From contig JBANDB010000005.1 of the NCBI GenBank assembly GCA_037576215.1, positions 3,038,001 through 3,102,000 on the forward strand: a stretch of 64,000 bases of DNA, read 5' to 3'. Positions 1-64,000 of the stretch are shown here, one piece after another. The position numbers were made by a program, and so were the translations under genes. A model generated the notes under the pieces. The model was not told where the DNA came from. It saw only the letters and a list, made by a program, of their open reading frames with translations, and searched no databases. Positions within the stretch are counted from its first letter, which is position 1, and the number at the start of each line of letters is the position of its first letter. Origin of the DNA: Armillaria gallica (taxonomy: Eukaryota > Basidiomycota > Agaricomycetes > Agaricales > Physalacriaceae).

Positions 1-1900
1 CCATGCTTCCATATTCTGCACCGCGGATGTTAATGTTGAATCCGACTTCCTCATGGAGTGCGGGAGATGATTGTTGCTCCGTGCTACTTTTAGTCGGATA
101 TCTGTAAGTATTAGCAGGCCGAGATCCGAATATGAGACTCGAGACCCTCTATCGATGCCATACACTATAACGGTAGGCGTGTAAGCCAAGACTAGAGAAG
201 AAATTTTTGAGGCAGTCAAGATCGCGAACCGTATATCCGGTTAGATCTTCATCTCCAGTCATGCTATTCTTAGAGGATGCTCGAGGACGAGACTGGTGGC
301 GGTAAATGCCATCGCATGAGAGCTCTGAGTATCTGAAGAACTGCATATTATCCGGTCGAGATCAGAGATGTTCTGAGAAATGTTGTTGTGGTTTGGCTAT
401 CGATCTGGAGTAATCATGTTAAGAGTGAGATATGAATCTCGTTGTTATGCCGAAACTCAGACGATGCAGTCTTCGGGGTACGAGGTGTGCCGTCGGCGTC
501 ATTTGAGGAGAGTGATTGAGATCTCGTGCAGACCTCAAAGATGGAACGGTCTTCTCTTCCCGACAGAAACTGCAAGTCGTTAGACGGCCCCATTGTGGAA
601 TTAATCAACGAAAAGGATAAGGGGAGACGACTATGTGAAGAAACGTCAGTAAGTGATTAGGGGGTAAAAGATAGAACTAACATGAGAATGAATCGTAGTA
701 GACCCTTCCTATCGTGTCCGTTTTGTATGAGGCGACGCTCTTGAGGTCGTATCCGATTTCTCACTTACAAAGCTGAATATCTTACGCTTAGCAAAGTCAC
801 GGCAGACGTGTACGGAAACTGACTAGCCTACCTAACTCAATCACAGATAGACTTTTGGCACTGGCAGTCGACGGGATGGTCCATGGCAGCCTGTGTCACT
901 GTTAAAAGATGGGTTAGTTGTCGGACTTACAACAGAGAAAATCCACATACGATATCGGAGCATAATCGCGAACCTTCATTACTAACGGTTATCATTTATA
1001 GGGAGTACTTGGTCGCGTAAGTCTGCGAACGTTTGCAAGGCGCGCCATCTTATAAATATCAGAGAGCAGCGGTGACATCGAAGAGGGGGACGAGGTGAGA
1101 TGTAATGGGTAGGAATCGTAGACATAGGGAGTCGCCGTCGTCGTCGTTGGCCACCGCTGGCGTCTTGAGGAATAGCTCTGAGTATGAAGCCTGGTATTGA
1201 ACGTTTGAACGTTGAACCCGAGCTGGAGGCGCGAAGAGAAAAGAATAGTTTATGATGAAGATGACGGTCGCGATGAAAAGCGTTGACTGCCCTTTTTGGA
1301 CTTGCGTATATGGTGGCTGTGCTGCACCGACTCTTGCTTATCACTATCAGCAGATAATTTGCCATATTGCTCCCCGCTTTCCTGACTAAAAATTCACTCT
1401 GGACTCATAACGTGGCTGCGGAATCATGCATCAGCGTCGAAGAAAGCGCCGTGTACCATACCATGGAGAATACAACGTTGACCGAGGAGATGGGCGCAGA
1501 ATCCAGTGAACGATTATCTGAAAAGCCCTTGACGTTTCCTACCCCTCATATCCGCAGGGATAGATATCTCTATTATCCCCCGGCCGAAGCCATGGCACCG
1601 ATGGTGAGCCTGCTGTTTTACTTTTCGTCTTTCTCCTCAAGGCTCTTCTACAGGTCCGTTGTAATCTTCAATTTTGCGATGGGCTACCGGGTTCAACGTT
1701 TGTTAAGGTGCATACGCTACGTCCTTTGTTGTTCGTCACAGACTAGACTGTTTCACAGTTTCATAACCAAATCCCGGTGCTCACCGGGACCGACTTGCTG
1801 CGCGTCCAGCTCCCCACCCTTTGGCCAATGGCGATCCGGATTCCTTCATGATGCAAGCAAGTGTCTGCGCCTACCTGCGGCTAGATCGGAGGTACTGATA
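1..1900. other. Unassigned degenerate sequence
   Basis: I recognise no gene here. The longest open frame (1367-1936, 189 codons) has no domain, no repeat and no clear start context. A short stretch near 640-690 resembles the sequence near 9238-9280, which belongs to the inverted copy of the dispersed unit. The left end may therefore be another eroded copy of that family. The stretch 1140-1160 is a simple purine/pyrimidine-rich run. Nothing else can be supported. Confidence 0.3.
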
Positions 1901-3019
1901 TTCATGACCACCGTCATCACAACGCTGGATCAATGACGCGTTTCTACAGAACGCCTACTCTCGATGGACTTTGGGATCGACCAACCTCCTTGCGGCGAAC
2001 CTTCAGTCAATGCTAGCGCTTAACCCTCCTCCCTACACGACGGCAGAGATGCCCGCCACCCACCACCGCCGCACTTACGACCACCATAACTTAACGCACT
2101 GCGGCTTACATTCCTCATATTCACTTATGAGAGGCATTTCTCGACTGGTGACACATACACACAGAGACACCCTTCCCCTCCCCTCGACGTAGAGTTGTTC
2201 GATCTCTTGGTGCGAAATTCAACTTGAACTGCGCTCAGATAACGCGTCTGGGGTGGAAGGAGATGCAGAGCCAGATAGAGAGATAGGAGAGACGTGTCCC
2301 ACCCTGCGTAGGACTCGAAGGACTGATTGCGCCGAAGGTAGTCAACATCCCAAGGGCTGCAGCCATTTCTTCATTCAGCTCAAGGACTGCCATCCATTCT
2401 TCGAAAAAGATCCCGCGCTTGCCGTTCTCTCCGTCATACCTTGGACCGGTATATTCTTCCCGAACCTCAGGCTTCCCAAGCTGAATGTCGCCGACGATTC
2501 CTATATTGTAAAGAACGTCAATAGCTACGGGGTGGAAGTCACGGCACCTTTGCCGCTACGCAAATCGTTGCCTTCATCTTTCTTTTTGTGACGTTTCTCT
2601 CCCCTCTTCGCTTCTATCTACCTCCTCGTATTTCAGCTTGTGTAGAAAAGTCAATGTACCATCGCTGTGACTGTGACTTATGCCTGTACTGTATGCTGGG
2701 CTGGAAGTAATCAACCGGAGGCGACTTTGTTTATTTTGAACAGAAGATGTGAATGTTACCTGATCATTGAACGGTGGCTTTCGTTGCTCGTAGTCCCGTT
2801 TGGCCTTGCTGTTCATCTCATGACTCTGAGACTTGAACGAGGGGCTGGTGTCATGTTGTATTGTTTTTGACAGTGTGGACACTAAATTGAGAACGGTAAC
2901 AGAAGAACCCGAGATTCCAGTACTAACTATGCACGTCGCAGTGCCCATGGCACTGCTCAGTACTCAGAGTCTCAGTCCCAATTAAAACATAAAATAAAAC
3001 AAGGAAGAGCTACACAGTA

Positions 3020-3091
3020 CGAACCTTCTCAGATTCGAACCGAGATCGATAAAATTCTGATTGGTGATTATACGATTACGCCAAAAGGACC
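3020..3091 (-). tRNA. tRNA-like sequence, probable pseudo-tRNA
   Basis: Read on the minus strand, this has an A-box-like stretch TGGCGTAATCG and a good B box GGTTCGAATC. The T arm (CTCGG, a 7-base loop, CTGAG) pairs with one G-T. The acceptor ends GGTCCTT and AAGGTTC pair with one mismatch and one wobble. The anticodon arm does not fold convincingly. The flanks of the A box resemble fungal tRNA-Arg genes. It is either a dead tRNA or the head of a tRNA-derived SINE. I cannot assign an anticodon. Confidence 0.3.
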
Positions 3092-3639
3092 TTACCAATC
3101 GCATGTCTATCAATATCTTATTCCATCTTCTCTGCTTCAATGTGCAACATTGAAGGGACGTGTAAGGGAGAGGAGTGTCGCGCGCACGAAAATGGATGCC
3201 AGCAAATCGCCTGCTTATTTAAAAAAGAGTTCTATGCAGCGACATACCCAATACATCAGGATCAAAATCGCATACGTGAAAATAAGTGTAAACGAACACA
3301 GAAGAGAGAGCGGGAGGCACACAGGATAAATAACGAGATAGCAAATCAGCAATACAATCCGCTCGACCACGATACATATGGGGAAAGAAACGGTGCCATA
3401 AGAGCTTCGTAGCCATTGCCGCTGGAGTCAGTGTGCGTATAGTGACGGCCTCGTTGAGAGGTGCTCCAATAGTGCGAAGGAAGACAAAAGACAGACGGCT
3501 GGGAAACGAGTCACGACGCCCTCTCAGCCACGAAGTTTCCTAGTCTGTTCACCCATTCTTCATTCGAAGACGCGCGCGCTTACAGAAGCTCCCCTCGTAG
3601 CCGTTTTTTGGAAATTCCTTGGTTGCTACTGCATTCAAC

Positions 3640-4760
3640 GGTAGTGGATCATCGATTTGAAAGGCATTTCAGCGGGAAGAGGGGATGGGCTGGGAGGAAG
3701 AGAGACACAGTGCATGCAGAGGACCAGCCAGTGGGAAGACGCCTAGCTTCGCTCATGTCGCCGTCATCCGGGCCTGGGTATTGGGTATTGAATGCTACCA
3801 TGTTGACGCGGACGTTTGCTAGTGGAACGTTGTGGAAGAGAGAGGTGGGGCAGTTTAAGTGTAGGACTTCTGCGGGCGAATTAGCAAATTCTGAATGGCA
3901 TTTTCGGTGAGGAAACGCACCATAACATATAGACGTAGGCAGATTTTCAAGACGTCTGCATTCCCATGCCAATCCAGCGTAACACGTGATATCGACAGGA
4001 TATCCTTGTGCCCGTTACAGAATCCACAGCGTTGGGGTTGGTGAGCACTTCGCCCGTCAGAACCAGCTGGGCTGGAATCTTAGCCTGGATGGTCATAAGT
4101 TTCGGTGATTTTGTGCTGGGAAGGGTCAGGAATCCTCTTGTGGAAAGACGAGAGGTGATATAGAGAGACTGGAATGGTGGTGGTCGAAGTTTGAAGCACC
4201 TGTTGTACGGAGAGAGAACGAGGGTCGTTGGACATCACTAGCACTCATCGCTGTGTGCTTGGGAAGCTGAGTCTCATATCTGTAGATCGGACCGCGGCGG
4301 CATAGTGGGGAGAACGGCGAAACCAGTAGTGTTTGATGGTGAGATGTTCGTCTTGGAAAGTTTCGGCGGTGGCAGCTGTCGGTGAACTGTGCTAGATGCA
4401 AGTAATGTCAATAAACGAGACCAGTGAAATGAGAATGGAGGACGTACTCAAGAACGCCGATGGTCTTCCCGTCCCTCTCTACGCCTGCAAAATGTCACAT
4501 TCAGTTCCTCGCCTCCTCTTAGGCTATCCCCTGCACGTCGACGCGTCGAACCAAGTCTGAGCTTCGTTCAGGTTGAGGAGCAGCCACCGTTGGGGATGCA
4601 AAGTCGAGGAATCGCTGCGTCAAGAAATCAAACGAGGCTTGGAGGAAGGGTTTTGTTTGCCAGACGAGGAGCGCTTCGAGGCTTTGTATGTGCGTGCATG
4701 CTTGTGGTCGGATGGAGGGGGCAATCCGAAACTCCGATCACAGCTTCCCTTCCTTCTCCC
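3640..4760 (-). pseudogene. Unit A, minus-strand gene-like remnant
   Basis: Minus-strand frames here match the minus-strand frames of unit B (24840-25900) piece by piece. One shared peptide reads LxNVRVNxxxFxxQ (near 3800 and 4890 bp downstream of the A and B starts). Another is the segment ending RYETQLPK near 4270 (RYEAQLPK near 25340). The matching pieces lie in different frames and are separated by stops or introns, so no continuous protein can be drawn. No domain was recognised. The name 'gene-like' rests only on conservation between the copies. Confidence 0.4.
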
Positions 4761-5229
4761 ACCGTCATCGAGGACTACATCAATATCACCCTCGCCTGTC
4801 CACCGGCACCTCCCATGCACAAAGCCTCTCCTTAGTGGCTCCAGTCGTTGTCAACGCAATGGGAGGAAGGGAGGCGTAGGACTGGCCGTGGGTAGGAAGA
4901 GAAGGGACCTGTCCATAACCGTCGTTCACTGTTCGCCATCCTCTTTTCACGCGTCCTGTCCTTTACGCCCAAATCAACCATCCGTTTCTTGATCCACGCG
5001 CCATACATGACCGGCCTCCTATTATATAACTGTACCAGCCGTCCATCGTCTTCATCCCACCGCCTCCCTCCGACGAACTTCCGGCGTTTTGCGCTGACGA
5101 CCTGGTTGGATTACATGCAATGAGAATCCGAAAACAAAAGACGCGGCAGAACGCATACAGGATGTTACTTTTTTTTCAACGGACCACGACTGCGAACATC
5201 ACCTTCATGCCAATCCAGTCAAGGAAGCG

Positions 5230-6600
5230 AGTGACGTTCGGTGAATGCCAGGGTCGCGTCACTGACATCCAGTGTGTTATGGACGGCTCCAGGGTATGTC
5301 TACCATCGTCACCTCGAATGCTGGTTTCTTATTGACGCAACTGTCATCTGCAGTTTGTTCGTCGAGGGGAGATGGAGTCCTTTGCGACGAACGGCTCCAA
5401 GGAGAGCTTGTTTGTCGGTCATGTTGTCGGAGCCCTCAGCGCCATTGTCTCTACTGTTGCTACATCTTCCTTCTCCGTTTCCTACCTGCTCTTCGGTTTA
5501 CCTTCACCTAAACTCCGACGCCCAAAATCCTGACCACCCGAGAACGCGTACTTCCTTCTAAATGGTGGTGGCTGGAACATACGGCCTGCCTTCTCGTCTT
5601 CCTCCACGTGTATACGAACACGTCGTTTGAGATCCCTAGTCCGAGGCTGCTTTCCATACGGGAGGTGGGATAGTGGATCACATCTGTCTTTATCCTTTCC
5701 AGGAAGGAGCTCGCTCGTTTCCTCTTAATTTCGCCTCTAGTAGAGAGAAGGGGGTGTTTCCGCTCTCATCTACGGTATCCGTTACGCCCCGACATGGCCT
5801 GGTCATTTGGGCTGGCACCGCTAGCAAGCCTAATGTTATCATGGATGTACGCAGGGCTATTCCATTCCCCGTCCTCTAACGCACCACCTCCCGACCGAAA
5901 GCCATCATCCACTTGGTCCAATGCGATTATAACGTCCTCCTGGTCGACGGCTCTGTTTTTCGTTCAATCATACTCGTTTACTCCTGCCTGGCAGCGAGCC
6001 TACTCTGGACTGGGTCCACAGTTGCATAGCCCATTCTGCCACCATTACCCAGAATTCGGAACCTTCAAACTAGCACCTGACGGTCCTGCTTTTCACGCCC
6101 CAACGGCGGCGATGCTTCAACTTGGACGACTGGTTCAGGTAGATGACGCGCCACCAAGAGGACGGAACTAGGGGAGAACCTTGAAGGAAAAGATTCGCCG
6201 TCGTGCTTCCACTCTAGTATGTTCATGATTCTCGTTCTGTTGACTTCGCACTAATTCACCTGCAGTTCATAACGGACAATATCAAGAAGCACCAATCTCT
6301 CACTTGTGTATCTCTATCCTCCTTTCACGTATCGCAGGTGGTGTGCCCTCATCAGTAGTACAAGAGCGTCGAGAGCATCCAGCCGGCCCTTCATCCTTCG
6401 CTTCCCCCATGTCTTTAGCAATTTCTACTGCCGACTGCTGCTGAGAACTTTATGCTAATGCAAATTGTTCGACTCTATACGTGGAACCGGGCGTACTGAA
6501 GAACGACGCTTGCAACGTCGAGAACATAAATTACTGCGGAATGAACGCGACAGGAAATGTAACCATGATTTATGACGCGGCTCCAGTTAGTTTGGTCCAT
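5230..6600 (+). pseudogene. Unit A, plus-strand orphan gene remnant
   Basis: Three peptides are conserved between the units and mark exons. The first starts just after a textbook intron (GTATGT near 5297 to CTGCAG near 5353) and contains GSKESLFVGHVVGALSAI, followed by a hydrophobic run. The second, near 6270, reads FITDNIKKH after another CTGCAG acceptor. The third, 6475-6594, reads LYVEPGVLKNDACNVENIN and goes on to a CGMNATGNVTM motif with two overlapping N-glycosylation sequons. The exons lie in different frames, and the stops between them cannot all be removed by plausible splicing. Function is unknown. A secreted or membrane protein is possible, judging only from the sequons and the hydrophobic stretch. 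Confidence 0.45.
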
Positions 6601-7239
6601 TACCTCCCGATTAATTACTGACCTTATGCCAGATAGATCTCTTGACCTCACGATAGTCTTGACTCCCTTGGCGTTTCGGTAGGACTTGAAGGACAATCAG
6701 CTCGGAAGTTCCGGGATCGAAACACCTTTTTCGTATCCCACCACCATCGACGATAGGTCTCGCCTATCGATCGACCAGCAGCGTTTTGTCTTTGCTTGAC
6801 TGAAGATACGCAACACAAGCTCTTCATTTGTCAAGGCTTTTTGACGCGGATTTTACACTCCCAACTCTCAACTTCAACCTTGGTTTGCGTCAACGTATTC
6901 ATATCAGTTTTCAGCAGACCTTGGCCCGGAGGAAGCGAGGCACAGAGTTTGGCGTTTTACAGGCGGAGAGGGACGGGAGGGACGTGTCCATGCTTAGTTC
7001 AACTAGGCCAGAATGTTGCTTTTTTTTGGAACCGGTGTGGGGGCTGCGTCGGTTTTCTACCCTGGGTTCCTGTTACCAGTCGAAGTCGAAATCGCAGCCA
7101 TGCAGAAACCGGCCTATGATGTCAGCCTGGCAATAGCATTCTCCGTCATGACGGGAGAAAGAACAAGCCCGGAACAGCTCCCAGGATTCCTTTGACGACG
7201 CCCCAGGTGCTTCAGCCCAATCGTATGATGATATCTCGT

Positions 7240-9170
7240 TCTCTCGTCTTTCGGCATGCAGCTTCACTTCGCGTATGTTTTCATTTTCATCTTTTCATCC
7301 TATTTGCTGATATTTCTTCTGACACTTGTAGGACGTCAAAATTCGGTGGAGTCTCAATTAGCGCATTCTCGTAGCTCTGCGGACGAGTTAGTTCTTGACC
7401 GTCGATAATGCGTATTCACGTGCAAGGAGCGCGTTTTGTGGTGGATTTGGTATTAGCGATGGGTGCTGCGTTCCTATTTGGTGTTTCCGTGGCTTATAGA
7501 TTCTGAAGTCACCCTGCCGCCGCTAAGGTGGACCCCTTTCGACCTCTCCCTTCCCATCCCTCCCGCGGCATTTCCTCTTCCCCACCCTAGCCTCTATTAT
7601 CCATTCCCAAGCAGCTCAGGACTCGGAGGTGTGGGGAGGGAGCTTCATACGCCAATGCAAAGCGTTGACCACGCACGTACGCCAAGTCTGTTCTTGTTCC
7701 CTTTTCTTCATTTGACCTGCTTCCAGAACATCGGTATTATCCTCCACTTTATGAGTACGGCGAGCGAGCAGATTATCAAGGTCGTTGACTCACGGAATAC
7801 AGTGAGCTGTCTTTTCCCCCTGATCTGTGCCAATACGGGCCTGACACTGTTCCAGACGACCTTCTCGACATCAACCTAAGATCTCCTCGTGACGGCATCA
7901 ATAGGTTTTTGTGCCGAGACCACGTATCGCGTTCCGGCGAGCAAGATTTCGTATCCCGCAGGAGAAGGGTGGAGAGTGGGCATCTATAGATTGTCCGCGC
8001 GCGAGGGCGGTCCTCGTTTGTGAGCGCTGCATTGTCATTTGATTCTCGCTGTCTAATGCAGTTTGACGCAGTTCTTTCACATTGGGTCCGTCGACGCCTT
8101 CCTCGATACGTCTTTCAGCATTCCTCTTGCCAACCGCCTTCCCCTCGCAACGTATACATACGGTCGGCGACTTGAAGTCAAATCTTCCGCCAAGGCAATG
8201 TATCTCGTTCCAGAGAGAGAGGGCGGAGCACCGTGCTTGGACGTTTATGGAGCCGTTTTGGTTTGCTGGAGGTGAGTTTGATATCTTTACTTCGTTTCGC
8301 ACTGGCTGATCTAATTGTAGCAGAATTCCCGGCCCTTCATTCGTATCCAATGGTTGTCCCTTCACCAAGACCACGTCCATCATGCTGTGACTTTCGTAGG
8401 AACCCAGGTCTGCGGCGACACGACGTATAGAGTTCAGCGAGCAAGGGGCACGTAATGTCTCTGCGCATGACAGGGAAGGACGACGATCCCCCGATCATGC
8501 AAGACCCACCCCTTTCCGCGCGCGCGAAGGCATGCCCGTACTCGGTCTTCAGCGCACGTTCTTCCCCGCACCATCCCTTCCTCGGTGATATGTGGAGTGC
8601 ATGGGAGGTACGATTTCAACGGGAGACTACGCTTGGCCGGCGCACAAACCGGAGGAAGCCCCCTCCCGTTTGTACTTTTGCTGATTACCTTTGGGACGGA
8701 GAGATTATGATCCTACGAGGCAGAGAGCCTGCTGACCTACGGGTTTTTTCGTTGCCTAACCGTGTTAATTTCTTGTTAGGCAAATCTTCGGAGAATTTTC
8801 TTCGCCTCGATTCTCTTCTTTTAGTTACATCATGTACAGTAGTAGTATCAATAAACACTTTCTGCTCTTTCTTCCCTTACCGCGCCTGCCCTCGTCGAGA
8901 AATCCGCCTTTTCGTCGTCTTCCTCCATATCTTTGATGCAAGTGCACTGCCACCAGCCCCAGCCCTGCCTTTACCATGAACATGGTACGTATCACCGTGT
9001 GCATCGACTCGGACACGCGCACACGAAGCACCTATCAATCACTGTCCTGTTCACCCAGTGAAAGCTTACTACACCTGGATAATACAACCAAGGGTAGCAC
9101 ATCGGGGGACAGGTCCTTGAATTTGAATACTCAAATGGGCGCCTGCGACAGTATCCTCTGGAAAAAGTGT
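7240..9170. other. Unassigned degenerate sequence
   Basis: Several open frames exist (for example 7463-7879 and 8455-8979), but none has a recognisable domain. Pyrimidine-rich tracts with GT/AG signals suggest old intron-containing genes. I saw no match to the dispersed units here. No RNA gene or repeat was seen. Confidence 0.25.
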
Positions 9171-9199
9171 GAGTATGGATGAGAATCAAAGCACAGCAG

Positions 9200-10240
9200 G
9201 AAGCTGTGTGAGATGCGAAAATCTATCTGACGAAAGGTCAGTAAGTAATTGGGAGACAATGAAGCGAACTAACACGAAGCAGATATGGGTAAGCTATGGT
9301 TGCATTTTCTGTCGGGTCCATTCCGCACTGATTGATGTTCTCGACGATGTAATCGTTGTTCTTCGGTACGTTGACTTTCACGCATAGAGTCAACATCTTC
9401 ACACTAGCGAAAAGTTCGCGGCAGCAGTCAGTGGTGCATATTACTGAGGAAATGGAGGAAGTGAAGGATGAAGAGCCGACACGCTGACTTGAAGCAAATA
9501 AATTTCTTGTAGTGCTGGTAGGGCTTCCCGCCACGACACATGTGAACAACTCATGCTTCTTGATACTGACCATTACCGCCATTTCGTCGCCGGTGTTGGA
9601 ATCGACTTCGAACTGGGGGTGTGAACAATGGGGAGTCTTTGACATAGAGGTATGGAGGACAAGGGATAATCGATAAAGCTGCGCTCTATCTGTGCGGACG
9701 CACGCTGGGAAGAAATGATGGTCTGTACGTCAACGTCACGGCTTGCTCGCGTGCGCTATACAACGCAGATTTGAAGTAGATAGCGACTAGAGTACTGAAT
9801 TTTCTGAGTTGTCGAGATATTCCTGCTTTATATGGGCGACGTAGAAACTAATCTGGAAGGAGGTTCGCGTGGTACGGTAGTCGTGGTCTCTGCACTGGTG
9901 TTGTAGAGATTGTAGGTGAAGAAGAACCTGAGACGCGGAGAAGGATGCAGTAAATTAGGGTACGGTTGACATTGCGAACAAACATTTTCTCCTTGGAGTC
10001 GGTGCTCACATCGCTGAAGGACTTGTTCCGGTAGTACTTGATGGTCTTCTTCTCGGCGAATGACTATTACGAACTGCAGATGAAAGTCGTGTCGATACAA
10101 GTTCAACGAGGTGACGATGGCGGACATACCCTGGAGTCGTAACACGCTGGATGACGGCGATGCGACTTTCACATTCACAGAAACCTCCCTCCTCGGTATT
10201 CCCGCTCCAAGTCTTCTCACCCATAACTAGGATTGGCATC
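9200..10240 (-). pseudogene. Inverted copy (D) of the orphan gene
   Basis: This is the minus-strand counterpart of the plus-strand remnant in units A-C. Near 9990 the minus strand encodes SAMSTDSKEKMFV, matching the SAMDGSKExLFV peptide of the other units and again preceded by an intron-like GGTATGTC...TGCAG segment (10130 to 10070). Near 9285-9390 it encodes VPKNNDYIVENINQCGM, matching the sequon-bearing exon. Here the sequons read DPTENAT, so only one is left. The order is the same as in unit A, but the copy is shorter and inverted. Frames are broken between the pieces. Confidence 0.45.
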
Positions 10241-10899
10241 CGCCAGCACGATGCCTGCGCATCCATTCCTTCCAGTCAATCTCCGCCAAAAACTATGTCA
10301 TTGACAATCCAGCAGAGTCCCGTTCAAGCTGAGGGGCTGCTACCCTTGGCTGTATTAACCAAGGAATTTGTATCGTGCTCCACCTACACGATGCCGAATT
10401 CCCTTCCGACTCCCACTCCATTGATGAGGCCTAGGAGCCACTACCCTTGGAGGACTCTCCGTGCCCGGACATTTACCAAAACATTGACGTGACAGGCACG
10501 TAAGCTTTTGCTAGGTGAACAGGCGTGGATGAGGACTTCCGTAGTCCTCGATGACGATGGGAGCTGTGATCGAGGTTTCGGATCGGAGTTTCCATCCGAT
10601 GGCTAGCATAGCAAAGAGTCGACCTCTTTGAAATTCTTCCTGTATCGACGACGACGATCATCCTCACGGGCCATCCTCCGGTCCCCTCTTTCTCTTTCTG
10701 GCGTCTTTGGGCGGGGGGCGGGGTTCGTATACCCTGAGTCCTGTACAAGTGATCTGATGGATTGGTGGTGGTGCTTGACTGGCTTTCGCGGAGCTGAAGG
10801 CATATACCAACTCGCCTGGCAAGCACTTTCTATTCCCAAACACCTGGCCACAAGGTTCCCGTACTACTGTTTGCAGTGCCTGACTCTGCTTCCGGGGCT

Positions 10900-11130
10900 T
10901 CTGAATAGTCAGAGGAAATCGCCACTGTAAAGTTACTTCTCCCTTGGAGTCGCTGGAACGCAATAGCGATATCTAGCTTCCCGGCGACTTTCTCCTCGAT
11001 GAAAATACCGACAACCGTTATGAATCGTACAAGAAGATGTCAATAGAAACTCAGCGAGATGAGAACGGCAGACATACGCAACATCAGACGCCATTAACAC
11101 AGTCAGAAGGCAACTTTTCAAGTTGCGAGT
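10900..11130 (-). pseudogene. Second inverted fragment (E) of the orphan gene
   Basis: On the minus strand, an intron-like segment opens with GTATGTCTGCCGTTCTCATC near 11077. It is followed by an SSRRKSPGS...RSSDSKGEV reading, which corresponds to the SAMxxSKExLFV exon of the other copies. Only this exon region is recognisable. It lies just upstream (on the minus strand) of inverted copy D, as if two inverted copies had been placed in tandem and eroded. Confidence 0.35.
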
Positions 11131-11725
11131 CTCAGTCTACGAAGTTGGAATGCTACACGTAAGACTTGCTAGCTGATAGAAGCTCGTCCTAAAGAGGCTA
11201 GGCTGAGAATGGCTGTGGGCAGACGGATTGTGGGAGGAAGTGTCACGTTTCCCACAGATGCTTGGCTCGACGGAGGATGCCAAACAACGCATTCATCTTG
11301 CGCTGATATTCCGTCCAAGGATTATCTTCGCTTCGTTCTCCCTTCTCTCCCTTCATTTAAATCACTTCGTCACCTCTTCACTGCTTCGCCCGACTCACCT
11401 ACCTAAGCATTCCCGGGCCCTTCTGTGCTTGGGTAGCGCCTGATCTGTCAGTGTGGCTACGTCTTTAAGCTGCTCAGATTCCAGGTTTCCCGAACAACCG
11501 AGTCCTCAGCTTCCACTGCTACGAGTTTGAGCTTGCGGCATCTCTTCATCCTGGTATTCATCTCGGAACCTGCCTCATTGTGTCGGAAATGTCGGAAATA
11601 GATTATCATGCCTTATAAGGTACTATAATGCTGTAATGTAAGTTGCCGTGCATCCGGCCCGATAAGAAACAAGTTCCGGCATATTGGGAACGTAATAAGG
11701 ATAGTGTGCAAGCTTATCGGTTACG
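11130..11725. other. Intergenic, nothing recognised
   Basis: There is no supported gene or RNA. The right end (11600-11725) is rich in GATAAG/CTTATC words and TTATAA words next to the MITE target site. Confidence 0.3.
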
Positions 11726-11732
11726 ATAAGCC

Positions 11733-12492
11733 TGGGTACCGGCAACCCCCGGTTCTGGAACGTGAGCTGAGTAAGCGCCTTTTTGGGCCTTCCGGCGGCA
11801 AATCCCTTCCGTATTTGTCCATGACCATCCGTACTCTTCATTTGGGACCTGTACAGTGTATGCGATGCATGCCTTCATTAAATAATGTTACAAGGAATCC
11901 TAATCATGGCAGTAATCTTCTCCTTTTGTTAATATACATGGCATCTTTGCAACCATTGTGTCTCTCTCTCATAGCCTGGAGAATAAGGCTGCTATACTTA
12001 TTGTCATATTTCCTTGACTTGATTATCCTAAAGTGTTGATATATCAACTCCCACTCGTTTACACCTTAAATGATGTATTTGGTAACAATTAAACACCTTC
12101 AACCGTGACAAAATTGGTACCATGTAACTGTTTGTACATATTTGTACCCTGAAGTTATGCACCTTGTATAGGCTTCCACAGAGTCGAAGCTGCTCCAAAA
12201 AACACAGGAGATGTCTTTCCTAACTAAAATACATGTATTCTTCGAGACAAAAGTGAAATTTTCATTCTGCAATCATGATAAACTTCACCAAAATCAAGGA
12301 AAATGATGTAAATCAAACAAAGTGCCTCGAAGAATACATGTAGAATTTTATTCCGAGTAAATTGTTCCAGCAAAACTAGAGCTGAATCTTGCTCCTTCGA
12401 CCCACAGTAGGTGCATCCATAAAACACGGGTATTCCGGTCCATTTTTGGTAACGCTCGGAGTCCGAATTTAGCAGGGGGTTGCCGGTACCCA
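11733..12492. mobile_element. MITE-like element with 18 bp TIRs
   Basis: The ends are exact inverted repeats: TGGGTACCGGCAACCCCC at the left and its reverse complement at the right (12475-12492). Both sides are flanked by the heptamer ATAAGCC (11726-11732 and 12493-12499), which reads as a target-site duplication. An 8 bp duplication is possible if one terminal base has shifted. The 760 bp interior has no convincing ORF. The TIR style and the 7-8 bp duplication suggest a non-autonomous hAT-like element, but the superfamily is an inference. Confidence 0.75.
12231..12341. repeat. Small inverted-repeat hairpin nested in the MITE
   Basis: ACATGTATTCTTCGAG at 12231-12246 is repeated as an exact inverted copy at 12326-12341, giving a 111 bp hairpin unit. 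It sits inside the 760 bp MITE and may be a still smaller insertion. No clear target duplication was found at its edges. Confidence 0.55.
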
Positions 12493-12709
12493 ATAAGCCT
12501 CATTATATTGTACCCCTTTGATCGTGCCGAGAGCAAAGCCGTTCATGATAAGGTAACTGATAAGACATCTTATCACATCGCCTAGTACCCGGAAAGGTAA
12601 AAATTGAACTGTTACTTACTTATTAAACTATTTAATTAATGTGGTCTCATCGCTCGGAATGGAGAATTAGATAATTAAGTAATCATTGAATAGGAAATAA
12701 AACTTACAA

Positions 12710-12793
12710 GATGAGGAGTCGAACCCGCGACAATTAGTAATAGTGTATAAATTTAAGCATATCATTACAGTTGAGCTATAGTGCCATATATAT
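12710..12793 (-). other. tRNA-related (SINE-like) sequence
   Basis: The minus strand shows an A-box match TAGCTCAACTG and, about 50 bases later, a B-box match GGGTTCGACTCC. The acceptor and T stems do not pair, so this is not a functional tRNA. The surrounding 12550-12990 is AT-rich and gene-free. A tRNA-derived SINE head is the simplest reading. Confidence 0.35.
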
Positions 12794-12999
12794 TACAATG
12801 ACCTCGGTCAATATATGGCGCCATTTCCTGGAATAGCGATGTAATTTCCGCAAACAGAGTCACTTTACTATGATCTCATCTCCGGCAGAGAATTAGAATC
12901 ATGACCTGTGATGACATCATTACCAATGCTTCGCCCCTGTGAAACAAGAGAATATATATATATGTATGGAAAACATTTAACAGGCTATAGAAAAACAGA

Positions 13000-15118
13000 C
13001 TATCCATATACATCATCATCTTCTAGACCTTCTGATTCATCCTGCGTGACCTGCTGTTGACTATCAACCCGAGTATTTCGACGAGTGGGCCTTGCATCTG
13101 GCTGAGGCACATCAGATTGCTTCTGAGTTCCGCGACCACGACCACGACCACGACCTCGACCACCTGCCTTTCCACGAGGAATGACCCCATGCCCACGACC
13201 TTTGGCTTGAGCGATGTTGGCCTCTGTGGTTACAGCCAAATCATTATCTCCTGGAATTGTAGCAACACGAACTCGTTGACTACGCCTAGCTTCTGGCAGG
13301 TGCACATTCTGGACCTCGTCATGAGAGCTTGTCGAAGTCTGAATATCAACAGTTTCGACACCTTGAATCAGGTTCTGAATCTCCAGATCAACAATAGGAG
13401 TGGTTGGGGTGTCAGGAGTAGGATCATTAACCGCAGGAGTGTCTGATTCAGAATCCGATGCAGTCGCAAAAGCCTCGTGCAGCTCCACAAACTCGACATC
13501 ATCATCTGTGGCTTCACGTCAATTTGAACCATGCCTCGAAGGTCTTCCATCAAAGAGAAATCGGTTGTACGCGGTGATGGTTTCTTTCATGTATGGTGTA
13601 CTGATGGTTTCGATGATCGTCTTCTTGTATTGGTAGTAGTCAGAAGCGTAATTGATGCATGATTGAGCACCCCGTTTATCGAAACGCTCATCACCAGCGA
13701 GAACAAAACGGGCCTGATGGCTGTTATTAGAGATGTAAAAATATAGAGCAATTAAAATAGACTTACAACGATGGCAGCATAAGCTATAGTTCCGGGAGTG
13801 ACTTCTTTCAACTTCCAGAGAACGGCATTTGTTGTCTTGCTCTTGACAGGCTTGTTCATATCCTTCAGTTTAAGACTTGAAGGTCCATAGAAAATTACGA
13901 AGAGAATCTGAATTATTATCATCACAATGTAAGATCGACTGAAATTAGAAATTAGAAATCAGCAACATTACCTTCATCAGAATCGTGCTCCGAAAGATAA
14001 AGCGTGGATCGCCTTTCTCTCCATTGTCCCAGAGGATAGGGGGAAGTGATGAATAAGTCTTGTTTGAGGACTTATATCCGAGGAGGTCGAGACATTGAGG
14101 ATCCTTCGACACATCAAATCCCATAGTACCGGCAGATGGAATCAAAGTGCCAAAGATGGAATGAAATGCCTCATTCTTCACGCGACTGAGAAAGGTGGAA
14201 CGGCCATCAGATGCAGACTTCTGGAACTGTAAAAAATATGTCAGCAATGAGGTTCTTAAGATAGATAGAAGATAAATATACCAAGTCTCTCGCTGGACCG
14301 TAATTCTTAGCAAAGAAGAAGTGGTGTTCCTTCTGGAGTGCCGAGTAGAACTCAGCATACAGTGCATCCTGCTCTGATTCCGCAGATTCATATCTTGCAG
14401 TGCAATGGATGAGGTCTGCATTTGCTAAAGGCCTCTCCTCGAAGACATGGGCTTCTTCTACCCACAAGTCAATGGTCACAACACAGCACTTTGCAAACCG
14501 GAGAATGTCCCACTCCTGTTCAGCCGTTAAAGCAGAATCCAATTTCCTACCCGTCTTCTTCTTTGTAGTGCCTGCCGCCAATAATTCAAGCAGCCTATTC
14601 GCTGTGAGGAGTGCATTGACCTGGAGTTGAGTATCACGGAGGGTCTGACTATAAGTGAGTGTTAAATAATACTGTAAAGAATCGAATATTACCTTGCTGA
14701 GATCTCTATAGCCTTCAAGGAGGCGCTGAGGCTCAAAGACCCCACTTGCTGAGGAAAAGTATTGTTGGATCTGAATGATATCGAGCATGTCCTGTGGCGG
14801 TTGGGGAGGGGCATTTGCGACGGACTCAGTAGGAGTTTCCTGCGATGTATTTGGCATGGATTCAGGTTGCATGGAGGAGGATGAGAAGTTGGTACAAGTT
14901 GCGGTAATAGAGGAAGCCTGACTTTGGTCCCTGCTTTTAAACGACGAGACAAATGAGAAGCATAGTAAATATAGCAACCACGTAGTAGGACATGAGGGAA
15001 GCTGCCAGAAGGTGCGCAACATTGCACACTGGCAAACGTACTACTACATGATTCAAACATGAGTATGGAATATATTAATTAACCTGAAACTATAAACATA
15101 CCTGCGGGTGGTTCTCAT
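13000..15118 (-). pseudogene. Orphan fungal gene, six exons, one in-frame TGA
   Basis: I do not recognise a named domain. Splicing by eye gives exons 15118-15102, 14933-14282, 14226-13972, 13907-13767 and 13713-13000. The first intron may hide another small exon. The start ATG at 15118 gives MRTTR. The middle contains NEAFHSIFGTLIPSAGTMGF and DPQCLDLLGYK, followed by a block with FIFRSTILMK. The C-terminus (13300-13000) is acidic, then carries an RGRGRGRGRG tract like an AT-hook/RGG DNA- or RNA-binding tail. From memory, the central block resembles conserved hypothetical proteins of mushroom genomes. One TGA (13521-13519) interrupts the last exon at a position where CGA would read Arg; the frame is otherwise open on both sides. 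It lies upstream of the Plavaka transposase on the same strand, so it may be a transposon passenger or a host gene. Confidence 0.6.
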
Positions 15119-15289
15119 TGTTGCGCAGGGGTCGGAGACTGACTGGCATCATCAAATTGAAACATCTATGCTGTCAGAATGGTCAACAGACTTAGTAGTA
15201 AGTAATATGAGAAGACATACAATTTTTGGTTACACTTATGGCCTTGGAGAGCTCAAATTGAGCAGCAGATGCGTCTCAAGGATGCCTTC

Positions 15290-16470
15290 TGCTTTGCTCG
15301 ATCACTACGGACCGTACAACCGCACAGCGATCGAGTGGCTGTGCGGCTTCTTTTGCTTCTTTATACCACCACCACCACCTCTCCCTCTGCCTCTCTCACA
15401 CGCAAATTGTGCTTTTCCAATGTAAAAATAGTAAGTTTCATTCATTAATTTACTTCTAACATTGTTTTAGGGATTTTGAGCGCATCCGGTGGCCCCAACA
15501 GCCCAGGATTGCATGTCTCCTGCCCCCACGACCTGCATAAGCCCTCGCTCGAGGCAACACTGTGGTTCATCCCTCCACGATGACGACGACGACTCCAATA
15601 GCCTCCCAAACGATGACGACTTGCCCCTGCCGCCACCATGGCCACGAATCGGACCCCCATCACCATCTCAACCCATCCAGCACCTCCCACATCGAGATCG
15701 GCACCAATTGTCGCCGCACACGACATCCACACACTACAAGAGTGTGTAATACGTCTGGGGATTCGAAATCGGTCACCATCTCAGCACGGGAGGAGCTACT
15801 GAAGGCGCAAATGGCCACGACAACGACAATGACCGAGACGACGGCGACGACAACAACGTGGGGAGGGGTGGTTATCCTCCACAGCAGTGCCATGGGATGA
15901 TCAAGGGGAGGGATGCTGGGGAAGGAGAGCATGGAGGGAAGACGCAGGAAGGTGGGAGATGTCAAGGAGGAGGGCACGATGATGATTGGGACACCGACAG
16001 CAGACGACAGCGATGACGGTCATGCGTTTTTAGGCATTGGCAGAGGAGTCGAAGGCGCACCGAATGCGCCCAGAATCATCGCTCTACGATGATTTGCCCG
16101 CCCACCGCTGCCCGCCCACCCGAACACCAACATCGGCATCCCCTGGACCATGCAGCTATCCCAGCCACCCCAAATTCGAGTATCCCCCATTATTTGGGTG
16201 GGGGAACATGAATCCGACGTGCGCCAGGACTCCCGACCCTCCGTTCATCATGCGCCGGCACCGCATCCGCATCCGCATGCTTCCTCCCATGCATTCTCTC
16301 CTACGGCCTAGCCACCACCGGAAGGACCTCACCACCCCCGTTTTCGATATCGGGGAATCCAGTGGTGAGGCCTGTTTCCCCCTTTGCTCTCTCCATCGCC
16401 GTGAAAATGGCACCAACACCTCCTCGCCCATTTTCCCCATGCCACCACCATCCTAGCAGCCACGACAACT
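15290..16470 (+). repeat. GC-rich dispersed repeat, copy 1
   Basis: This segment is matched in inverted orientation by 39340-40520. Shared landmarks include GATCGAGTGGCTGTGC near 15340 (complement near 40475), the stretch encoding ENPPLFGWG near 16190 (complement near 39650) and GAATCCAGTGGTGA near 16357 (complement near 39490). Frames are proline/histidine/threonine-rich and differ between the copies, so coding is doubtful. It contains CCACCACCACC-type low complexity. I could not identify the element class or see terminal repeats. Confidence 0.6.
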
Positions 16471-17570
16471 CCCCGACCGGCCGTCTGGATGCACAGGGTG
16501 CCTGCCCCCTCAATTAGCATGTCCCCTGTGCCCTCCGGCGCTGTCTACCTCCATACTGTAGTATTTAATTTTTTTAATTCAGAAATATTTGTTGTAGACA
16601 CATAAAATTAATAAAATTACACTATTTTGCAAGCTCCTTTGGTACAGTGGCTAAGTCTATCAGTGCATTTCTCAAAACATTGTGTTGTGATAGGCTTGTT
16701 CCCATTTGTCTTAGTGATATCCTCCTCACTCACTAACACTCGGAATAATCGGACCGGTCCACGTGAAGCGGAGTTGAAAGCATGATAATCCAATTAAGGC
16801 TGAAGTAGGGATGGTCATCGTGTCCGTAGTACGGTGAATATGGATGGTACCTACAGATACGGTCACCTTCCTGTGAGCCTTGCAATCTGAAGTCCTATGG
16901 TATGGATACATTGCAGCGATTGCCTTTGACGGACCGTATTCTACAGGTAGTTCTAACCATATATGGCTGTTCACAGATAGTAATGTTAATGCCTCTTTGT
17001 CTGGGTACAGGAGGTGAAATAGTGCACTGGGGGGATTGATTAACTACTGAAGAACTCACGAAAACAATGGTGACCGAGTTTTGGCAGCCATACATCATCA
17101 GTTCAGCTGATTTCATAGGTCGTCACTGCTTAAAAAATATGTTCTATTGACATATTGCTTTCACAGATCATCAATATAATGTAGGTAAATGTCAAGGATA
17201 TGGGGAGATGATGTATCACTCACTTTAGGTACACATGTACTGGTAAGTATGTGTTTTTTCATCAGTTCTGCGCATGGCCATATGTACAGCCATGACGACC
17301 GTAAATGTAACCATAGTTCCCATTGCAAGAGCTGACTGGGCATCGACGGTACAGTTACAGGAACAACCATGGCCGTAGATGACCGCCACTTCTATGGCCG
17401 TATCCATTACGGTATGGTGACCATCCCTAGGCTGAAGGAGGTGCAGATGATGTTGAGGTGTTAGGTTTTTCACAACTGTAAGCAGGAGTGAATATTGCTA
17501 TAGTACAGCTGAAGAATTTATTGACACTGTAGAACTATCATTATGCTATATATTCTGATTATATTGCCAA
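16470..17570. other. Subterminal region of the Plavaka element with short repeated motif
   Basis: No gene was seen. The stretch 16810-17430 holds many scattered copies, in both orientations, of a short word related to GACCGTA / TACGGTC / TGGCCGTA (for example near 16820, 16860, 16930, 17300, 17350, 17385 and 17410). Clusters like this next to a transposase gene are typical of subterminal transposase-binding sites. That role is inferred. The terminal inverted repeats themselves were not located. Confidence 0.35.
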
Positions 17571-17572
17571 TA

Positions 17573-20500
17573 TTAAGATCTCCGATTAGCCTGGCCTCGA
17601 AATTTGTGCCGAAGCTTAGATCCAATTTCTTTGAATCGGAGATACATATCAGTATCTATGATATCCACAATAAAGTAATCCTGGCCATTACTAAGATCAG
17701 AGTCTGCATCAGCAACCAGAAGTGCACCACGAATGATAGAATATATAGAAACAAAGGCAGAATGGATTCGGGGGCGTGCACGAACTCGATAAAGCCCTAG
17801 ATCTTTGTCTCTCTGATGCTTCCAACGCAGATGGCCATCAGTGACAGGAGCATCATAAGGATGAACCAATGCTAATGGATATCTCTGCCCATCAAATTCA
17901 CACTCAAAGAGTTGAATTAATTGTGCAACATATAGGCCATCGGTGGTATTAATGATAACACCATCATACCGTGGATGATTATAGAACATTGAGCTACATC
18001 GTAGTAGATCTGCAGCCTGTTTTAGATTTACATATGACTGATAATAGACAGAGAGTGTCTGATAGATTGTGATCTATATAAGTTGAATGTTAGTAAAATC
18101 TGTTTTTTTTTTTCTTAAGAGAAAGAATACTAGCCTTGTCATCTGGAGTGTAATCGATCCATTGTCCCTGTGCAATAATGCCACCTTCAGATATCAGATT
18201 AAGAAATCCTGACATGAAATGTCCTAAACGAATTCAAAAACGGTTGTAGGCTAAATCATGAGAAAAGGCATTTTCCAACTCAAACATTGTGTGGGGATCC
18301 ATTGATGTGTTTTTAATGCCATGTAGATGTGCTTTTTTTGAAAGATTATCTGAAGCCTGAGTCTCAACATTAAAGTATTTTTCCTCAGGTAAATCACTAT
18401 CACCCTCTGGTGAGATTGATTTATACTTCATATGTTTTTTCCATCGATCAATTCCTTGTCGAATTTGCATAGCAACATTGTACCGATGATCAGTTCGAAG
18501 AATCTATGAGTTCATGAAATTAAATTGAATCGTATAAGCAAACTAACTGAGACTTACTTGTTCAGCAACATTTTTAAAATTGGTCTGTGTTTGATAAGCC
18601 TTTTTAAGTGGTCCATGCATACTTTCATTAATCTTGGTGTTATAATTTTTGGTTACTCCTTTTGCTTGTATATCACTGAATAGATGTTTTTGTGTATGCA
18701 TTTTTGGAATATCCCAAGTTGTTGGAGTTTTAAATCCACTGTCTGCAGTAGCTTTTATATATGCCTAAACATATATTAATAATAAATTCTTTGATAGTGC
18801 TTCACACCATCACTGATACAGCTCCTATACATCCATACACCATATACAGTGCAATGTAAAGCCCTGATTATTAATTTGTTAAATGAACATACCTGCATTC
18901 TTTCTCCAAAAACTTGCATTATTGATTGTCCTTCCTTTATCGTGTTTTCTGTATGCACATCCATTGCTGCATATACATCCAACTCTAGATGACTCCGTAT
19001 ACATTGAAGAAGCAAATAACCTGCAGGATCTGCAGCCTTTGTTAAAACAGCCTGAGCAGCAAAGAGAATTTGCTAGAGATGTCATTAATAGTGAATTCAA
19101 ATTCAAGAAATATGTATACATACTCGTGACATGTGTTCATATTTTTTTCCATCTGCAAAATCAAAAGAAAAAACAGATGTAAAATGAGTGAGATTTCTCC
19201 ATCGTGGAAATGATTTGATCCTGATGAAAAAGAGTCAGCTATAATCAATGTACAAAATTTTAACATACACTTCATCAACAATGATTTTAGCTTGTCGACC
19301 CGGCAATCTATCAATATGCTCAATAAGCCGCCTGAGCAAATGATCAAACAGCCCAATCAGGAAAGCATGTAGTCTGTCCCAAGATACAGCACGATATGGA
19401 TCAGATCTCTCTATCTCCCAAAAGACATTCTAATCTGGTTGTCAATAGTATGAATGATAATTCAATTTCATTACTTACAGGTACTTTACGAAGACCATAT
19501 GATTTTAGAAGATCTTCTGCCTTTTCTGCACTAAGCAAGCAGGCTCGTTCATATATCTCTTTCATAGACTCTGTTGTCCGTAATGGATGATTTATTGAAA
19601 GGTCCGAGAGAGTTGACAATGGTGCCAAGCAAACTGGACATGGATAATGAGCTCTAACACCTCTGGTTAGTGTCATCATACAGCTATAGAAATTTCAGCT
19701 TGTGTGTATTATTTAAAGCTTGAAATCTACTCACTGCTCTTCATAATCTGCAGAGAGAATAAGAATAAAAGGATACAAGATTATAACTTTCTCTGAATTT
19801 GGCAGCTGAAATGCATAGCCACTATGAGAATATTGTGTGATAGATCCTAGAATCTTGCGAAAAGCTTCATGCCAAACGACTCGCTTGAAATTGATCCATG
19901 ATGGCTTCCCTTTATGGTCTTCTTCTTCTTCTACCTGTAAAATAAGAGTCAACAATAGATCAAATGCATTAAAATATCTGCCTTACAATTGGAAGCCATC
20001 CAACTACACAACCTCCACCAAAATTCTTTCCATTCCGTATTTCATCAGGAAGATTACCACAGCGTGCCATGACTGGATAGCCCTTTGCAGTACCAAATGA
20101 GGATAAGCGTGACTTGTCAGCATACAAAATATATGCCAAAGGCTTTCCCCCAGGAGGAAGAGAACTCTATAATTGATAATAAGCATATTAGTTACACTGA
20201 TAATAATATTAGCTTACTTGAATTTCCCAAAATGTATTTCCTGTCCATGGCTCATCAAAGAACCGTGTTCGAATACCATTTTTATCTTTCCGAAATAATT
20301 GAACTGCATCCCATACAAAATGTGGTGCAAGATCTTTATCATTCAACAAGTCCAGTGTCCAATCCCATAATGGCCGATAGTGGACATCATAATTCCGAAG
20401 TTCATCTTTATATGGAACCGATATTGTTTCCTTTTTAAACTATTGAAAGCATAGTAACATTTTAATATGAGTATAAAGAAAAGATAAAAATCTACCTTTG

Positions 20501-21326
20501 TAAACCGATTTTCTGCATGTGACCATGCCTCTGCAAGATCATTCTCATTTCGAATAGTGTACTCTGTTGATTGATTGCCTCCACACCGGTCAATGATGCT
20601 GAAAAAATCATTCCGGGCTTGGTGATTCATGCCCGTACGCAAAATAAATTCTGCTAAATCAAAATCCAGCTGAGATGAGAATGGATGCCATGGACAGCTG
20701 TCAAATACAGAAGCTGGCTTGCTAGTACTGCTGGCCAAATACCCTTTGAGTGGTACAATCTGAGGGTCCAAAATAGCAGAAGGATGATACTGGGTGATAA
20801 TGTTTCCATCAGTCAAATTGACATGATCAATAGAGTTGAGAATCAAGGTAGTAGCTTCGGAAAATTCATTGTCTGCCAGAGTAGACATCCCATCACTCTC
20901 TTGGAAGTGTTGAGCTATAAATTTAATTTGTGAGCAGCTATTCAGATCCCTCCTCATAATAGAGATCTGACATACATTCAAGGTCTGCACTGTAATCCAA
21001 ATCCACAGATCTTTCAAAGTCCATTGGTGTAAATGTGCTTGTGGTGGCTTCTTGGAGAGTGGTTTTAGCACATAAAAATTGTTTTAAATGATGAATAACT
21101 TGCTGCTTGTCTGCCTCTCTAACTCATTGTGGATTTGGGAATCCAATGAATCCTGATCCAATTTCTGCTTACAGATCCGCTTGTGATTTCCTATCCCTTG
21201 AACACCAAAAAGGCGGCCACAGTAAGGACACTGCTGTTGGTGACGCTGAGGTATAATGCTCGAGGACATGCTAGGCTTTGGAAGGGGTGATGGGGGGAAA
21301 GATGGGCAGAAGAAGCTGCACATCAT
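17573..21326 (-). mobile_element. Plavaka-type DNA transposon, transposase gene
   Basis: This encodes a transposase of the Plavaka group (fungal, related to CMC/KDZ-type DNA transposons). The coding sequence is cut by about ten short introns. In order on the minus strand: a zinc finger CPYCGRLFGVQGIGNHKRIC (about 21225-21165); a core block PWHPFSSQLDFDLAEFIL (about 20690); YKDELRNYDVHYRPLWDW and FFDEPWTGNTFWEIQ (20430-20220); ILYADKSRLSSFGTAKGYPV and GGGCVVGWLPI (20140-19990); KPSWINFKRVVWHEAF and ILSADYEEQ (19915-19735); CPVCLAPL (about 19640); WDRLHAFLIGLFDHLL (about 19385-19330); and a C-terminal block with FYNHPRYDGVI and SIIRGALLV (17990-17700). Every exon matches what I remember of the family. 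The D of ILYADK is a candidate catalytic Asp. One TGA at 18236-18234 falls where CGA would read Arg. An intron near 18130 seems to use GC rather than GT as donor. Confidence 0.85.
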
Positions 21327-21329
21327 GTA

Positions 21330-22400
21330 TATACCAGTTTCGCTTGTCCAATCTCGGAGAAATTTCAGAACTCACATCAAAATCAATGTTCCGAAATCAT
21401 GATTGGCAAGCATCACATTAACAGCCTGTGAATTGCATGAATTGACAAAAGATAGTATGCAATTGGTAGTAGTCATTGGAGACAATCTCCAGTTCAAAAT
21501 ATATGCTGTCAGTGTTGAAATATCTAGTACCAGAGAGATGATTCCTGCGACAGTGCACTGTGCAGTGTTGGTCACATTAAAGTTGATGGAAATTTGCCGG
21601 CAGAATCATTTTACCCTCATGTGGATGCGTTCTTGAGATGAACCAGCAGATTGGGCCCAATGATACAGCCACATCAATTATCGTGATGATTATCACCACA
21701 ATGATTGGGACAACTATTCCATTAACAGCCATTGATAACAGCCACGATGTCACTCAATTCTTCTGTGACTGCGTGCCTCACAAGATCATCTGATCTGAGC
21801 TAGGATATGGGTTCCGTCTTCTTACACAAGCGCTTCATATTGCCATGATGATCAGTCACTGTCTACCTTAAATCTTTAATTAAAAAAGACATCGGAAGCA
21901 AGTAGTAGCCCAGATTTAATTCTCTGTCACTTGTTCTCTTTCAGAGCACCACTGATCTTTATTTTTGCACCAAAAGTCAAGTATTTAATGTACTACCTGC
22001 AATACATAACCCTACTTGCTTCCCCGCACTTCTACGGCGCCTTCAACCAACTGCAACTACATCGCGGCATTTAATTGTAATTATAATAGGGGTCAGCTAC
22101 TTATCGGGTAACCCGGAGTTGATATGCGGCATATCCTGCCGAGCCGTTTCTTATCCGGACATTATTTGGTCATCTTCCTTATAAGGCTTTTCGGTACTTT
22201 CCGACATGCCGGTCTCCCCTCTGCTCAACTCTTAGTTATCTCAAATCCGAGAGTTCCCCCCCCAACCCAAGAACAGGCAGTTGTATTACATCTCAAATTT
22301 CATTCATTGGTTCCATTTGAATACCTGTTACCATTGCCATTCTTGTTTCGATTCATAGCTTTGCTTAGACCGTCTAGCACGCTAACTCCGCTGCGCCAGC
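21330..22400. other. Intergenic between Plavaka and Smr gene
   Basis: The left half (21370-21800) has repeated ACAGCCA / ATTAACAGCC words that may be the second subterminal cluster of the Plavaka element. The right half contains the presumed promoter of the Smr gene, including a run of nine C at 22259-22267 and pyrimidine tracts just before its ATG. No ORF here is convincing. Confidence 0.35.
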
Positions 22401-24020
22401 ATGTCTATCTTGACGGAGGTGGTTCTCGAGGCTGCGATCTTGCTGGCGATTATCTGGGTTTTTTGGGCTGAATCATCCCAAGAATCCAGCGGATCTGGAC
22501 AGTATACCCTTCCGGTTCACCGGCAACAGCAACATCAACCGGTACATCAGTCACCTCCTCGTCCACCGCCTCCATCATCACAAAGTTATCGACCATCACC
22601 ATATACCCCTCTGCTTCATCAGCCAGAGCAACATCGACCGGTATATCAGCCACCTCCTCGTCCACCACCTCCATCACAAAGCCCTCGATCATCAATATAT
22701 ACACCTCCGGTTCATCAGCCAGAGCAACCTCAACCGGTATCTCAGCCACCTCCTCATCGACCGCCTCCATCACAAAGTTATCGGCCATCACCATATACCC
22801 CTCTGCTTCATCAGCCAGAGCAACATCGACCGATATATCAACCACCTCCTCGTCCACCGCCTCCACCACAAAGCCCTTGATCATCACTATATACACCTCT
22901 GGTACCTCAGCTACCTCCTCGTCCACCGCCTCCATCACAAAGTTATCAACCATCACCATATACACCTCTGGTTCATCAGCCAGAGCAACATCAACCGGTA
23001 TCTCAGCCACCTCCTCATCAACCACCTCCATCACAAAGCTATCAATCATCACCATATACCCCTCCGGTTCATCAGCCAGAGCAACATCAACCGGTATCTC
23101 AGCCACCTCCTCGTCCACCCCCTCCATCACAAAGTCATCGATCATCACCGTATACACCACCGTCACATGGACCGCCAAAACACGAGGTATCACAGTTTCT
23201 TTCACAGTACTTCCCACTCGCTGAAAAGTTTGAAATAGGACATCAACCAGCAAGACCAGCCGAATGAATACTACATCGGCCTTCGTGCACGTGCCAATGA
23301 GGAAAAGGATGAAATGGCAAGATGCAAGAGTGAAAGCCAAGATGCCTATAACCGCGGGGATCACGCTGCAGCCAAGGACCTCTCAAAACAAGGGAAAAAT
23401 CATAAACAGAAAATGGAACAGCTGAACAAAGAAGCGAGCACCTGGATTTATCTTGGTCAGTGCTATGATCCATCCCTTTTGTACTTGATGTGAATGCTCA
23501 TTTTCTCGGTAGAAAAAAACCGTGTAAGCTGTTGCGCGTCACGTTCATTTGGGATACTGATTCTGTTATTCAGCATAGCAAACCTGGGGAGATAGACCTG
23601 CACGGCCTTTATGTCAAAGAAGCTATTGCATATACAGATGCTGCCCTCGAAGAGGCGAAGCTTCGGGGTGACTCTGAAATTAGGCTCATCGTTGGTACGT
23701 GCAGGTCACGCAAAGTCTTCCATTGAATCTGAAGTCTGTATTGTAGGTAAAGGGCTGCACTGTGAGGGCGGGGAAGCAAAACTAGGGCCGGCTATCAAGG
23801 GCCTGATGCGCAAGTACGTCAGCGTACATTCTGCGAGTAATCAAAGTTCGACTAACCTTCGTACAGATACCAGTTGCCCACAGAGTTTGACCCCTCAAAT
23901 TCCGGTGTTCTTGTCGTCGGGCTTAATAGAGACACCCCGATCTGCCACCGCCAACATCTCAATATTTCCCACCGTCACTCTCGTCGCCATAGGCGACGAG
24001 CAGGCAACATTGGAGCATAG
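22401..24020 (+). pseudogene. DUF1771-Smr domain protein, one TGA in the Pro-rich repeat
   Basis: Six exons can be spliced in frame: 22401-23186, 23239-23455, 23513-23523 (an 11 nt micro-exon), 23574-23694, 23747-23813 and 23867-24020. The product starts with a hydrophobic anchor (EAAILLAIIWVFWA) and continues with a Pro/Gln-rich region of 32-residue repeats (unit SYRPSPYTPLLHQPEQHRPV...). A DUF1771 helix follows (LRARANEEKDEMARC...AAAKDLSKQGK), then an Smr domain (GEIDLHGLYVKEAI, IVGKGLH, GVLVVGLN). Smr domains are found in MutS2 and in fungal/animal DUF1771 proteins and are linked to nucleic-acid binding or nicking; the cellular role here is unknown. The only defect is TGA at 22878-22880. 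The equivalent codon in a neighbouring repeat (22686-22688) is CGA, so this is a C-to-T change at CpG. It could also be a sequencing error or a polymorphic allele. Confidence 0.85.
22490..23180 (+). repeat. Coding minisatellite, 96 bp (32 codon) units
   Basis: Tandem units of about 96 bp start near 22583, 22679, 22775, 22871, 22937, 23033 and 23129. The fourth unit is shortened to about 66 bp by loss of the HQPEQ part. All keep the frame of the Smr protein and encode the Pro/Gln-rich linker between the membrane anchor and DUF1771. Variation in unit number between strains would be expected. Confidence 0.8.
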
Positions 24021-24839
24021 GAGAGCATGGAAACAATCCATCCCTAACTCTACTGCAAAGACATGTACCAGTAATACCTCTCCCATGAAATGTAACTCGT
24101 ATCCGCAAACCCACCAAAGAGAACCCCGAAAATGGACCAAATCTACAAAATGCGAACTTGAAAGTGCAACATAGACCCGGCATACGACGCCCATCGAGTC
24201 CAAATCTCCTCCTCTATCTTTCTTTTTGTGATGTTTGTCTCCCCCAAATCAATTTCAGTTTCTGTCAGCTTCGTCGTATTTCGGCTGGTCGAAAAACCAA
24301 TCGGAGACTTTGACATCCACAAGTCGACTATTGAAAGCCGGCAGGATTCGGCCTGGGTGTATATCTATTGATGGGTCATTCGTTGCATTTTTCAAGTGCT
24401 ACGCAACTTAATATACCACACATACAACCGAAGATCAATATTACTAGATCAACCAGATTATTGACGATCGTGATTGATGACGAGTATTGCATTCTGTATA
24501 ATTAGGCTAGAATCAAACGTAGACATCGGATCGACTCTCTTTTCATCTCCCCATCATCAATCCTAGTCTGTTCACCCAGTGAAAGTTTTCTTCATTCGAA
24601 GACACCCACGCTTACAGAACCTCCTTTCGCTCGTCAGCATTTGGCAGAGATTCCTACATGCAACGGTCGTGGCTCCTCGATTTGAACGGCGCTTGGACGA
24701 CATGTTAACCAAATAACTTCGGGGAGAGATGGGTAGAGAGGAAGGTAGGCGGAGGACCGGCCAGTGGGAAGACGCTTAGCTTCGCTCATGCTGCCGTCAG
24801 CTGGGCTTGAATTGCCATACAGTTATGGTGTTGGAACTT

Positions 24840-25900
24840 GCGACTCGACAAAACTGGGGGTCGAATGTTAACAGGTTGACGCGGACATTTACTAGTGGGA
24901 CGTTGTGGAAGAAAGAGGAGCAGTTTAGGCATAGAACTTTTGCGGGGTGAATTAGCAGATTCTGAATGTCATTTTCCGTGAGGGAACTCACGGTAGCATA
25001 TAGTCGGGCTAGGCAGCTCAGCAAGATGTCCGCATTCCTGTGGCAATCCGCTGTAACACGCGGTATCGACTCGGACAAGGATATCCTCATGTCCGTTACA
25101 GAATTCACGACCTTGGGGTTGGTGGACACTTCGCCTGTCAGAGTCGGCTGGATTGAAAGTGTAGGACGGCCGTAAGCTTCGGTGGGTTTGTGCTAGGCAG
25201 GTGCAGAACTTGTCGTGAAATAGAGTGGATATAAGGACTAGCACGTTGTGGTCGAAGCTTGAAGAACCTGTTGTACTGACAGAGCTCAGGACGGAGTGCC
25301 GTTGGACATTGCTCATCACTGTCTGCTTGGGAAGCTGAGCCTCATATCTGGGGACATTGAACCGCGGCGGCACGGTGGGGAGAATAGCGAATGCAGTAGT
25401 ATTTGATGCTGACATGTTCGTCTTGGAAAGTTTCGGCGGTACAGAACACCGCAGCCGTCGCTGAACGTTTGTGGTAGATGCAAGTACTGTCAATAAAACA
25501 GTTCAGCGAGATGAGAATGGCCGACGTACTCAAGGACACGGTCAGCCCTCCCGTCCCTCTCTACGTCTGCAAAATGCCAGATTCTGTTCCTCGCTTCTCT
25601 TAGGCCATCCTCTGTATGTTGACGCATCGGCTATGCGAACCAAGTCTGAGCGTCGTTCAGATTGAGAAGCGGCCATCGTTAGGGGTGCAAAGCCGAGGAA
25701 TCGCCGCACCAATAAGTCAAACAAGGCTTGAAGGAAGAGCTTTTGTTTGCGTGCGCATCCAGACGGGGAGGGCTTCGAGGCTTTGTATATGTGTGCATGC
25801 TCATAGTCGGATGGAGAGGGCGATCCGAAACTCCGATCACAGCTTTCCTTCCATCTCCCACCGTCATCGACTATGCCAAAACCCTCGCCTGTTCACCGGC
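24840..25900 (-). pseudogene. Unit B, minus-strand gene-like remnant
   Basis: This is the counterpart of 3640-4760. The longest open part is 25493-24969 (174 codons), containing TVPPRFNVPRYEAQLPK. The next frame (25129-24797) carries NVPLVNVRVNLLTF. A good intron can be drawn on the minus strand from GTACGTCGGCC near 25530 to TTATTGACAG near 25488. No domain was recognised and no start codon can be chosen with confidence. Confidence 0.4.
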
Positions 25901-26282
25901 ACCTAGCAAAAGCCTCTTCTGAAGATATGCACAAGGCATCGTCATTATTGCAATGGGAGGAAGGGAGGCGTAGGACTGGCCGTGGGTAGGAAGACAAGGG
26001 ACATGTCCATGGTCGTCTTCACTGTTCGCCATCCTCTTTTCAAAGTTTCACGTGTTCTGCCCTTTACGCCCAAGTCAACCTGCCGTCGCTTGGCCTCCGT
26101 ACCAGTCGCCGGTCGTCTTCATACCAACGCTTCCCTCCGACGTACGTTTATGGCTTCCAGCGTTTTACGCTGATGACCTGGGCCTGATTGGCTCACATGC
26201 GACAAGAATCCGAAAGCAAAAGACGCAGCAGAACGCACTGAGGATGTCGCTTTTCCCCAACGGACCGCGACTGTGAAGGAAG

Positions 26283-27810
26283 CAAGCGACGTTCGGTGAA
26301 TGCCAGCGTCGTGTCAGCTCCAGGGTATGTCTACCGCTGTCATCTCGAACGCTGAATTCATATTGACGCGACCGCCATCTGCAGTTTCTTCGTCTGGAGG
26401 AGGAATCCTTCGGCGATGGATGGCTCTAAGGAGAACTTGTCTATCAGCATTGTCTCAGAGCCTTCAGTGCCATTTCGTTGTGTCCATCTCTGCACCTTCC
26501 TTCTCCGTTTCCCTCCCTAGTCTTCAGCTTACCTTCACCCACACTCCGATGCACAAAATCCTGACTACCTACCGAGTGACGGTGGCTGGCGTGTATGCTT
26601 TGACTCCAGAGCAGGAATAGTACAACAACCCATAAATATCACTGCTCCGCCATCCACTTCAAAGCCACTTCATAAGCAAGACGTACGATTATTTCTTCCT
26701 GTTCACATTATCGGGAGATCCAGAGCTCAAGTCGCAACATCATTCCTTGTCCCGCTCGATCGTCTTCCTCCAAGTCTACGCGAAGACGCCGTTACGATTG
26801 ATATCGGGCGAAGTCACTCCCGTTACTGGAGATGGATGGACTACGTCTGTCTCGACCTTCCCCAGGAAGGTCGAACTCGCTTGTCTCCTCTTGATTTCGC
26901 GTCTGGTAGAGAGAAGGGGACTCATCTACGGTATTCGTTGCGCCCCGACATGGCTTGGCCATTGAAGTCATTGCGGGTTTTGCTGAATGGTATCGCTAGT
27001 TTGCATGCTACAATGAATGCACGCAGAGTTTGGCTGTATAAAGTGGAGACGGTCGGTTATCACTGCGTCGCTGGTTATCGAAATTCTATTTCATATCCTC
27101 CAACCTACCTCCCGACCGAAAGCAATCATCAATGTGATTGTATCATCCTCCTGGTCGACGGCTTTGTGTCTCATTTAATCATACTCGCTTATTCTTGCAA
27201 CGCAAGGAGCCTAAACTGGGCCGAACGAAAGGTCCACGATCGCAGAGCCCATTCCACCACCAATACCCGGGATTTGTATCCTGCCAACTATTCTCCAATG
27301 GTCCTGCTTTTCATGCTCCAACAGTGGCGACGCTTCAACTTGGACGACTCTCGGAGTCTAGTTCGTGCAGACGATACACCACCAAGACCGGTTTGGAGGA
27401 TGGAACTGTGGGAGGACAGGATTCGGCATCGTGCTACGACTCCAGTATGTTCATGATGATGCTCATTCTGTTGACCTTGTACTGATACTGCCTTTCTTTC
27501 TGCAGTTTATAACGGACAGTGTCAAGAAGCGGGAGTTCTTCGCATATGTATCGATGTCCTCCTTTTCGTGTATTGCAAGTGGTGAACTCTCACCAGTATT
27601 ACAAGGATGTCGAAGTCAGCTGACTCGTCATTCTTCTCCTCGCTCTCTACTGCAGACCGCTACTGAGCACTTTTTTCTAATGCAAAATCGTTTAGCTCTA
27701 TACGTGGAAGTCAGCATATTGAAGAACGACGATTGCGACGTCGAGAACATCTGCGGAATGAACACGACGGGAAATGCAACCATGGCTTATGACACGGCTT
27801 TATGTTAGTT
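26283..27810 (+). pseudogene. Unit B, plus-strand orphan gene remnant
   Basis: The three marker peptides recur in order. SAMDGSKENLSISIV follows the conserved intron (GTATGTC near 26323 to CTGCAG near 26382). FITDSVKKREFFAYVSM lies near 27510. LYVEVSILKNDDCDVEN leads into ICGMNTTGNATMAYDTA at 27695-27800, with two sequons. A 206-codon frame at 26836-27456 covers the middle part and includes SGREKGTHLRYSLRPDMAW, shared with unit A (LRYPLRPDMAW). Stops and frame changes between exons make it a likely pseudogene. Confidence 0.45.
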
Positions 27811-27899
27811 GGTTCATTACCTTCCGATTACTTTTACTGACATCTCTCCGGATAGATCTCTCAACCTCACGATAATCTTTACTCCTTTGGCATTTTCTG

Positions 27900-28980
27900 T
27901 ACGCCGGTTGGTTCTCAGTACCACTGCCGCTGGTGTTGTGTATATTCTCCGGCTTATACACGCATGATAAGACCAATTGGTACATCAAGTCATGCAAATG
28001 GGGAGGTGACATGTGAGATGCAAAAGTAAACTCTTCTTAATTATGACATAGGGCCATCTTTTTTAATGGGATCTTGTAGCACTTTATTCATACTCTCGAC
28101 TTCGAAGCACGCGAGAAGCTTCATATAAGTTGGGTGATTTCATGAATAATTTGCTTCGGCCATTATGTGATGCTCAACCGGCGGACATTATCTTCTCTGT
28201 GTGCATTATCATGGTCTCATCCACCAGCGAAGCTTTCCTAGGTTATTATATCTAGAGCTTGAACTAACGCTTTCATGGTCACTGTATCGTCTTAGTACTA
28301 CAGCTTGGTGCTTGAGCTTGATGGTCTATGAATTATCTTGATTTCTGGCCTGCATACATATACGAAATCTAAGTTACCAGTAAAGTAGCGTTAAGCATAT
28401 CGTAAAAGAGGGTTGCAGGTGAAATTCCCACCATCGGGAGCGGGATCAAAACTCTTCTTTCCGTCTCCCACCACCGAATTCAATCAACCACCAGTGATCC
28501 ATGTCTGCTTGTCTTTGCTCGACTGAAGATGCGTACACAAATGGAAGCTCTTTGCTCTTCAAATTTCTTGGCGCGACGATTCCTCAATTGTGCATTGCCA
28601 ACGCCGGTGCTCAAGCTCTCAACGTCAACCTGAATGACGCTTGGACTTGGTGACACGTCAGCATGTCAATTTTTGAGCAGGAGGTGGAGCGAGGCAGTTT
28701 GTTGGCGGAGAGATGTGAGACGATGATGACCGTCGAGTCAGAGAGCCGTACATGGTTAAGCTGGGAGAGCATCCTTAGCTTGACTACTCTTGGTACGTCC
28801 ACTATTCTCATCTCTCTGAACTCTTGCTGACATCTAGTCGTACAGCAGCCAATTTCTGGGCGGAGAGAGTCCTCCAAGAGCCTGTTTTTACTCCTCTTCT
28901 TCTTTGATCGTCACCGCGTCACCAACTAAACAGTCTATCAGTTTCGTGTCTGAATTCCGCTACCCTTGCGCCGATCTAGT
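27900..28980. other. Spacer between units B and C
   Basis: The first part (28020-28480) shows nothing recognisable. From about 28500 the sequence resembles parts of the dispersed unit on the plus strand: FKFLGATIPQLCIANAGAQA near 28560 resembles FLxRRFLDFASPTVAAP at 31250. This suggests a further eroded copy or a rearranged start of unit C. Confidence 0.3.
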
Positions 28981-31189
28981 ACCGAGTTGCAGCTCCTACC
29001 ACCATTTCCTTCACGATGCCAGCGACTTTTCTCGATAACGTCTGCGCCTGCCTACTGATCCAAAATTGGATCGCTGACGCGTTTCTGCAGAACGCCTCTA
29101 CCGCTAGATAAAATCAAACACTGGGATCCCGCCTCCTTACGGCGACCCTTCGGTTCACATACAACGCACCTCCTTCCGCGACAACAGAAATGTCCACCAT
29201 CCCTCTTTGCCTTTACCACCACCATCACTTGACGCGCTGCCCTTATCCGCTTACATTCCTTGACTGAAGACACGTACACACAGAAACTCCTCTCGTCCTA
29301 ATGGTGTTCGATTTCTTGGCACGGGAATCCCTCCTTTTGCACCTGTGACTGTACTCAGACTACGTGTCATCACGGTGGTTTTGAGTGTGTGTAGGTTGGG
29401 GGGGGGGGATGTAGAGATGCCCTTGAGACAGTATCTCCGCGCTGAGGGCAGCCTTTGTCACGTTCAGCTCGAAGACGGTGATGTCATCTTCGAAAAGCAT
29501 CCCGCGTTTGACGTTCTCTCCGCCACACCTTGGACTGGTATATTCTTCCCGAACGCCAGACTTTCCCAAGCTGGCAGCTACACGATGTCGTCGACGGAAA
29601 CCTCGACAGATCATTACCCTTCGCCGCTACGTGCGTCGTCCAAATCCTCGCTTTTATCTTTCTTTATCTCATGTTTCTCTCCCCCTAGGGTTCCCTCTTC
29701 GCTTCCATCGGCCTCCTCGTGTATCAACTGGTCGAAGAACGCTTAGAAGGATCGGTGTCATTGCTGTGGCTGTTTATTATGCGTCCGATCGCAGAGGGAC
29801 GCCTCGGAGTGCAGGACTGACTATTGAGATCTCAATGAGAGTCGACAGGTGCCGGGAATGGTGCACATGTCTATGCATTTGCATGAGTGGCGGGAGGGAA
29901 CCATAGCCGCGTTTGGGGGTGTCTTAACCAGTTCTATGCAGCGACCACATACCGAGTCAAAATCCGCATTGTATTCTGTGCAATTAAGTACCCAATATAT
30001 CAGGTACTAATTCGCATACGTAGAAATAAGTGTAAATGAAGGCCCGTAGATGAAGAGAATATGTAACACAGAAGAGACGTGCAGTATGAACGGGCACACG
30101 GAATAAATAACGAGCAAACCAGCTGTATAGTCAGTACAGCCCGGTCGACCACGATACGTATAGAGAGAGAAACGGTGCTATAGGAGTTTTGTGGCCATTG
30201 AATATCGTAGGACACACTGGAGTCGATTTCCGTATAGCGACGGCCTACATGTATCGTTGACATGTACTCCACTCCAATAGCGCGAAGGAAGATAGATGGC
30301 TGGGAAACGAGCCGGCCCAGGCATCCCGGACTTGTGAACACATATATTATTCCTAGTCTGTTCGCTCGGCGAAAGCTTTCCTCATTGGAAGACACGAACA
30401 CTTACAGAAGCTCCTTTCTCTCGTCAACATTTGACGGAGATTCCTAAATGCAACAGTAGCAGCTCCTCAATTTGAACGGCGCTTGGACGACGTCAACGAG
30501 ATAGTTTTGGGAAGAGGGGATGGGCTGAAAGAATGGGAGAGGCGGAGGACCGGTCAGTGGGAAGACGCTTAGCATTGCTCATGTTGCCATCACCCGGGCT
30601 CGAGATTTCCATACAGTTATTGTGTTCGAAGTTGCAGTAAGATTTATCACCTGGAAAAAGTCAAAGGTTAGCAGGTTGGCGCGGACACCGTAAAACGTTT
30701 GCTAGTGAGACGTCGTGGAAGAGAGAGAAGGGTCAGCTTACGTGTAGAACTTCTGCAGGGAGAATTAGAATTCTGAATGACATTTTCGGTGAGGGAACTC
30801 ACGACAACAAATGGTCGAGCTAGGCAGCTTTGTAAGACGTCAGTATCGACTAGGATATCCTTGCACCCGTTACAGAATCCACAACCTTGGGGTTGGTGAA
30901 CACATCGCCTGTCAGAGTCGGCCAGGATGAAAGCTTAGGATGGTCATAAGCTTGGTGCTTTGTGCTAGGAAGCGTGCGGACTTGTCGTGAAATTGAGGGT
31001 ATATAGAGTAAGCAGAAAGCCAGTCGTGCATGGCGCGTGGACTAAGAGACGGATGGTTGACTTGGGCACAAAGGACAGAGGACGCGTAAAAAGAGGACTC
31101 TCCGTGCCTAGGAATTAGCCAAGGATTTTGTGCATGTCTTCAGAGGGGGCTTTCACGGTGGGAGACGAAAGGGAAGCTGATCGGAGTTT

Positions 31190-31580
31190 CGGATCGCGAT
31201 TCGCCCTCTCCATCCACTCCGGGCGCGCGCACTCCTACAAAGCCTCGTTCGATTTCTTGGCCCGGCGATTCCTTGACTTTGCATCCCCAACGGTGGCCGC
31301 TCCTTAACTTAGACGATGCTCAGACTTGGTTCGACGAGCCAACGTGCAGGGAGGTGTAGAGAGGGACGGGAGGGCTGACCGTGCTATCGGCATCCTGAGT
31401 ACGTTGTCTATTCTCATCTCGCTGAACTATTTTATTGGCACTATTCACATCTACCACAGTTTACCGACAGCTGCCATGTTATACATCGCTGAAATTTTCC
31501 CTACTGGTTTTGCCGTTCTCCCCACTATGCCACCGCGGTCCAATGTTCCCAGATATCAGACTCAGCTTCCCAAGTAACTA
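31190..31580 (+). pseudogene. Unit C, inverted piece of the minus-strand gene remnant
   Basis: The plus strand here reads FLARRFLDFASPTVAAP, then an intron-like GTACGTTG...CTGAAC...CAG segment, then PTMPPRSNVPRYQTQLPK ending in TAA at 31575. This matches the minus strand of unit B near 25700-25330. The change of strand relative to the flanking collinear blocks is the evidence for a local inversion. Confidence 0.45.
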
Positions 31581-31904
31581 TCGACGATATGACCAGTGAG
31601 CAAGGGATACTTAGTCCTTTCGGCGTACAACAAGCGCTTCAAACTTTGACCACACCATGCTAATCTGTACCAGCCTTCGGTCGTCTTCATACCAACGCCT
31701 CCCTCCGATCTACGTTCATGGCTCCCAGTGTTTTACGCTGACGGCCTGGGTGGCCCACATGCGACAAGAATCCGAAAGAAAAAGACATGGCAGAAGGCAT
31801 AGAGGCAGTCACCTTTTTTCTCAATGAACCACGACTGCGAACATCACTCTCATGCCAATCACCAGAAGGAAGCGAAGGAAGGGAGTGACGTTCAGTCACT
31901 GTGA

Positions 31905-33395
31905 GGGTCACAGGCAGGGTAGCGCGTCGCCGACATCCAGGGTATTTCGAACGACTCCAGGGTATGTCTACCGTCGCCATCTTGGACGCTGAATCCATAT
32001 TGACGCGACTGTCATCTGCAGTTTCTTCGTGTAGAGGAGGAGGAATCCTTCGGCGATGGATGACTCCAAGGAGAGCTTGTTCGTCGACAATGTCATCGGA
32101 ACCAAGTTCGGTGCCATTCCATCGTGCCCATCTCTACATCTTCCTTCTCCGTTTCCCTCCCTGGTCTTCGGTTCAGCTTCACCTACACTCCGATACATAA
32201 TATCCTGACTACCCGAGAACACGTACTTCCTTCCGATTTAGGCGGTGACTGGAACGAACAGCTTGACTCCCCAGAGCAGGAATACCACTTCAAAGCTGCT
32301 TCGTAGGGCGCATACAACCAAGGCGTACCATTTCTTCCCCTCTACTTCTGTATGCATATCAGAGGTCCGGAGTTAGAGTTTTCAGCACCATTCCTTGTTC
32401 AGCTCGTCTTCCACCAAGTCTATACACGAAGACGCCGTTACGATCAATCCGAAGTTGGTTTCAATACCAGAGATGGGATGGTGGATTACGCCTGTCTCGA
32501 CGATTCCCAAGAAGAAGCTCACTCATTTTGACTTCGCGTCTAGTAGAGAGAAATGCACGTTTCCGCCCTCGTCTGCGGTTTTCGTTGCGCCGACATGGCC
32601 TGCTCATTTCGGGTCGGCACCGCTAGCAGAGTCCGCTGCGCCTAATGCTATTATGGATGTATGCAGGACTATTCCACTTCCCATCTGCCAACGCACCTCC
32701 CGACCGAAAGCCATCATCCATTTGGTCAAATGTGATCGTATCATCCTCCTGGTCGACGGCATACTCGCTTATTCCTGTCTGGCAGCTCCCATCGCAATGC
32801 AACGCAAGGAGCCTAGCCTAGCCTGAGCAAAAGGTCCACAGATACAGAGCCTAATTTTCCCTAGATGTCGGATCGTTCGAAGTAGCACCCCACGGTTTTG
32901 CTTTTCACACCCCAACAATAGCGATGCTTTAAGTTGGACGACTGTCCGTTTTTGATTCGTGCGGATGACAACTTGGTGGACGGAATTTGGGGGAAGCTTG
33001 GAAAGAGCATGGTGCTATGACTCCAGTATGTTCACGATCCCCGTTCTGCGGACCTTGTACTGATATCAATTTCATCTGCAGTTCATAACAGATAATATCA
33101 AGAAGCACGAGTCCTTCGCATGTGCATTGCTATCCTTTCACGTGTTATAGGTGGTGAACCCTCATCAGCGGTACAAGAACGTTCAAGCCAGCTCGCCAGG
33201 CCATCCCTCGCTTCCTCCATTCCCTTAGTAATATCCACCTCCAACTGCTGCGGAGAACCTTTTGCTAGTGCAAAAATATTCAGCTCTATGTGTAAGAGCC
33301 AGCGATGATTGCAACGTCGGAACATCAACCAGTGCGGAATGAACGTGACAGGAAATGCAACCATGGCTCCAGGCTTATGGCGCAGTTTCACGTTA
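31905..33395 (+). pseudogene. Unit C, plus-strand orphan gene remnant
   Basis: The marker peptides are SAMDDSKESLFVDNVIG (near 32060-32110, after the conserved intron ending CTGCAG near 32022), FITDNIKKHESFACALLSFH (near 33083-33142) and NINQCGMNVTGNATMA (near 33322-33370). The last exon has lost about 20 bases and its frame relative to A and B (SDDCNV is followed by a frameshift). A block PAHFGSAPLAESAAPNAIMD near 32600 corresponds to the WSFGLAPLASLMLSWM region of unit A in another frame. This is clearly a pseudogene. Confidence 0.45.
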
Positions 33396-33926
33396 GTTGG
33401 TCCATTACCTCCCGGTACTTACTGACCTTTCGCCAGATGGATCTCTCGATCTCATGATAATCTTGACTCCCTTGGCGTTTTCGGTAGGAAAGGACAATCA
33501 GCTCCGAAGTTCCGAAGCTCCGATTGGGACCGGGACCAACACTACTTTTCGTCTTCCACCGCCGTCGACGATAGGTATCGACTCGGACATGCCATACAAA
33601 GCCTCGATCAACCAGCAGCATTTCTAATCTATTTGTCTTTTCTTGACTGAAGATATGCAACACAAGCTCTTCGTTCATCAAGGCTTCTTGACGTGGAGAT
33701 TCATCGATTTTGGACTCCTGACTGTCAACTTCAACCTTGGTTCGCATAGATGACGCGTCAACGTATCTATATTAGCCTTGAGCAGACGTTAGCCTGGGAG
33801 AAGCGAGGCGCAGAGTTTGGCGTGTTGCGGGCGGAGAGGGACGGGAGGGACGTGGTTAGACTGGGCTAAGTAGAGAGAGTTGCTTTTTTTGGAACCCACG
33901 TGGGGGCTATATCGGTTTTCTACCCT

Positions 33927-35333
33927 GGGTTTTGATACGCCTGCCGAGCGTACACCTTTTAAAAATGCGTGTAAATTAACATTTTCTGGCAATACAACGG
34001 TATTACACTGTACCAATCAGTAAGACATAGAAAGGAAGTAACACATTGTAAAGTAAAAAAGATCCACCTGATAACTTCGAAATGGGCTGTTCTAACACTT
34101 GAATAGAAGATCGGGTATTCTACCCGGTAGACCGAGGTTCCAGATTGCGACTCGTACAGCGTAATCACCCAGCATTCCGGCGGCAGTTATCCGATCGCCT
34201 GGTAATGATCTAGCACGATTGATCGACCTAGTAGCCGTGGATGAGATAATATCTGCCAGGTAGAGCGTTTATCCTCACCAGGCTGGGTCAGCAAGCATAT
34301 TAGTCAGTAGTAAAAAGCAGTGTTGGACTTAAGGGGTAGGCCTTAACTTAAGGGAAGGCTTAATAAGAGCTTAACATAACCCTTAATTAGCACCTGAGAT
34401 TTTCAAAAACCTTAATTAAGGCTGAGCATGATCAGGTGATTTGGATTGCAACATCAAAGTTGCACAGAAATCTCTTCACAAGTCTTCACCCTCTGCCTCT
34501 GCTGCATTCTTATCATGCTTCCACTGCCTAGATGTGTATAAAAGCACTACTACACAGTTCTAGAGAATGAAGAACAAGAACTATCATATGACATACTGTT
34601 ATCCATGCGTTAATAAATATTTGTCACTATAATGTTAAGTCCTTAAGTTGACTCTTAATTAAGTCCCCTTAATAAGTATTAAGGGCTTAACTTGGATTTT
34701 GAGCCTTAATAGCAGCTTAAGATCCAACACTGGTAAAAAGGGTTGGAAATAGTATATCAGTAGGGTAGTATAAATACAGATCATGTATCTAGTGGGGAAT
34801 CAGGTTTCTGACCCCCCAGAATGCTACCAGGTGAATAGTATGGGTTTTATTGGTTAAGAGCTTCAAGTCATAGACTCACCTGGAATAGAAAGATTGTGAC
34901 CTGGTCACTTCATGTGTGCAAGAACAGACAAGCAAGCAAACAGTATTAAGCTAGAAACAGAAAGTCAGACCCGAGAAACAGTTCAGAACCAGTCAGTGTG
35001 TTTTAAGTCGCAACCAGGTGCAAAGTATCAGTATTGAAACTACATCAGGCAGCCAGCACAAGTTCAGAACCTGCACCAGGCAGTTATTCTGTGTCAGTTT
35101 AAGTTTGTGTTCAGTGACACGTCAAACTTAGAGTGGAAACTGCAATATATTCTTTAAATCAATCATATTCATTGCACCCAGAACTTGTATCTTAAAGTAC
35201 AAAGTGTTGTAACCTGGTATAACATACCTCCCTTTGAACCACAATTACTGAGTGTTTAGTGTAGTGTGGTGTGTGTAGCATGTTGCATCTTCATAGGCAC
35301 TCAGCACCTTTCAGTTTTCAAAACTCTAAACTT
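33927..35333. mobile_element. 1.4 kb insertion inside unit C
   Basis: Unit A runs without a break through 7060-7090 (CCCTGGGTTCCTGTTACCAG). In unit C the same sequence is split between 33926 and 35334. The inserted block has no coding capacity and is AT-richer than its surroundings. It carries a TATA-like TATAAATA near 34768 and a nested MITE. Its left end resembles the TTGATACGC start of the LTR at 46504, but the right end does not match that family and no target duplication is clear. It could be an LTR fragment or an unknown element. Confidence 0.6.
34318..34732. mobile_element. hAT-like MITE, 415 bp, perfect 8 bp TSD
   Basis: The element begins CAGTGTTGGACTTAAG and ends with CTTAAGATCCAACACTG. 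It is flanked by exact copies of GTAAAAAG (34310-34317 and 34733-34740). An 8 bp duplication with CAGTGTTG-type ends fits the hAT superfamily. The interior is non-coding and packed with TTAAG/CTTAA words in both orientations, so the whole element can fold back. It sits inside the 1.4 kb insertion and must be younger than it. Confidence 0.88.
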
Positions 35334-35463
35334 GTTGCCAGTTGAAGTCAATTTTGCAGCCATGCAGAAACCGGCCTATGATGTTAACCTGGCAATGGCC
35401 TCCTCCGTCATGACGGGAGAAAGAACATGCCTGGAACACCCCCCAGAATTCCCCAGATGATGC
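35334..35463 (+). repeat. Unit C continuation
   Basis: This carries on from 33926. The segment encoding QKPAYDVNLAMASSVMTGER matches unit A at 7098-7160. It stops at the target site of the next insertion and resumes at 37096. Confidence 0.7.
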
Positions 35464-37095
35464 TGAAGAGACTCTGTGCATGCAGGCTAGAAATGCAATA
35501 GCATCAAAGACACTGATCACACCCACACCCAACACTACACACACAAACCCTCAAGTTCTTGGGGGGATATTATGTGATAGAAGCAGATTGAAGCAAAACA
35601 ACTAAACTCTCAGAATATATGATACACATGTATAGCAATAGCGCTCATAGGGTATCTAGATCTCTCTAAGTCCAAAGGCTTTTCTAACAAGAGGAGCAAC
35701 AGATGTCACCAGGCCTCAAGGCAAGGTGTACTACAATACACAACTTGTTGCCACACACCCACAAAACCCTCAATAAGTCTCATGCAACACACACAGGTGA
35801 CCACAAAGAACTCAAACACACCCTAAACATGACTCAAAGCTTGCGCTCTAAGCAGAAACCCTTCACAAAATGTCCACTCAAGCCACAGGATTTGAACCTA
35901 TGCACTCAAGCTTCCAAACCGATCATAGACCCACAGGGTTCAAACCTATGCAATCCAGAGACACAATAACCAAATAAACCCTGTCCGACAAGCCAAAGGG
36001 TTTGAACCTCTGCCACTTGCAGAAATGAGAACCCTCAAGTGCATGCTAATCAGACCACAGGGTTTGAACCTCTGCCACCTGTAACACTGTGCATCACAAG
36101 AAAACCTCAAAACTCAAGAGCGTGTCTGCAATGACACAAATCTCTTATTCTCAGGTTAAAGCACAGTCAACCAATCACTCAAACAGTACACAAGTCCTGC
36201 ATTAGCTTTCTATGCCTCACACACTACTCAAGTCACTCTGATGTTATCAATAAAGGGTCTATTCTCTCACTCAAAGCTACAAACTGATCCTGAAGCTAGA
36301 GTGCTAAGCTGAGGGCTTTCATGCTCCAACAAGGGGGGTCTGAAACTTGTACACTACAATTACACTGCACTATTTATCTATTCTACGTTCTACAAATTAG
36401 TACAACCATATATAGTATTATTTCAGTTGCGGGGCTTGCTCGTCTGCGTTCCGCACGTGTCGCCATCATCATGCCATAGCTTGGTGCTGACTCAGGAGTC
36501 CAGCTTGGGGCCAGATCCTGTTTCCAAGTGTCACAATGTCGGTTAGCAGTGTTATTCCATGTGTATTGGCGTTGGCTACTCTCTCCTCAGAGTTGCAGCC
36601 TAGCGTGCAACTCTCATTTCTCTTCATAATGTTCTTCCAGGTAGTTCTATGGTCATGAAGGCAACTAGTTTCTTATCTAGACCTTGCACACTTCGGCCGA
36701 AGTCAGTGACTTTGGGTTTACTCAAATTCTGACATCATAAGGTCTAGAGCTCTAAGTGCTGGGTCATCCATGCCATGCGCATCATAGATCAATGTTGTGC
36801 GAAGTCTTAATTATCTCACAAGTGTGTCCTGCTCTATTCACAGCATGCATGTGTCATGTCTTGTCAGAGCACTCAGTGTCAAGTACTGGGACTTTATACC
36901 TAGTACAGCCTTTCTAGTACTGTTCTTAGGTTAAGTCATGTGCTCCACCCAGCTTTACTCTGTTAATCTCATTACCAGCATTATAATCACTGCACTCTGT
37001 TGTGTTTCCTAGTACCTTAGTATCTGGACATTGTAGCCAGTACTCATTTGTACAAATTGCAAAATTACATGTGTAAACACTTTCAGAGCATGTCA
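35464..37095. mobile_element. Solo LTR, family X copy 1 (1632 bp)
   Basis: The element is bounded TG...CA (TGAAGAGACTCTG to GCATGTCA) and flanked by the 4 bp duplication ATGC (35460-35463 and 37096-37099). The flanking sequence rejoins to match the uninterrupted unit A at 7190-7225. A second copy lies at 51352-53090. A TTGGGGGGATATTA tract with TGTGATAG follows about 100 bp in, and four copies of a GGTTTGAACC word lie at 35888-36070. There is no coding capacity. The solo-LTR reading is inferred from the TG/CA ends, length and short duplication. Confidence 0.75.
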
Positions 37096-37227
37096 ATGCC
37101 CCAGACACTTCAGCCCAACTCTGGCTTCCGTTTTCCATTGAATGGATCCTATCCCTTCCCACGACAGGATCTTCTTGGATCACTCCCATGCTGTGATTGG
37201 GGTAACAATCCCATCTACATCGGGTCT

Positions 37228-37490
37228 GCTATCTTCCATAAATCGGTTCATCCATGCAAGATTGGACCTTGCTCAGTTGCCTTCCGAGGCCATGAGATAC
37301 ACCCCAAGGGGCGTTCAATCTGCTCCCGTTCAATACCAATACCATGGAACTTGTACACATGTCTGAAGGACGTGTCCCAGATGGCAGGAGGCCTATCAAG
37401 GGCAGCTATGAGGAGGATGGGACGTCGCTGTACCATGGAGTGGTTGAGTGTAAAGGGTATAGAGTACCAGGAAAGACAAGCCCTCACTTG
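37228..37490 (+). pseudogene. DUF3421-type gene fragment, frameshifted
   Basis: One frame reads VHPCKIGP...VAFRGHEIHPKGR up to about 37355. A second frame then gives SEGRVPDGRRPIKGSYEEDG and YRVPGKTSPHL to 37490. These are the hallmark HPCKI and GRxPxGRRPVEGGYEExG...VPGKTxxHLG motifs of DUF3421 (the domain also annotated near farnesoic acid O-methyltransferase in arthropods), here in the order expected for fungal homologues. The frame change near 37355 and the lost remainder make it a relic. The domain has no established function in fungi. Confidence 0.65.
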
Positions 37491-37499
37491 TATGTCTTG

Positions 37500-38830
37500 T
37501 GATCTGTCTGGTGCTGTTGTTCATTAATCTCTTTTTTAGAAACAGATGCTCCATATCCTTTTGATTGGAGTGAGCACTTGAATAGTACAAAGAACTATGA
37601 AATCTTGTGCATACAGTTGCTTCAAACTCCACTGAGGTTTGAAGTGCAGACTCAGTAATTGAACTCTTGATGGATCTGAGAAATAGAGTATGAATTGAGG
37701 GCATCAATGCTGTAATGCTTTTCCAGGTGGGAAACCACATCCAACCCCTGTGGTTAATGTCATCTTGCCCACCAGTGACTCCAGTCCATTTGCATCACAC
37801 AGTGACTATGTTGAACTCCATTGATACTTCTGCATAGGCTCTCACGCATCTCTTCTTATCCTCTTGTGGCCTTGCCATTGAAGGGGAATGTTATCACTGC
37901 AGGATTCCACATGAGTGGCAGTTGTGTCAGTTTTGCAAGTTTGCTGTGGCCTAGGTTCATGCCCTTCTTCATTGTACCATTGCTCCAGGTTTGCTCCAGC
38001 TATGCAGTCTCTTCCTGGCCGACGCCTATGCTATGTCCCATGTGATATATGAGAGTGTCTACATGACAAGGAGTGTTTCACATGCTTATTATAATTACCA
38101 GCATTGGAGCGTCAATTCGTGCAATACATACTTACATCACTGGAGACATTCAGGGCTGTGGCCATGTATATTCCTCCCCAATGACTCTGGCACACATAGC
38201 TCTAATCGTATAAATACACATCTTTATGAGTTTTATGGGCTGTTATGAGACTAATTACTGAGAGCCTCAATCTATTTGTTCCCATTGGTCCCTGTAGCGA
38301 TATTAAACCCATGAGATGTTCCCAGTTGAAAGTTCGCACCTGGTGGATGTCATTGATCGGCAGAGTGTTGCTATGGTCTGTGACACTTTTTGTGGCACCA
38401 CAGAACCCTGCATATGGGACTCTGCATACCAGTTTTCTAAACTCTAGATCTTTATTCAATCTGTACTAACCTTACTTCATGGGAGAATCACTAGCATATA
38501 TAACTTAGCCAAGAGGGCCGCTGCAAGCACAGCGGATACGAGTCCTAAATCTATGTACAGGTCGTTCCTTCGAATGAAATCAATGCTCACGAGGATCCCG
38601 GTCCTTCCAGTGAGTTAGCATGGCATCCCAGTGCGCTCTGCGTTCTGCTCTTACTGCAATTAGTGGCATTAAGCAAGCTTTAAAGTTTAAAGTAACCTGA
38701 TTTCTTAGAATTGGAAAAAAATCATCGCATGCAAGAGAGTTCGAAACCTCAAGGCCTCACACCCTAGGCTTAATTATGGCTAAGCAATGCAACTAGACTA
38801 CTCACACATTTCATAAACAATAATTATATT
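37500..38830. other. Intergenic, nothing recognised
   Basis: No gene could be supported. At 38735-38812 the minus strand has an A-box-like TAGTCTAGTTG and a B-box-like GGTTTCGAACTC spaced as in tRNA-derived SINEs, but no cloverleaf. Confidence 0.3.
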
Positions 38831-38833
38831 CTA

Positions 38834-39265
38834 TTACTGGACTTCCAGAAAATAATGGGAATCGATCAAACTTTTTTTGAGTTACCCAATTTGATAATTC
38901 CTTTTGCCCCCAGTCTTCCCACCTCAGTATCGTTGTGTAATGCGGTCCCCAGGCATGTGTGTATCATTTCTTACTCATATCTCATCCTCAGCGCCAGGAT
39001 AGGTACCATAATACCCTCGATAATGGCGAGTGCAGTGGTGGAGGCTCACAAATCCCTAGAGTTTGGACACCTGCATCATAACATGTTTATTCTGGTCTAA
39101 CGATATTTGCTTTGTTGCATATGTTAAATTAAATGACAAAGCAGCCTTCCAGTTCAGAATGGTGCGTCGAGAATTCAAGAAACAGATAATTGCACGGGGA
39201 ATTACCAAATTAGGCGACTCAAAAAAACTTCGATTGATTTCCATTATTTTCCGGAAACCCAGTAA
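38834..39265. mobile_element. Tc1/mariner-like MITE, 432 bp, TA target site
   Basis: Inverted repeats of about 70 bp close the element: TTACTGGACTTCCAGAAAAT at the left against ATTTTCCGGAAACCCAGTAA at the right. Homology continues inward through CAAACTTTTTTTGAGT and its partner near 39220. Both ends abut TA (38832-38833 and 39266-39267). No transposase is present. The TA dinucleotide and length fit a Tc1/mariner/pogo-type MITE; since TA could be part of the TIR, the class is inferred. Confidence 0.72.
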
Positions 39266-39339
39266 TAGGTAGACATATACTATTTCAGAAATAAATATAT
39301 ATATACATGCCTTTGCAGTGAACAACACTTGCACAGGTG

Positions 39340-40520
39340 TCGTGGGAAGGCATTCTGTATGTCCAAATGAATGGTATGCAGGTCCTCATGGCGGTCACAA
39401 TGTTGATGGGATGGAGAAAACAGACGGGGAGGCCTCAGTGCCGCTTTCACGGCGATGGAGAGGTCAGAGGGAGAAACAGACATCACCACTGGATTCTCCG
39501 ATGTTGAAAATGGGGTGGTGATGCCCTGGTGGTGGTTGCTAGGCTGTAGGGATAGAAATGGAGCAGAAGGGGTTGGGATCAGAATAGGGTAGCAACCCAC
39601 GACAACCAGGACGTTGGGATCCCCGTACATGGCGGGTACATAATCCCCCACCCAAATAATGGGGGATTCTCCAGTATGAGAAGGCTGGGGGAGATCCATG
39701 GTGCAGGGGACGCCGATGTTGATGTTTGCCAAGGTGGGCGGCAGTGGGCGAGGCAATGGTCATGGGACCATGGTTCTGGGTACATTCGTTGCACCCTCGA
39801 GTTGTCCTTTGAAGCCTAAAAGGGTGCGTCCGCCGTTGTCATCGTCATTGTGCGCTGCCAGTGTCCCGATCTTCATCCTGCCATCCTCTTCGATGTCTCC
39901 CACCCTCCAGCGTGTTCCCTCCATGCTCTCCTTCCCCAGTATCCCTCCTATAGATCATCCCATAGCACCGCAATGGAGTATAACGGCACCCACCCATGTC
40001 ATCATCGTCGTGTCTATGTGTGCCCCTTTCCATGCTGAGATAACGGCCGATGTCAAATCCCAGGATGCAGCATATACTCTTGTAGTGTGCGGAAGTCGTG
40101 TATGGCGGCAATAGGCACCAATGTCGATGCCGGGGGGGTACTGAGTGGGAGGGGATGGGGATGGGGGTCGGATTTGTGGCCATGGCAGCAGTCGGTGTGG
40201 GTCGTTGTCATTGTGGAGCCTACTAGTGTCGTCGTGGTCTTCGTGAACGAATGAATCACAGTGCTGCCTTCACCGAGGGCTTACATGGGGGGTGGGGGCA
40301 GGATATATGCAATCCAGGGCTCTTGGGGCCGCCGGATGCGTGGAAAGAAACTAGAAAGCAATTAGAAGTAATAAGATAAATGAATCAGACCTTTAATGCT
40401 AAGAAAGAGCATGATCTACGTGCTATACGGGCGTGGAGGCGAGACAAAGTGGTGGTCAAAGGGAGAAAAGAAGCTGCACAGCCACTCGATCGCTGCTCAC
40501 TTGGTCGGACCGCAGCGATT
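39340..40520 (-). repeat. GC-rich dispersed repeat, copy 2 (inverted)
   Basis: This is the inverted partner of 15290-16470, 24 kb away. The minus-strand frames share TSASPxPW...ENPPLFGWG with copy 1, but reading frames differ elsewhere. Copy 2 begins about 75 bp after the MITE. The edges were estimated from where the two copies stop matching. Confidence 0.6.
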
Positions 40521-40971
40521 GAGTGCGCAGAATAAGTATCTACGAAAGGAACATGAAAAGTACTAGTAGTAGAATGAAGAAAACATGCCTTTTGTGTACC
40601 ATTCAGCTTTGTATTGGCACACAATTTGGCGTGGTAAAGGTTGACATGAGCAGAAGTTAAGCTGTTGCTATAAAAGGGCCAATATTTGTTGCTGTTGAAT
40701 TCTAAAGTATAACTTAAGAACGCTCAGGGTCCTACTTGTGAAATCGCTCAGAAAAGGACGATCCTCATTACCTCGGACTCGTAACTTCATTAAGTCATTG
40801 GAAATTCTCTTGCCTTTTGCCATGTAGGTCTCTTGTCCCGGTTTCAACTTCCCTAGTTCCCGGACTGTCATTTCTGCTACCATAGAGCATCTGGCTTAGT
40901 GAAAATCATTCATTTTTGGTATGTTTCTCCTTTTTCATATCCAGAATCAGAAATCTTATCTTCATTCATAG

Positions 40972-42005
40972 ATGTCAACGTCATCTCAAGGAGCTCTTGT
41001 CCCCCTGATACAATCCATTCCTCGTTACAATCCTAGGTCATTCCAGATAGTGCAGCTCCTCCAGGCCAACAAGACGCCATCACCACAGGAGCTGTCTGAA
41101 CTTCGTAGGACTGTCACTGAGGCCCTGCAAAATATCATTAACCTCAGATAGAGGATCAAGGTGATACAGGAGCTCCTAGATGTTTTAATTACACAGCAAT
41201 CTTACGCATCTGATGCACTAGATGATGCCAGATTTATCACCCATTCTCCCTGCTGACTTCCTGAGGATGTCCTATTGGAGATATTTTATCATTGCATCAA
41301 TGAGGTTGTGGAGGCATTACACATAGGAGAGACGCATTGTGTTTTGCATCACGATGCTGTGCCATTGTCGCTATCTCAAGTGTGCCAAAGCTGGCGATGC
41401 GTAACTATTCAGGCACCTCTTTTATAGCACTGTGTATCTGTTAACTTGCACAACCACTATGTCACCTGAGAACATCATCCTGGGGCTCCCTATACTAATC
41501 ACGATGACCCTCGGAGCTCATATCTTCTCTGCATTCATCTTCAAAGAGCCTGTCAGGTCTCTCTTCATGTATGCATCAATGGTTGCTCAAATTTTGCTCA
41601 AATTCCTTTGATTCCCCCTCTTCTCTCCACATCCAGTGCTTGGGTTGAGCTCTCCCTATGACTTCTCTTCTCCACATATCATCAACTTGCCACATGCCAT
41701 GAATTCCTTGACCGTCTCCAGTTCCTGTGGCTATCAGTCAAGGATCACACCAATGTTAACACAATCATTGCTCCTACTGAAGTTGTATCAGTATTTTCCA
41801 TAGCTCGACAATTACAAGAAATGCGATGTGATGATCTTCATAACACATGTAACTTTTTCACCTTTCTGTCGGATCATGTTGAAATATTTTTGTCGAGGGT
41901 GGATAGCAAGGAGGATCTCACGTCTTTGACACTGCTCCCAAATGTGAAGGATCTCTCCCTCCACTGTTATGTGGATTTGTTTCCTCAAGATCTATATGCA
42001 CAAGG
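40972..42005 (+). pseudogene. F-box/LRR protein gene, 5' part
   Basis: From ATG 40972 one frame gives a coiled-coil-like N-terminus and then the F-box signature LPEDVLLEIFYHC (about 41257-41295), followed by PLSLSQVCQSWR and LRR-like text up to 42005. This is the usual layout of the large Agaricomycete F-box family, adaptors of SCF ubiquitin ligases. In-frame stops include TAG at 41149-41151, where CAG is likely, and TGA at 41254-41256, where CGA gives the common ...RLPEDVLLEIF. A further TAG near 41426 may be a former TGG. The gene is then cut by an LTR and resumes at 43696. Confidence 0.75.
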
Positions 42006-43695
42006 TGATGGGCCTAAGACTTCCGTGGCAACGGCAACACCAACTCGGAACAAGATTGGGTAATTAATGTAGTAGCATGGCAATCAAGGCGATCGTGTGT
42101 GCGAGTGGTTCGGGGCACCTCCATGCAGTAGAACAATTCCTCTATACGCAAGAATACACTGCAACTTTAAGTCTGCGAAGTAGTACTGCTTGGTAGTCGA
42201 GTACTAAATGCTATGGCTTCAAGCCAGTAGGGATCTCTCGAAATGAGAGAGAACGAAAATGGGTATGACATGAATACCACGAATCCGTATGAGAAAACGT
42301 GCTGTGAGACTAGAAAACGTCGCGCTATGGTAATCTGAGTGAGGAGAACGATGGAAAATAGACTAAACGGTCGGCAATAGTCTATGGGTGAGTGAGGCGA
42401 TGAGAAAACGGTGTGGGGACTGCGAATGGTGAAATAAACGTGGAACAAGATGTTGAGGGTGGACTGGCGAGAGAAAACGTTGAACTACGAAAACTTGGCG
42501 ATGATACTGGTCCTATACAATGTGATGGTGCTGAGTCGATGTCGAAACTGGTCTGGTACTGAAACGATCCTATCCTATGTCAAACTAACCTTCAAGTCCA
42601 CTCGAGGGACTGATACTATACGAAAACTGGCTGAAACTGATCCTAAGTCTGCTTGGAGACTACCCAAGTGGGTGACGATAACAATGGCGAAAGTGAAACT
42701 GTAAAAACTCCAATGGTGCGAAAGTGAAATGATGACGGCCTATAAAAGATAATGGGGGCGAGGTATAGTGCGGCGATCACGTATTGGCACAGTATGAGCG
42801 TGCACCAATAGTGTTAAGAGCAAAGAGCACATAGTGAAGGACTCTTCACAGTTAAAAACCATGGAATAACTCTGGTGAGCTTCAAGAGTCGACGTGCAAT
42901 CAAGAATATGCTGGTGTAAACAATATATTGCCGTAGAACGGTGAATAAACGTTATTTACTGGCGATAGACTAGAGCGTGACAGTAATTGACGTAGTCTGG
43001 GGTCAACTAGAGATGAACTGCTCTTGAACTACGTTTTCTAACTAGTTTTTATACTACAAGTACAAATTTATAAATAGAGTAGATATGCGAGACTTAGTAA
43101 GGCCATAAAGCCTTGGCTTTGTAAAATCATAGGTAACATATAGTCCTTGGCCTTCTAAAGTAACAGCAACTCACCAACGTTGCCATGTATGGATGCAAAC
43201 CGTATGGTTTTGCTTGAGCGATGCACGGATCGTTAGGTGCTGTTTAGCTGCAGATTACCGAGCGATAGTCGTCATACTGAGGAATATGCATGGGGTAACA
43301 TTTTCTTGAGGCCTTGGCAAAGTAACAGCCTTAGTAAACGCGGTCTGTAGTTGCCATAGCTTTAATTATCGTAGCTGGGAGGGTACTCGAGTCAATCACG
43401 TCATTTTCATTAAGTGATCAATGAGTGCGTCAACTGGTGCTTCTGAGTGATGTGTCAATTCCGTATTGGGATGATTGTCGATCGAAGGTGCCTTGCCATG
43501 ATGAAGTATGGCAATTATGATGCGTGGCAAGATGGGATGGATAACAAAGCGTGTAAGGAGTGGTTGCTGTAGGATGAAAGTGGTATCAGTGGGTGTGCAA
43601 TCATTGGTTTGCTGAAAGGCCGTTGAAGGGACAATAGCATTAATTAGCAGACAAAATTTGCGAATTCTGAGCATACAGAGCCTGGAGGCTCATCA
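42006..43695 (+). mobile_element. Solo LTR, family Y copy A (1690 bp)
   Basis: Ends are TGATGGGCCT and AGGCTCATCA (inverted with one mismatch). The insertion lies in the F-box relic, with flanking AAGG (left) and ACGG (right), a 4 bp duplication with one change. A CCTATAAAAG TATA-like box near 42740 suggests plus orientation. Copies B (54767-56425) and C (57197-58887, inverted) confirm the boundaries. Copy A has kept many CG dinucleotides that copy B has lost. Confidence 0.85.
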
Positions 43696-44105
43696 ACGGA
43701 TCAAAGAAGTACCTCCAAGCTTGTGCATCTTATTGACATACCATGCACAGCTGAATCACTCCAATCGCCTAAATATGCTCCCGTGCCTCGAAAAACTCAA
43801 GCTCCCTATTGCAGATATTAGTAATAACGGGATTTTTCAACGGTTTGTCAAGATGGTCGGGTCACACTCAGTAACAAAATTTAGACACAACAATCACCAG
43901 CCAGGTGATCCACTGACCTGTGTGAGGCTAAAGGAGGTCCAGGTGGGATTTGGACGAGTGGTCTTTGGGGGGTACCTGGTGTGGTACAGCGACCCTGGCC
44001 ACAGTGCACAGCTTGACAAAGCAATCGCTGATGGTTTTGTCCTTTGTGACAGAGAGGCTGTTTCTGGGGGCAGGGTGGGTGGACAGCTTTCACCACCCTA
44101 CTAAA
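43696..44105 (+). pseudogene. F-box/LRR protein gene, 3' part
   Basis: Directly after the LTR the frame reads LNMLPCLEKLKLPIADI and later RLKEVQVGFGR, which are leucine-rich-repeat-like strands expected for the C-terminal half of the F-box protein. The tail to 44105 (GGxxxWVDSFH-like readings) is not recognisable. Frames change at least once, so this part is decayed too. Confidence 0.5.
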
Positions 44106-46086
44106 ATAGTGTGCTTTAAAGGTGCCATTAAGCCTGATGACTTTCCTGTTTACTTTTTACGAGATTATACAATGGCCAAATGGGCTGCTTGATATCACTC
44201 TCACCTCATGTACATAAGTTATGGTATAAAGCAACCTCTCAAAAAGGGGTCCAACATAGTACTATCTATTTCACAGCCCACTTCCATCTTCTTGTGTGCT
44301 GCATTGACTACACGACTGCAATGTCCAACACTCTTGGTGCAGCACACAAGAAAGTCTCAGTGCATATTTGAATCCCAGCTTGCCAGCGATGAAGCGTCCG
44401 TTTCAGTAGGAGACAATGATATGCCATGGCAGAAAATCTTGAAATAATAGAAGTGGGTTTTTACATCTTACCTGAAGATCAGTGAACATCCTCATCAAAG
44501 TCTACCTGGACATACTTCATGAATAAAAATGTGTGTGATGTTAAGCGCTTGGAAAGCTTCATTGATATCTGATCAAAGGTATTATTTTGATGAGTCTGAT
44601 ATCAGGACTAATTGAATAAGGACCAACCAATGGTTGGAGTCACTGGAATGTGGTAAAGACTCAAGCATGATGACCTTTTTGTCGATAAAAATGAGCAGGG
44701 CACCTGATTTTGAACTGTGCTGGATGCAAGTAATGTCAATAAGAGTTCAGTGTGATGAGATGGCAAATGTGACATACTTGAGAGGCCGTGATAGTGCAGT
44801 CAGTCCTCCTCACTGATCTCCGTTCCTTATGGCCATCCTCATCTCACATATACAGTCGTTCTTGTCACAATGCGCCGTCTTGGTGCATACAGTCTGGGGA
44901 TTAGTTGAAATCATGCTGGAGATGCCACCATTGGAAGGAAAACTGAGGGATCAAAATCCAATAAAAGATGAGTGAAGCATTCATATTACTTCATGTATTT
45001 GGTGACATAGTTTGGGATAAGTCAGCAAACTGGGCCAAAAGCTACAGATGCCCTCACATGCAATTGGGAGTGGAGTCTACAGATGCACCCCATTCATTGG
45101 ATATTCCTCTAGGAGTTGGTATCGCTGGCTACTGCACCATCACAACAGGAGCCAGCATCTACAATACACACCTCAAAGACCTAATCCTCAGTACCTTTGC
45201 CTATGAATACCAACCACTAAACAATCATAATATGCTGGCGCCTCGAGTCCAACCACACTTTCATGTTGGCACTGTGGTGGAACAGAGCACTGAACCAACC
45301 AACACAATGGAAAACAGGGTAGACACATTTTCCTCAACTTTGGCTTGGAACAAGAACAAGGCCATGTAATACAAAATCACCAGCCTGCTGCAGCAGCTTC
45401 ACCAGTGCAAGGTGAACATTGCCTATGGCCTCTGAGACAGGTTCTATGGCATCAAGCATCACATCTCAAATCTGGCCTCCACACTTGTAATCGTCTGACT
45501 CTGAAATGGTGAGGAGTGTGGATGGCTGTGGCTCTGGCACCATTGGCCTTTGGATTCATCGAGTCTTGTGTTATTGGTCATGAGTTTTCATTACTGTAGT
45601 ATGATTTTTGGTGATATCTCCATTGTGTATAGTCAAATTGACAGTGGAGCGCAGTATTTTTGTTGTTAGAAATGATATTTTTGTTATTTTTCATGGGGTA
45701 TTTCATGAATTGATAGGTCATTTCTTTCATGATTTTGTTACTTTTTGTGTGAAAATGTCATGTTGAAAAGAATGTGTGTTTTCATCCTATGAACAACATG
45801 GGGACCATGTCTCTCCCCTCTAAACTTTTTAAATCTTTGCCAGCCAAGGCTGAAAAGATTTGAATTGAGGTTTGAAGACTTGTAATTTGAAAGTGAATGC
45901 TGCTGAGTTTTGAAAGTTGCAAACATGTGGTTGGATTCTGTGTTGCATTCCATCGAGTGTATGATCCAAGCCTGATAGGAAAATTTCACATAAATGCAAT
46001 GAGGTGAGTTGTCCTTGAGCTTTCATATAAAAGGAACATTTTCTTGTCATTGTGTCCTCAGAATCATTGCATTCCACTGAATCGCA
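44106..46086. other. Intergenic with one unit fragment and one weak ORF
   Basis: A fragment of the dispersed unit lies near 44705-44830 (TGCAAGTAATGTCAATAA, then GATGAGA...TACTTGAG), matching 4395-4470 and 25478-25540. The ORF 44968-45369 (133 codons, ATG start) shows no domain, signal peptide or homologue that I recognise. Nothing else was seen. Confidence 0.3.
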
Positions 46087-46503
46087 ATGTCTACATCTGC
46101 TGCTCAAGCTATTCCTTCTCTCATCTCCCTTGTCAAATGTGCTGACACTGTCTTGCACAATCCCCTCAAGCTTAACATGCAATTGTTGCATGTCACTACC
46201 TACTTTGATGAAGTGGTACATATCAAGGTAAATTGCCATGCTCTGTGTGTGGGTTTTCATGCTCTAATTAATGTTGAATAGTGCTTGATCAAGGCGCACT
46301 ACCCATCTGCTCTCAAGGAAGATTTCTTCAAGACTTTTGAGAGTGTTGTCACCGGCTGGGTTTCCAAGTATAACTTTGAAGAAACTTGGAACACCATGCT
46401 CAAAGTCAAGTCCAACCATCTCAAGCTGTCTGTCAGTGGATGGTACTCCATCTCTGGCAACCAAATTTTGGATGCTTTGGAGATTCTCCCTCCCTTGCAT
46501 TAC
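46087..46503 (+). pseudogene. Unknown gene, 5' part
   Basis: Exon 1 runs from ATG 46087 to about 46228. An intron GTAAATTGCC...GAATAG ends near 46281, and exon 2 reads on to 46503 (KAHYPSALKEDFFKTFES, then TWNTMLKVKSNHLKLSVSGW). No domain was recognised. The gene is cut at 46504 by an LTR. The presumed 3' part lies at 48122-48641. Codon use looks protein-like and both splice sites are good, so it was a real gene or gene fragment. Confidence 0.45.
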
Positions 46504-48110
46504 TGTTGATACGCTTGGTATCAGGCTACCCATAGATTTTGCGATTTTATATCAAACAACGCAGTCTACAAGCGGTACAGAGAGCTATAGTGAAGGCTTT
46601 ACACTGATAGCTAGAATACTACATAAGATAGTGAGCAATACAGTATAAGAACAGACTTAGAAGCGATATCTAGATGAGTCAACTCTACAAGCCTTCAATA
46701 CTGAATGCTATTCCCTGCCCAAAACAAGACTAGTTGCAGTCGGAACCAAGAGACACATCAAGATGGGTTACAAACCTAAAGCAGAACACAGAAAGACTAG
46801 ATTACTCATCATCTTGATGATCTGAATAAACCTAGAAGTGAATCACTGAGTCCACAACGGTTCACAAACATGAAATGAACTTAGTCTAGAACACAAATAA
46901 ACTTGGAATAACTGAATAACCAATGCTTGGCACCGAGATAGCTAAAAGATCATGTGGTGATCGAAGCAAATACAATCTTGGTCTGACAATCAATCATGAC
47001 CGGTGGTTACATCCTCGAAATACTGTGCAGATTCGTAGTATTGAATAGGAATCCACATAGCAAGGCATGAAGGAGAAGCAAGGAGTTCCTATGGACCAGT
47101 AGGACACTCCTTGGCAATAGAATGACTGCTAGTCATTCCATCCAACTGAATAGAAACCTCAGAATGGCACAATCCTTGTAAATTAATTACTCATCATTTG
47201 TATTGATACCCAAAGCTCATACCATAATTACTTTTAGATACAAGCTCCTATACCTAGACTAGAAATTGTATAAATTAGCAGCAACTAAACACATAATGGC
47301 AGGAAAGCATTCCCCCGTGTTTGTGCTAGTAGCCTTATAGCTACCTAATCAATCACTGGTTTTAATTGCATATCCTCAACTGAAGTGAATTAAGTTTACC
47401 AAGTCAACCCAAAAGGGTGGCTATAAGTAATCTAGAAGAACTAAGTAGGAAGAAGAGTTGTCCCCATGTTTGTGCCTTGCTAGTTAATTGAACTGCTCCA
47501 CATACAAAGGCCTTGTGCTCCCTCACTGACTAAAGTGATCTAGACATGCTAAGTCAACCACAGACCAAAGATGTTGCCTAGTTGAAGTGAAATAAGCCCT
47601 AGAACACTTTAAAGTTCAAACAGTTATCAAGTCAGTGTACTCTAGAGTCTGTGTACTCTTTGTAGAACTTTGGTTCCTTGTTGCAAGTGTGTGTGCTTGT
47701 TTCATAATTGAGTCTGTGTACTCCAGAGCAATTATGCTCTTTGTAGACCTTTAGGTCTTTGATTGTTCAATTGTTAAAGCTTGTCTAGTTAAAAAGCCTT
47801 ATCAGCTCTCCTAGACAAAGTCATTGCGAGTCTAAGCCACTCAAATTATACCTTACAAAACCCCCATGTCCATATACCTCGCTATCGCGATTAGTGTATC
47901 TTGTGTAAATACTTCTAAACTCAAATTGAAGCTGTTTTGAAGGAAACCCAATTGATTATCGATATCTAAGTACACCACGAGTGCTTCTACCATACTCACC
48001 CTCAAACTTAACATTGGTGATTGTGTGTGTGATTTAGTATCTAGATTGATGATCTAGACACTTGTTGCATTTGCACGCTGCCCATTACTGAGCACATCAC
48101 CGTATCAACA
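46504..48110. mobile_element. LTR-like insertion with 10 bp inverted ends (1607 bp)
   Basis: The insertion begins TGTTGATACG and ends CGTATCAACA, a perfect 10 bp inverted pair with TG...CA termini, as in LTRs of fungal Ty1/copia elements. The interior has no ORF of note. No target duplication was found (ATTAC against ACGAT), so one end may have recombined with another copy. It splits the unknown gene at 46087-48641. Confidence 0.6.
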
Positions 48111-48121
48111 ACGATATCCAG

Positions 48122-48641
48122 ATGTCATCTGCTCCATTTACTCCCAACGTCACCCCTTCCAAGGAAGTTCAGACTGCGTCTTTGTCTCCAGACACTGTGT
48201 CTGTTTCTGCCTTGCTGGATGCCGACATAGTATTGGAGGAGGAGACTCCTGTTAGAGATGCTTGTGCCATGTCTCCTTCTACAGTTTCTTCTGCAGATTG
48301 GGTGGTACATGCTTTGAATCAATTAAAAGTGTAGCATCATGTTAACTCAATTTGTATGATCTAGATGCCATCTCCAGTTGTCACTCCTTCTGGCCCCTTC
48401 ATTGAGCAATTTGCCGAGAAAGAAGGTACCCTCAAGGATGCCATGGAGATTGGCGAGAAGATCACCAATCTGTATCACCGATCTTTTAACAAGGCTGATC
48501 TCTGCTACAGCAACTCCTTCTGCGCCTATTGTTTGGGCACTCTGAGTCATCCTGCTCATCGCTGTCCTGCTTGTTCTGCCAAAGTACATTTTCTTCTTAA
48601 ATCCACATTTTCTTTTGTATTGACACGAATCTAAGGCTGTG
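48122..48641 (+). pseudogene. Unknown gene, 3' part with Cys/His cluster
   Basis: Two exons (48122-48331 and about 48365-48582) are joined by a 35 bp intron ending GATCTAG. A further donor, GTACATTTTC, at 48583 leads to an acceptor near 48635. The product has a Ser/Thr/Pro-rich part and then FCAYCLGTLSHPAHRCPAC, a C-x2-C...H-x2-H...C-x2-C arrangement that could bind zinc. The next exon is missing because the 2.3 kb TIR element starts at 48642. Function is unknown. Confidence 0.45.
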
Positions 48642-49331
48642 CAGCCTTGGATGCTAGATTTCTACTTAAATAGTGTCAGTGGACACATACTGAAAACACA
48701 ATATAAGTGTCATTTGAAAATATTCAATTTCTCAGGATTATATAGTATATTAGTCAGCTGGCCAATTCTTGACATCATAACATCATCAGAAAATCTGACC
48801 TGATACTGGTAGGGGGGAAGTAAATTAAATAATGAATAAATAAACTAAATAAATAACCCTATTAGGAAGCAAGAGCTTGAGGCATGGCTGTACTTTCATC
48901 CTTCCGTTGATTCTGGGTCATCATAGCACAGATTTTCTACCACTTTTATATGACAGAAATATAATATAACCTTTCTAGTAGGTCAGATTTTTTTCTCTGC
49001 CCTTCACACAGCCAAAATAGTGCAGACTGTTTGAAAGTCATTGTAACCTAAATTGCTATTCATGGAAGACTTGGATAGTGTCAGATACAATAAAACAGAC
49101 ATAATCCTATCTTCGTATAAGAAATCCACCTTTCAGAATAACCAGAAAACGAATGTTCGCAATAAACTAATTATGTTTTCCTTTGTGCTGAACAATTTAC
49201 TGAGCAATGGAAACCTTTGGAGAAGGCTTCGTATAGAAAATATATCATAGAATGGGAACATTTCTCTTCCTGTGCTCTTAGAAGCTTAATATGGTTTCCT
49301 GGTTTGCTGTTAGCAGCAATGCAGAGGCCAG

Positions 49332-49632
49332 AAGAAAGAGCACCCCCCAGATTTCAACGTTCTGGTCATCCCATGGCCTGGGGACTATCAGATTCAGATT
49401 CCTGGACCTAAAAAATGGTAGACTCATTTATCATCCCTGGGGGTCATTTTCAATAGTGCAATATCTATGCACACAGTATATCTAATAGCACACTCATTAC
49501 TTTGGAGTTTTGATATATGAACCCCAAGGATGATTGGTGATTCTAAGGTTTTTTAGGTCCAGGAATCTGAATCTGATAGTCCCCAGGCCATGGGATGACC
49601 AGAACATTGAAATCTGGGGGATGCTCTTTCTT
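49332..49632. repeat. Foldback with 84 bp arms
   Basis: Bases 49332-49415 and 49549-49632 are near-perfect inverted copies (AAGAAAGAGCA...GACCTAAAAAA against TTTTTTAGGTC...TGCTCTTTCTT). A weaker inverted match extends into the loop (ATCATCCCTGGGGGTCA against TGAACCCCAAGGATGAT). It would form a long hairpin as RNA or single-stranded DNA. It lies near the middle-left of the 2.3 kb element. Confidence 0.8.
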
Positions 49633-49839
49633 ATTTTCAGAAAGACCTCCTTATATCTCTACCAATACATTTCGGATCATCCTAATCTTTTGTACACACT
49701 ATTATACAATATATCCCATGTAGTCTATAGTGGAAATACCATCTCTGACATTCAGAAATGCGAGATATATAGTATTTCACATATTTTTACTATCACCTTT
49801 TTTAACACAGATTTCAAAGGTTTTAACTGTGTTCCTGGG

Positions 49840-50330
49840 GTGTTCTGAGGGTTTTCAAGGTTAAGGAATCCATTGGCAACAACTCCGAAGCTTTCCAAAG
49901 CTCAGAAATGCATGTTTCTATGTGTGCTCCTCCTAAACTGTTACATCATTATTTCCATTGTTTTTGAGACCCCATAAATGTAACCAAGAGTTGTTTGAGG
50001 GTTTTAAAGGTCAAGGAATTGATTGGTGATGTCCCCAGACCGACGCAATGCCTAGAAAACAAAGTAAACTGTGTTTCTCTCCCAATCCCCCATTTTTCAT
50101 TGCATTCTGGTGGTCATATATAGCATATGAAGATGTATTCTATGGTTTATATAGTGTAGAAATCAATTAGTAACATCCCTGGAGCAATCCAATATACACA
50201 GCACCATAAAAAGCCAATTTTCCCAATTATGCCTAGCCATAAAATGTGCCACATGTACTGTAGAGGGCAGTTTGGGGGTTTTCAAGGTCAGGGAATTCCC
50301 AGGTCAAGTTTTTGAAGTGATCAAATGTAT
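49840..50330. repeat. Degenerate interspersed repeats of about 140-150 bp
   Basis: A word like GAGGGTTTTCAAGGTCAAGGAAT recurs near 49847, 49996 and 50274, with a weaker version near 49545 and possibly 50145. Each is followed by a TTGGTGA/CCCAGG-type segment. This gives a rough 150 bp period inside the 2.3 kb element. Confidence 0.45.
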
Positions 50331-50729
50331 GTAGCACACCCAAAATGCGAATTTTTGGTGATTTTCCACTATTTTTCACTATTTTACCTATTTTACCCCC
50401 TCCCCAGGGCCCCCATAGCTCACCAGAGGGTTCGCTTTTATGCTATTTATGTTTAGGCATATACTAGTACCATCCCCTGACCCACCCAGTAGCATGAGGA
50501 AGCCCAAAATGATCTACAACGTGAATTTTGTCCAAAAATGGCCTGATATTGATGCCATCAATACCATGAGAGAGCCAATTCTAGGTGCAATTGATGGGTC
50601 GATTTGACCAGCCCAATAAGGAAAAAAAAGCACACCAAAGGGAGAGCCCAATTGGGATATTATAAATATAAGAGAGAAAGACCATATAGAGAGATGATTA
50701 CATGAATATATAATGCTAGTATAGTATAG

Positions 50730-50816
50730 TGATTAGTATGTCTGCTCGGAAAAGTCATGTGACATTATTATCAATCTTTTTAAGATCCTGGGTTCAATTC
50801 CCAGATCTGCCAGGAT
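50730..50816 (+). other. tRNA-related sequence in the right arm of the TIR element
   Basis: A tRNA-Asp-like A-box region (ATAGTGATTAGTATG) is followed by a perfect T arm CTGGG-TTCAATT-CCCAG at 50783-50799. Between them lies extra sequence where the anticodon arm should be, and the acceptor stem does not pair. It is read as a tRNA-derived segment, not a working tRNA, although an intron-bearing tRNA cannot be fully excluded. Confidence 0.4.
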
Positions 50817-50933
50817 TTTTTGATGATGTCATGATATCAAGAGTTGGCCTGCTGACTAATATACTATATAATTCTGAGAAATTGAATATTTTCAACTGAC
50901 ACTATTCAAGTAGAAATCTAGCATGCAAGGCTG

Positions 50934-51351
50934 GCTCAGGGTTGATTCCTAGGTTCATCGGGCGAGCCATTGCTGGCATGCCGTGTCGTCTTCCTCATTT
51001 GGAACCTCGATCATGGTTACCGAATGCCCCCTTTTCACTGCCTGGGTGTTAGCAGCTTCCTTCCATTTGGCTGTCCTCATCAGTGCTTGGTATTGGGTCA
51101 GGGCATCTCCTGTCCTCTGATTAGCATTGCCGGTTCATGTGTTTTTATCGTGGGGTCCCAGGGAAGTGTTGAGGCAGGAGTCATGGTTTCCAGAGGAGCC
51201 GCCCTTCATGACGAAGGGTCATTCAGGAATGACAGGTCAGACCCAAGTCGCCTCTTCAGACTGGTCAGTCCTCCCCTTTTCCTCCAGGCCTGGCAAGTCA
51301 CTCGTCTTCAGTTGCCCAATTCCATCCTTCTCCCTGGGTCCTGCGACGTGG
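50934..51351 (-). pseudogene. Ty3/gypsy element 2, fragment beyond LTR X2
   Basis: The minus strand gives frames consistent with continuation of the gag-side polyprotein, such as WKEAANTQAVKRGHSVTMIE near 51060. Interrupting stops are present. It is bounded by LTR X2 on one side and the 2.3 kb TIR element on the other. The remainder of the polyprotein is absent from the window. Confidence 0.4.
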
Positions 51352-53090
51352 TGAAGAAACTCTGTGTGCACAGGCTAGAAATGCAACAGCATCAAAGACA
51401 CTGATCACACCCACACCCAACACTACACACACAAACTCTCAAGTTCTTGGGGGGATATTATGTGATAGAAGCAGATTGAAGCAAAACAACTAAACTCTCA
51501 GAATATACAATACACACGTATAGCAATAGCGCTCATAGGGTATCTAGATCTCTCTAAGTCCAAAGGCTTTTCTAACAAGAGGAGCAACAGATGTCACTGG
51601 GCCTCAAGGCAAGGTGTACTACAATACACAACTCATTGCCACACACCAACAAAACCCTCAATAAGTCTCACGCGACACACACAGGTGACCACAAAGAACT
51701 TAAACACACCCTAAACATGACTCAAAGCTTGCGCTCTAAGCAGAAACCCTTCACAAAATGTCCACTCAAGCTTCCAAACTGATCGTAGACCCACAGGGTT
51801 TGAACCTATGTGATCCAGAGACACAATAACCAAACAAACCCCATCCAACAAGCCAAAGGGTTTGAACCTCTGCCACTTGCAGAAATGAGAACCCTCAAGT
51901 GCATGCTAATCAGACCACAGGGTTTGAACCTCTACTGCCTGTAACACTGCACATACAATGAAGGCCTCTGCACAAACACTAACCAGACCAAAGGGTTTGA
52001 ACCTCTGCCACCTGTAGTATCTCACACAACAAGAAACACTGCCCACAAGCCAAAGGGTTTGAACCTCTGCCACCTATAGCACCATGCATCACAAGAAAAC
52101 CTCAAAACTCAAGAGCATGTCTGCAATGACACAAATCTCTTATTCTCAGGTTAGAGTGCAAGTCACCCAATCACTCAAACAGTACACAAGTCCCGTGCTA
52201 GCTTTCTATGCCTCGCACGCTACTCAAGTCAAATGTTATCAATAAAAGGTCTATTCTCTCACTTGAAGCTTACAAACTGATCCCAAAGCTAGAGCGCTAA
52301 GCTGAGGGCTTTCACACTCCAACAAGGGGGGTCCAAAACTTGTACACTATTACTACACTACAGTATTTATATACAATGCGCTCTACCAATTGATACAACC
52401 TTAAATAGTAACTCTTGGCTTGCGGAACTTCCTTTCCTGGGTGCCACACATGTCACCATAATCATGCCATTGCTTGGCACTTACTCAGAGCTCCAGCTCA
52501 GGGCCAGATCCTGGTCTTCTCAGTTGTGTGACATTGGTTAGCCGCGCTATCCACGCATACTGACATCACCTAGTATCTCCTCGGAGTTGTAGCCTAGCAC
52601 GCAACTCATCTTTATGGTAATAATATCTTCTAGTGATTTCCATGGTCCTCTAGGATCACCAGCTTCTAGTCTAGGCCTCACGCACATTGGCCAAAGTCAG
52701 AGACATCGGTCTTACTTCAATTCTACACACTCTGAGGTCTAGAGCACTAGCTCCCAGCATGGCCGTGCCTTGTGCGTCATAGATCAAGGTTGCATAAAGT
52801 ATTAATTATCTCCTGAGCTTCTCTGATTCTATTCTTAGCACACATTGTCTGTGCATTGTCAGTGCACTCAGTGTCAAGTGCTGGGATTTTAGACTTAGTG
52901 TGACCCTTATGGTATCACTCTACAGTTAAGTCATGTGCTCCACCAGACATCACTCAAGGTATTGCATTGTCTGCACTTAGGACATTGTGCTCCAAGGTAT
53001 ATCTCATTGCCTTGGTAACCAGGTTTTATGAAATGTATGTATTGATACATTTCACGAAATTACACATGTGAACACTTTCCAAGTGTGTCA
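51352..53090. mobile_element. Solo LTR, family X copy 2 (1739 bp)
   Basis: This is a full-length relative of 35464-37095 in the same orientation, with the same ends (TGAAGAAACTCTG to GTGTGTCA). It is longer because it holds five GGTTTGAACC units (51796, 51858, 51919, 51993 and 52055, about 60-75 bp apart) instead of four. It has lost one that copy 1 keeps between two ACTCAAGC words. It retains CG at places where copy 1 has TG/CA (for example CACGCGACAC against CATGCAACAC). It interrupts the gag of element 2. The flanks (GTGG and GCAG) do not form a clear duplication. Confidence 0.72.
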
Positions 53091-54766
53091 GCAGGAAGTG
53101 GTCATGCTAGGCATTCTGAGTCTTGCGTCCGTTGGGGTCCTCTGAGAGGAGGATTCTTCTTCCAGGCTTTCTTCCAGAGCCTCCTATTGTGAGGAAGATT
53201 TCGACTCTGGCACCCTTGCGGTACTCTCTGTTACCAGAGGAGGTTTCGCTGTAGCTATTCCCTCAATACTCCTGGCGAGGCCGGGACTCTGTGGAGCCAC
53301 TTCATCAGGGGGGGCAGCTAGTGCTTGTTCCCCTGCCCTGTCCAATTGCACCTTTCCAGTTGGCTTGGCCCTTGCCTTCGCCTCGTTCCAGTGCATCGTT
53401 GAGACAGGTGTCACTATGGTAGGTGACTTTTTGACTGATGCTTTTGCTCGTGATGAGCTACTTGCCAATCACTTAGCCAGTTGCACAGTCCTGAGGTTGG
53501 TGGCTCTGATAGTCAGCATTTTGTCATTGTCCATGAGGACATCGTATCGGTTTATTGATTCTAATACTGTGCAGCATGTGTTAACAGAAGTCGGTAGTGC
53601 TGGTCCCTCACATAGGGGCTGGGGTATATTCGAATGTGTAGTAGATAAAACAGATGTAGCTAAAAAGGGAGCATAAGACTGTCCAGCAGAAGACAAGCGT
53701 GCACCAGTATGTAAGTCCTTGGTCATCATAGGGGAATTGGACCCTTGGCAACCTCTTCTTTTACCTCCTCTACCTTAGTGTCCTTGGCCAGCAGTTCTTC
53801 GACTGTGGCCACTGCATGTACCTTCTGCTTCTTCTTCTTCATCAGGCAATCCTTTGATAGGTGTCCCTTCTTGTGGCATGTAAAGCACCTTCCTTTGCTC
53901 ATGTGCTTCTGTCAGTCTATGTCCATGGGCTGCCCCTGCTCCCCATACATCGTCCATTGCCCTGTTCCTGCATCTTGGCCTGGCATATGGGCAGCCGGCT
54001 TGGCTGCTGAAGAAGTTGACACACCACCTGCTTTCAGTTGGGAGCTGGTGGCAGTAATGGCCTTCTGGTTGCCAGAGGGACGAGCGTCATGCTGGTTGGA
54101 GCCAGTGACCTGGTCGAACTCCCACTTCTTCTGCCGCTCTTCGTACATCGTGACAATGTGGGCTTTCCATTCAGGGTAAGTGCGTGGGATGTTGAACCTG
54201 GCATTGGCGATGAAGGTGGTATAGTTGGAGGGGACCCCCATGCGGATGGCTCTGACCATTGCTCCTCATTCTTGCTCATCATTTCGGAGTCCTGCCAACT
54301 TGGCCTCTTCCTCTAGCTTTTGGAAGTAGGCAGTGGCCATGTTGTTGCCCATGTGGAGGTCAAACATTCACTTTTCATAGACCTCCTTGATGGTGGGGTC
54401 CTGGAACTGAGCGTTTACGATCCCCATGATGTTGTTCCATGTGGGGTATCGGAATCGGGGAGGGGCTGGGTCCCATCCTGATTTCGTCCAGAACTCCTGG
54501 CATTTGTAAACCCACCAGTCTTTGGCAGGTCCTTCGAAGTGGGAGGTGGCAAAGGTGACCTGTAGAGAGGGGCTGTTTTGGAAGTATGACTGAAACACCT
54601 CGAAGTAGGTGAGACAGTCCCCAAAGAATCATTTGATGTTGTCATGCTCCCTCTTGAATGGTTGCACAGTTCAGAGGAGCATGGGTTTGATCCCCAAGAA
54701 GGGGGCGTTGTCGTCAGCTTGTCTGATGGGTTGGGGGTATGGATCAGGGGGTTCCCACTTCTCTGG
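53091..54766 (-). pseudogene. Ty3/gypsy element 2, gag core and zinc knuckle
   Basis: In order on the minus strand: LGIKPML (about 54690); FGDCLTYFEVFQSYF and ATSHFEGPAKDWWVYK (54620-54510), the hallmark of fungal gypsy gag; FRYPTWNNIMGIVNAQFQDP (about 54440); MVRAIRMGVPSNYTTF and IPRTYPEWKAHIVTMYEERQ (54259-54140); and a CCHC knuckle CFTCHKKGHLSKDC (53887-53846), followed by a basic Lys-rich tail. In-frame stops at 54673, 54631, 54370, 54268 and 53914 (first base, minus strand) are all TGA, at places where Arg fits. The frame stays common across them, so this is one gene inactivated by point mutation and then by the LTR X2 insertion. Confidence 0.85.
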
Positions 54767-56425
54767 TGATGGGCCTAAGACTTCCGTAGCAACAGCAACA
54801 CCAACTTGGAATGAGATTGGGTAATTAATGTAGTAGCATGGCAATCAAGGCGATCATGTGTGCGAGTGGTTCAGGGCATCTCCGTGCAGTAGAACAATTC
54901 CTCTATATGCAAGAATACACTGCAACTTTAAGTCTGTGAAGTAGTACTGCTTGGTAGTTGAGTACTAGATGCTAAGGCTATAAGCCGGTAGGGATCTCTC
55001 AAAGTGAGAGGGAATGGAAGTGGGTATGATGTGAATACCATGGATCCGTATGCAAAAACATGAGACATGACTAGAAAATGTCGTGCAACAGTAATCTTAG
55101 TGGGGTGAACAATGAGAGATAGACTAAATAGTAGACAATAGTCTATGAGTGAGTGAGGCGATGGGAAAATGGAGTGGAGACTGTGTGTGGTGAGAGAAAA
55201 TGTTGTATGAGGTGCTGGGAGTGGAATGGCAAGAGAAAACATTGAACTACAAAAACTGGTGATGATGCTGATCCTATACGATGCGATGGTGCTGAGTCGA
55301 TGTCGAAACTGGTCTGGTACTGAAACAATCCTATCCTATGTCAAACTAACCTTCAAGTCCACTCAAGGGACTGATACTATATGAAAACTTGCTGAAATTG
55401 ATCCTAAGTCTGCTCTGAGACTACCCAAGTGGGCGATGATAACAAGGGTGAAAGTGAAATGATAACGGCCTATAAAAGATAATGTGGGCGAGATATGGCA
55501 TCGCGATCACATATTGGCACAATATGAGTGTGCACCAATAGTGTTAAGAGTGAAGAGCATGTAGTGAAGGACCCTTCACAGTTAAAAACTGCAGAATAAC
55601 TCTGGTGACCTCAAGAGTTGACATGCAATCGAGAATATGCTGGGGTAAATGGTATATTGCCATAGAATGGTGAATAAATGTTGTTTACTGGCAATAGACT
55701 AGAGCGTGATGATAATTGATGTAGTCTGGAGTCAACTAGAGATGAACTCCCTTGCAACTACATTTTCTAGCTAGTTTTTATACTACAAGTATGAATTTAT
55801 AAATAGAGCAAATACACAAGACTTAGTAAGGCTGTAAGGTCTTGGTTTTGTAAAAATTGTAGGAAACATATGGTCCTTGGTCTTCTCAAGTAACAGCAAC
55901 TTGTTGACATTGCTGTGTATGGATGAGAACCGTATGGTTTTGCTGAGCGATGTACGGATTGTTAGGTGCTGTTTAGCTGCGGATTACTGAGTGATAGTGG
56001 TCGTGCTGAGAAGTACATGTGGGGCAACATTTTCTTGAGGCCTTGGTGAAGTAACAGCTTTAGTAAACACAGTCTGTAGTTGCTATAGCTGCAATTGTTG
56101 TAGCTGCAAGGGTACTCATGTCAATCACATCATTTTCATTAAGTGATCAATGAGCATGTCAACTGGGTGCTTCTGAGTGATGCATCAATTTTGTATTGGG
56201 ATGATTGTCAATCAAAGGTGCCTTGCCATAATGAAGTACAGCAATTATGATGCGTGGCAAGATGAAATGGATAACAAAGCACATGAGGAGTGGTTGCCAT
56301 AGGATAAAAGTGGTATCAGTGTGTGTGCAATCATTGGTTTGCTGAAAGGCCATTGAAGGGACAGTAGCATTAATTAGCAGGTAAAATTCACGAATTCTGA
56401 GTGTACAGAGCCTGGAGGCTCATCA
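54767..56425 (+). mobile_element. Solo LTR, family Y copy B (1659 bp)
   Basis: The ends are TGATGGGCCT and AGGCTCATCA, flanked by a perfect 4 bp duplication CTGG (54763-54766 and 56426-56429). It lies in gag of element 2, in the opposite orientation. Removing it joins the gag pieces. The TATA-like CCTATAAAAG lies near 55470. Compared with copy A, it has TG or CA at many CG sites. Confidence 0.9.
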
Positions 56426-57196
56426 CTGGTGGTTGGAGTACTGAATAGCAGTTGGTGCGCTCGTGGAGGGGACATTCATGATTGGAGGGTGGTGGTGGTC
56501 TCCTGTGGTCAGGTTCCTTCTTTCCTTCCAGCTCCTTCCCCTTAGTCAGGAGGCGGTGTAGATTGTTGTGGAAGTCTCGTGCTTCCTCTGCTTCTGCTAA
56601 TTCCTTCTGGAGCTGCTCTATTTGTTGCTGCTTCCTTTCTGCATCCTCCTTGGCCTGTTGCATCCTTTCTTCCTTTGACGGTTGTGCCGGTGCTCCACTG
56701 CCTCCTGCATCATCTCTGGTGCCAGCAAATAGCCTACTCCTTCCCTTGCCAGAGTAGTAACCATGTTGTCATTTTGATTTGGAGGTGAGTCGGGGAGGGG
56801 TCCCAGGTAGAACTCTGGGAGGCCTCCGAATGTTTTGTTATCATAGTGGAAGGTGTTGAACTGGTTAGAGGTCGTTGACCCCATCCAGGTCTGGTTGGTC
56901 ACCCTGTTGAAGGGCAAAGGCATGTAGGGTGTTCCCCAGGTCGCACTGTTCCTGTTCTGTCCTGGGTTGTAGTTGGTGTACTCGTAGTCCAGTGGCAGGA
57001 GGGTATAGGGTCCTGTCACAGTTTGCAAAGATCTGAGCAGTGATGACCATGTCAGTTCTGTACCTGGGAAGTGGGGCTCCTCTGTTGAGGGTGAGGAAGA
57101 GCCCCATCAGTTCTCGTTCTCCTGGTCCAAAGAATGTTCCTCAGGATTTGACATCCTGTCATCGGATTTCCCATGCCTCGGTTCGGAAGGGACCAA
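56426..57196 (-). pseudogene. Ty3/gypsy element 2, gag middle part with coiled coil
   Basis: The minus strand contains YLLAPEMMQEAVEHR-like and PYTLLPLDYEYTNYNPGQN readings (57020-56740), then a strongly heptad-like acidic/basic helix, AKEDAERKQQQIEQLQKELA and onward (56655-56560), then a His/Cys-rich end near 56450. A coiled coil before the gag core is plausible for multimerisation. The fragment is bounded by LTR Y copies C and B, each with its own target duplication. Confidence 0.7.
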
Positions 57197-58887
57197 TGAT
57201 GAGCCTCCAGGCTCTGTATGCTCAGAATTTGTGGATTTTCCCTGCTAATTAACATTGCTGTCCCTTCAATGGCCTTTCAGTAAACCAATAATTCCACACA
57301 CAGCAATACCACTTTCACCCTACAGCAATCACTCCTTATGCGCTTTGCTATCCATTCCATTTCGTTACACATCATCATTGCTGTATTTCATCACAGCAAG
57401 GTACCTTTGATTGACCATCATCCTAATACAGAATTGTCACATCACTCAGAAGCAACTAGTTGATGCGCCATCAATCACTTAATGAAATAATGTGATTGAC
57501 ACGAGTACCCTCCCAGCTACAATAATTGCAGCTACGGCAACTACAGACCGTGTTTACTAAGGCTGTTACAATGCCAAGGCCTCGAGAAAACGTAGCCCTG
57601 CATGTACTCCTCAGCACGACGACTATTACCCAGAAATCTGCAACTAAACAGCACTTAGTGATCCACTCATCGCTCAATAAGACCATACGGTTTCCATCCA
57701 AACATGGCAACATCAATGAGCTGCTGTTACTTTTGAAGGCAAAAGACCATACGTTCACTACAATTTTACTAAGCTATGGCCTTACAGTCTTACTAAGTTG
57801 CTCATATTTACACTATTTATAAATTCGTACTTGTAGTATAAAAGCTAGCTAGAAAAACGTAGCTAGCCAGTTTATCACCAGTTTATCACAGTACATCTCA
57901 GTGCACCACGACAATTATTGCCAGTAAACTATGTCACTCACTGTTCTATGGCAATACACCGTTTACCCCAGCATAATCTCAATTGCACATCAACTCTTAA
58001 ACTCACCAGAGTTATGATACGGTTCTTAACTGTGAAGAGTTCTCCCACACTTGCTCTTCGCTCTTAACACTATTGGTACATGCTCATATTGTGCCAATAC
58101 ATGATTGCCGTGCCATACCTTGCCCACATTATCTTTTATTAGGCTGTCTTCGTTTCACTTTCACACCATTGGAGTTTTCACCATTTCACTTTCACCATCA
58201 TTATCATCGCCCACTTGGGTAGTCTCCGAGTAGGCTTAGGATCAGTATCAGCAAGTTTTCATATCACATCAGTATAGGACAGTCCCTCGAGTAGACTTGA
58301 AGGTTAGTTTTGACACAGGATAGATCGTTTCAGTACAAGACCAGTTTCGACATTGACTTCAGCACCAGCACCATATAGGACCAGTTTCATCACTATTTTC
58401 GTAGTTCCACATTTTCTCCTGCCATTCCACCCTCAGTACCTCTTTCTACATTATCTCTCGCTTCACTCAACCTCAGTAACACGTCTTATCATTGACTCTC
58501 TCTTGTCTAGACTGATTGCCATCGGTTTAGTCTATCCTCCATCGTTCACCCTGCTTAGATTGCCGTCTAGTGACGTTTTCTAGTTTCACAGCATGTTTTC
58601 TCATACGGATTTGTGGTATTAATGTCATACCTGCTTCCGTTCCCTCTCACTTCAAGAGATCCCTACTGGCTTATAGCCAAAGCATCTAGTACTCGACTAC
58701 CAAGCAGTACTACTTCGCAGACTTAAAGTCGCAGTGTATACTTGCATATAGAGGAATTGATTTACTGCATGGAGGTGCCTCAAACCACTCATACACATGA
58801 TCACCTTGATTGCCATGCTACCACGTTAACTTGCCCAATCTCATTTTGAGTTGGTGTTGCCATTGCCATGGAAGTCTAGGCTCATCA
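57197..58887 (-). mobile_element. Solo LTR, family Y copy C (1691 bp, inverted)
   Basis: The minus-strand copy has ends TGATGAGCCT and AGGCTCATCA, a perfect 10 bp inverted pair. It is flanked by an exact CCAA duplication (57193-57196 and 58888-58891). It is inserted in the gag of element 2 in the same orientation as that gene. Confidence 0.9.
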
Positions 58888-59649
58888 CCAAGGATTCATT
58901 GGTCGGCGGGGGAGAGTTCAGGCCACTCGTAGTCGGGCCCATTGGTGTTGAGGGGGTCATCGTCCTCTCGCTGGATGGGCTTTGGGGTGCATTCTCTTTG
59001 TCGGACTGGGGCGAAGGGATTCAGGGCATCAGGGTCACTGTCCTCGCTTTCAGAGGGGAAGCAGCCAGTTGGGGGTTGGAAGGGGAATGGGACAAGGGGT
59101 CTGTCTCAGGGGAGTACCATCCTGGGGCGATTTCTTGATAGTGCCAGGGCCCTTCTTGGCCTGGCAGGTGTATAGGGCAGGGGTGCATCATCCCCATGTT
59201 CAATCTGTACATGCCTGATGGGTTCCTTGTAGGCGGCAGTAGGTATTGTTGGAGAGGGGGTTCTGTGAACATTGCTGGGCCCCTGGGTCACGTATCAGGG
59301 TTCCTCCCTATGCAGGGGGAACTCCTCATTGGACTCGTGGTGGATGGTGGTTGTGGACCGCCGACGGCTCGCACCAGAGGTCATCATTGTCAGTTCATGA
59401 TCTGCCATACATAGCTGTCCCACCATTGGTTCAGGTTGGAAGGGGATGACATAGTGGGCAGGGAAAGGGATGGGTCAGTGGATCCGGGCGGGTACAAGGA
59501 CTCTTCTTCTTTGGAGGTAGTTTTGAATCTGTTCTCCATGAGTCCGTACATTAGAATGATAAGAGCAGTGAGGAAGGAAATGAGACAGGCACCGACTATA
59601 GCAGTGCTGATTGCGATCATCTAGTTCTTGGTCAAGTCAGGAGTCATGG
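58888..59649 (-). pseudogene. Ty3/gypsy element 2, gag N-terminal part with a predicted TM helix
   Basis: ATG at 59649 gives MTPDLTKN, then a TAG, then an open frame starting IAISTAIVGACLISFLTALI, a clear hydrophobic membrane-spanning candidate (59625-59550). It continues with PPGSTDPSLSLP, SNLNQWWDSYVW and a long proline-rich stretch including PLPYTPARP-like and IEHGDD readings. More than one frame is used, so a frameshift near 59390 is likely. It starts 57 bp after the 5' LTR (59706), as expected for gag. Confidence 0.6.
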
Positions 59650-59705
59650 AAGTTCTTTCTTCACAGCTAGTGATGAGAAAAGAAAGTAGGAAGCTTCAAG
59701 CTAAT

Positions 59706-60149
59706 TGTTAAGCCTGGACTCAGGTATAACAAGCAAGCATAAACCTAGGGCTGTATCACACTCATACAGTCACCCAAGGAATCATGTAGAGCTTGTCGTA
59801 CAGAGAGTAGGCGGTTTAATGCTTAGTCAAGATTCAGCAAGCGAATGAGTGAAGTCTAGTATGTATAAACTTAGCTCGAAGCTGAGTATACTATAGCGAG
59901 AGCTATGCTACTTATATACTAAAGTTCTTGTTTTAAATATAAGCTGGCATACGTGTCCATCGTTGTCAAGACATGTGTGAAACAATGAAAACAATACGTT
60001 ACTCGTGTGTCGCAGTACAATCGTTGAAGTCGTTCGATATAGTTGTGGCGACCGGTCCGGGCACCGATAGATAAGATCTGGATAAGATGAGTGCTGTAGA
60101 TAAGATAGGTGCCAAAGATAAGATAAGAAAAAATGGAAAAATTGTAACA
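59706..60149 (-). mobile_element. 5' LTR of Ty3/gypsy element 2 (family Z, 444 bp)
   Basis: The minus strand begins TGTTACAATTT and ends ...GGCTTAACA, with TGTTA/TAACA inverted ends. It contains a run of GATAAG/CTTATC words (60060-60130) and a TATA box TATATAAGTAG near 59920. The second copy of this LTR, plus strand, starts at 63678. The LTR abuts the truncated RT of element 1, so element 2 inserted into element 1. Confidence 0.8.
60040..60135 (-). promoter_or_regulatory. GATAAG cluster in the LTR U3
   Basis: About seven GATAAG/CTTATC words occur within 80 bp upstream of the LTR TATA box, and the array is repeated in the LTR at 63700-63760. GATA-type zinc-finger regulators of fungi (AreA/Nit2, SreA classes) bind HGATAR. 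Regulation of the element by such a factor is an inference from the motif density. Confidence 0.45.
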
Positions 60150-60858
60150 CTTCGCATATGTTTTTCCAGTGTTCTGCAGGATTGTCGGAGTAAATGAGGA
60201 TGTTGTCAAGGTATATGACTATGGGAATGTCAAGCATGTCAGCAAAAATATTGTTCATGAAGTGTTGGAATGCCGCAGGAGCATTGGTGAGTCCAAAAGG
60301 CATGACACACCATTCAAAGGAGCCGTAATGGGTCCGGAAGGCTGTTTTCTATTTGTCACCTTCAGCTATGTGTACAAGATGATAAGCATGTTGAAGATAA
60401 AGTTTAGTATATATGTGAGCAGAGCGCGTGGAGTTGAGGAGATCAGAAATGAGTGGAAGGGAGTAATGGTCTTTCTTGGATATCTTGTTTAAGCCATGGA
60501 AATCGACACAAAGATGGAGTTCTCCAGTCTTTTTCTTGACAAAGAGTACCAGAGCTCCATGGGGAGAACATGAGAGTGTGATGAATCCACTACAGAGGTT
60601 ATCATCAATAAACTCATGTAGTGCTTTAAGCTCAGACTCCAAGAGAGAGTAAATGGGGCCAAGCAGAGGAGATGTTCCTTCCTCAATATTGATCTTGAGG
60701 TCATACGGTCTATGCTTGCAGAGTTTCTCGGAGAGAGAGTCACTGAATACATCAGCAAAGTCATGATATTCCGCTGGTACATCTGTCATATCTGGCAGGG
60801 CTGTGGAGCCAGCCATACTACTAATGCTAGGTGCAGAAGATTGGAGGATGTATTGTTG
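60150..60858 (-). pseudogene. Ty3/gypsy element 1, reverse transcriptase with lost catalytic Asp residues
   Basis: The minus-strand frame includes VPAEYHDFADVFSDSLSEKL, HRPYDLKINIEEG, VKKKTGELHLCVDFHGLNKI, YTKLYLQHAYHLVHIAEGD, then TAG (near 60350), then [20 protein letters not shown] and [11 protein letters not shown]. The family pattern is YTKxDLRxAYH and YxDD. Here the first Asp is Tyr (KLYL) and the second Asp of YxDD is Asn (YLDN), so the enzyme would be inactive even without the stop. The gene ends abruptly at 60150, where the LTR of element 2 begins. Confidence 0.88.
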
Positions 60859-60863
60859 AGCTC

Positions 60864-61467
60864 TATTATGTGCATGCTAGAAGCCTCTACTTCACATCAA
60901 CCTCACCAGCCAAATTCTTCGGAATCCTTCAGAGCTCTGCTCCTACAAATTCTTCAGACTCCACAGACCTCTGGTTTATCCCTAAGTTGCTTGATCATTA
61001 CAAGTCCCTTCAACATTCAATTTCTTCAGATTCCATTGGAGCTCTGCTCTGCTGTATCTGTACACTTTATTTGATATTTCATTTCCAATTTCATTCCCAT
61101 ATTTCACATACTAAATCTAGAACCTGAATTTGGTAATGAACAGACCTCCATTGGAGTCTGATGGACTCCAACTCAGAATATGTATTAGTATATAAACCAT
61201 AGGATTACTTGTTGCTACTGCAGTTCAAATATCAACTTGGACTAGCCAAATCTCTCTCTAACTCTAAGTCCAATCTCTTTTGCTCTCAAATCCATGGCCT
61301 CCACTCCATTGGACTATCTCTTAAAACTATCCCAACCTTCACTCTCCGCAACCTATTTTCAGGGCTATGGCTCAAGGGTGACATTGCTAATAGCTTTGCC
61401 AATGCCCATGCACTCTGTGGACCTCTGCTTGTGCAAGTTATCTTGTCTGATTGGCACGTTCCTAACA
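60864..61467 (-). mobile_element. Solo LTR (family W, 604 bp) between protease and RT
   Basis: The insertion is flanked by an exact AGCTC duplication (60859-60863 and 61468-61472). On the minus strand it begins TGTTAGG and ends ACATAATA, probably a mutated TAACA end. Removing it and one duplication joins protease and RT of element 1 in a single frame. The interior is non-coding, with a TATATAAAC-like box near 61192. Confidence 0.82.
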
Positions 61468-61472
61468 AGCTC

Positions 61473-62190
61473 CATCTTCAGCACATGCTCAAACAAAAGT
61501 GGCCACAGAGATGATAGATATCTTTGGGGTAACCATTGCAGAAAAGGAAGGGATGGTAGGGTAGGAATAGATGGGTTCATATGGCGGCAGAGCCCATTGG
61601 GATCTCAGAGTTGGCTTGGAAGCTGAAGTTGGAATAAAAATAAGAGTTGGACAAGGAATGTCCACACAGTTAGGTGCAGTTGCATCAGAGGCCACAGAAG
61701 TGCTTGCAGGAGAAGAAACACCTGGTAATGGTGAACAGAAAGTGATACTGTGCTTTACCCAATCAATCAACGGATTGCAGCAGGAGAGCCAGTTGTATCC
61801 CAGAACAATGTTACAGGATGAATTTAGATGAGTGACATGGAAGTCGATGGGGATGATGTCTCTAGAAGGGAAACAGACTGGAAGGGTAATGGATTGAGAA
61901 ATATGAGATCCGGCGGAGCCATCAAGGAGCCAAAGTTGAACAGGAGGAATAGGTTTGGTAGAGAGGTTGTGGTCCTCAACGTACTTGGAGTTGATGAAAC
62001 AATGGCTAGAACCAGAGTCAACCAAGGCAAGAAAACAAAGGATAGTAATGATTGGAGATTCATTGGATTCCATACTGGAGCTGACTTCAGAAGAGAGTGA
62101 TACAGTTAGCGAATGATTGGAAAGAGTGGCAGCATTGAGGGTGACAACCTCCAATGTGCGATTACAGTCAATGCAACCCTGATCTCCCAC
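61473..62190 (-). pseudogene. Ty3/gypsy element 1, aspartic protease region
   Basis: The retropepsin motif LVDSGSSHCFI (about 62070-62040) is followed by DFHVTHLNSSCNIVLGYNWL and NPLIDWVKHSITF, the standard protease block of fungal gypsy polyproteins. The downstream linker is Ser/Pro-rich. The frame ends at TGA 61491-61489, again a candidate CGA site. It acts in polyprotein processing. The gag stop/frame change at 62211-62190 shows that the polyprotein is already broken upstream. Confidence 0.85.
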
Positions 62191-62957
62191 AGAGGATACA
62201 GGGCTGCCCTCTAGTTTTCCAGCTTCATCAGAGCTGGATCCTCAGAGGCAGGAGTGGGTTCTTCAACTTCTGTGGCATGGCCTTTAGCAGAGGCTGCGGC
62301 CTTGCATTTGTTGCAGTCCTCAATCTTGTGCTTGTTTCCACAGAACATGCAGAGATTGTTCTTCCGGCGGTGGTCTTTTTCTTCCTGAGTAAGACAGCTG
62401 TCTTTGCCTAGCTTATCAGCATAGGGCTTTGGATTGGAAGTGGATCCCAAGGAATTGGAATCTGAAGACTTCGGAGCTGAGCTGGAAGCCAAAGAGTTGG
62501 AATTGGAGTTGGAACCCTTGGATTTAGGGTTGTTGGAAAAGGAACTGGAGGACTTGGTTTCCTGGCTTTCACAGGATATCTCAGTTCTCTGAGTCCAATA
62601 GTGAGTATCAAGTTCTTGAGCTAGGAAACACATGTTATGGAAATTGTTAGGCTTTCTATGGTGAGCCATATCATCCTTGATGCGGGTACAAAGTCTGTGG
62701 TAGAAGGCATGATGGAGGGAATTGTCGCTGTAACCAACTTGGGAGGTGTATTGAGTAAACTGAACCATATACTTCATGATTTGGTCTCCATTGCACATCC
62801 AGAGATGTTTGAGAGCATCCTCGGCATCTCCGATAGTGTCGAAGGGACCAAAATTGGTATGGAGTTCGTCAAGGAAGGCAGTGTAAGAGTATTGCCATGC
62901 TGGCAGATTCCGCTGATGAGCTTCGTGGCATGCACTGGTGAAACTAAGAGTGGCCTA
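62191..62957 (-). pseudogene. Ty3/gypsy element 1, gag with zinc knuckle
   Basis: The gag core begins near 62950 (LSFTSACHEAHQRNLPAWQ). It continues with LDELHTNFGPFDTIGDAEDA, MKYMVQFTQYTSQVGY, YHRLCTRIKDDMAHHRKP and LAQELDTHYW, then a Ser/Asn/Lys-rich spacer and a C-x2-C-x3-H-x4-C knuckle CMFCGNKHKIEDC (about 62345-62307). The N-terminus is cut at about 62957, where the sequence changes to unrelated, non-coding DNA. Capsid/nucleocapsid role by homology. Confidence 0.82.
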
Positions 62958-63677
62958 GCGCGAACACACACCAAACCTACACTCAATCTTACTAACACAC
63001 ACACACCAATCTCTATAAGTGCGGAGGGGAGCAAGGAATTTAATTCTACTTGCACACTGACAGTATCTCAACAAATCTCAAGAACTCTCTCTCAATGGCC
63101 TGACGCAATGCGAAATAACCAGCAATATCCCAAGTTCTCTTTATTTCTCCTCTGAAGCTTTTTACAAGAGAGCACGGAGTACCATGCAACCCTCAAGGCA
63201 AAGACTTTTATAATTTATACAAACAGTCACACAGATCCACGAAAATGACACAGTCCGCACAGTGAGCTTACTAAGTACGAATCGCCGCTAGGTCCAACTG
63301 CGCATGACTTTGCCTTCTTAGCTCGCTAAACCTGAATCCCAACTGGTCACGACAAAAGTCTGTTCAGTGAGCTTGCTAGTACAAAGTGCCGCTAGGTCCA
63401 ACTGCGCACACCCTTGTATTACTCTAGTCTGCTAAACCTGACTCCCAACTCATCACGAATGAGGCCCTTGGCACTCTCAAACAAATCACAATAAACCCTC
63501 AAACAAAACAGGTCTTGCACCCAGCAAGCTCGCTAAGTAACAAGGCACCACCAGAGTTCTTTCAGCCAGTGTGCACCTACTACACCTTTGTGCAGCTGTC
63601 ACGGAGCAGCCCGATCCAGCCAATTCCTGCACAAGACACTCTCAACACGAAACACTCCTTCACACTGCACCAGAAAT
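62958..63677. other. Non-coding insertion between gag 1 and the terminal LTR
   Basis: The DNA beside the truncated gag has CA-rich runs (62965-63015). It then has two direct copies of a roughly 105 bp segment (63258-63362 and 63363-63470, sharing GCCGCTAGGTCCAACTGCGC and GCTAAACCTGA) and a partial third near 63525. It may be a truncated LTR or an element end. No boundary duplication was identified. Confidence 0.45.
63258..63470 (+). repeat. Tandem duplication, about 105 bp x 2
   Basis: AGTGAGCTTRCTA...GCCGCTAGGTCCAACTGCGC...GCTAAACCTGA...CCCAACT occurs twice in tandem with roughly 80 % identity. A decayed third start (AGCAAGCTCGCTAAGTA) lies near 63523. Confidence 0.65.
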
Positions 63678-64000
63678 TGTTACGATTTATTCATTTCTTC
63701 TTATCTTATCTTATCTTACCATGGATGCTTACTCATATCTTATCTTCAGATCTGTGACTTCTGGAAAGTCTTCATAAATCTTCACATGCTACGTGGTCAC
63801 ACTCTATCGACATGTATTATTCTCAGCTACCATGTATTTGGCTTATTCACTTTCTAACATGGTACCCTCATCTTAGTACCCATTACAGACCCTCACTTTA
63901 GTATATAAGTAGTGTACTCAAAGCTGTATATTCCCTAGCTTTGAGCTAACGTTTATTCATACTGAAACACATTCCTTCTCGCTAAGCGCTATTCAGTTAG
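63678..64000 (+). mobile_element. Family Z LTR, plus strand, truncated by window end
   Basis: It begins TGTTACGATTTATTC and shares with the minus-strand LTR at 59706-60149 the CTTATC array, CAGATCT and the TATA box TTTAGTATATAAGTAG (near 63898). About 323 of 444 bp are visible. The opposite orientation shows that it belongs to another element, whose body should lie beyond the right end of the window. Confidence 0.75.

Follow-up and report, generated by a model that had tools for sequence, protein, structure and literature searches.

Probable CpG decay of a broken Ty3/gypsy-like gag, and the target sites of the LTR family that split it, in Armillaria gallica

Introduction

In most ascomycetes RIP prefers CpA in its C-to-T changes and hits any duplicated DNA in bursts; the RIP-like process of the Microbotryum type prefers TpCpG.

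For three basidiomycetes with Masc2-like methyltransferases, CpG-to-TpG decay of transposable element (TE) copies has been read as methylation followed by deamination, and no RID or Dim-2 was found in the three species studied (Amselem et al. 2015, PMC4352252). In the TE-rich Agaricomycete Tricholoma matsutake, CpG-biased C-to-T hypermutation was filed under RIP by the authors, who left open whether RIP had produced it (PMC6980582). Repeats of Marasmius oreades, also an agaric, show a mean of 0.75 methylated reads per CpG (PMC9674265); methylation was measured there, whereas here we see only its presumed mutational trace. With regard to integration, published accounts give a CGCGCg target for the Drosophila errantivirus ZAM (PMC2527525, PMC5408687) and 5- or 6-bp target site duplications (TSDs) of variable sequence for Cryptococcus LTR elements (PMC12810828).

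The locus described here lies in a stretch of 64,000 nucleotides from Armillaria gallica, which we call the window. Its TE families share the CpG-only C-to-T signature with the basidiomycetes of PMC4352252 and, as copies in a TE-rich Agaricomycete with CpG-biased C-to-T change, resemble those of T. matsutake. The TGA-only stop pattern with which we begin is an ordinary and known type of TE decay, in print for basidiomycetes and an agaric (PMC4352252, PMC6980582). Relative to the former study, the present work differs in treating another genome, in testing the pace of CpG loss and in using the two TSD halves as in-place controls; relative to the latter, which left a RIP origin open, it offers data that speak against a burst. 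With such internal controls (copies of different age, TSD halves), slow methyl-CpG decay is easier to tell from RIP, the very question left open by the T. matsutake paper. The LTR family that interrupts the gag recalls ZAM, likewise an LTR element, in its strong choice of targets that contain CG, but differs from it in that the CG dinucleotide alone seems to be required (NCGN) and in that its host is a fungus, probably a CpG-methylating one.

A gag split by a solo LTR

The minus-strand frame read from 54766 contains five in-frame stops, with first bases at 54673, 54631, 54370, 54268 and 53914, and all five are TGA, just as an earlier note made from the letters alone had reported; the next stop in this frame is at 53728. 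The feature so delimited (53728..54766, minus strand) most likely encodes the C-terminal end of a gag of Ty3/gypsy-like type; a CCHC knuckle was recognised by eye. It is identified by the frame reading, by a weak match to the Pfam family Retrotrans_gag (PF03732; E 0.003 and 18.2 bits, under the cut-off of 24.1) and by 25 relatives recovered in a protein search. The closest of these (P0001) has 58% identity, four (P0004, P0006, P0012 and P0019) have PF03732, and all 12 that carry a source name are from Armillaria. After the gag, ORF reading shows two pieces in another frame of the minus strand (53184..53774), with a TGA (53471) between them and a TAG (53186) at the end; they overlap the end of the gag and are either a frameshifted second ORF or the product of an indel.

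Position 54766 is the point of interruption by a solo LTR and not the start of the gag. The LTR (TGATGAGCC...GGCCCATCA; 54767..56425, minus strand, CpG O/E 0.39) is delimited by the sharp ends of its family, and this 1.66-kb repeat has TG...CA ends and a short TSD, CCAG, seen by flank comparison on the gag side (54763..54766, minus strand) and again on the other side (56426..56429, minus strand). Beyond 56426 lies the N-terminal part of the gag as an open frame (56427..56696, minus strand), which tblastn matches to the region upstream of the gag in the relatives L041, L040 and L042 and blastp to P0003 and P0004. In L042 and L040 the gag aligns across the junction without an insert. Since CCAG and gag homology flank 54767-56425 on both sides, this element is a solo LTR that has integrated into the gag, and its reading as the gag's own LTR is rejected. 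Family ends and flanks place two further copies in the window: a second solo LTR at 57192..58890 (plus strand, TSD CCAA/CCAA, CpG O/E 0.56) and a third copy at 42004..43695 (minus strand, CpG O/E 0.94) with the unmatched flanks CCGT/CCTT.

Stop codons in the gag and across its family

If mutation acted at CpG only, the sole one-step path to a stop would be CGA to TGA, and hence TGA-only stops are expected. The other codons of the window gag frame offer 12 one-step transition routes to TGA, 22 to TAG and 9 to TAA; with the five observed codons themselves added, the TGA share of routes is ~0.35, giving a probability near 0.006 that five of five stops are TGA. None of the 31 CAA, CAG or TGG codons has turned into a stop, as against five TGA beside three surviving CGA (Fisher p ~1e-4, a value that takes all five TGA as former CGA).

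The earlier note had placed an Arg at each of the five stops, a claim that the aligned relatives back in part. Arg is found at sites 1 to 5 in 1/27, 16/27, 4/29, 11/29 and 15/28 relatives, respectively, and the CGA codon itself in 1, 7, 0, 6 and 1 of them, with Lys being the commonest residue at site 1 (21/27) and site 3 (15/29). The relatives back Arg at sites 2, 4 and 5; at sites 1 and 3 most of them have Lys. By this alignment a CGA ancestry of the TGA is well supported at sites 2 and 4, where the refuting condition set by the earlier note (intact relatives lacking CGA) does not hold, and an Arg ancestry is well supported at site 5, where relatives mostly encode Arg by other codons; at sites 1 and 3 a CGA or Arg ancestry is only plausible.

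A search of the genome (86.0 Mb in 28 contigs) with the window gag gave 545 first-look candidates, of which 123 were scored as matches, counting the window gag itself. The 122 other copies contain 290 TGA, 32 TAG and 11 TAA stops (290/333 TGA); 98 of them have a stop, 69 of these TGA only, and the remaining 24 are free of stops in the matched part. Across 30 aligned copies the ratio of TGA to CGA is 123:108, versus 18:728 for TAA and TAG to CAA, CAG and TGG, an odds ratio of 46 whose p value should not be read literally, because the copies share ancestry and pooled counts are not independent events. Stops occupy only 4/199 cells at CAA/CAG columns and 4/151 at TGG columns of the aligned copies.

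The same alignment provides a view of what happened to the CpG-containing codons. Ten columns with CGN in at least half of nine CpG-rich copies were scored in the 21 CpG-poor copies, in which 115/205 codons at these columns are products of one CpG transition, versus ~15% in other columns. These products comprise 29 TGA, 31 other TGN and 55 CAN codons; that is, the CpG-poor copies often carry TGA, Cys/Trp (TGN) or Gln/His (CAN) at these positions, corresponding to C-to-T change on either strand. TGA density drops with rising CpG O/E over the 30 copies (Spearman -0.44).

Substitution spectrum, pace and strand of CpG loss

C/T differences were counted by dinucleotide context over all pairs of 32 copies of the LTR family. 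They affect 0.657 of pair-sites at CpG (26217/39902), compared with 0.088 at CpA, 0.115 at CpC and 0.084 at CpT, a range of 0.084-0.115 outside CpG. Broken down by the 5' base, the values are 0.72 for ACG, 0.68 for CCG, 0.65 for GCG and 0.58 for TCG. The copies therefore lack the CpA preference of one type of RIP (CpA 0.088 versus CpG 0.657) and likewise the TpCpG preference of the Microbotryum type, TCG being the lowest of the four NCG contexts. CpG transitions occur on both strands and in all NCG contexts, which is the behaviour looked for in methyl-CpG decay.

A duplicated TE segment, with copies close to contig ends on C2 and C5 and containing one insertion of the LTR family, provides a second spectrum. 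Over 4.68 kb its two copies have 68 differences, of which 47 are at CpG-derived dinucleotides, 21 are other transitions and none are transversions; the changed sites by context are TCG 16/75, ACG 11/42, GCG 6/41 and CCG 4/24. The adjoining 3 kb (CpG O/E 0.10) has CpG changes at 5/25 sites, along with 18 other transitions and seven transversions, some of them in an indel. As marked by the locus pairs L010/L013 and L069/L070 on these contigs, the duplicated segment extends over at least 7.7 kb, with differences that are mostly transitions. Taken with the gag family, the 32 LTR copies and the TSD halves described below, this segment strongly supports the earlier proposal of CpG-directed C-to-T change rather than random decay.

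As a measure of pace, CpG loss was compared with private non-CpG changes in 28 of the 32 LTR copies, four having been left out after inspection (W_57192 and L030 because private changes abound in them; L010 and L013 because they represent a single event). The two quantities rise together (Spearman 0.76). When the copies are sorted by CpG loss into four bins, the ratio of private non-CpG changes to CpG loss is 6.3, 5.2, 6.3 and 5.7. The correlation is weaker if no copy is left out (32 copies; Spearman 0.51, p 0.003; p 0.07 for a linear fit). The same-strand share of neighbouring changes is 0.492, versus a shuffled mean of 0.501, and there are no strand tracts. CpG loss is gradual and strand-symmetric, and it keeps pace with other substitutions. 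The ratio of CpG to non-CpG rates is poorly fixed, ranging from ~14 (an estimate from LTR pair counts) to 198 (private changes).

Weighing the explanations

Very probably, this is a broken Ty3/gypsy-like gag that decays mainly by C-to-T change at CpG, through deamination of methylated CpG in TE copies. The host, with enzymes that are likewise presumed, would keep its TE copies methylated at CpG, and over long periods deamination would turn 5-methylcytosine into thymine on one strand or the other. Methylation as the driver is the best reading of what is indirect, mutational evidence. Points that weigh against this explanation are the Lys of most relatives at two of the five stop sites, the spectrum of the 3 kb next to the duplicated segment, the weaker pace correlation over all 32 LTR copies, the low ratio in one repeat comparison (15297-16451 versus 39400-40523) and the undepleted duplicated stretches, which may be genes or unmethylated repeats. 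Its chief competitor is a RIP-like process in which duplicated DNA would be detected ahead of meiosis and mutated heavily at its CpG sites in bursts, an option that the earlier note had kept beside methylation and that we now regard as unlikely. It could draw on the transition-only, CpG-biased differences of the 4.7-kb TE segment and on the precedent of T. matsutake mentioned above; but among the NCG contexts of the LTR copies TCG has changed least, and neighbouring changes share a strand no more often than in shuffles. Further, a single early pulse would leave CpG loss independent of age, so that a loss proportional to private substitutions over the ages seen argues against a burst. Duplicated stretches of the window that are 71-74% alike have CpG/non-CpG ratios of just 1.2-2.0, although their divergence may place them beyond the reach of RIP. 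A duplicated 1.5-kb gene stretch with two identical copies (see below) is unchanged, which says little, since the duplication may have happened too recently or may stem from the assembly. Gradual change that affects both strands and every NCG context, in pace with other substitutions, fits methylated-CpG deamination better than a RIP-like burst.

The two other readings fare worse. Random decay of a pseudogene that met five TGA by chance gains something from there being only five events and from the two sites at which most relatives lack Arg, but the low probability of five out of five, the 290/333 TGA stops of the family and the contrast of CpG with other contexts in the LTR copies render it highly improbable. 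Scarcely credible at all is the notion that TGA is not a stop here, owing to recoding or a different code: it would account for all stops of one frame being TGA, but not for the CAN and TGY/TGG codons that the CpG process has also produced in those columns, the inverse relation of TGA density to CpG O/E over the 30 copies, or the 24 of the 122 other copies that have no stop in the matched part.

Candidate methylation machinery

A profile search of the genome with PF00145 returned five matches. One of these ORFs matches the PDB entry 7r76 'Rad8' (E 4.7e-64), which we take to be the Cryptococcus Dnmt5, and otherwise only three entries of identical sequence; this DNMT5-like ORF is itself CpG-undepleted (O/E 1.12). 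It is found in two identical 1.5-kb stretches (L071 and L072, on contigs C9 and C18), each less than 70 kb from the end of its contig, which may represent a recent duplication or an assembly duplicate. A search of the genome with PF12047 (DNMT1-RFD) gave no match, and the control for that search was also silent. DNMT5 and DNMT1-RFD are the CpG maintenance enzymes of Basidiomycota according to a 2026 review (PMC13297926).

Target sites of the LTR family

The start of the LTR occurs 631 times in the genome and is preceded by CGN in 281, TGN in 160 and CAN in 155 cases, so that CG, TG or CA stands at the TSD centre in 596/631, which amounts to a fixed sequence at the insertion point of the kind seen in ZAM-like target choice. 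Three bases further out from these starts CG occurs 12 times. The LTR end occurs 189 times, followed by NCG in 90. Both ends were read in 30 independent copies, of which 26 show a 4-bp TSD when transitions are allowed (a transversion excluded a pair from the TSDs), ten of them exact; the four without are W_42004, L019, L031 and L036. Both TSD centres are CG, TG or CA in 26 of the 30 copies, and the share of these dinucleotides in the flanks beyond the TSD is 168/900. The flanks of 31 copies are CpG-poor, with a median O/E of 0.29 and 56/62 under 0.6.

Because the two halves of a TSD are identical at insertion, they act as an in-place control for CpG decay. In the 26 pairs, 21 differences fall on the two central bases and five on the two outer ones. 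Their centres are TG/CA in seven, TG/TG in four, CA/CA in three, CG/CG in five and CG with TG or CA in seven; these classes fit original targets that would all have been CpG, though the numbers are small. We considered a general preference for pyrimidine-purine targets and rejected it: TA is at the left TSD centre in 0/30 copies, and discordant TG/CA pairs (7) equal the concordant TG/TG and CA/CA pairs (4 + 3), as expected, within these small numbers, if every target was CpG.

Nine of the 100 starts listed break the CG/TG/CA rule. Four of the nine lie 15.02-15.09 kb downstream of a rule-obeying copy on the same strand, as expected for the inner flank of a 3' LTR, and in these four same-strand pairs only the downstream member breaks the rule; a fifth is 16.98 kb from a rule-obeying same-strand copy. 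Pairs 14.7-15.2 kb apart among the starts listed are on the same strand in six cases and on opposite strands in three. Full-length copies of the family are likely to measure ~15.05 kb from LTR to LTR.

This CpG-centred target choice looks new: among the publications covered by our literature search there was no fungal precedent, and ZAM was the one like case. In a family with hundreds of insertions, it ties the integration site to a dinucleotide that the host probably methylates, and it is testable from sequence alone in other agaric genomes. A speculative extension, which we consider doubtful, is that the LTR family that split the gag, with its insertions almost only at CpG, has an integration complex that recognises methylated CpG; were this true, host methylation would steer new copies into silenced DNA and then erase the duplicated target via deamination.

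CpG content along the window and other repeats

CpG O/E per kb is 0.84-1.13 at 1-14 kb, 0.35-0.81 at 14-22 kb and 0.80-1.07 at 22-34 kb, and falls to 0.16-0.59 in 27 of the 30 one-kb bins of 34-64 kb. Three bins stand out, with 0.75 at 40 kb, 1.05 at 42 kb and 0.66 at 43 kb; those at 42 and 43 kb are inside the LTR copy at 42004-43695. CpG O/E delimits two undepleted blocks, one at 1..14000, with no Pfam match in six ORFs, and one at 22000..34000, with further copies of the 3-7 kb stretches and no Pfam match in four ORFs.

Three duplicated stretches with undepleted CpG (3245-7068, 24561-27901 and 29989-33931), pieces of which are 63-80% alike, lie in these blocks; four comparisons among such stretches are those with the low ratios cited above. 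The CpG/non-CpG ratio in five repeat comparisons is 20.7, 5.9, 36.9, 14.9 and, for 15297-16451 versus 39400-40523, 1.9. Not all repeated DNA in the window has been hit by CpG decay. The idea that the undepleted duplicated stretches (3-7, 24-28 and 30-34 kb) are host genes is weakened by the scan of ten ORFs from the undepleted blocks, none of which has a Pfam match, and a protein search with one ORF of these blocks (26521-27456) found no relative; they may be genes or unmethylated repeats.

Two smaller repeats complete the picture of the window. At 22448-23254 there are seven overlapping repeat copies, mostly 96 bases apart, in long overlapping ORFs on both strands. At 49332-49632 there is a MITE-like inverted repeat with 116-base arms that are 91% complementary and a 69-base spacer.
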